DNA from: an uncultured Ruminiclostridium sp.
Lineage (GTDB): Bacteria > Bacillota > Clostridia > Oscillospirales > Ruminococcaceae
Assembly: GCA_934462775.1 (NCBI GenBank)
Contig: CAKSIR010000022.1
Coordinates: 1-22,369 of the forward strand
Reading direction: 5' to 3'
Length of the DNA: 22,369 bases
Part shown: in pieces, positions 1-22,369 of the stretch
How the letters are laid out: each line of letters begins with the position of its first letter
How positions within the stretch are numbered: the first letter of the stretch is position 1
Notes under the pieces: generated by a model
What the model saw: the letters and a program-made list of their open reading frames with translations, nothing else
The model's database searches: none
What the model was told of the DNA's origin: nothing
Translations under genes and position numbers: made by a program

Positions 1-4
1 CTTG

Positions 5-412
5 TTAGAGGGCTTTTTTGATAGTGAGAATGTTTTTGCCGTCACGGTAAGTGTATTCGATGTCGTCCATGCTCTTTTTCGCCATGAAAATGCCCAAGCC
101 GCCGATGTCGCGCTCCTCTGCGTTAAGGGTAATGTCAGGGTCCTGCTTTTCAAGGGGATTGTACGGCACGCCGCTGTCCTCAAAGGTGATTGCAACCGTT
201 ACAGGCTTCTCGGTTATCTCAACCACAATTTCAGCCTTGCCGATTTCGGGGTTGTAGGCGTAGTTTGCAATGTTTACAAAAATTTCCTCAACGGCAATGT
301 CAATCTGGGTCTGTATGCGCATTGAGCAGTCCGTTCCCTCAAGGGTTTCGTTTACAAAATCAAGAACTCTTTCCAGCTCATCTGTCTTAGCAGGTACAGT
401 AATTTTTTTCAT
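5..412 (-). CDS. RsbW/SpoIIAB-like anti-sigma serine kinase (HATPase)
   Basis: A small GHKL-type ATPase of 135 residues, the usual size for RsbW/SpoIIAB proteins. Such proteins bind a partner (often a sigma factor) and phosphorylate a STAS antagonist on serine. The N box is intact (VEEIFVN, residues about 41-47, with the catalytic Glu and the metal-binding Asn). The G1 box is EDSGVPYNP (about 78-86) and the glycine loop is GGLG (about 104-107). I start at the ATG at 412, because AGAAAGGTG lies 6 bp before it. A GTG at 421 would add three residues. The gene begins just after the phosphatase stop codon, so the two are probably translationally coupled. With the phosphatase and the STAS protein upstream it completes a partner-switching circuit. 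Its true target is unknown. The stop codon is only 4 bases from the window edge, so the operon may continue. Confidence 0.9.
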   Translation of the reverse strand: MKKITVPAKTDELERVLDFVNETLEGTDCSMRIQTQIDIAVEEIFVNIANYAYNPEIGKAEIVVEITEKPVTVAITFEDSGVPYNPLEKQDPDITLNAEERDIGGLGIFMAKKSMDDIEYTYRDGKNILTIKKAL

Positions 413-413
413 A

Positions 414-2084
414 TTATTCACCTTTCTCTCCGCAATATTTCAGGCTCAGCATTGTAATGTCGTCAAACTGCGGAGCACCGTCTACAAATTTATCAATATC
501 CGCTCTGATTACGGGCAAAAGCTCGGTCGGCTGCACATCGGCGTTCGCATTGAGCATCTCAAGCAGTCTGTCCTCGCCGTAAAGCTGATCGGAGCCGTTG
601 GTCGCCTCGGTAACGCCGTCGGTATAAAGGAACAGGCTCTCGCCCTTTTCAAGCACCGTTTCACCCTGACGGTACTTGATTCCCTCCATGCCTGCAAGCA
701 CAAAGCCGGGACGGGTCTTGAAATAGCCGTAGCCGCCGTCCCTGCGCCTGATAAGGGGCGGATTGTGACCTGCGTTGACGTACTTCAGCTCGCCTGTTGA
801 AAGAGTAAGTATGCCGAGCCACGCGGTTACGAACATACCCTCCTTGTTGCTTTCGCAAAGCTGAGCGTTTACGTTTGTGAAAATGTCGGCAGGGGATTCG
901 CCGTTCTGCGCATGGTTCTTGATAAGCGTCTTGGCAATTACCATGAACAGCGCCGCAGGCACGCCCTTGCCCGATACGTCCGCGATTACCGCCGCAAGGT
1001 GGTCGTCGTCAACAAGGAAGAAGTCGTAGAAGTCGCCGCCTACCTCCTTTGCAGGGTCCATGTGGGCGTAAATGTCAAACTGGCTGTTTTCGGGGAACGC
1101 CGGGAAAATGGTCGGCAGCATATCCGACTGAATCTGCGACGCAACGGAAAGCTCCGCGCCGATACGCTCCTTTTCGGCGGTTATGGCGGTTATGTTGTCA
1201 ATGTACTCGCGGATATTATGCTCCATTTGAAGAATACTTCCCGCAAGGGTTTCAATCTCGTCGTTGGTCTTGATAAGCCCTAACTTTTCGGAAACGCGCG
1301 CTTCGTTTTCCGCAAAGTCGTCCGCCTCGTCAGTGATGATCCTGATAGGCGTAAGCAGCGTCTTTTTCACCGCAAACAGCATAAGAACAACCACCGCCGC
1401 CGTTACAAGAGCTGAAAACAGCGCCGCGTAGAGGATATACGCCGTTCTGGCGCTTTGCAGGTTCTCCATAGCGATTTCAACGCCCACAATGCCCACAACA
1501 TCGCCTGCGCTGTTCTGTATGGGCGCAATGGCGGAGGTGTTGTAGCCGAAAGCGCTGTGGGAGTAGAAATAGTTGTCGGGTCTGCCCGCCGTATCGTAAA
1601 TGTACTTCGCGTCGTCAAGGAAATCCGCGTTCATGGGACTTACGTCGCCGGGAACGAATGGCTCGAAGCTGTCGTCGGGGTTATCCGCGTCCATAAGGTA
1701 TGTGAGATTTGACTCAATTCCGTTTTCGGTGCGCATATCGGCAACGTAAATGTAGTTAGCGTTCATGTTGCTGCGCAGGGAGTTTATAAGCGTCAGCACG
1801 CTCTGATACTTCTCGTCGGAGGATATTCTTTCGGCGGCGGCAGCCCTTTCCTCGTCGGTTGCGCAGGCCTTTATCTCCTTGAAATATTCCTCGACCTTAT
1901 CGCCGTCAATGTATGCGACAGCGGAGTAGGCTATCTGATACGCCTTGTCGTTGTACAGCTTTTCCATAACGGCAGTGTAGCGGTTGTAGCCGATAAAGCA
2001 GGTAACCGCCGTAACCAGTACGCCCAGCAATATAAAGCCCGCCATTATCTTTGCGGAAAGCTTGCCTTTCCTGTTTGTCTTCAT
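414..2084 (-). CDS. Membrane sensor PP2C/SpoIIE-type serine phosphatase with HAMP domain
   Basis: A 556-residue RsbU/SpoIIE-family phosphatase that would dephosphorylate a phospho-STAS antagonist. Order: a short basic N-terminus, TM1 (about 13-33), an extracytoplasmic sensor region (about 35-212, Cache-like in pattern), TM2 (about 216-239), a HAMP-like segment (about 240-295), a short coiled linker, then the catalytic domain (about 315-550). Metal-binding acidic residues are visible in GGDFYD (D351), IADVSGKG (D369), YTDGVTEA (D489) and DDITM (D541/D542), so it should be active. The ATG directly follows the stop codon of the upstream acetyltransferase gene, with GGGAGAG as ribosome binding site. 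The layout implies that an external signal is passed to the adjacent kinase/antagonist pair. The ligand cannot be told from the sequence. Confidence 0.93.
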   Translation of the reverse strand: MKTNRKGKLSAKIMAGFILLGVLVTAVTCFIGYNRYTAVMEKLYNDKAYQIAYSAVAYIDGDKVEEYFKEIKACATDEERAAAAERISSDEKYQSVLTLINSLRSNMNANYIYVADMRTENGIESNLTYLMDADNPDDSFEPFVPGDVSPMNADFLDDAKYIYDTAGRPDNYFYSHSAFGYNTSAIAPIQNSAGDVVGIVGVEIAMENLQSARTAYILYAALFSALVTAAVVVLMLFAVKKTLLTPIRIITDEADDFAENEARVSEKLGLIKTNDEIETLAGSILQMEHNIREYIDNITAITAEKERIGAELSVASQIQSDMLPTIFPAFPENSQFDIYAHMDPAKEVGGDFYDFFLVDDDHLAAVIADVSGKGVPAALFMVIAKTLIKNHAQNGESPADIFTNVNAQLCESNKEGMFVTAWLGILTLSTGELKYVNAGHNPPLIRRRDGGYGYFKTRPGFVLAGMEGIKYRQGETVLEKGESLFLYTDGVTEATNGSDQLYGEDRLLEMLNANADVQPTELLPVIRADIDKFVDGAPQFDDITMLSLKYCGEKGE

Positions 2085-2657
2085 TTAATCACTCTCCCGA
2101 AGTTTCATATATAGCTCTCCGTCGCAGCGGCACCGCCCTCCGCAGAAGGGGCAGACCATGTTTTCGACGCCGTACCACGGGCGGCTTATTCTGCACGCTG
2201 CGGAAAAGCCCGCGCCGTTAAGCAGCTTTCCCGCAGGAATAAAGTCTCCCTTTATCCATGCAAGGGCGAAAATGCGGCTGACGCGGTAATCGTTGAACAG
2301 CGCAGAGCCGAAAGCGTCAAGCAGCTGCTCCGAAAGCCCCGTCCCTCTGTACTTAGGGTCAACGGCTATGGAGCGGAACACTCCGACTTTTTCGTCCCTG
2401 CCGCAGTAATCAAGGATTTTTTCGGAAATATCCGCCGCCGCGTTTTCCCCCGTATCGCAGTAGCAGTAGAAGATTGCCGCTATTTCGCCGCCGTCAAAAA
2501 AAGCGTAGAAAAACCGGTTCGGGGTTTTCGCAATTTCCGCAAGGCTTTGGGGGGTGTAAAGCCCTTTGCCGAGATAAGCGCCGCAAAAATCGTTCACCTG
2601 TTCAATGTCGCACCCGTGCAGCGGCTTTGCCGCCGCCGACTTAATATTTATGTTCAT
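2085..2657 (-). CDS. GNAT-family N-acetyltransferase with C-terminal Cys cluster
   Basis: A 190-residue GNAT acetyltransferase. Motif A, which binds acetyl-CoA, is visible as SIAVDPKYRGTGLSEQLLDAF (about residues 96-116), with the RGTGLS pyrophosphate loop. The C-terminus holds four closely spaced cysteines (CPFCGGRCRC, about 169-178), which suggests a small metal site, unusual for a simple GNAT. The ATG at 2657 is preferred because CGGAG sits 9 bp before it. An in-frame ATG at 2666 has no room for a ribosome binding site. The substrate, protein or small molecule, is unknown. It sits between the MATE fusion and the phosphatase inside the signalling module and abuts the phosphatase start codon, so it is likely co-expressed with it. 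Confidence 0.85.
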   Translation of the reverse strand: MNINIKSAAAKPLHGCDIEQVNDFCGAYLGKGLYTPQSLAEIAKTPNRFFYAFFDGGEIAAIFYCYCDTGENAAADISEKILDYCGRDEKVGVFRSIAVDPKYRGTGLSEQLLDAFGSALFNDYRVSRIFALAWIKGDFIPAGKLLNGAGFSAACRISRPWYGVENMVCPFCGGRCRCDGELYMKLRESD

Positions 2658-2676
2658 TTGCTGCATCTCCGTAGAC

Positions 2677-4422
2677 CTATATAATTATCATCAGGCTGTT
2701 CGCGCCGAAAACACACTGATAATCCACTGATTTAGCCATTGCGGCTATGATTTTAACGCCCATGCTTTCGTCGCCGTTTTCGTCCGTTTCGAGGAGGGTC
2801 ATGGGGTTGAATTTCCTGCCAAGGCAGCGTATTCTTATGCCTGTGCTTGCCGCCGTGCTGAAGGCTCTCAGGTCGAAGGTATGCTCCTTTCCGTCGCCAA
2901 AGCATTTTTGGGTCATTATTGTGAGGATTTCCTCAATAGCAAGGCTGATTTTCATTGTCTGAGCGGGGGACATATCGTTTTCGCCGCAGAAGTCGCTGAT
3001 TTTTTCGCTGGCGGAGCAGATTTCCTCGCTACTTGACGAAACCGAGAAGTCAAGGACGTGTTCGTCGCTGCCCTTGTCGTTCAGCAGGAAGAACGTGCGC
3101 GACCTGTTTTTCGCTCTCTGTACCGCAAGTATGCCCAAGGTCAGCAGAAGCGTCAGAATTTCCGTCAGCGGCAGGAACAGCCACACATAGCCGCCAAGCC
3201 TTATAAGCGCGGTCAAGGTTATTACCGTGCAGACGAAAATGCGGGATACGGTTATGGTGTTGGCGATTGCCACATGACCGGAGCTGCTGTAATAGCCTGC
3301 CAGAATGTTGTTCAGACTGCCGAACGCAAGCCCTGCCGCAAGGCAGACGACCGCTCCCGTAACAGGGCAGTCAACGCCGAACAGCGCGCCTATCTGCGCG
3401 GAAAAAACGGATATCAGCGCACCGTAGGAAATAACGCTTATTGCCGCCGCCCGAAGCTCCTGCCTGAGCATTATGGCAAGACCGCCCTTGTTGCGCTCGG
3501 CGCTGTAAATGCCGATAATGGGCGCGGCGGTCTGAGGTATGCCGTTTACCGCAAAAAGAGCGAACTCGCTCAGGCTGTTCACCACCGAGAATACTGAAAC
3601 CATAATGTTTCCGCCAAAGGAAAGCAGCGCCGAGTTCAGAAACAGCACTCTCAGCGCGGACATGAGATTGTCCATTGCCGCAGGGCTGCCGAATTTTACA
3701 ACGGAAAGCAGCAGTCTTGGCTTTTCAAATTCAAGCCTGAAGCGGAAGTTGTCGCTTTTTGCAAGGAAAACAAAGCCAACCGCGCAGGCTGACGCCGAGG
3801 CTATTACGCTTGCAAGCGCAGCCCCCGTAATTCCCATATCAAGCCCGAAAATAAGCAGCAGGTCAAGCGCCGCGTTGGCGGCGGTCATAATCAGAGCACA
3901 GACGGAGGATTGCTTGCTTTTTCCGTCAAGGCGAAGGTAGTATATCGGTATGTACACCATGATTTTCGCCGCCGAGCCCAGCAGCGTCACCAGCGAATAG
4001 TCATAGACCATTTCGTAAAGGCTGCCGCCGCCTGAAAGAACCGCGGCAGCAGGCGCGGCTAAAAGTCCGCCGATTACGGTTATGATAATTGAAACCGCCG
4101 CCGCATAAAGGGTAACGCTGTTAAAAATCCGGACGGCTTTTTTCATATCGCCCGATCCTATTTCGCGGGAGGAGCAGACGCAGCCCCCCGAAACAAGCAG
4201 CGACCCCACGGTGCAAAGCAGCAGATAAACGGGCATACAGATGCTTACCGCCGCCAGTCCGTCCGAGCCTATTTTCTGACCTACGATTATGCCGTCAACC
4301 AGTACGTTTATGGTTCCGCCCAGAGTTCCCACCATAGTCGGTATAAGGTATCTGCCGAAGGTTTTCTTTAAGAAACGGTCGTTCTGACCGAGCTTGTACG
4401 CCTCTTTTGCCGCTGTGCTCAT
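2677..4422 (-). CDS. MATE-family transporter fused to a degenerate RsbW-like ATPase domain
   Basis: A 581-residue fusion. Residues about 1-440 are a polytopic MATE (multi-antimicrobial extrusion) exporter, recognisable from its N-terminal half (TMVGTLGGTINVLVDGIIVG, residues 29-48) and about 12 hydrophobic segments. Residues about 452-581 resemble the RsbW kinase at the end of the operon. Key ATPase positions are changed: the N-box Asn is Ile502 (IEEILTIM), the G1 Asp is Cys533 (CLGRKFNP), and the glycine loop keeps only one Gly (SMGV). The catalytic Glu498 remains. The domain therefore probably binds a partner but may not phosphorylate it. The ATG overlaps the STAS stop codon (ATGA), pointing to tight coupling with that antagonist. 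Substrate unknown. Confidence 0.88.
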   Translation of the reverse strand: MSTAAKEAYKLGQNDRFLKKTFGRYLIPTMVGTLGGTINVLVDGIIVGQKIGSDGLAAVSICMPVYLLLCTVGSLLVSGGCVCSSREIGSGDMKKAVRIFNSVTLYAAAVSIIITVIGGLLAAPAAAVLSGGGSLYEMVYDYSLVTLLGSAAKIMVYIPIYYLRLDGKSKQSSVCALIMTAANAALDLLLIFGLDMGITGAALASVIASASACAVGFVFLAKSDNFRFRLEFEKPRLLLSVVKFGSPAAMDNLMSALRVLFLNSALLSFGGNIMVSVFSVVNSLSEFALFAVNGIPQTAAPIIGIYSAERNKGGLAIMLRQELRAAAISVISYGALISVFSAQIGALFGVDCPVTGAVVCLAAGLAFGSLNNILAGYYSSSGHVAIANTITVSRIFVCTVITLTALIRLGGYVWLFLPLTEILTLLLTLGILAVQRAKNRSRTFFLLNDKGSDEHVLDFSVSSSSEEICSASEKISDFCGENDMSPAQTMKISLAIEEILTIMTQKCFGDGKEHTFDLRAFSTAASTGIRIRCLGRKFNPMTLLETDENGDESMGVKIIAAMAKSVDYQCVFGANSLMIII

Positions 4423-4715
4423 TCGATGGTCAGAATATCAACAAAACCGGTGATTTCAAATACCTCCATAACGGTAGGCTTTACGTTTGTGATAACCATG
4501 CTGCCCTGCTTGTTCATCAGCTTCTGCGTCGCGAGTATTACGCGAAGCCCTGCCGAGGAAACGTATTCAAGCTTTGTAAAGTCAAGCACCAGCTTCTTTA
4601 CGCCCTCGACAGAAGCTTTAAGCTCGCTTTCAAGCTGCGGAGCGGTGTTTGTGTCAAGTCTGCCTTCGATTGTTATTGTGAGAGTATCGTTCTCTGCGTT
4701 TTTGATAATGTTCAT
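4419..4715 (-). CDS. STAS-domain anti-sigma factor antagonist (SpoIIAA/RsbV-like)
   Basis: A 98-residue single STAS domain, the normal length for SpoIIAA/RsbV. The phosphorylation loop is seen as EYVSSAGLRV (residues about 50-59); by alignment to RsbV the likely phosphosite is Ser54. In its unphosphorylated form such a protein captures the RsbW-like kinase and frees the kinase's partner. The start is supported by AAAGGAGA 6-7 bp before the ATG. It lies 34 bp after the hydrolase gene and overlaps the MATE fusion by four bases. Likely partners within the operon are the RsbW-like kinase, the degenerate RsbW domain of the MATE fusion and the PP2C phosphatase. Confidence 0.93.
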   Translation of the reverse strand: MNIIKNAENDTLTITIEGRLDTNTAPQLESELKASVEGVKKLVLDFTKLEYVSSAGLRVILATQKLMNKQGSMVITNVKPTVMEVFEITGFVDILTIE

Positions 4716-4749
4716 GGTTTTCTCCTTTGTGGTGATATATCGGGAAATG

Positions 4750-6081
4750 TCAGAACCCCCTGTTTTTCAGGTCGCTGACCACTCCCACATAAAACTCCCT
4801 GACGTCAAAGCCGGGAATGTTTTCTCTGTTTAGGTCTATCATATCCGCATGGGTAACGCCGCGCCTTCCCTTGACGCTTACAAGGCGGAAATTGTCGCCC
4901 CACTTCATTGATTCGGTGGCAACCAGTCCGTCGTTTGCGCCGTCGTACTTTTTGACGAGAGGATAGGAAACGTTCAGCGGAAATCTGCCGCTTTTCGCTC
5001 TCCGCGCCATGGAGCCGCAGCTTTGGTAGAAAACTCCCTCCATGTCGGGAGTTACCGCGTTCAGCTCTTCGACTCTGCTGTTGCGCAGATCGCCCACCGC
5101 CGCAAGAAAGTCGGGACTTTTGTCCCCTATTTTCTTCAGCGCCGTATTGTAGGCAAGCGCCATTTTTTCTCTTACCGGCGGCGCAATCCTGTCGAACAGG
5201 TGTTCAACGAAAAGGCAGCCGTGATGAGGAGTATTCACTGTGGTAAGGCTTGCCACATATTTGTCCATGCCAAGGTTGGATATTGCATAGCGGCAGTCAA
5301 GTCCGCCCTTTGAATGAGCGATTATATTCACCTTTTCAGCCCCTGTGCGGCGGATTATTTCCTCAATCCTGCCTGCAATCTCGCGGGCGCTGTCAATAAC
5401 TGAAAGAGCGCTCTGCTGATCGCCGTAGTAAATCTCCGCACCGTTTTGAATGAGGGCTTCGGGAGTTCTGCCCCAGTAGTTGAGCGCGCTGCTGTCGCGG
5501 AAGAATACGCCGTGAACAAGCAGCAGAGGGTATTTCGTTTTGCATATGTCCTGTCCTCTGCGGCTTTCCTCAAGCTTGACGCGGTAAATCTCGAACACCG
5601 CCTCGCGCCTTGTAAGAACGATTATCTTCACCAGAAAGTAAACGTTCAGCGGAAAAATCATTCCGAAAACCGCTCCAAGCACTCTCGTCCTGAAGCCAAG
5701 CTGCACTGAGGTCATGTACACTCTGATAATGCCGTTCCAAAACACAATAGCCTCGGCAATGGCCGCAAGGACCCCTATGCCTATAAGCTGCCCGATTGTG
5801 TAATGTCCGCTTAAAACCATGGCTGTAAAGGCGGCTATTTCAAGCGCAAGGGTTATCATGAACGCTGACAGCAGGTCGCTTCCTCCGGCAAGAACGGTCA
5901 GCTTGAACCTGCCCGCGCGGTAAATTCCGGGAAATACGTTTATCAAAACAAATGCAAAAACAATGATAACGGCAAGAGGAACCGATAAAATCGGTCCGTC
6001 AATTGCCATTACCATCGGCATTATATTTGCTGCAAGCAGAATAACGGCGCAGTCAAGAAAAAGAAGCAGGATCCTTAGCAT
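4750..6081 (-). CDS. Membrane-tethered alpha/beta-hydrolase (lipase-like)
   Basis: A 443-residue protein with two parts. Residues about 1-157 hold five hydrophobic helices. Residues about 182-443 are an alpha/beta-hydrolase of the triacylglycerol-lipase type: LLLVHGVF (oxyanion region, H190-G191), IIAHSKGGLD with nucleophile Ser257, VNTPHHG after the next strand, Asp384 in GANDGLV and His411 in THADMID. The triad is complete, so activity on an ester or lipid is expected. With an odd number of helices and basic loops after TM2 and TM4, the catalytic domain may face outward, although the basic stretch right after TM5 makes this uncertain. The gene follows the large lipoprotein by 12 bp and precedes the STAS gene. 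Substrate unknown. Confidence 0.85.
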   Translation of the reverse strand: MLRILLLFLDCAVILLAANIMPMVMAIDGPILSVPLAVIIVFAFVLINVFPGIYRAGRFKLTVLAGGSDLLSAFMITLALEIAAFTAMVLSGHYTIGQLIGIGVLAAIAEAIVFWNGIIRVYMTSVQLGFRTRVLGAVFGMIFPLNVYFLVKIIVLTRREAVFEIYRVKLEESRRGQDICKTKYPLLLVHGVFFRDSSALNYWGRTPEALIQNGAEIYYGDQQSALSVIDSAREIAGRIEEIIRRTGAEKVNIIAHSKGGLDCRYAISNLGMDKYVASLTTVNTPHHGCLFVEHLFDRIAPPVREKMALAYNTALKKIGDKSPDFLAAVGDLRNSRVEELNAVTPDMEGVFYQSCGSMARRAKSGRFPLNVSYPLVKKYDGANDGLVATESMKWGDNFRLVSVKGRRGVTHADMIDLNRENIPGFDVREFYVGVVSDLKNRGF

Positions 6082-6093
6082 AAAAACCTCATA

Positions 6094-7488
6094 TTACGAT
6101 ATTTCACTTATATTATACACGAAATAGCGGGCGTTTGCAATATCGGTCAGCTCCGGCTCCTTTGTCGACGTCTGAGTGCTGATAACCTCTCCCTTTGAGT
6201 TGTAGGAGGTTATCTTCGTGCTGATTTTGCCGGAATAGCCGACAGCAATCACCTTATCCGCGCTGTATCTGAACAGTGCGTAATAGTAGCCTTCCTTTGT
6301 TCTTGAGCTGTTTTTGTTGTAAATTCCGTCAAGCGCGGCGGCGTAAAATTCTGAATCGTCCTTCACATATATCTGATGATTTGTAACCGTGGTATAAATG
6401 TTTTTGTATATGCTGCCCGAATATGTTATATTTACGCTGACCGGACTGCCGTCGCTGCCGTATTCGTTATCAAATTTGCTTATCGCCGCGTAATCCTCCT
6501 TAAAGCGAACAAAGTAATTACCGCCGTTGCTGCTGTATGCCGTAACGTTAACGTCTTCTGAAGGATTAGAGCCTATGTCAGATTTTATAGAGCCGTGCTG
6601 ATAGTAATAGCTGTTGCCCTCGGAGTAAATTCTTGCGCCGTTTGACGGGAACGTGCAGGAGTTGTAAAAACTCGTTCCGTCGGGAAGCTTTTCTACCGGT
6701 CCGCTTTCGCCGGGAGAATCGAAATCCGCATAATAAAGGCCATAAACCACGTTTTTAAACGGGCTTTCGCTGTCGTCCTCTATCTCCTCGGAGTCAATGT
6801 CGTCGGACGTGTAATTCTCCTCGTAAAGCATATAGCAGACGTAAACCCCTTTTTCCTTATTGGCGGGATAAAGTCCGACGCACTCATGAGGAGTTGCCTT
6901 CTGTCCGTTATAAGCATCTCTCAGCGCCACATATATTTCGCCCATTTGTTTCGGAAATACGTATACCGCAATAACGCCGGACGAATACTGATAATACAGC
7001 AGTTTGCCGGAAAGCTGCACAAAATAGCACTTATTATAGCCCTCCGCATAGTGAAGGCTGGGAGGACCGTCATAGGAACCAATCTCAAAGCCATATATCT
7101 TTTTGTATTTCATTGTATTTATATTGTATGCGGCAAAGCAGACGTAATAATTCTGATAAGCGTTCGACTCGGTATTTGCCGAGGCAGATAAAACGCCCGA
7201 ATATATATAGAGAAAATCTCCCGAGCTTTCAATATAGTCAATGACTATGAATTCGGACAAGCTGTCCTTAACTCTGTCGTCAACCTTGAACGCAGGATTT
7301 CCGCCGGAATAAATATATTCCATCTTGTGGGTCGGCATAGCGCTGCTGCTGCCGCCGCCGCTTTCCCGTTCGGTGATTGCGGGCTTTGTCACTTCGCCGT
7401 CTACGGCGACCTTTACTATGATTGAATCGGCACAGCCGCTGAAAAGCAGCATTGCAATTATAAGTAATACGGCTGCAGGCTTTCTCAT
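6094..7488 (-). CDS. Large lipoprotein of unknown function
   Basis: A 464-residue predicted lipoprotein. It has a basic N-terminus, a hydrophobic core and the lipobox LFSGC with Cys19 as lipidation site. The mature protein is rich in Tyr, Ser, Asn and Asp and shows alternating hydrophobic and polar strands, for example repeated tyrosine-rich pieces around residues 95-180 and 290-440. This suggests an all-beta, possibly propeller-like fold, but I recognise no family. A short acidic stretch (DDIDSEEIEDDSE, about 229-241) sits in the middle. The start is supported by GAAAGGAG shortly before the ATG. It lies 14 bp downstream of the second Ig-like protein gene and 12 bp before the hydrolase gene, so it probably works at the outer face of the membrane with these. 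Confidence 0.75.
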   Translation of the reverse strand: MRKPAAVLLIIAMLLFSGCADSIIVKVAVDGEVTKPAITERESGGGSSSAMPTHKMEYIYSGGNPAFKVDDRVKDSLSEFIVIDYIESSGDFLYIYSGVLSASANTESNAYQNYYVCFAAYNINTMKYKKIYGFEIGSYDGPPSLHYAEGYNKCYFVQLSGKLLYYQYSSGVIAVYVFPKQMGEIYVALRDAYNGQKATPHECVGLYPANKEKGVYVCYMLYEENYTSDDIDSEEIEDDSESPFKNVVYGLYYADFDSPGESGPVEKLPDGTSFYNSCTFPSNGARIYSEGNSYYYQHGSIKSDIGSNPSEDVNVTAYSSNGGNYFVRFKEDYAAISKFDNEYGSDGSPVSVNITYSGSIYKNIYTTVTNHQIYVKDDSEFYAAALDGIYNKNSSRTKEGYYYALFRYSADKVIAVGYSGKISTKITSYNSKGEVISTQTSTKEPELTDIANARYFVYNISEIS

Positions 7489-7502
7489 AGCTTCTCCTTT
7501 CG

Positions 7503-8690
7503 TTACTTTACCCTCAGCGGATGGGTCTTATGGTAGATGAAATACGCCGCAAGGATAATAACTACAACCGCCGAGCTGATAATTATTCCCGCGGGGGCAA
7601 CGCCCGATTTCGCCTCGATTACAACGCGGTAGGTCGCTGTGTTCCCCGCTTCGTCTGACGCGTTTATTCTGTAAATTCCCGACGCGGAAAGGGTATCGTC
7701 CCGCATGGTGTAGTTGAATCCGTCTTTAAGTATTTCGTAGGTATACTCTCCGTCGGCGGTAATTACAACGGGGTCGCTGAAGGTAAGACTGCGTCCGCCG
7801 TTAAAATACAGCACAGGCGCTTTTGTGTCGCGGACGATGGTCATTGTCCTGTTTACGGTACCGTTGGAATAGGCAATTTCATACCTTCCGTCCTTATCCA
7901 TAAGGAGGACCCTGCCGTGCGGAATTTCCTCTCCGTCCACTGCGGCGGAGGTTATTTCATAGCCTGCGGGCACAGTGAAAATATCGGCGTTCCCGCTGGG
8001 CTTCTGCATTATGACAAAGGAAAGGTGGTATATTTTTCCGCCTGTCATGTCGGTAAAGATAAGGCTGTAATCTCCATCTTCGGACAGGTAGATGCTGCGG
8101 CTCATCGTGGACGTATCATCGCCGTGAGTGACAGTGCATATATAGTTATCCTCTACGGAAATTTCCGCAGGAAAGGCAATCGTTTCGCCGTCAAGCACGT
8201 TGGAGGTTATCCCGTCGGCGGAAAAGCGTCCGTTTTCGTAAGCTCCCGAAAAGCGTCCGTCCTTGACGGACATTTCCGATTCAAGCGAAAAGCTGAACTG
8301 AACGGTCTGAACGTCCGAAATGGCGTACAGCGTGTAGCTGCCGCTTTCGGAAAGGATACTGCCCTTGGTGTAGCCTATATCCTCGCCGTTGAGCATGAGA
8401 ATTACCTCCACGTTTTCGCTCCAGCTCAGCCACAGGTAGGAAATATCCGAGTCTGCGCTGAGAGATGCTGTGGAGTACAGAGTTTCGCCGTTGTCAAAGG
8501 TAAAGGTGTACAGCTCGGTTTCGCTGCTGTACACAAGGTCGGCGCCGTTTTCCGCCGCTTCTCCGCTGTCGGCGGCTTCAGCGCCGGACGGTATTTCCGT
8601 GCCGTAATCCTCCGCCTCTGCGAAAACCCTCGCCGTAAGCAGGAAGCACATTGCGGCGGCGGCAATAACAGCCGCTATCTTACATTTCAT
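7503..8690 (-). CDS. Signal-peptide, Ig-like, C-terminally membrane-anchored surface protein (paralogue 2)
   Basis: A 395-residue type I membrane protein. A signal peptide (about 1-24, ending near VFAEA) leads into several Ig-like or beta-sandwich segments, a C-terminal helix (about 367-386) and a short basic tail (HKTHPLRVK). The last repeat contains RDTKAPVLYFNG and ASDEAGNTATYRVVIE, typical of bacterial Ig-like modules. It is clearly related to the larger protein at 16378-17952: both share the series P-x-G..I, DKDGRY, RDT-x-x-P, a strand-rich module ending in DEAGN, and a terminal anchor. No sortase motif is present. The ATG lies within the end of the 87-residue gene (11-bp overlap), with AGGAG 7 bp before it. 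A structural or adhesin role in the secretion apparatus is an inference. Confidence 0.8.
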   Translation of the reverse strand: MKCKIAAVIAAAAMCFLLTARVFAEAEDYGTEIPSGAEAADSGEAAENGADLVYSSETELYTFTFDNGETLYSTASLSADSDISYLWLSWSENVEVILMLNGEDIGYTKGSILSESGSYTLYAISDVQTVQFSFSLESEMSVKDGRFSGAYENGRFSADGITSNVLDGETIAFPAEISVEDNYICTVTHGDDTSTMSRSIYLSEDGDYSLIFTDMTGGKIYHLSFVIMQKPSGNADIFTVPAGYEITSAAVDGEEIPHGRVLLMDKDGRYEIAYSNGTVNRTMTIVRDTKAPVLYFNGGRSLTFSDPVVITADGEYTYEILKDGFNYTMRDDTLSASGIYRINASDEAGNTATYRVVIEAKSGVAPAGIIISSAVVVIILAAYFIYHKTHPLRVK

Positions 8691-8943
8691 GCTGAAGCTC
8701 CTTCTGCATGGTTTTCTGCGGCGGAAGATAAAGCACTTCCGTCTTTTTGCCGAAAACCTCTTCGTTAAGCTGCTCGAATGATATTTCCTCGCAGAGATAG
8801 CCGTTTTTGCTCATGCTTTTCTGAATGGGACTGTCGGACGCTAAATCCTCTTCGCCGTTCATGTAAGCCTCGCGCTTTTTTTTCAGTCCGTCCAGCTCTT
8901 TCTGCCAGAAGGCTCTGTTTTTAGGACTGTCGAAATATGCCAT
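8680..8943 (-). CDS. Small hydrophilic protein of unknown function (87 aa)
   Basis: An 87-residue soluble, charged protein beginning MAYFDSPKNRAFWQKELDGL, with a helical Lys/Glu-rich first part and no membrane segment or signal peptide. I do not recognise its family with confidence. Small proteins of similar size occur next to VirB4 in Firmicutes conjugative elements, but I cannot assign it to one. The start has GAGG 8 bp before the ATG. It is embedded between the solute-binding lipoprotein (23 bp upstream) and the second Ig-like protein, whose start codon it overlaps, so it is a genuine operon member and likely cytoplasmic. Confidence 0.75.
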   Translation of the reverse strand: MAYFDSPKNRAFWQKELDGLKKKREAYMNGEEDLASDSPIQKSMSKNGYLCEEISFEQLNEEVFGKKTEVLYLPPQKTMQKELQHEM

Positions 8944-8966
8944 TTTATTGTCCTCTCACCGTTAGA

Positions 8967-9629
8967 TTAACTAATTTCGTAAATTGCGCCGTCAAGGAGC
9001 GCTTTCAGCTCGCTGCTGCCCCTTTTCATGGCGAAAACGTATTTCTGCGCGCTGGCATCGTAAAGATTGTTCACCTTAAAGCCGAACTCTTCCGCAATTT
9101 CCGCCGCCTTGTCGGGAGCGCAGAAATAAGCGTTTATTTTTCCCACAATAAGCGCGTCTGTCGCCTGAACCGCGTCCATAACCGCAAATTCACCGTTTTC
9201 CTCGTCGGTCATTTCCGAAAAGTCGGACGAAACCGCGGTAACCTTGCCGTCAAAATCCGCCAGGCGGTATTTGTAGTCAACATCGCTGTAAACGGCGCAC
9301 ATATTTACGGTAAGATACGGCACGGTCACAAGGTAATCCGAGCCTATCATGTTGGTGCGCTGAATGGTTGGCACTGCGAAATCCGCCTCCCCCGACTCAA
9401 GCATTTCAATCACTTCATCGTCAGAATTGCAGAAAGCGATTTCGTAAGGCAGGCCTGTTTTTTCCGCAGTATCAATTGCGTACTGAATACATTCGGAATA
9501 CATATTCTCCGAATCCTCGCCGTTAATCACCGCAACGGTAAGGGATTTCGGCAGCGCGTCGTTTCCGCCGGCGCAGGCGGACATGGTAAGAACCGCCGCA
9601 AGGGCGATTACAGCAGCTATCTTTTTCAT
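8967..9629 (-). CDS. Small extracellular solute-binding lipoprotein (type II periplasmic-binding fold)
   Basis: A 220-residue lipoprotein with signal peptide and lipobox (LTMSAC, Cys19). The mature part resembles the two-lobe SBP_bac_3/type II binding fold: a first strand LTVAVINGED, then EMLESGEADFAVPTI, where binding proteins usually have a conserved segment of this kind, and the closing strand with DALIVGKINAYFC. It is a little shorter than usual for the family (about 230-260). No ABC permease or ATPase is nearby, so it is an orphan receptor, perhaps serving the secretion apparatus or a sensor rather than uptake. Its ATG overlaps the VirB4 stop codon (ATGA), showing tight coupling to that ATPase gene. 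The ligand is not predictable. Confidence 0.8.
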   Translation of the reverse strand: MKKIAAVIALAAVLTMSACAGGNDALPKSLTVAVINGEDSENMYSECIQYAIDTAEKTGLPYEIAFCNSDDEVIEMLESGEADFAVPTIQRTNMIGSDYLVTVPYLTVNMCAVYSDVDYKYRLADFDGKVTAVSSDFSEMTDEENGEFAVMDAVQATDALIVGKINAYFCAPDKAAEIAEEFGFKVNNLYDASAQKYVFAMKRGSSELKALLDGAIYEIS

Positions 9630-12313
9630 TCTCTGAACAGCCTTTCCACATCACCGTTTGCCACAATGTCAACGCAGGTGCGGTTTGCGGGAGAGGTAAC
9701 AACAAATGCCCTGCCTCGCGGGTTGCTTATAATCTGCTCCTGCTCGCTTTCATTGATTGCGCCCGCCTTTTCGTACAGGCGGCAAAGGTCGTGCATATCG
9801 TTAGGCGCAAGGGGGAAAATGAAAGAATACTGGCAGGCGTTGATGATAGCCGTTGACTTTCTTGCGATTTCCTCCGTACCTACGAAGTCCTTGATGTTCT
9901 GCGTAATGATTATCTGCATACCGTTGTACTTTCTGATACGCTTTGCAAGCTGGAACATGAAGTCAAGGGCAATCGGGTACTTTTCGTCAATGAAAACATG
10001 GGCCTCGTCTATTACGATAACGATTTTTCTGTTAGCGCGGTGCTTGAGGTTGTAGTCCCTGTTCTTAATTATCTCGTTGTCAAGCCATTTAAGAACAAGC
10101 AGCATCTGCGCATTGGCGATAACGTTGTTCTTGTTGGACAGCAGGGACTGGAAGTTGAACACGATGAAGTTTTCCTTTGTATCAATGGACGCGGCGTGGT
10201 TCCACAGGTGGGAGTTTCTGCCGCCCGTTGCAAACTTTGAAACATAGTTAAGCAGGATACGCAGGTTCTTTTTCATATACTCGCTGTTGGACATCTGGAA
10301 GTCGATAAGTATTTTGTCGTACAGGTCGTCGAAAATCGGGTAGCTCTCCGCCTTAAGCTTGGAAAGGTCGGTGTCGGCGTCAATGCCCTTTTCGGAGTAA
10401 AGACGGACGAACAGGTTGTTCAGATATTCCATTGCGTCGTTGTCAACGTTGGGGAGAATCTGCCTGAAAAATTCCTCAAGGAACTGAAGGTGAGCGTTAA
10501 AGCTGTTTGAGCCTTCGCCGTCGTCGTCCTCGTCAGCGGCGCTGGTAATAATGTGGAACGGGTTCAGATTGCCCTCGGTCGCCTTACCTACGTCGATCAC
10601 CTTTCCGTCAAGGTTTCTCGCAAGAGCGCCGTACTCGTTTTCAGGGTCGAGAATGAAAATCTTGCTGTTGTCGGCGGCAAGGTTGGAAAGAATCGTCTTG
10701 GTCGCAAAGGATTTACCGGAGCCTGACTTACCGATAACCGCCATGTTGGAGTTTACGCGCTCGCTGTCGCGCTTGAAGAAGTTTACGAAAATCGGAGTGC
10801 CGTTGCTCTTTCCGAAGCTTACGCCGCCGTCGTCGAGAAGGTCGGGGTAAACGAAGGGGAACACCGCCGCGATAGAGGAGGAGTGGATTCCTCTGCTCTT
10901 TGCCGTAAAGCAGTCGTAGGCGGAAATATTGGCGCTTGCGTAGGTTTCAAAGGTCTGCATGAACAGATCCTGTGTCTTGAAGCTGTTTTCCGCGAGGGTG
11001 CGCTTTATCTTCTTCTTGAGCGAGGTGTACTGGGAGGAGGAAGTTACCTTTTTTCCCTCCCTCATATCCCGATAGCGCTGGGTAAGCTCGTAGTCGTATA
11101 TTGTAACGTATGTATTGGTGTCGAAAAGGGTTTCGTTTTCGCTCTGGAGCAGGGCGAGCAGCTCGGAAAGGCTGTCTATGTGATCGCTTAGCTCCATAAG
11201 CTTGGAGGTTTTGCCCGTTTCGCCGCTCTGTCCGCGAAGCTCGTCGATTGCGCGGTCGATTCGGCGAATCGACTGGTAGCGGTCAACCGGCTTGAACTTC
11301 ATCACAACGCGGGTGTTGGGCATATTGAAAAGGCGATAGCCCCAGGCATTGGTTACAAACTGGGGGTAATCGGTTATTTTAAGGGTGTGAGTGATAAGTC
11401 CGTCATACTTCACCATACGGGAGGTGAATTCCACCTTTTTCGGCAGAATCCAGTCCATATAGTCCGCAGGGTCAAGGCTATCGATCTCGCGTTCGTCAAA
11501 CACCTGATTATACTGATACTTGAGGAAAACCGCCAGCTCCTTTTGGTTCAGACGGTGTACGTCAAGTCCGCCGGTTGTAAGCTGAGCCACCGCGCTGCGC
11601 ACCTGATCCTCCAGTATCTGCTTCTTGCCGTCGAAGAAAACGAGGTAGTGGAACGAACGGTAAACCTTATCATCAAAATTGATTCGCTCAATGTCGGCGA
11701 TTCGGTCGTGGATAATGCCGATACGGACGGTAAGCTCCTCCTCGTCGATAAGTCCGCGGACGAACGCCTGCTTAAGCTCCTCCATTTTCTTCTGTTCGCT
11801 TGCAATAAAGCGGTCGTAGATAATGGGGCGGTCGATTTTTACGAGAGCGCCTGTCTGATTGCCCGAAATAGTTCTGATAACCGAGCCTAAAACGCGGTCG
11901 ATCATGGTGTTCTGGCGGCTTTCGGAAAGAAATCTGAACTCGATGGAGGGAATCTCGATAACTGCGCCGTAATACTGACCGTAGCTGATAAGATCCCCGT
12001 CGAAGCCCTCGAAAGGAGTAATATCCCGCACGCTTGCCGCTGATTTGCCCTTTTGGTCGGTAATGACCGAGGGCTGAGCCAGATGTCTTATGCCGTGAAA
12101 CAGGAGCAGATACACCTTTTCATCATCGAGAGGCATAATAAGCACCACAAATATAACCGCGTCAAGCAGCGCCAGCCAGCCGTTGTACGGAATGTTCGAG
12201 GTAATAAGCGCAACGGCTATCAGGGCGCCGAAAAGTCCGATTGCCACATCGACAATGGAAACGCCCTTGAAAAGCTCGGTCATGACTTTGGTTTTCTTCG
12301 GTATAATTCGCAT
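9626..12313 (-). CDS. virB4: VirB4-type T4SS ATPase with fused N-terminal PrgI/VirB3-like membrane segment
   Basis: An 895-residue VirB4/TraC/TrbE ATPase that powers T4SS assembly and transport at the inner face of the membrane. Walker A is GKSGSGKS (residues 528-535), Walker B is IVIVIDEAH (about 764-772), and a RecA-type stretch QIIITQN follows (about 800-806). The first about 62 residues carry two hydrophobic helices (about 18-38 and 44-62), resembling the separate PrgI/VirB3 protein of Firmicutes systems. The length, longer than about 800 for stand-alone VirB4, fits such a fusion. A charged region at about 170-210 and 415-440 lies in the N-terminal VirB4 domain. It is 24 bp downstream of the second VirB6-like gene, with AAAGGA before the ATG. 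Confidence 0.93.
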   Translation of the reverse strand: MRIIPKKTKVMTELFKGVSIVDVAIGLFGALIAVALITSNIPYNGWLALLDAVIFVVLIMPLDDEKVYLLLFHGIRHLAQPSVITDQKGKSAASVRDITPFEGFDGDLISYGQYYGAVIEIPSIEFRFLSESRQNTMIDRVLGSVIRTISGNQTGALVKIDRPIIYDRFIASEQKKMEELKQAFVRGLIDEEELTVRIGIIHDRIADIERINFDDKVYRSFHYLVFFDGKKQILEDQVRSAVAQLTTGGLDVHRLNQKELAVFLKYQYNQVFDEREIDSLDPADYMDWILPKKVEFTSRMVKYDGLITHTLKITDYPQFVTNAWGYRLFNMPNTRVVMKFKPVDRYQSIRRIDRAIDELRGQSGETGKTSKLMELSDHIDSLSELLALLQSENETLFDTNTYVTIYDYELTQRYRDMREGKKVTSSSQYTSLKKKIKRTLAENSFKTQDLFMQTFETYASANISAYDCFTAKSRGIHSSSIAAVFPFVYPDLLDDGGVSFGKSNGTPIFVNFFKRDSERVNSNMAVIGKSGSGKSFATKTILSNLAADNSKIFILDPENEYGALARNLDGKVIDVGKATEGNLNPFHIITSAADEDDDGEGSNSFNAHLQFLEEFFRQILPNVDNDAMEYLNNLFVRLYSEKGIDADTDLSKLKAESYPIFDDLYDKILIDFQMSNSEYMKKNLRILLNYVSKFATGGRNSHLWNHAASIDTKENFIVFNFQSLLSNKNNVIANAQMLLVLKWLDNEIIKNRDYNLKHRANRKIVIVIDEAHVFIDEKYPIALDFMFQLAKRIRKYNGMQIIITQNIKDFVGTEEIARKSTAIINACQYSFIFPLAPNDMHDLCRLYEKAGAINESEQEQIISNPRGRAFVVTSPANRTCVDIVANGDVERLFRE

Positions 12314-12337
12314 GGAACATTGTCCTTTCCTGATTGT

Positions 12338-14650
12338 TTACTGGTCTTTGAACTGAGATGAATCGGCGGAGCCGTTTGAAATGCCCGGAAGCGGCGAGCC
12401 GAAGCTTTCCGCGCCCTTGAAGCCCATATCGTTCACCATTTCCACAACAGCCGAGCCTGCCGCGCCGGTTTCGTGGCTTTCTCTCGTGTAAAGCTGAGAG
12501 CCGTCAAATACGCTTACGGAATGGAGCGTTTTTCCGTCCGCGCTCGGAGTCATATGAACGCCCTTAGCGCCCATGCTGCGGAGCGAACCGAACGAGTTCG
12601 CCATGCTCCTTGTGCCAAGGCCCGACCTGCCGTTAAGCTGCGCGCCCATTCGCTTGTAGTAGTTTGACATAAAGTCGCTGCCGCCGCTCTTTTCGGCGCA
12701 GAATTTCTTGGCGTCCTCCACCTTCATCATACGCGGAATCATCGCCATATCCGACGGCACGTCAAAGTTAAAGCCTGCCGCGTTCATAAGTCCTACCTGC
12801 GGACCGTTCGGCTTGGTTTTATAGTAGAACGAGCTTTCGTTGGTGTTCCGCATCATATCGATAACAGGAGCGAACTTCGGGTTCAGCCCCCTCATCTTAG
12901 CATACTCTGCGTCCTTTTGATCCTTCGGAACAAAGTCAGGCACAAAGGTGTAGCCCTCCGGTATGTTCGCCTGCTTGTCGGCGGTGCCGAAAGAGGTCAT
13001 GCCCTCGGAAAGGTCGAACATATTCATGTTCTGCTGCGCGTTTTCCGAGAAGGTGCTTGTGAAATATTTCGATATATTCTGCTGATCCGTAAAGCTTCCG
13101 CCTGCTGTGAACGCGTCCGAATCGTGACCGCCGCCCGACGGAATGTCCGCGCCGTTTGCCGAGCCGCCGTCATGTGTATTCGGCGGCATGATCTGCGGCC
13201 TGCTGCCTGCGCCCTCCGGACCTGTAAGAGCAAGCATAGGCTTACTTGCGCCGCCGTTAAATTTTTCGCCGCCCGACATTGAGCCGCCGGCGTTAAATTT
13301 GGAGGAGCCGTGGCTCGCCGCTGCGCCTGCTCCTGCGCCCGCCGCTGCGCCTGCCGCCGCTGCGGGAGCTTTCTTGCTGAAGCCGCCGCGGACGCCCTTT
13401 ACAACCGCTCCCTTAACGCGGTGGAACGCGCCGCCCATCATGCCCATTGCAGCCATGTTGGTCATATGCTCGTCATAGCCTACGCCCTGATCGAGTATGG
13501 TTGTGAGCATTGAGGAGGACTTGTAAACAGCCCATGCGCCGCCCATGATGAAAATAAGCTTTACAAGGTAATCGCCCAGGTTGCCGACAATGTTGTCGCT
13601 GAAGAACCGTATCTTGTCGCTCATTATCAGCGGCACGACCATCAGGTACAGCCTCATGCCGATTGCCGAGCCGTAGCCCGAAAATACCTTTGCGATAAAG
13701 GTGGAGCGCCACTTTCTGAACTTTTCACCGTCGTCAAGCACCATTGTCGAAACAAAGTATGGCGAGGTGATGTACAGCAGGATAATGTCGAAAATTCGCC
13801 GTATGAAGTTCAGCAGGCACATACCCACTACTATTATAATAAATATCGAGGAAATAAAGCCGATTGCGTAGTCAACCTTGCTCAAATGGTAGTAAACGGG
13901 CCACTCCCAGTAGGAGATTTTTCCCGACGCAAGGTCGGACCATGGCTGAACGCTCATGCTCGCCACCGACGGCTTTGAGCCGATAACGCCGCTTGTGTCA
14001 AGGGAGCTTACCACGAGAATGGATCTGCCCAAGGACATATCGTTGCCTTGGCTCAGCGCCGTTGAAACCGTGTTCAGAATTACCGAGGAAAGGTAAAGCA
14101 TAAACACCATCGTAAGCGGCACGATCAGGAAATTTATCATGGTTTTCAACACCGATTTAAGCACCTGACCCACCGGACGCTTGTTCTCGAAATCAAAGTC
14201 GAGGGTGGAGCGTATCGTGGCGTAAATTGCGAAAATAAGCGCCAGACCGAACGCAACAAGCGTAACCGCAACAAGCACGCTGCGAATACCGTCGTCAAGA
14301 ACCAACACATTCAGCAGCGAATCCGTCCTCGTTATGCCGTCCGCCCCTCGGTAGGTGACGGGCTGAATGCCGATAAGCACGTCGAACGCCGTCTGCATTA
14401 CGTCTATGATGTAAAGGAACAGCTCGAACAAGGCGTAAACTCCCTTTAGCCACCAGTCGAGAATAAAGCTGCCCACATAGTCCATTACCGTTTTGACAAC
14501 CGGTACCAGGATAGGCTCTACAATCGTTTCGATAATAAACTTGAATATAGAGCTGAGAATACTGGTAAGCCAGTTTCTGAGAGGGCTTAATATTGCGTTC
14601 AGTACTTTATTAAATATGTCGGAAAACAATCCCATTATGCTGATAGGCAC
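12338..14650 (-). CDS. VirB6/TrbL-like T4SS channel protein 2
   Basis: A 770-residue polytopic protein. It starts with an amphipathic/hydrophobic region (about 1-100), followed by helices at about 122-144, 165-195, 262-282, 285-303, 325-343 and 362-380, then a soluble C-terminal half. A block at 282-314 (RRIFDI, LYITSPYFV, LDDGEKFRKW) also occurs in the neighbouring gene and marks the VirB6/TrbL-like family of Firmicutes conjugation systems, thought to line the transfer channel. Residues about 427-460 are Ala/Gly-rich; the remaining about 300 residues are hydrophilic, with no recognised domain. Translation starts at GTG (14650), because AAGGGGTG is 7 bp before it; the next in-frame ATG is 15 bp further and too far. 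It lies 17 bp after its paralogue. Confidence 0.85.
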   Translation of the reverse strand: MPISIMGLFSDIFNKVLNAILSPLRNWLTSILSSIFKFIIETIVEPILVPVVKTVMDYVGSFILDWWLKGVYALFELFLYIIDVMQTAFDVLIGIQPVTYRGADGITRTDSLLNVLVLDDGIRSVLVAVTLVAFGLALIFAIYATIRSTLDFDFENKRPVGQVLKSVLKTMINFLIVPLTMVFMLYLSSVILNTVSTALSQGNDMSLGRSILVVSSLDTSGVIGSKPSVASMSVQPWSDLASGKISYWEWPVYYHLSKVDYAIGFISSIFIIIVVGMCLLNFIRRIFDIILLYITSPYFVSTMVLDDGEKFRKWRSTFIAKVFSGYGSAIGMRLYLMVVPLIMSDKIRFFSDNIVGNLGDYLVKLIFIMGGAWAVYKSSSMLTTILDQGVGYDEHMTNMAAMGMMGGAFHRVKGAVVKGVRGGFSKKAPAAAAGAAAGAGAGAAASHGSSKFNAGGSMSGGEKFNGGASKPMLALTGPEGAGSRPQIMPPNTHDGGSANGADIPSGGGHDSDAFTAGGSFTDQQNISKYFTSTFSENAQQNMNMFDLSEGMTSFGTADKQANIPEGYTFVPDFVPKDQKDAEYAKMRGLNPKFAPVIDMMRNTNESSFYYKTKPNGPQVGLMNAAGFNFDVPSDMAMIPRMMKVEDAKKFCAEKSGGSDFMSNYYKRMGAQLNGRSGLGTRSMANSFGSLRSMGAKGVHMTPSADGKTLHSVSVFDGSQLYTRESHETGAAGSAVVEMVNDMGFKGAESFGSPLPGISNGSADSSQFKDQ

Positions 14651-14667
14651 AAATATTCACCCCTTTC

Positions 14668-16341
14668 TCAGTGCTGTTCTTCATCTTCATCGTCCTGACT
14701 GCCGTCATTGAACGAATCGTATTTATCCTTAGCGTCCTGTATCCTGTCAAAGGCAGAGGATTTGTTCTCGCCGCCTTTTCCGTCTGTAATCTGTTTCTGA
14801 GCCGAGCCGCCGCGCTGACTGCCGGAGCCGCCGCCCGATTTGCCGTCCGTGATAGCCTTATGCGAGCCGCCTGACGAGCCGCCCGAGAAGCCTCCCGAGC
14901 CGCCTGCGCCGCCTGCCGAGCCGCCTGCCGCTCCTGCGCCGCCTGCTGAACCGCCTGCTGCGCCCGCGCCGCCTGCCGCTCCTCCGCCTGCGCCTGCAAG
15001 ACCGCCTGCCGAGCCGCCCATTCCGCCTGTGAACGCTGCTCCTCCGCCTGCCGCTCCTGCGCCGCTTGCTGCTGCGCCCGCGCCGCCTGCCGCCGCGCCT
15101 GCGCCGCCTGCTCCTGCTGCCGCACCGCCCGCTGCCGCTGCGCCTGCCGCGCCGCCTGTTGCAACGGTTGCGCCTACCATTGCGCCTACCTGTGCAGCCT
15201 TTCTGCCTGTCGCCATAAGCATCATTGAGCTTTCGCGCGCCGCTCTTGCAGCTTCGGGGCTGATTATCTCAATAATCATCGCCTGTGACTTGAACGCCGC
15301 GTAAACGCCGCCTATGAGCAGAATCGACTTAATCAGCATATCGCCGAAGCTGCTGCCGGTAAACTTGATATTGGAGCTCATAATGGTAGGAACAAGAAGC
15401 ATTACCAGCTTCATTGAGAAAACAATTCCGAAGGATGAAATCATCTTGCCGATAAGCACCTCCTGCCATTTCTTGAACATCTGACCGTTGTCCAGCGGTC
15501 TTGTCGCCACGAAGAACGGCGAGGTTATATATAAAACAAGTATGTCGAAAATACGCCGTATAAACACGAATATCGAGCACGCCATAATTACGGCGGTGAT
15601 GATTGCGATTATATACGGGAGCGCAAAGTTGTAATCAAGCAGGTTAAACCGCTTATCAACATCTCCGCGGCTGTATATCGCCTTGGGATTATCAAGGAAG
15701 TATTTGTGGTTTGCGTCGGTAAAGCTTGCATTGTCATCGGTTGCGTAGTTAAACGTGCCGGTAAGGAATATCGTGCTTGCGAAGGTAGGGGAGGAGTCGG
15801 TACCCATGCCTACGTTTATGGCGTGGTCGGTCGCTACTAGGATTGTCGTTGCAAGCTGGGAGCCGAGATACATCATAAACGGGATTATGAGAAACGAAAC
15901 CATTGCCTTGAGCGCCTGCTTCAGCACTTCGCCAACCGGGTGTTTGTTTTCGAGAATATTGTCGCCGATGGATTTGCCCACTGAATATATGGTGAATATC
16001 ATGCAGATTCCGGCAGCCACAAGGGTTATGCCGATGAAGGCGGTTCTGATGCTGTCGTCCGTCAGGAAAACGTCCAGTATATACATATCCTGACCGCTGC
16101 TTTTGACTGTTTTTACTCCCGAAAAAATATCGAAAATGTTCTGAAGAACGTCTACAATGCCGAGAAGTAATTTCAGCATATTGTAAAGTCCCTCAACAAA
16201 CAGCGCCTTAATTATAGGGTAAACAACCTCAAGGAATATGCTCTGCAATATTTTTACAATAGGGTCTATGAACGTATTGAAAAGCGTTGTGAATATGCTT
16301 TTCATAGCGCCTGTTAAAATAGCTGACAAGCCTAAATACAT
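14668..16341 (-). CDS. VirB6/TrbL-like T4SS channel protein 1 with Gly/Ala-rich tail
   Basis: A 557-residue membrane protein paralogous to the next gene. Helices are seen at about 38-75, 98-121, 145-170, 238-262, 264-280, 302-320 and 336-352. The shared block RRIFDILVLYITSPFFVAT (262-280) with PLDNG and FKKW matches the other VirB6-like protein. Residues about 397-493 are almost purely Gly, Ala and Ser, followed by a hydrophilic tail with two ITDGK copies (497-501 and 518-522) and an acidic end (DDEDEEQH). The family contributes to the inner-membrane channel of T4SS. AAGGAG stands shortly before the ATG, and the gene is 36 bp after the first Ig-like protein gene. Having two family members in a row suggests a hetero-oligomeric channel. 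Confidence 0.85.
   Translation of the reverse strand: MYLGLSAILTGAMKSIFTTLFNTFIDPIVKILQSIFLEVVYPIIKALFVEGLYNMLKLLLGIVDVLQNIFDIFSGVKTVKSSGQDMYILDVFLTDDSIRTAFIGITLVAAGICMIFTIYSVGKSIGDNILENKHPVGEVLKQALKAMVSFLIIPFMMYLGSQLATTILVATDHAINVGMGTDSSPTFASTIFLTGTFNYATDDNASFTDANHKYFLDNPKAIYSRGDVDKRFNLLDYNFALPYIIAIITAVIMACSIFVFIRRIFDILVLYITSPFFVATRPLDNGQMFKKWQEVLIGKMISSFGIVFSMKLVMLLVPTIMSSNIKFTGSSFGDMLIKSILLIGGVYAAFKSQAMIIEIISPEAARAARESSMMLMATGRKAAQVGAMVGATVATGGAAGAAAAGGAAAGAGGAGAAAGGAGAAASGAGAAGGGAAFTGGMGGSAGGLAGAGGGAAGGAGAAGGSAGGAGAAGGSAGGAGGSGGFSGGSSGGSHKAITDGKSGGGSGSQRGGSAQKQITDGKGGENKSSAFDRIQDAKDKYDSFNDGSQDDEDEEQH
14863..15153 (-). repeat. Low-complexity Gly/Ala codon repeat within the VirB6-like gene
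   Basis: About 290 bp of imperfect GGC/GGA/GCA/GCC-type units (seen on the plus strand as repeated gccgcctgc, gcgccgcctg and cctgccgctcc) encode the Gly/Ala/Ser tail at residues 397-493. Some 20-30 bp blocks recur almost exactly. The repetition leaves alternative frames open and may allow length variation by slippage. Confidence 0.85.
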
Positions 16342-16377
16342 TGCTGTTCGCTCCTTTCCTTGAAATTGAATCTATGC

Positions 16378-17952
16378 TTATCTGATATTGAAATGACGTC
16401 TGCTGTAAGCTGCGTAGCCTATCAGTCCTCCAACGAGTCCGATTACGACTATTATGATTATAAAGCCCATTGCGTTCATCTGATAGGGGATTTCAAATTC
16501 GGCTGTAACGCAGTTTCCCGCCTCGTCGAAAATTTCCACCTTGTATTTGCCGTTGTCGCTGAACGAAAGGGAGCGGGCGGTAAACGGCTGACCGTCCTTT
16601 GTAACGGTGAATGTTTTCATGTCGTCGGTGACAATCTCGATTTCAACCAGTCCGTTTTCGGCAACGTTTTTTTCGTTGACGCCGTAAATGCTTATCTCAG
16701 GGGGAGTTGTGTCCCTTGTCGTTTCAACGGTGGTTGTGTATTCGCCCTTGGTTACGATGAAATTGTACCTGCCGTCCTTGTCGGTTTTAACGCTCTGAAC
16801 CGCTGCGGCTATCTGCTTGCCCTCAAGTCCCGCAAAGGAAATTATGCAGCCGCTTGGCGCAGTGTAGCTTTCCATGCTGTTCGTAAGGGAGGGGATTATC
16901 TCAAAGGTGTAGAGCGGAAGCGGCTCGCTGCTGCCGTCGTATATGTAGACCTCGTATTTTCCGATTTCGTTATACGAAACGGAGGAGTCGATTTCTTCCT
17001 CGTCCTTGTAGACCTTGGTCATTATCTCGCCGTTAAATTTCAGCGTTACGCTTTCGGTGGTAGTCATTCCGCAGGGGATATTGGAGGTAAACACCGCGCC
17101 GTTTCTTGTTCTCACCTCAAAGCCCGTAAGAGCGGTGTAGGTTTCGGCAATAAGCTCGGTGCTGCCCTTTGGCTTGTCGGGATTTACGGCGGCTTCGGGA
17201 GGCTGTGTGGTAGTCTGAGCGGCGGCGGAAGCGCCTGCGGCTGACGTGACTTCGGCTGTGACTGCTGACGAGGAGCTTTCCTCGGCTGTAATCAGCGGAA
17301 CAAGCTCCGTTGTGGTCGCTTCGGTCGCCTCGGTTTCCACTATCTCGTACATTCCGTCCTTATCCTCGCCGACAGCAGTTTCGGATTGGTCGGGAACATC
17401 GGGAGCAATAACCTCCTCGGCTGTTGTTTCCTCCGGCTTAGGCTCGACTATCTTAAAGCGGAACAGTCCGAAATAAACCGTGTTTTCCTCCGCGCCGTAA
17501 ACGTCCTTGCTGTCAACCAGCAGATTCAACACATAGGAGCCTATCTCGTCAATCTCCATGCGGTTGACAAAGGGAACCTCCTCGCCGTCCTTTTCCATTG
17601 TGCAGGAAACGTTCTTAGGCAGCTCCACGGAAACGCTTTTGTCGGTTATTCCGCCGTTTGAAACGGTGGAGTAGAACACGAAACGGTTATTCATTACCTC
17701 CTCGTAAAGGTTGTAGTCATAGTTGAACTTTTCTTCAATTTCCATAGGAGCATAGCTGATTTTTACTTCGGTTTCCGTTTCAAGAACAGCCTCGGCGGAA
17801 ACGCCGGCAGCCGCTGTTGTTTCCTCCGCTGTTTCCGATTCGGGCAGCACCTCTCCAACCCCCTCTGCGTACACGCTCTGACTGAGCATAAGCAAGGCGG
17901 CAAAAAAAGCTGTAAACCCTTTTCGGAAAATGTTCCTATTTAATTGTTTCAT
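16378..17952 (-). CDS. Signal-peptide, Ig-like, C-terminally membrane-anchored surface protein (paralogue 1)
   Basis: A 524-residue type I membrane protein. Signal peptide about 1-29 (ending VYAEG); Thr/Glu/Ala-rich linkers at about 37-65 and 180-260 that look like flexible extracellular spacers; Ig-like beta modules in between and after, ending with RDTTPPEISIYG and DEAGNCVTAEFEI; a C-terminal helix (about 496-515) and a basic tail (SRRHFNIR). It shares module order and motifs with the protein at 7503-8690, so the two are paralogues. It sits 17 bp after the VirD4 gene and 36 bp before the first VirB6-like gene, inside the transport core. That position suggests a structural or surface role in the apparatus, but no known T4SS component looks like this. 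Confidence 0.82.
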   Translation of the reverse strand: MKQLNRNIFRKGFTAFFAALLMLSQSVYAEGVGEVLPESETAEETTAAAGVSAEAVLETETEVKISYAPMEIEEKFNYDYNLYEEVMNNRFVFYSTVSNGGITDKSVSVELPKNVSCTMEKDGEEVPFVNRMEIDEIGSYVLNLLVDSKDVYGAEENTVYFGLFRFKIVEPKPEETTAEEVIAPDVPDQSETAVGEDKDGMYEIVETEATEATTTELVPLITAEESSSSAVTAEVTSAAGASAAAQTTTQPPEAAVNPDKPKGSTELIAETYTALTGFEVRTRNGAVFTSNIPCGMTTTESVTLKFNGEIMTKVYKDEEEIDSSVSYNEIGKYEVYIYDGSSEPLPLYTFEIIPSLTNSMESYTAPSGCIISFAGLEGKQIAAAVQSVKTDKDGRYNFIVTKGEYTTTVETTRDTTPPEISIYGVNEKNVAENGLVEIEIVTDDMKTFTVTKDGQPFTARSLSFSDNGKYKVEIFDEAGNCVTAEFEIPYQMNAMGFIIIIVVIGLVGGLIGYAAYSRRHFNIR

Positions 17953-17969
17953 AAAGTCTTTCCTTTGCG

Positions 17970-19943
17970 TTATGTGTTATCTGTATCAAGAATCAGCTCG
18001 TTCCGTTCTGCAATGTTATAGAATACCTCGTCGGCAAAGAACGGGTGCGCCTTGGTTTCCTCCAAACTCATCTGTCCGAATTTGTACAGCGGGCATTTGT
18101 AGCTTGGGGTGAACTTGGTTTTCAGCGGGTAGTTGCCGAAGGTTACGATGATTGCGTTGCCCGTATCGGACTTGTTGTTGATTTTTTGCAGCTCGGACGG
18201 GTAAATAAGCGGTCTTGTCTGAAGCTGTGAGGAGAAATTCACATCTCCCTGATGGGAGCTCATGCTTCTTGAAACGCTGGTGGTGGAAACAGTAACGTTT
18301 CCGCACAGCTCGCTGAACTCCTTGCAGGTTTCAATATCGTTTGAACCGATGAACATCTTCATGCCGCAGTTGGATTTAACAATGTCCGCGATATTCTTGC
18401 CGTACACGTTTTCAAGCTGAGCGTAGGACTGAACAACCATGTTGAACCAGATTTTTCTGGAACGTCCTACCGTAATCATCTTGTCGAACTTATCGATTTT
18501 CGGCATATTACCGAACTCATCGAGAATGAAGTACACGTTTCTCGGCAGGGACAGATCCTCTCTGGAGGACGCCTTCTTGATAAGCGCCTTGTAGATACAG
18601 AGTATGAACGCTGCCGCCAGGGTGTGTCTTGTATCCTTTTCGTCAGGGATTTTGAGGAACAGGGCGGTTTTTTCGTCCGCGAAGATTGCGGGGTTAATAT
18701 CCATTGCGGAGGTAAGGGAGCAGATACCCTCGTCGTTGAAGATGGACAGCTTGTCGAACGCGATGGACATATAGCTTGCCAGGGTGTTCTCGGCGGCGCT
18801 GCACACCTGCTTTGATAAAGTTACCGCCTTTGAAAGGATATTTCTGCCGTAGAAATAGTTTTTAAGCTGCTCGAAGTTGTTGTCGGAGTTGCCGATTGCC
18901 TTGTTTACGTTGAAGAAGTTGAACTTTTCGCGGGTCATTTCAAGCTCCGGCTTTTCGCTGTCCTCAAGCATTGCCAGAATGGTCGCCATGATGATTGAGC
19001 GGGCGCCCTTTTCCCATACGGGATCGTCCGAGCTTTCAATCGGGCAGAGCACGCCTACCAGGTCGTTCAGATCCTCGTAAACCTCGTCGTATATTTTCTG
19101 GCGCTGAACCTTTATATGGGCTATCAGGCCCTTTTTGTCGCTGTACGCCTTGCCCTCGTATTCGTACCATATATCGTTGTAGGTGTCCGCTCCGTCCACC
19201 AGCTCAAGCTCTCCTGTGGGACCGTTGCGGCGGAGGATTCGGCTGCCGGTCTTGACGTACTGCTGATAGCGGTCGTAAATATCAGTCAGCGGATTCCATC
19301 TGAATGACGAATACGGATCGCGGAGGTCAAGAACCATTACCTTGTAGCCCCGCTCCTTCAGGAAGCCCGAATGGAGCTGGAAAAGCTCGCCCTTAGGGTC
19401 GGTAACGATCATTGAAGAGCCTGCGTCCGACTTGCCCAGTATCTGAATCATCGGGTTGATGAAGGTGGTTGTTTTACCTGAACCGGTAGCACCGATTATA
19501 AGACCGTGCATAGGCGACGCAAGGTTGACGTGCAGTCCTTTTTTGTCGTAGATAGCGCGGACGGGGATACCGTCCTTTTTGCTTTCGCCAAGCTTCAGGT
19601 ATTCGTATGGGGAGAAGTTGAAGTCCCTTTCCTTTTCGGTCATAAAGCGGGAGTTTTCAAGGGCGCTGCCGTCGATTGCGTCCTTTTTGCCGCCCTTAAG
19701 AGCGCCCTTAGTGCTTTTGAACGAGCCGGGGCGGGTAACAAGCACCAAAAGGAACACTACCACCGCCGCAACCGCGCCGTAAACGTAGTTCATGGGATTT
19801 GCAAAAACGGAAAGGTCAAGCAGCAGCAAATAATCCCCCGCCTTTATTGCAGGAACAAGATTTGTCATCAGCGTTCCCAAAACAAAAGTGCTGAGGAGAA
19901 GTATTAAAACGCCTGCTATAAGCCATTTTACAAATTTATTCAT
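17970..19943 (-). CDS. virD4: VirD4/TraG-type T4SS coupling ATPase
   Basis: A 657-residue coupling protein that recruits substrates to the T4SS at the membrane. Two N-terminal helices (about 7-30 and 50-70) are followed by a soluble ATPase domain: Walker A GATGSGKT (151-158), the TDPKGELF motif (181-188), Walker B FILDEFGNMP (472-481), and the Q505 region (NMVVQSYAQ) typical of TraG/VirD4 proteins. Its length and motifs fit the VirD4-like group of Firmicutes conjugative elements. It starts with AAAGGA upstream of the ATG, 23 bp after the CPBP gene. In conjugative elements such a gene usually accompanies a relaxase; none is present in this window, so the substrate may be protein or an unlinked DNA molecule. 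Confidence 0.95.
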   Translation of the reverse strand: MNKFVKWLIAGVLILLLSTFVLGTLMTNLVPAIKAGDYLLLLDLSVFANPMNYVYGAVAAVVVFLLVLVTRPGSFKSTKGALKGGKKDAIDGSALENSRFMTEKERDFNFSPYEYLKLGESKKDGIPVRAIYDKKGLHVNLASPMHGLIIGATGSGKTTTFINPMIQILGKSDAGSSMIVTDPKGELFQLHSGFLKERGYKVMVLDLRDPYSSFRWNPLTDIYDRYQQYVKTGSRILRRNGPTGELELVDGADTYNDIWYEYEGKAYSDKKGLIAHIKVQRQKIYDEVYEDLNDLVGVLCPIESSDDPVWEKGARSIIMATILAMLEDSEKPELEMTREKFNFFNVNKAIGNSDNNFEQLKNYFYGRNILSKAVTLSKQVCSAAENTLASYMSIAFDKLSIFNDEGICSLTSAMDINPAIFADEKTALFLKIPDEKDTRHTLAAAFILCIYKALIKKASSREDLSLPRNVYFILDEFGNMPKIDKFDKMITVGRSRKIWFNMVVQSYAQLENVYGKNIADIVKSNCGMKMFIGSNDIETCKEFSELCGNVTVSTTSVSRSMSSHQGDVNFSSQLQTRPLIYPSELQKINNKSDTGNAIIVTFGNYPLKTKFTPSYKCPLYKFGQMSLEETKAHPFFADEVFYNIAERNELILDTDNT

Positions 19944-19966
19944 GTTATGTTATTCCTTTCAGCTTA

Positions 19967-20839
19967 TCAGTGTATCTGAAACTCTATCGGCTGAGGATTT
20001 TCGTCCTCCTTTGCCTCTCTGAGCAGTGCTTTCATGCAGAAGAAAATCAGCGTTCCGCCTCCGATAACGTAGATTATCTCGACTACCGCGTTGTCGAAAA
20101 GGGCGGTGTAAAGGTCGCTGCCCTTAGTGAGCAGCATAGGTATCGCCACTATGTTGTAGCTCGTGTGCAGGACGTATGAAACGGTAAGGTTGTGAAATCT
20201 GTCGCGGAGCAGCGTAAACACAAAGCCTGCGCATATCGCCATTGCCACCCACAAAATCTGTATGTGGGGGATTCCGAACGCTACCGCAAGTATCGCCGTC
20301 GTCGCCCACGAACCGAAAGCGCCGCGCAGCGTGCGGTACATAAAGCCGCGGAAGAATATTTCCTCAAACAGCGGAGCTATCAGCGCAACGTAAACAAGCG
20401 AGATTGCAATGCCGTCCGTGTTCATTACCGAGGAGGTAGAGCTTGTGTAATTGTCTATCCATTCCTGCGGAAAGGGGAGCAGCGCTGCAAGCGAGCTCAT
20501 CGTAAGGTTTAAGCTTACTCCGAGAATGAAAAGCTGTATGTAGACTCTGGGGCTTTGCTGCCGCGGATATATCTGGAGTATTTCAACGATACTGTCGTCC
20601 GACCTTTTGGTGAATACCTTGGCAAGTATTACGAAGTAAACCACCATTCCCGCAAGGGTAGCCAGAATGTTAAGGGTCATGTTTCCTTCAAGGAAAGTGG
20701 AATCGAACACAATGTAGAATATTTCGGGAATTAGGAAATTGCCTGCGTAAACCAGCAGGAATTTCCCGAACGCTGGAAAATGAGCAAGGAACTTACGGTT
20801 CTTTTCTATAAGCTCCTGCTTTTCTTTTTCATCGGACAT
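19967..20839 (-). CDS. CPBP-family intramembrane metalloprotease (CAAX-protease-like)
   Basis: A 290-residue polytopic membrane protein of the CPBP (CAAX protease and bacteriocin-processing) family. The catalytic motifs are present: EEIFFRGF (Glu159, Glu160, Arg164), FGIPH (Phe188 to His192) and HTSYN (His225, Asn229). Seven or eight hydrophobic segments span the length. Family members cleave or process membrane substrates, or act in peptide-related immunity. Here it sits between the pilin-like gene and VirD4. Processing of the pilin or of another apparatus component is a reasonable but unproven guess. The ATG lies 20 bp past the upstream hairpin, with only a weak ribosome binding site (AGGTAACAGA), so translation may be lower than for the pilin. 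Confidence 0.9.
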   Translation of the reverse strand: MSDEKEKQELIEKNRKFLAHFPAFGKFLLVYAGNFLIPEIFYIVFDSTFLEGNMTLNILATLAGMVVYFVILAKVFTKRSDDSIVEILQIYPRQQSPRVYIQLFILGVSLNLTMSSLAALLPFPQEWIDNYTSSTSSVMNTDGIAISLVYVALIAPLFEEIFFRGFMYRTLRGAFGSWATTAILAVAFGIPHIQILWVAMAICAGFVFTLLRDRFHNLTVSYVLHTSYNIVAIPMLLTKGSDLYTALFDNAVVEIIYVIGGGTLIFFCMKALLREAKEDENPQPIEFQIH

Positions 20840-20851
20840 TTCTGTTACCTA

Positions 20852-20894
20852 TCAAAAGACCCCGCAAGCAGCCGCTTTCGCGGCTGTTGTGGGG
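20852..20894 (-). terminator. Strong hairpin with short T-run after the pilin gene (attenuator/terminator)
   Basis: On the minus strand CCCCACAACAGCCGC, a GAAA tetraloop, then GCGGCTGCTTGCGGGG and TCTTTT. The stem has 14 pairs with one mismatch and one bulge. It lies 22 bp after the pilin-like stop codon and just before the CPBP start. The T-run is short, so some read-through into the rest of the operon is expected, leaving more pilin mRNA than downstream mRNA. Confidence 0.75.
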
Positions 20895-20916
20895 TGGTGA
20901 GCTTCAATTTTAAAGG

Positions 20917-21222
20917 TTATGCTGCTGTTGTGGTTGCTACTGCTGTATTTGCCCACTCTGTCATTGCAGGTAAACCAATCTGTAATGCAACTAAAAGAAC
21001 GAAGATGAGTACGAAACCGATGATTGCGTTCTTAAGGGAGTTCTTAGCCTTTTCTCTGTCCTGCGGTTCCTCAGCCTTAGCGAACTTTACGCCTAAGAGG
21101 ATGCAGAAGATTGCGCCTAACGCACCGACAATGATAAGCGCCGGAGTTACAACCATGTTAAGGAGGCTGATAATAGGAGCGGCCATCTGTTCAAATGGGT
21201 TTGATAAAATCGTGAAGTTCAT
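20917..21222 (-). CDS. T4SS pilin-like small membrane protein (VirB2/TrbC-type)
   Basis: A 101-residue protein with two hydrophobic helices (about 15-46 and 64-84) joined by a charged loop (KFAKAEEPQDREKAKN). The pattern of a Gly-containing first helix, a loop with Lys/Glu and Ala-Lys, then a second helix starting AIIGF matches T4SS pilin-like proteins of Gram-positive bacteria. Such proteins form the extracellular filament or part of the channel. A strong ribosome binding site (GGAAAGGA) is 7 bp before the ATG. It is the first gene after an ECF-type promoter and is followed by a hairpin, the arrangement expected for a highly expressed structural subunit. No clear signal-peptidase site was seen; the N-terminus is short and could be cut. 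Confidence 0.8.
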   Translation of the reverse strand: MNFTILSNPFEQMAAPIISLLNMVVTPALIIVGALGAIFCILLGVKFAKAEEPQDREKAKNSLKNAIIGFVLIFVLLVALQIGLPAMTEWANTAVATTTAA

Positions 21223-21277
21223 AATGTAGTCCTTTCCCGAGCCTTTCAGCTCTTCTGTGTTTTTGTTTTCGTAAGTT

Positions 21278-21305
21278 TATACGCGGCGTCTGCCAAAACG
21301 TTACA
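21278..21305 (-). promoter_or_regulatory. ECF-type promoter driving the pilin and secretion genes
   Basis: On the minus strand TGTAAC (21300-21305), a 16-bp spacer, then CGTATA (21278-21283), followed by AAC. The -10 has the CGTA core of ECF sigma promoters such as SigW, and an A/T-rich tract lies just upstream of the -35. It sits about 55 bp before the pilin ATG and is nearly identical in core and spacing to the promoter at 22206-22233. Confidence 0.75.
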
Positions 21306-21311
21306 ACTTTT

Positions 21312-21818
21312 TTAATAATTTTTTTCGTAGATTTTTTTTAGCTTTTCTACGGCTCTTGTATGTATTACTCTTGCATTACCCTCTGTCAGCCCCATAAGCT
21401 CACCAATCTTTTTGAAGCTGTAATCGTAGTAATATCGCGCTATAATTATATCCCGATCTCTTTTCGGAAGCTGCTCAAGGCTTTCCGCAAGCTGATTCAT
21501 GCTGTCCGTTCTGAGGTAACTTTCCTCAGGGGTTTCGCCCGTATCAACTATAACCAAATCCTCGTAATCGGTTCGTTCACCACCCGAAGAACCGGAACGA
21601 TAATGGCTGATAAGCGTATTCCTTGTAATAGTGAAAATCCATGTTGAATAGGTTGCCTTCGAGCTGTCGTAGGAATCTATTTTTTCAACAATTTTCGCGA
21701 AAACCTCCGAAAGAAGGTCCTCCGCATCCTCGCGGTTACGGAGATGATTGTAAAGATAGCCGTAAATTTTACTGCGATAACGAAGATATAGGTCCTCAAC
21801 AATCTCCCCGTTTGTCAT
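21312..21818 (-). CDS. ECF-like RNA polymerase sigma factor
   Basis: A 168-residue sigma-70 family protein of the ECF type, holding region 2 (about 8-74, including the DAEDLLSEVFAKIVEKIDSY core and TWIFTITRNTLISHYR for promoter melting) and region 4 (about 110-164, LEQLPKRDRDIIIARYYYDY and a helix-turn-helix ending in HTRAVEKLKKI). No region 3 and no C-terminal extension are present. AAGGAG lies 7 bp before the ATG, inside the end of the upstream small gene, so translation is coupled. Two promoters of ECF type flank the gene (22206-22233 and 21278-21305), consistent with autoregulation and control of the T4SS genes downstream. No membrane anti-sigma gene is next to it; the 75-residue upstream protein is the closest candidate. 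Confidence 0.93.
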   Translation of the reverse strand: MTNGEIVEDLYLRYRSKIYGYLYNHLRNREDAEDLLSEVFAKIVEKIDSYDSSKATYSTWIFTITRNTLISHYRSGSSGGERTDYEDLVIVDTGETPEESYLRTDSMNQLAESLEQLPKRDRDIIIARYYYDYSFKKIGELMGLTEGNARVIHTRAVEKLKKIYEKNY

Positions 21819-21822
21819 TGAC

Positions 21823-22050
21823 TTACTCCTTGCCTAAATCTTTACTTATTTGTCTGTCCGCCTTTTGAGGCGGCTTGTTAATCATCTTGTCGGATTTGCC
21901 GTCAACCAATTCATCAAAGGTTATTAGCTCCGACAGGAAATTATTCTCATAAGTTTTGTCGAAATCGGCTATCAGAGTTTTCAGTCTGTCATTTTCTTCG
22001 AAATGCTGAAAATCAAGCATTGTTCCGACCTGCTTTTCAAAGCTGTCCAT
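21823..22050 (-). CDS. Small acidic protein preceding the sigma factor (unknown, 75 aa)
   Basis: A 75-residue soluble protein starting MDSFEKQVGTMLDF, with amphipathic helical stretches and a Lys/Glu-rich C-terminus, and no membrane helix. I do not recognise the family. The start is the ATG at 22050, because AGGGGG sits 7 bp upstream; alternatives at 22056 (ATG) and 22077 (TTG) fit the ribosome binding site poorly. Its last codons carry the ribosome binding site of the sigma factor gene. Small proteins paired with ECF factors often regulate them, so a soluble anti-sigma or sensor role is possible but rests only on position. Confidence 0.75.
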   Translation of the reverse strand: MDSFEKQVGTMLDFQHFEENDRLKTLIADFDKTYENNFLSELITFDELVDGKSDKMINKPPQKADRQISKDLGKE

Positions 22051-22097
22051 CTGCATTCCCCCTGCGGGCAGCGACAATGGAAAAACTTACATAGATT

Positions 22098-22126
22098 ATT
22101 ATAATATATTTTTTTCCGTTTGTCAC
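22098..22126 (-). promoter_or_regulatory. Sigma-A-type promoter for the sigma-factor operon
   Basis: On the minus strand GTGACA (22121-22126), a 17-bp spacer, then TATAAT (22098-22103). The spacing is ideal. It lies about 48 bp before the start codon of the 75-residue gene and could give basal expression independent of the ECF factor. Confidence 0.65.
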
Positions 22127-22129
22127 TAC

Positions 22130-22146
22130 TTTTTTTTATTTTTTTT
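22130..22146 (-). promoter_or_regulatory. A-tract UP-like element
   Basis: On the minus strand two runs of eight A separated by one T lie just upstream of the GTGACA -35 hexamer. Such tracts bend DNA and contact the alpha subunit of RNA polymerase, raising promoter strength. Confidence 0.5.
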
Positions 22147-22161
22147 GGATAATTCACAATA

Positions 22162-22208
22162 ATAAACAGGTGTGCAATAACTCTGTTTTGTGGTGTTCAC
22201 CTGTTTAT
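22162..22208. repeat. Perfect 11-bp inverted repeat overlapping the ECF promoter start region
   Basis: ATAAACAGGTG at 22162-22172 and CACCTGTTTAT at 22198-22208, separated by 25 bp. The right arm overlaps the -10 and probable transcription start of the ECF promoter. It could be an operator or a chance palindrome. Confidence 0.6.
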
Positions 22209-22233
22209 ACGCAGGAGGGACGGATTCGTTACA
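22206..22233 (-). promoter_or_regulatory. ECF-type promoter upstream of the sigma-factor operon
   Basis: On the minus strand TGTAAC (22228-22233), a 16-bp spacer, then CGTATA (22206-22211) followed by AAC. Core hexamers and spacing match the promoter before the pilin gene, and both carry G after TGTAAC. The T-tract of the preceding terminator forms its A/T-rich upstream side. Together they suggest autoregulation by the sigma factor. Confidence 0.75.
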
Positions 22234-22272
22234 AAAAAATAAAAAAAATTTGCCGTCCGCAGAACGGACGGC
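22233..22272 (-). terminator. Rho-independent terminator of an upstream gene outside the window
   Basis: On the minus strand GCCGTCCG, loop TTCTG, CGGACGGC (8-bp perfect stem, 22252-22272), followed by AAATTTTTTTTATTTTTTT. It ends transcription arriving from beyond the right edge and insulates the sigma operon. Confidence 0.85.
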
Positions 22273-22369
22273 ACCAGCGTGTCGAAAAAAGCCAAATTTA
22301 AAGTTTAGGTCAAGCCTTTTCAAAGGCTTGCAGGTTCTTAGGGCAGCGCCCTAAGTCGCTCTCCGCAGA
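22273..22369. repeat. Palindrome-rich intergenic segment, candidate dispersed repeat
   Basis: Non-coding sequence with two close perfect palindromes: CAAGCCTTT/AAAGGCTTG (22311-22330, 2-base loop) and CTTAGGGC/GCCCTAAG (22337-22355, 3-base loop). The composition and pairing resemble short dispersed intergenic repeats seen in Ruminococcus-type genomes. This is recalled, not searched. No gene is visible here. Confidence 0.55.

Follow-up and report, generated by a model that had tools for sequence, protein, structure and literature searches.

Exported anti-sigma factors are known, FlgM being one, and in Bordetella the sigma factor BtrS is of the ECF type. The anti-sigma factor of BtrS, BtrA, is itself secreted through a T3SS, as one account describes (PMC10732220). 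In Brucella melitensis, an ECF system is described as affecting expression of the T4SS. Nearly all of the known functions of Gram-positive T4SSs concern DNA transfer, as summarized in a review that presents the 89K system of Streptococcus suis as apparently the first effector translocator among them (PMC12857230). Among the open-licence PMC papers that our literature searches listed, none describes by title or abstract the system that we report here.

In this report, we analyse a 22,369-nucleotide stretch of DNA from an uncultured Ruminiclostridium sp., the whole of which we call the window. From sequence comparisons, we consider it probable that two matching sites in the window are promoters of the ECF sigma factor encoded between them, and that the regulon of this factor comprises the sigma factor itself, a Gram-positive T4SS, and candidate substrates bearing a common C-terminal tag. 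A sequence-only reading of the window had proposed a self-activating sigma factor whose main target is the secretion cluster; taken as a whole, that interpretation is partly supported by our results.

Two sites and the genes that they bracket

Exactly two matches to TGTAAC-N(14..18)-CGTATA occur in the window (21278-21305 and 22206-22233), both on the minus strand and both with a spacer of 16 bp. The sequence-only reading had reported these two copies and had seen no third; it was exact on both counts, as no third exact copy of TGTAAC-N16-CGTATA exists in the window. Both sites read TGTAACG ... CGTATAAAC. A chance pairing is ruled out: none of 100 dinucleotide-shuffled windows contained any match to the variable-spacer pattern, and the number of exact matches expected in the window from base composition is 0.0026. 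With up to two mismatches allowed, the window yields four matches versus 1.01 ± 1.05 expected (at least four occurred in 2 of 100 shuffles), and given this expectation we take the two additional matches to be chance. ECF-type promoters have AAC in the first element and CGT in the second, and the window sites look ECF-like in both respects.

Site 2 begins 6 bp after the stop codon of the sigma gene and ends 55 bp ahead of the ATG of the pilin gene, and site 1 ends 155 bp ahead of the ATG of the small gene that precedes sigma. A sigma-A-like promoter, GTGACA-N17-TATAAT, lies nearer to the sigma operon and, as judged by eye, is present too in G001 (1.7 Mb), the nearest relative compared; neither this promoter nor the hairpin upstream of site 1 figured in the sequence-only reading. 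The ECF-type site would thus add feedback rather than be the sole promoter of this operon. Directly behind site 1, at 22165-22205, there is an inverted repeat, AACAGGTG ... CACCTGTT, which is possibly a regulator site; it was not seen by eye at the equivalent place in G001.

Along the minus strand, the hairpin, site 1, the sigma-A-like promoter, the 75-aa gene, the sigma gene, and site 2 follow one another and lead into the pilin operon. This operon runs from the pilin gene through those for the CPBP protease, VirD4, the 524-aa protein, two VirB6-like proteins, VirB4, a lipoprotein-like protein, and the 87-aa protein to two more genes. From the pilin gene through to a lipase-like gene after the operon, the intergenic gaps are -11 to 77 bp. 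The features are as follows.

22251..22273, minus strand: terminator-like hairpin, just upstream of site 1 (three such in the stretch versus 1.7 ± 1.5 in shuffles)
22206..22233, minus strand: site 1, TGTAAC-N16-CGTATA, before the small-protein/sigma operon (G001 counterpart, L001:3578-3605)
22098..22126, minus strand: sigma-A-like promoter, between site 1 and the small gene (consensus match at 11 of 12 positions)
21823..22050, minus strand: 75-aa protein (84 aa from the TTG at 22077) with LDFQHF N-terminal motif and C-terminal tag; candidate exported sigma partner
21312..21818, minus strand: ECF sigma factor, 168 aa (Sigma70_r2 and r4; TIGR02937 above cut-off)
21278..21305, minus strand: site 2, TGTAAC-N16-CGTATA, before the pilin/T4SS operon (G001 counterpart, L001:4503-4530)
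20917..21222, minus strand: T4SS pilin (PF18895 and NF045849 above cut-off)
19967..20839, minus strand: CPBP/Rce1-like intramembrane protease (PF02517 above cut-off)
17970..19943, minus strand: VirD4-like coupling protein (PF02534; NF045973 above cut-off)
16378..17952, minus strand: 524-aa protein with a hydrophobic stretch near its C-terminus (without family match; 66% in G001)
14668..16341, minus strand: VirB6-like membrane protein 1 (NF045848 and NF045889 above cut-off)
12338..14650, minus strand: VirB6-like membrane protein 2 (NF045848 and NF045889 above cut-off)
9626..12313, minus strand: VirB4-like ATPase (PF19044 above cut-off; NF045975 at 560 bits, just under its cut-off of 590)
8967..9629, minus strand: solute-binding-protein-like lipoprotein of the T4SS operon (PF00497 at 23.6 bits, under its cut-off of 26.4)
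8680..8943, minus strand: 87-aa protein with C-terminal tag, inside the T4SS operon (tail alignment and profile)
7503..8690, minus strand: 395-aa membrane-anchored protein of the T4SS operon
6094..7488, minus strand: 464-aa lipoprotein-like protein, with which the T4SS operon probably ends
5..4715, minus strand: SpoIIE phosphatase, HATPase, and STAS-like genes, beside the T4SS operon

Genes for VirB4, VirD4, VirB6-like proteins, and the pilin are all present in the window. In the sigma protein, Pfam finds Sigma70_r2, r4, and r4_2 only, so that regions 2 and 4 are present and region 3 is not, as is proper to the ECF type. We infer that this sigma factor reads TGTAAC-N16-CGTATA.

The motif among relatives

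A comparison of the sigma protein with genome contigs gave six loci, of which L001, in G001, encodes a protein 86% identical to it and the five others proteins of 25-29% identity. The T4SS genes of G001 are those of the window, split over contigs C12 and C62 (VirB4, 92% identical; VirD4, 91%). Five exact TGTAAC-N16-CGTATA sites were found in G001. Three are at the sigma/T4SS locus (before the small-protein/sigma operon, before the pilin gene, and divergently before a gene for a 435-aa protein), and two are unlinked to it, on C22 and C126, 37 and 36 bp before the genes for paralogues of 903 and 912 aa. The hexamers are kept between the window and G001, and the spacer sequences differ. Sites with one mismatch in G001 were considered and rejected: we regard the five inexact sites as noise because, with one mismatch allowed, there are 10 matches in all, the five exact ones included, versus 16 for the reversed pattern.

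Exact sites occur in seven of the 71 genomes of the genus of G001. A genome scan had been proposed in the sequence-only reading, and its outcome in the nearest relative is favourable, as three of the five sites lie at this locus; of the 70 other genomes, six have one exact site each and the rest none. We widened the pattern to TGTWAC-N16-CGTATA after TGTTAC was seen in one site of G399, a more distant genome. In this form, it is present in 66 of 396 family genomes, with at least four copies only in G001 (five), G249 (four), and G399 (seven); the next have three. G001, G249, and G399 are also the only 3 of the 396 that hold the 912-aa protein. The motif behaves as a regulon motif, as had been proposed. 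VirB4 was found at E 1e-40 or better in 43 of the 396 genomes; G001, G249, and G399 alone have a VirB4 that is 72-92% identical, a second clade of 15 stands at 49-54%, and the rest at 33% or less.

Each of the 16 sites in G001, G249, and G399 stands ahead of either the secretion operon or a gene for a protein bearing the C-terminal tag described below (two of the tags having been judged by eye), and all 11 exact sites in G249 and G399 directly precede a gene with a tagged product. One exact site in each of these two genomes is followed by a small tagged gene, then by a variant site (GGTATA), and then by the pilin gene. Further variants precede the gene for a 433-aa tagged protein after sigma in G399 (GGTATA) and that for a 907-aa tagged protein in G249 (AGTATA); a 482-aa tagged gene in G249 has a weak version of the site only, judged by eye. 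No site was found before the sigma operon of G249 or G399, and none was added in L114-L121 when the first element was relaxed to T[GC]T[AT]AC. Identity of the sigma protein is 48-50% in G249, G399, G478, and G481. As to the secretion cluster being the main target, the secretion operon is indeed a target, but one of several: most sites precede tagged genes, and many of these are unlinked.

An alignment of 22 sites from the window, G001, G249, and G399 (18 exact and four variant) has invariant TGT, AC, and GTATA, partly through the selection of sites. It also has, 7-12 bases past the second element, a [C/T]GAAAA-like stretch, which was not a selection criterion. For the 15 sites with a set start codon, the distance from site to start is 36-74 bp in 13 and 154-155 bp in the two sigma-operon sites.

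A common C-terminal tag

When aligned, the C-terminal ends of the window's 87-aa protein, of the 75-aa proteins encoded before sigma, and of the proteins of 435, 903, and 912 aa share an ISFDEL-like core (ISFxEL-like), followed by a lysine-rich tail in which a proline pair is frequent. Against G001, a first profile made from six tails (four from G001 and two from the window) gave five matches, namely its own four members and a protein encoded on C62 that was absent from the profile and that is the orthologue of the window's 87-aa gene. Four of these five tagged proteins are encoded directly behind a site, and the fifth within the T4SS operon. Database relatives of the 912-aa protein number 21, one at 98% identity and the others at 32-45%, and their tails, by eye, end in versions of the tag; the protein has no match among 72,556 plasmid records.

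A later profile, A3, consists of 22 tails, mostly from G001, G249, and G399. It matches five proteins in G001, nine in G249, and 12 in G399, versus three at E 0.2-0.8 in 10 other genomes; one of the matches in G249 (E 0.0023) and three of those in G399 (E 0.03-0.3) are weak. One of these three in G399, an 835-aa protein, matches at E 0.148 only, and the tag of a small protein of the same genome was judged by eye, the protein being absent from the A3 matches. The 482-aa tagged gene of G249 (L122:2653-4101, on contig C16) lies about 3.5 kb from a weak relaxase match and may sit on a mobile element.

The tag is found on unrelated bodies (large proteins, the 75-aa type, and the 87-aa type) and also on the products of unlinked genes. 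With the last 50 residues removed, 18 of the 20 longer tagged proteins are linked by distant homology, and two of the ORF87 type form a second group; therefore, much of the sharing of the tag among the larger proteins may be common descent. The most hydrophobic 19-residue stretch scores at most 1.51 (Kyte-Doolittle) in all 26 tagged proteins, and thus a signal peptide or membrane span is obvious in none of them. In a model of the 912-aa family, with P0001 (98% identical to the G001 protein) as the first row, helices predominate and the mean pLDDT is 80.9; residues 875-912, which hold the tag, have a pLDDT below 50 and are predicted to be disordered. The fold of this family has no PDB match at E 0.001. 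No Pfam family exceeds its cut-off in the 15 tagged proteins scanned, a set apart from eight others that are longer than 100 aa or of the ORF87 type and from the other small ones.

Substrates of other T4SSs carry a C-terminal, disordered signal. Most simply, the tag would be what the VirD4 coupling protein recognizes, and tagged proteins would then be exported via the T4SS. In that case, the regulon would comprise a Gram-positive type IV secretion machine together with its protein substrates.

Sites in further genomes

G249, G399, G478, and G481 belong to one genus and are not independent of one another. Among 43 genomes of the genus of G399, new genomes with many sites are G464 (nine), G481 (six), and G478 (five); the others, G399 and G249 apart, have 0-2. 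An out-of-sample test, set beforehand and without a threshold, applied the previously built A3 to the 20 new sites and to 12 control sites from other genomes of the genus, the query being the longest frame starting within 300 bp behind each site. All five sites of G478 precede A3-matching genes (E 0.0097 or better), as do five of the six of G481 (E 6e-7 or better). The gene at the sixth site of G481 lacks an A3 match; the body of its product matches the 435-aa protein, and its end is tag-like by eye. None of the 12 control sites, two of them without a frame, gave an A3 match.

In G464 (L164-L172), none of the nine downstream proteins passes the tag profile (best E 0.021), two of the nine are homologues of the 912-aa protein, and neither sigma nor the T4SS was found in the approximately 298 kb surrounding these sites, which make up about one-seventh of that genome. 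The stretches fetched from the others contain sigma in G478 and G481 and the pilin, CPBP protease, VirD4, and a VirB6-like gene in G478. G478, G481, and G464 are related to G249 and G399, and some of their sites are identical, so that the new genomes lack full independence.

The small protein beside sigma

Of 56 loci fetched as best matches, 54 gave a match to the sigma factor. A small gene encoding D[F/Y/L]QxF lies directly before sigma in 14 of the 54, including the 10 best-scoring; L036 has a “site” without a partner gene and is not counted. TCTAAC-N16-CGTATA stands ahead of the pair in five of the 14 (two of the five being identical), and three others keep TGCGTATAAA with a different first element. 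Self-activation is supported by the site that precedes the sigma operon in the window and in G001 and by the like one that precedes those of five of the 54 more distant homologues, but no such site was found in G249 and G399.

Sibling sigma operons at L077, L080, and L082 (G213, G016, and G095, respectively), with TCTAAC-N16-CGTATA before the partner gene, lie beside ABC exporter genes. The neighbours of the G016 sigma gene are NHLP exporter subunits (TIGR03796 and TIGR03797 above cut-off), and three sibling loci have Nif11 leader matches, one above cut-off and two just below. The small proteins of the siblings have an LSDDxLxLAAGG- or LxDSxLxxNAAGE-like tail, not the T4SS tag. The T4SS genomes encode a protein whose N-terminus is similar (LDFQxF, or FDFSRF/FDYSRF) and whose end is the tag; its gene adjoins sigma in the window and G001, and precedes the pilin gene, not sigma, in G249 and G399. 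As the same partner domain has a double-glycine-like tail at peptide ABC exporter loci, the export signal seems swapped to suit the exporter. The 75-aa protein has one database relative, 99% identical, and its single-chain model is poor (pLDDT 58.5).

By analogy, this arrangement suggests that the small protein may be an exported anti-sigma factor like FlgM or BtrA. The 75-aa protein would be a sigma-partner domain (LDFQxF) joined to the C-terminal tag of the cargo; as the machine opens, the partner would leave, sigma would be freed, and more machine and cargo would be made. We put forward only tentatively, as a rather unlikely proposal, the complete scheme of an effector-type Gram-positive T4SS in which the ECF sigma factor is under the control of an anti-sigma factor that leaves the cell through the T4SS itself.

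Discussion

The motif is rare, is concentrated in genomes with this T4SS, and coincides with the tag, all as read from the sequences. In our best explanation, site 1 would exert positive feedback on the small-protein/sigma operon, above the basal sigma-A-like promoter, and site 2 would turn on the pilin-VirD4-VirB6-VirB4 operon. In relatives, the same type of site would stand before chromosomal genes elsewhere that encode soluble proteins with a disordered C-terminal tag. Against this explanation are the nine sites of G464 with no tag match, the sigma operons of G249 and G399 with no site, and the weak site of the 482-aa gene of G249.

The regulon itself could be right and the T4SS be a conjugation machine or its remnant, with the tagged proteins as conjugation accessory factors. 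We think this quite unlikely. The T4SS proteins do match families named for mycoplasma ICEs, and G249 contains two relaxase matches, one at C5:105858 and another, some 3.5 kb away from a tagged gene, at C16:360566, as well as a tyrosine-recombinase-like frame (L114:19095-19997, by eye) about 10 kb from its pilin gene. However, the relaxase family PF03432 is found neither in G001 nor in the T4SS loci of G249 or G399, no relaxase is found among the proteins scanned with Pfam in the window, and the 912-aa protein is absent from the 72,556 plasmid records. The window proteins scanned include no integrase either, in a stretch that breaks off at both sides. It is unlikely, too, that the tag serves for docking or assembly, with the tagged proteins acting within the donor cell or as components of the machine. 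Such a role would accord with the larger tagged proteins being mostly of one distant superfamily and with one tagged protein being encoded within the T4SS operon, but the tag is C-terminal and predicted to be disordered, like the signals of other T4SS substrates, and it is found on unlinked genes and unrelated bodies.

The identity of the regulator and its restraint also admit alternatives. That the motif is read by another ECF sigma factor, or by a MalT/LuxR-like regulator beside sigma in G249 and G399, seems improbable to us. There are seven matches to the sigma query in G001, but the other match among those listed is 23% identical. A 788-798-aa frame lies directly before sigma, in the place of the small gene, in G249 (L114:12207-14603) and G399 (L116:11816-14182), and the G399 frame, which was scanned, has weak MalT/LuxR-type matches, all below cut-off; yet the MalT-like gene is absent from the window and L001 loci, and in 5 of 54 loci a like site precedes the operon of a more distant sigma homologue belonging to the same group. 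A further alternative concerns the anti-sigma part only, and we regard it as possible, if on the whole doubtful: SpoIIE/RsbW/STAS partner-switching genes near the T4SS, not the small protein, would restrain sigma. The window has its SpoIIE, HATPase, and STAS-like genes (5-4715), STAS (60%) and RsbW-like (57%) genes follow the T4SS operon in G399, a STAS gene (60%) does so in G249, and weaker STAS genes (28-34%) occur in three second-clade T4SS loci. None of the partner-switching genes adjoins sigma, however, while the small protein is directly before it in 14 of 54 loci, including the 10 best.

Comparison with known systems

Our best explanation, of an ECF regulon of secretion machine and tagged cargo, resembles the BtrS/BtrA system in placing a secretion system under a sigma factor that, if we read the locus correctly, is restrained by a small secreted protein. 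It differs in that the Bordetella machine is a T3SS of a Gram-negative bacterium, and in that the present small protein is a sigma partner by prediction from its sequence. Like the S. suis 89K system, ours would be a Gram-positive T4SS proposed to export protein; the review's account of 89K names one exported protease and no sigma regulon (PMC12857230), whereas in our case many candidates are defined, by a promoter motif together with a shared C-terminal tag.

The pilin, VirB6-like, and VirB4-like proteins match the NCBIfam families of the mycoplasma ICE-type T4SS (Mbov_0395 to Mbov_0397), but the present VirB4 is just under the family cut-off, and no relaxase was found at the locus. The NHLP/Nif11 peptide-export loci (G016, scanned with families; G213 and G095, by the look of the sequence) share with ours a sibling sigma factor, a small DFQxF protein before it, and TCTAAC-N16-CGTATA before the pair; there, the exporter is an ABC transporter with peptidase, and the tail of the small protein differs from the T4SS tag. 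The second-clade T4SS loci (G294, G114, and G080) have relatives of the pilin, VirD4, and VirB4, and in G294 and G114 a sigma gene directly precedes the pilin gene (L140:896-1372 and L141:681-1151). However, the ECF-type sigma before the pilin is only 23-28% identical, no TGTAAC-like pair precedes the T4SS genes in the five second-clade stretches examined, and three tagged proteins of G001 have no match in these loci. L140 and L141 also contain a STAS gene and a frame of more than 1700 aa after VirB4.

A sigma regulon that joins a secretion machine to its cargo is known; such a regulon in a Gram-positive T4SS with one common tag is new, as far as the literature was searched. The system provides a regulator, a promoter motif that can be scanned for in any genome, and a tag that lists candidate substrates. 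With these, the question can be put to the test in relatives of gut Clostridia. Should the small protein turn out to be an exported anti-sigma factor, the principle embodied by FlgM and BtrA would extend to the T4SS.
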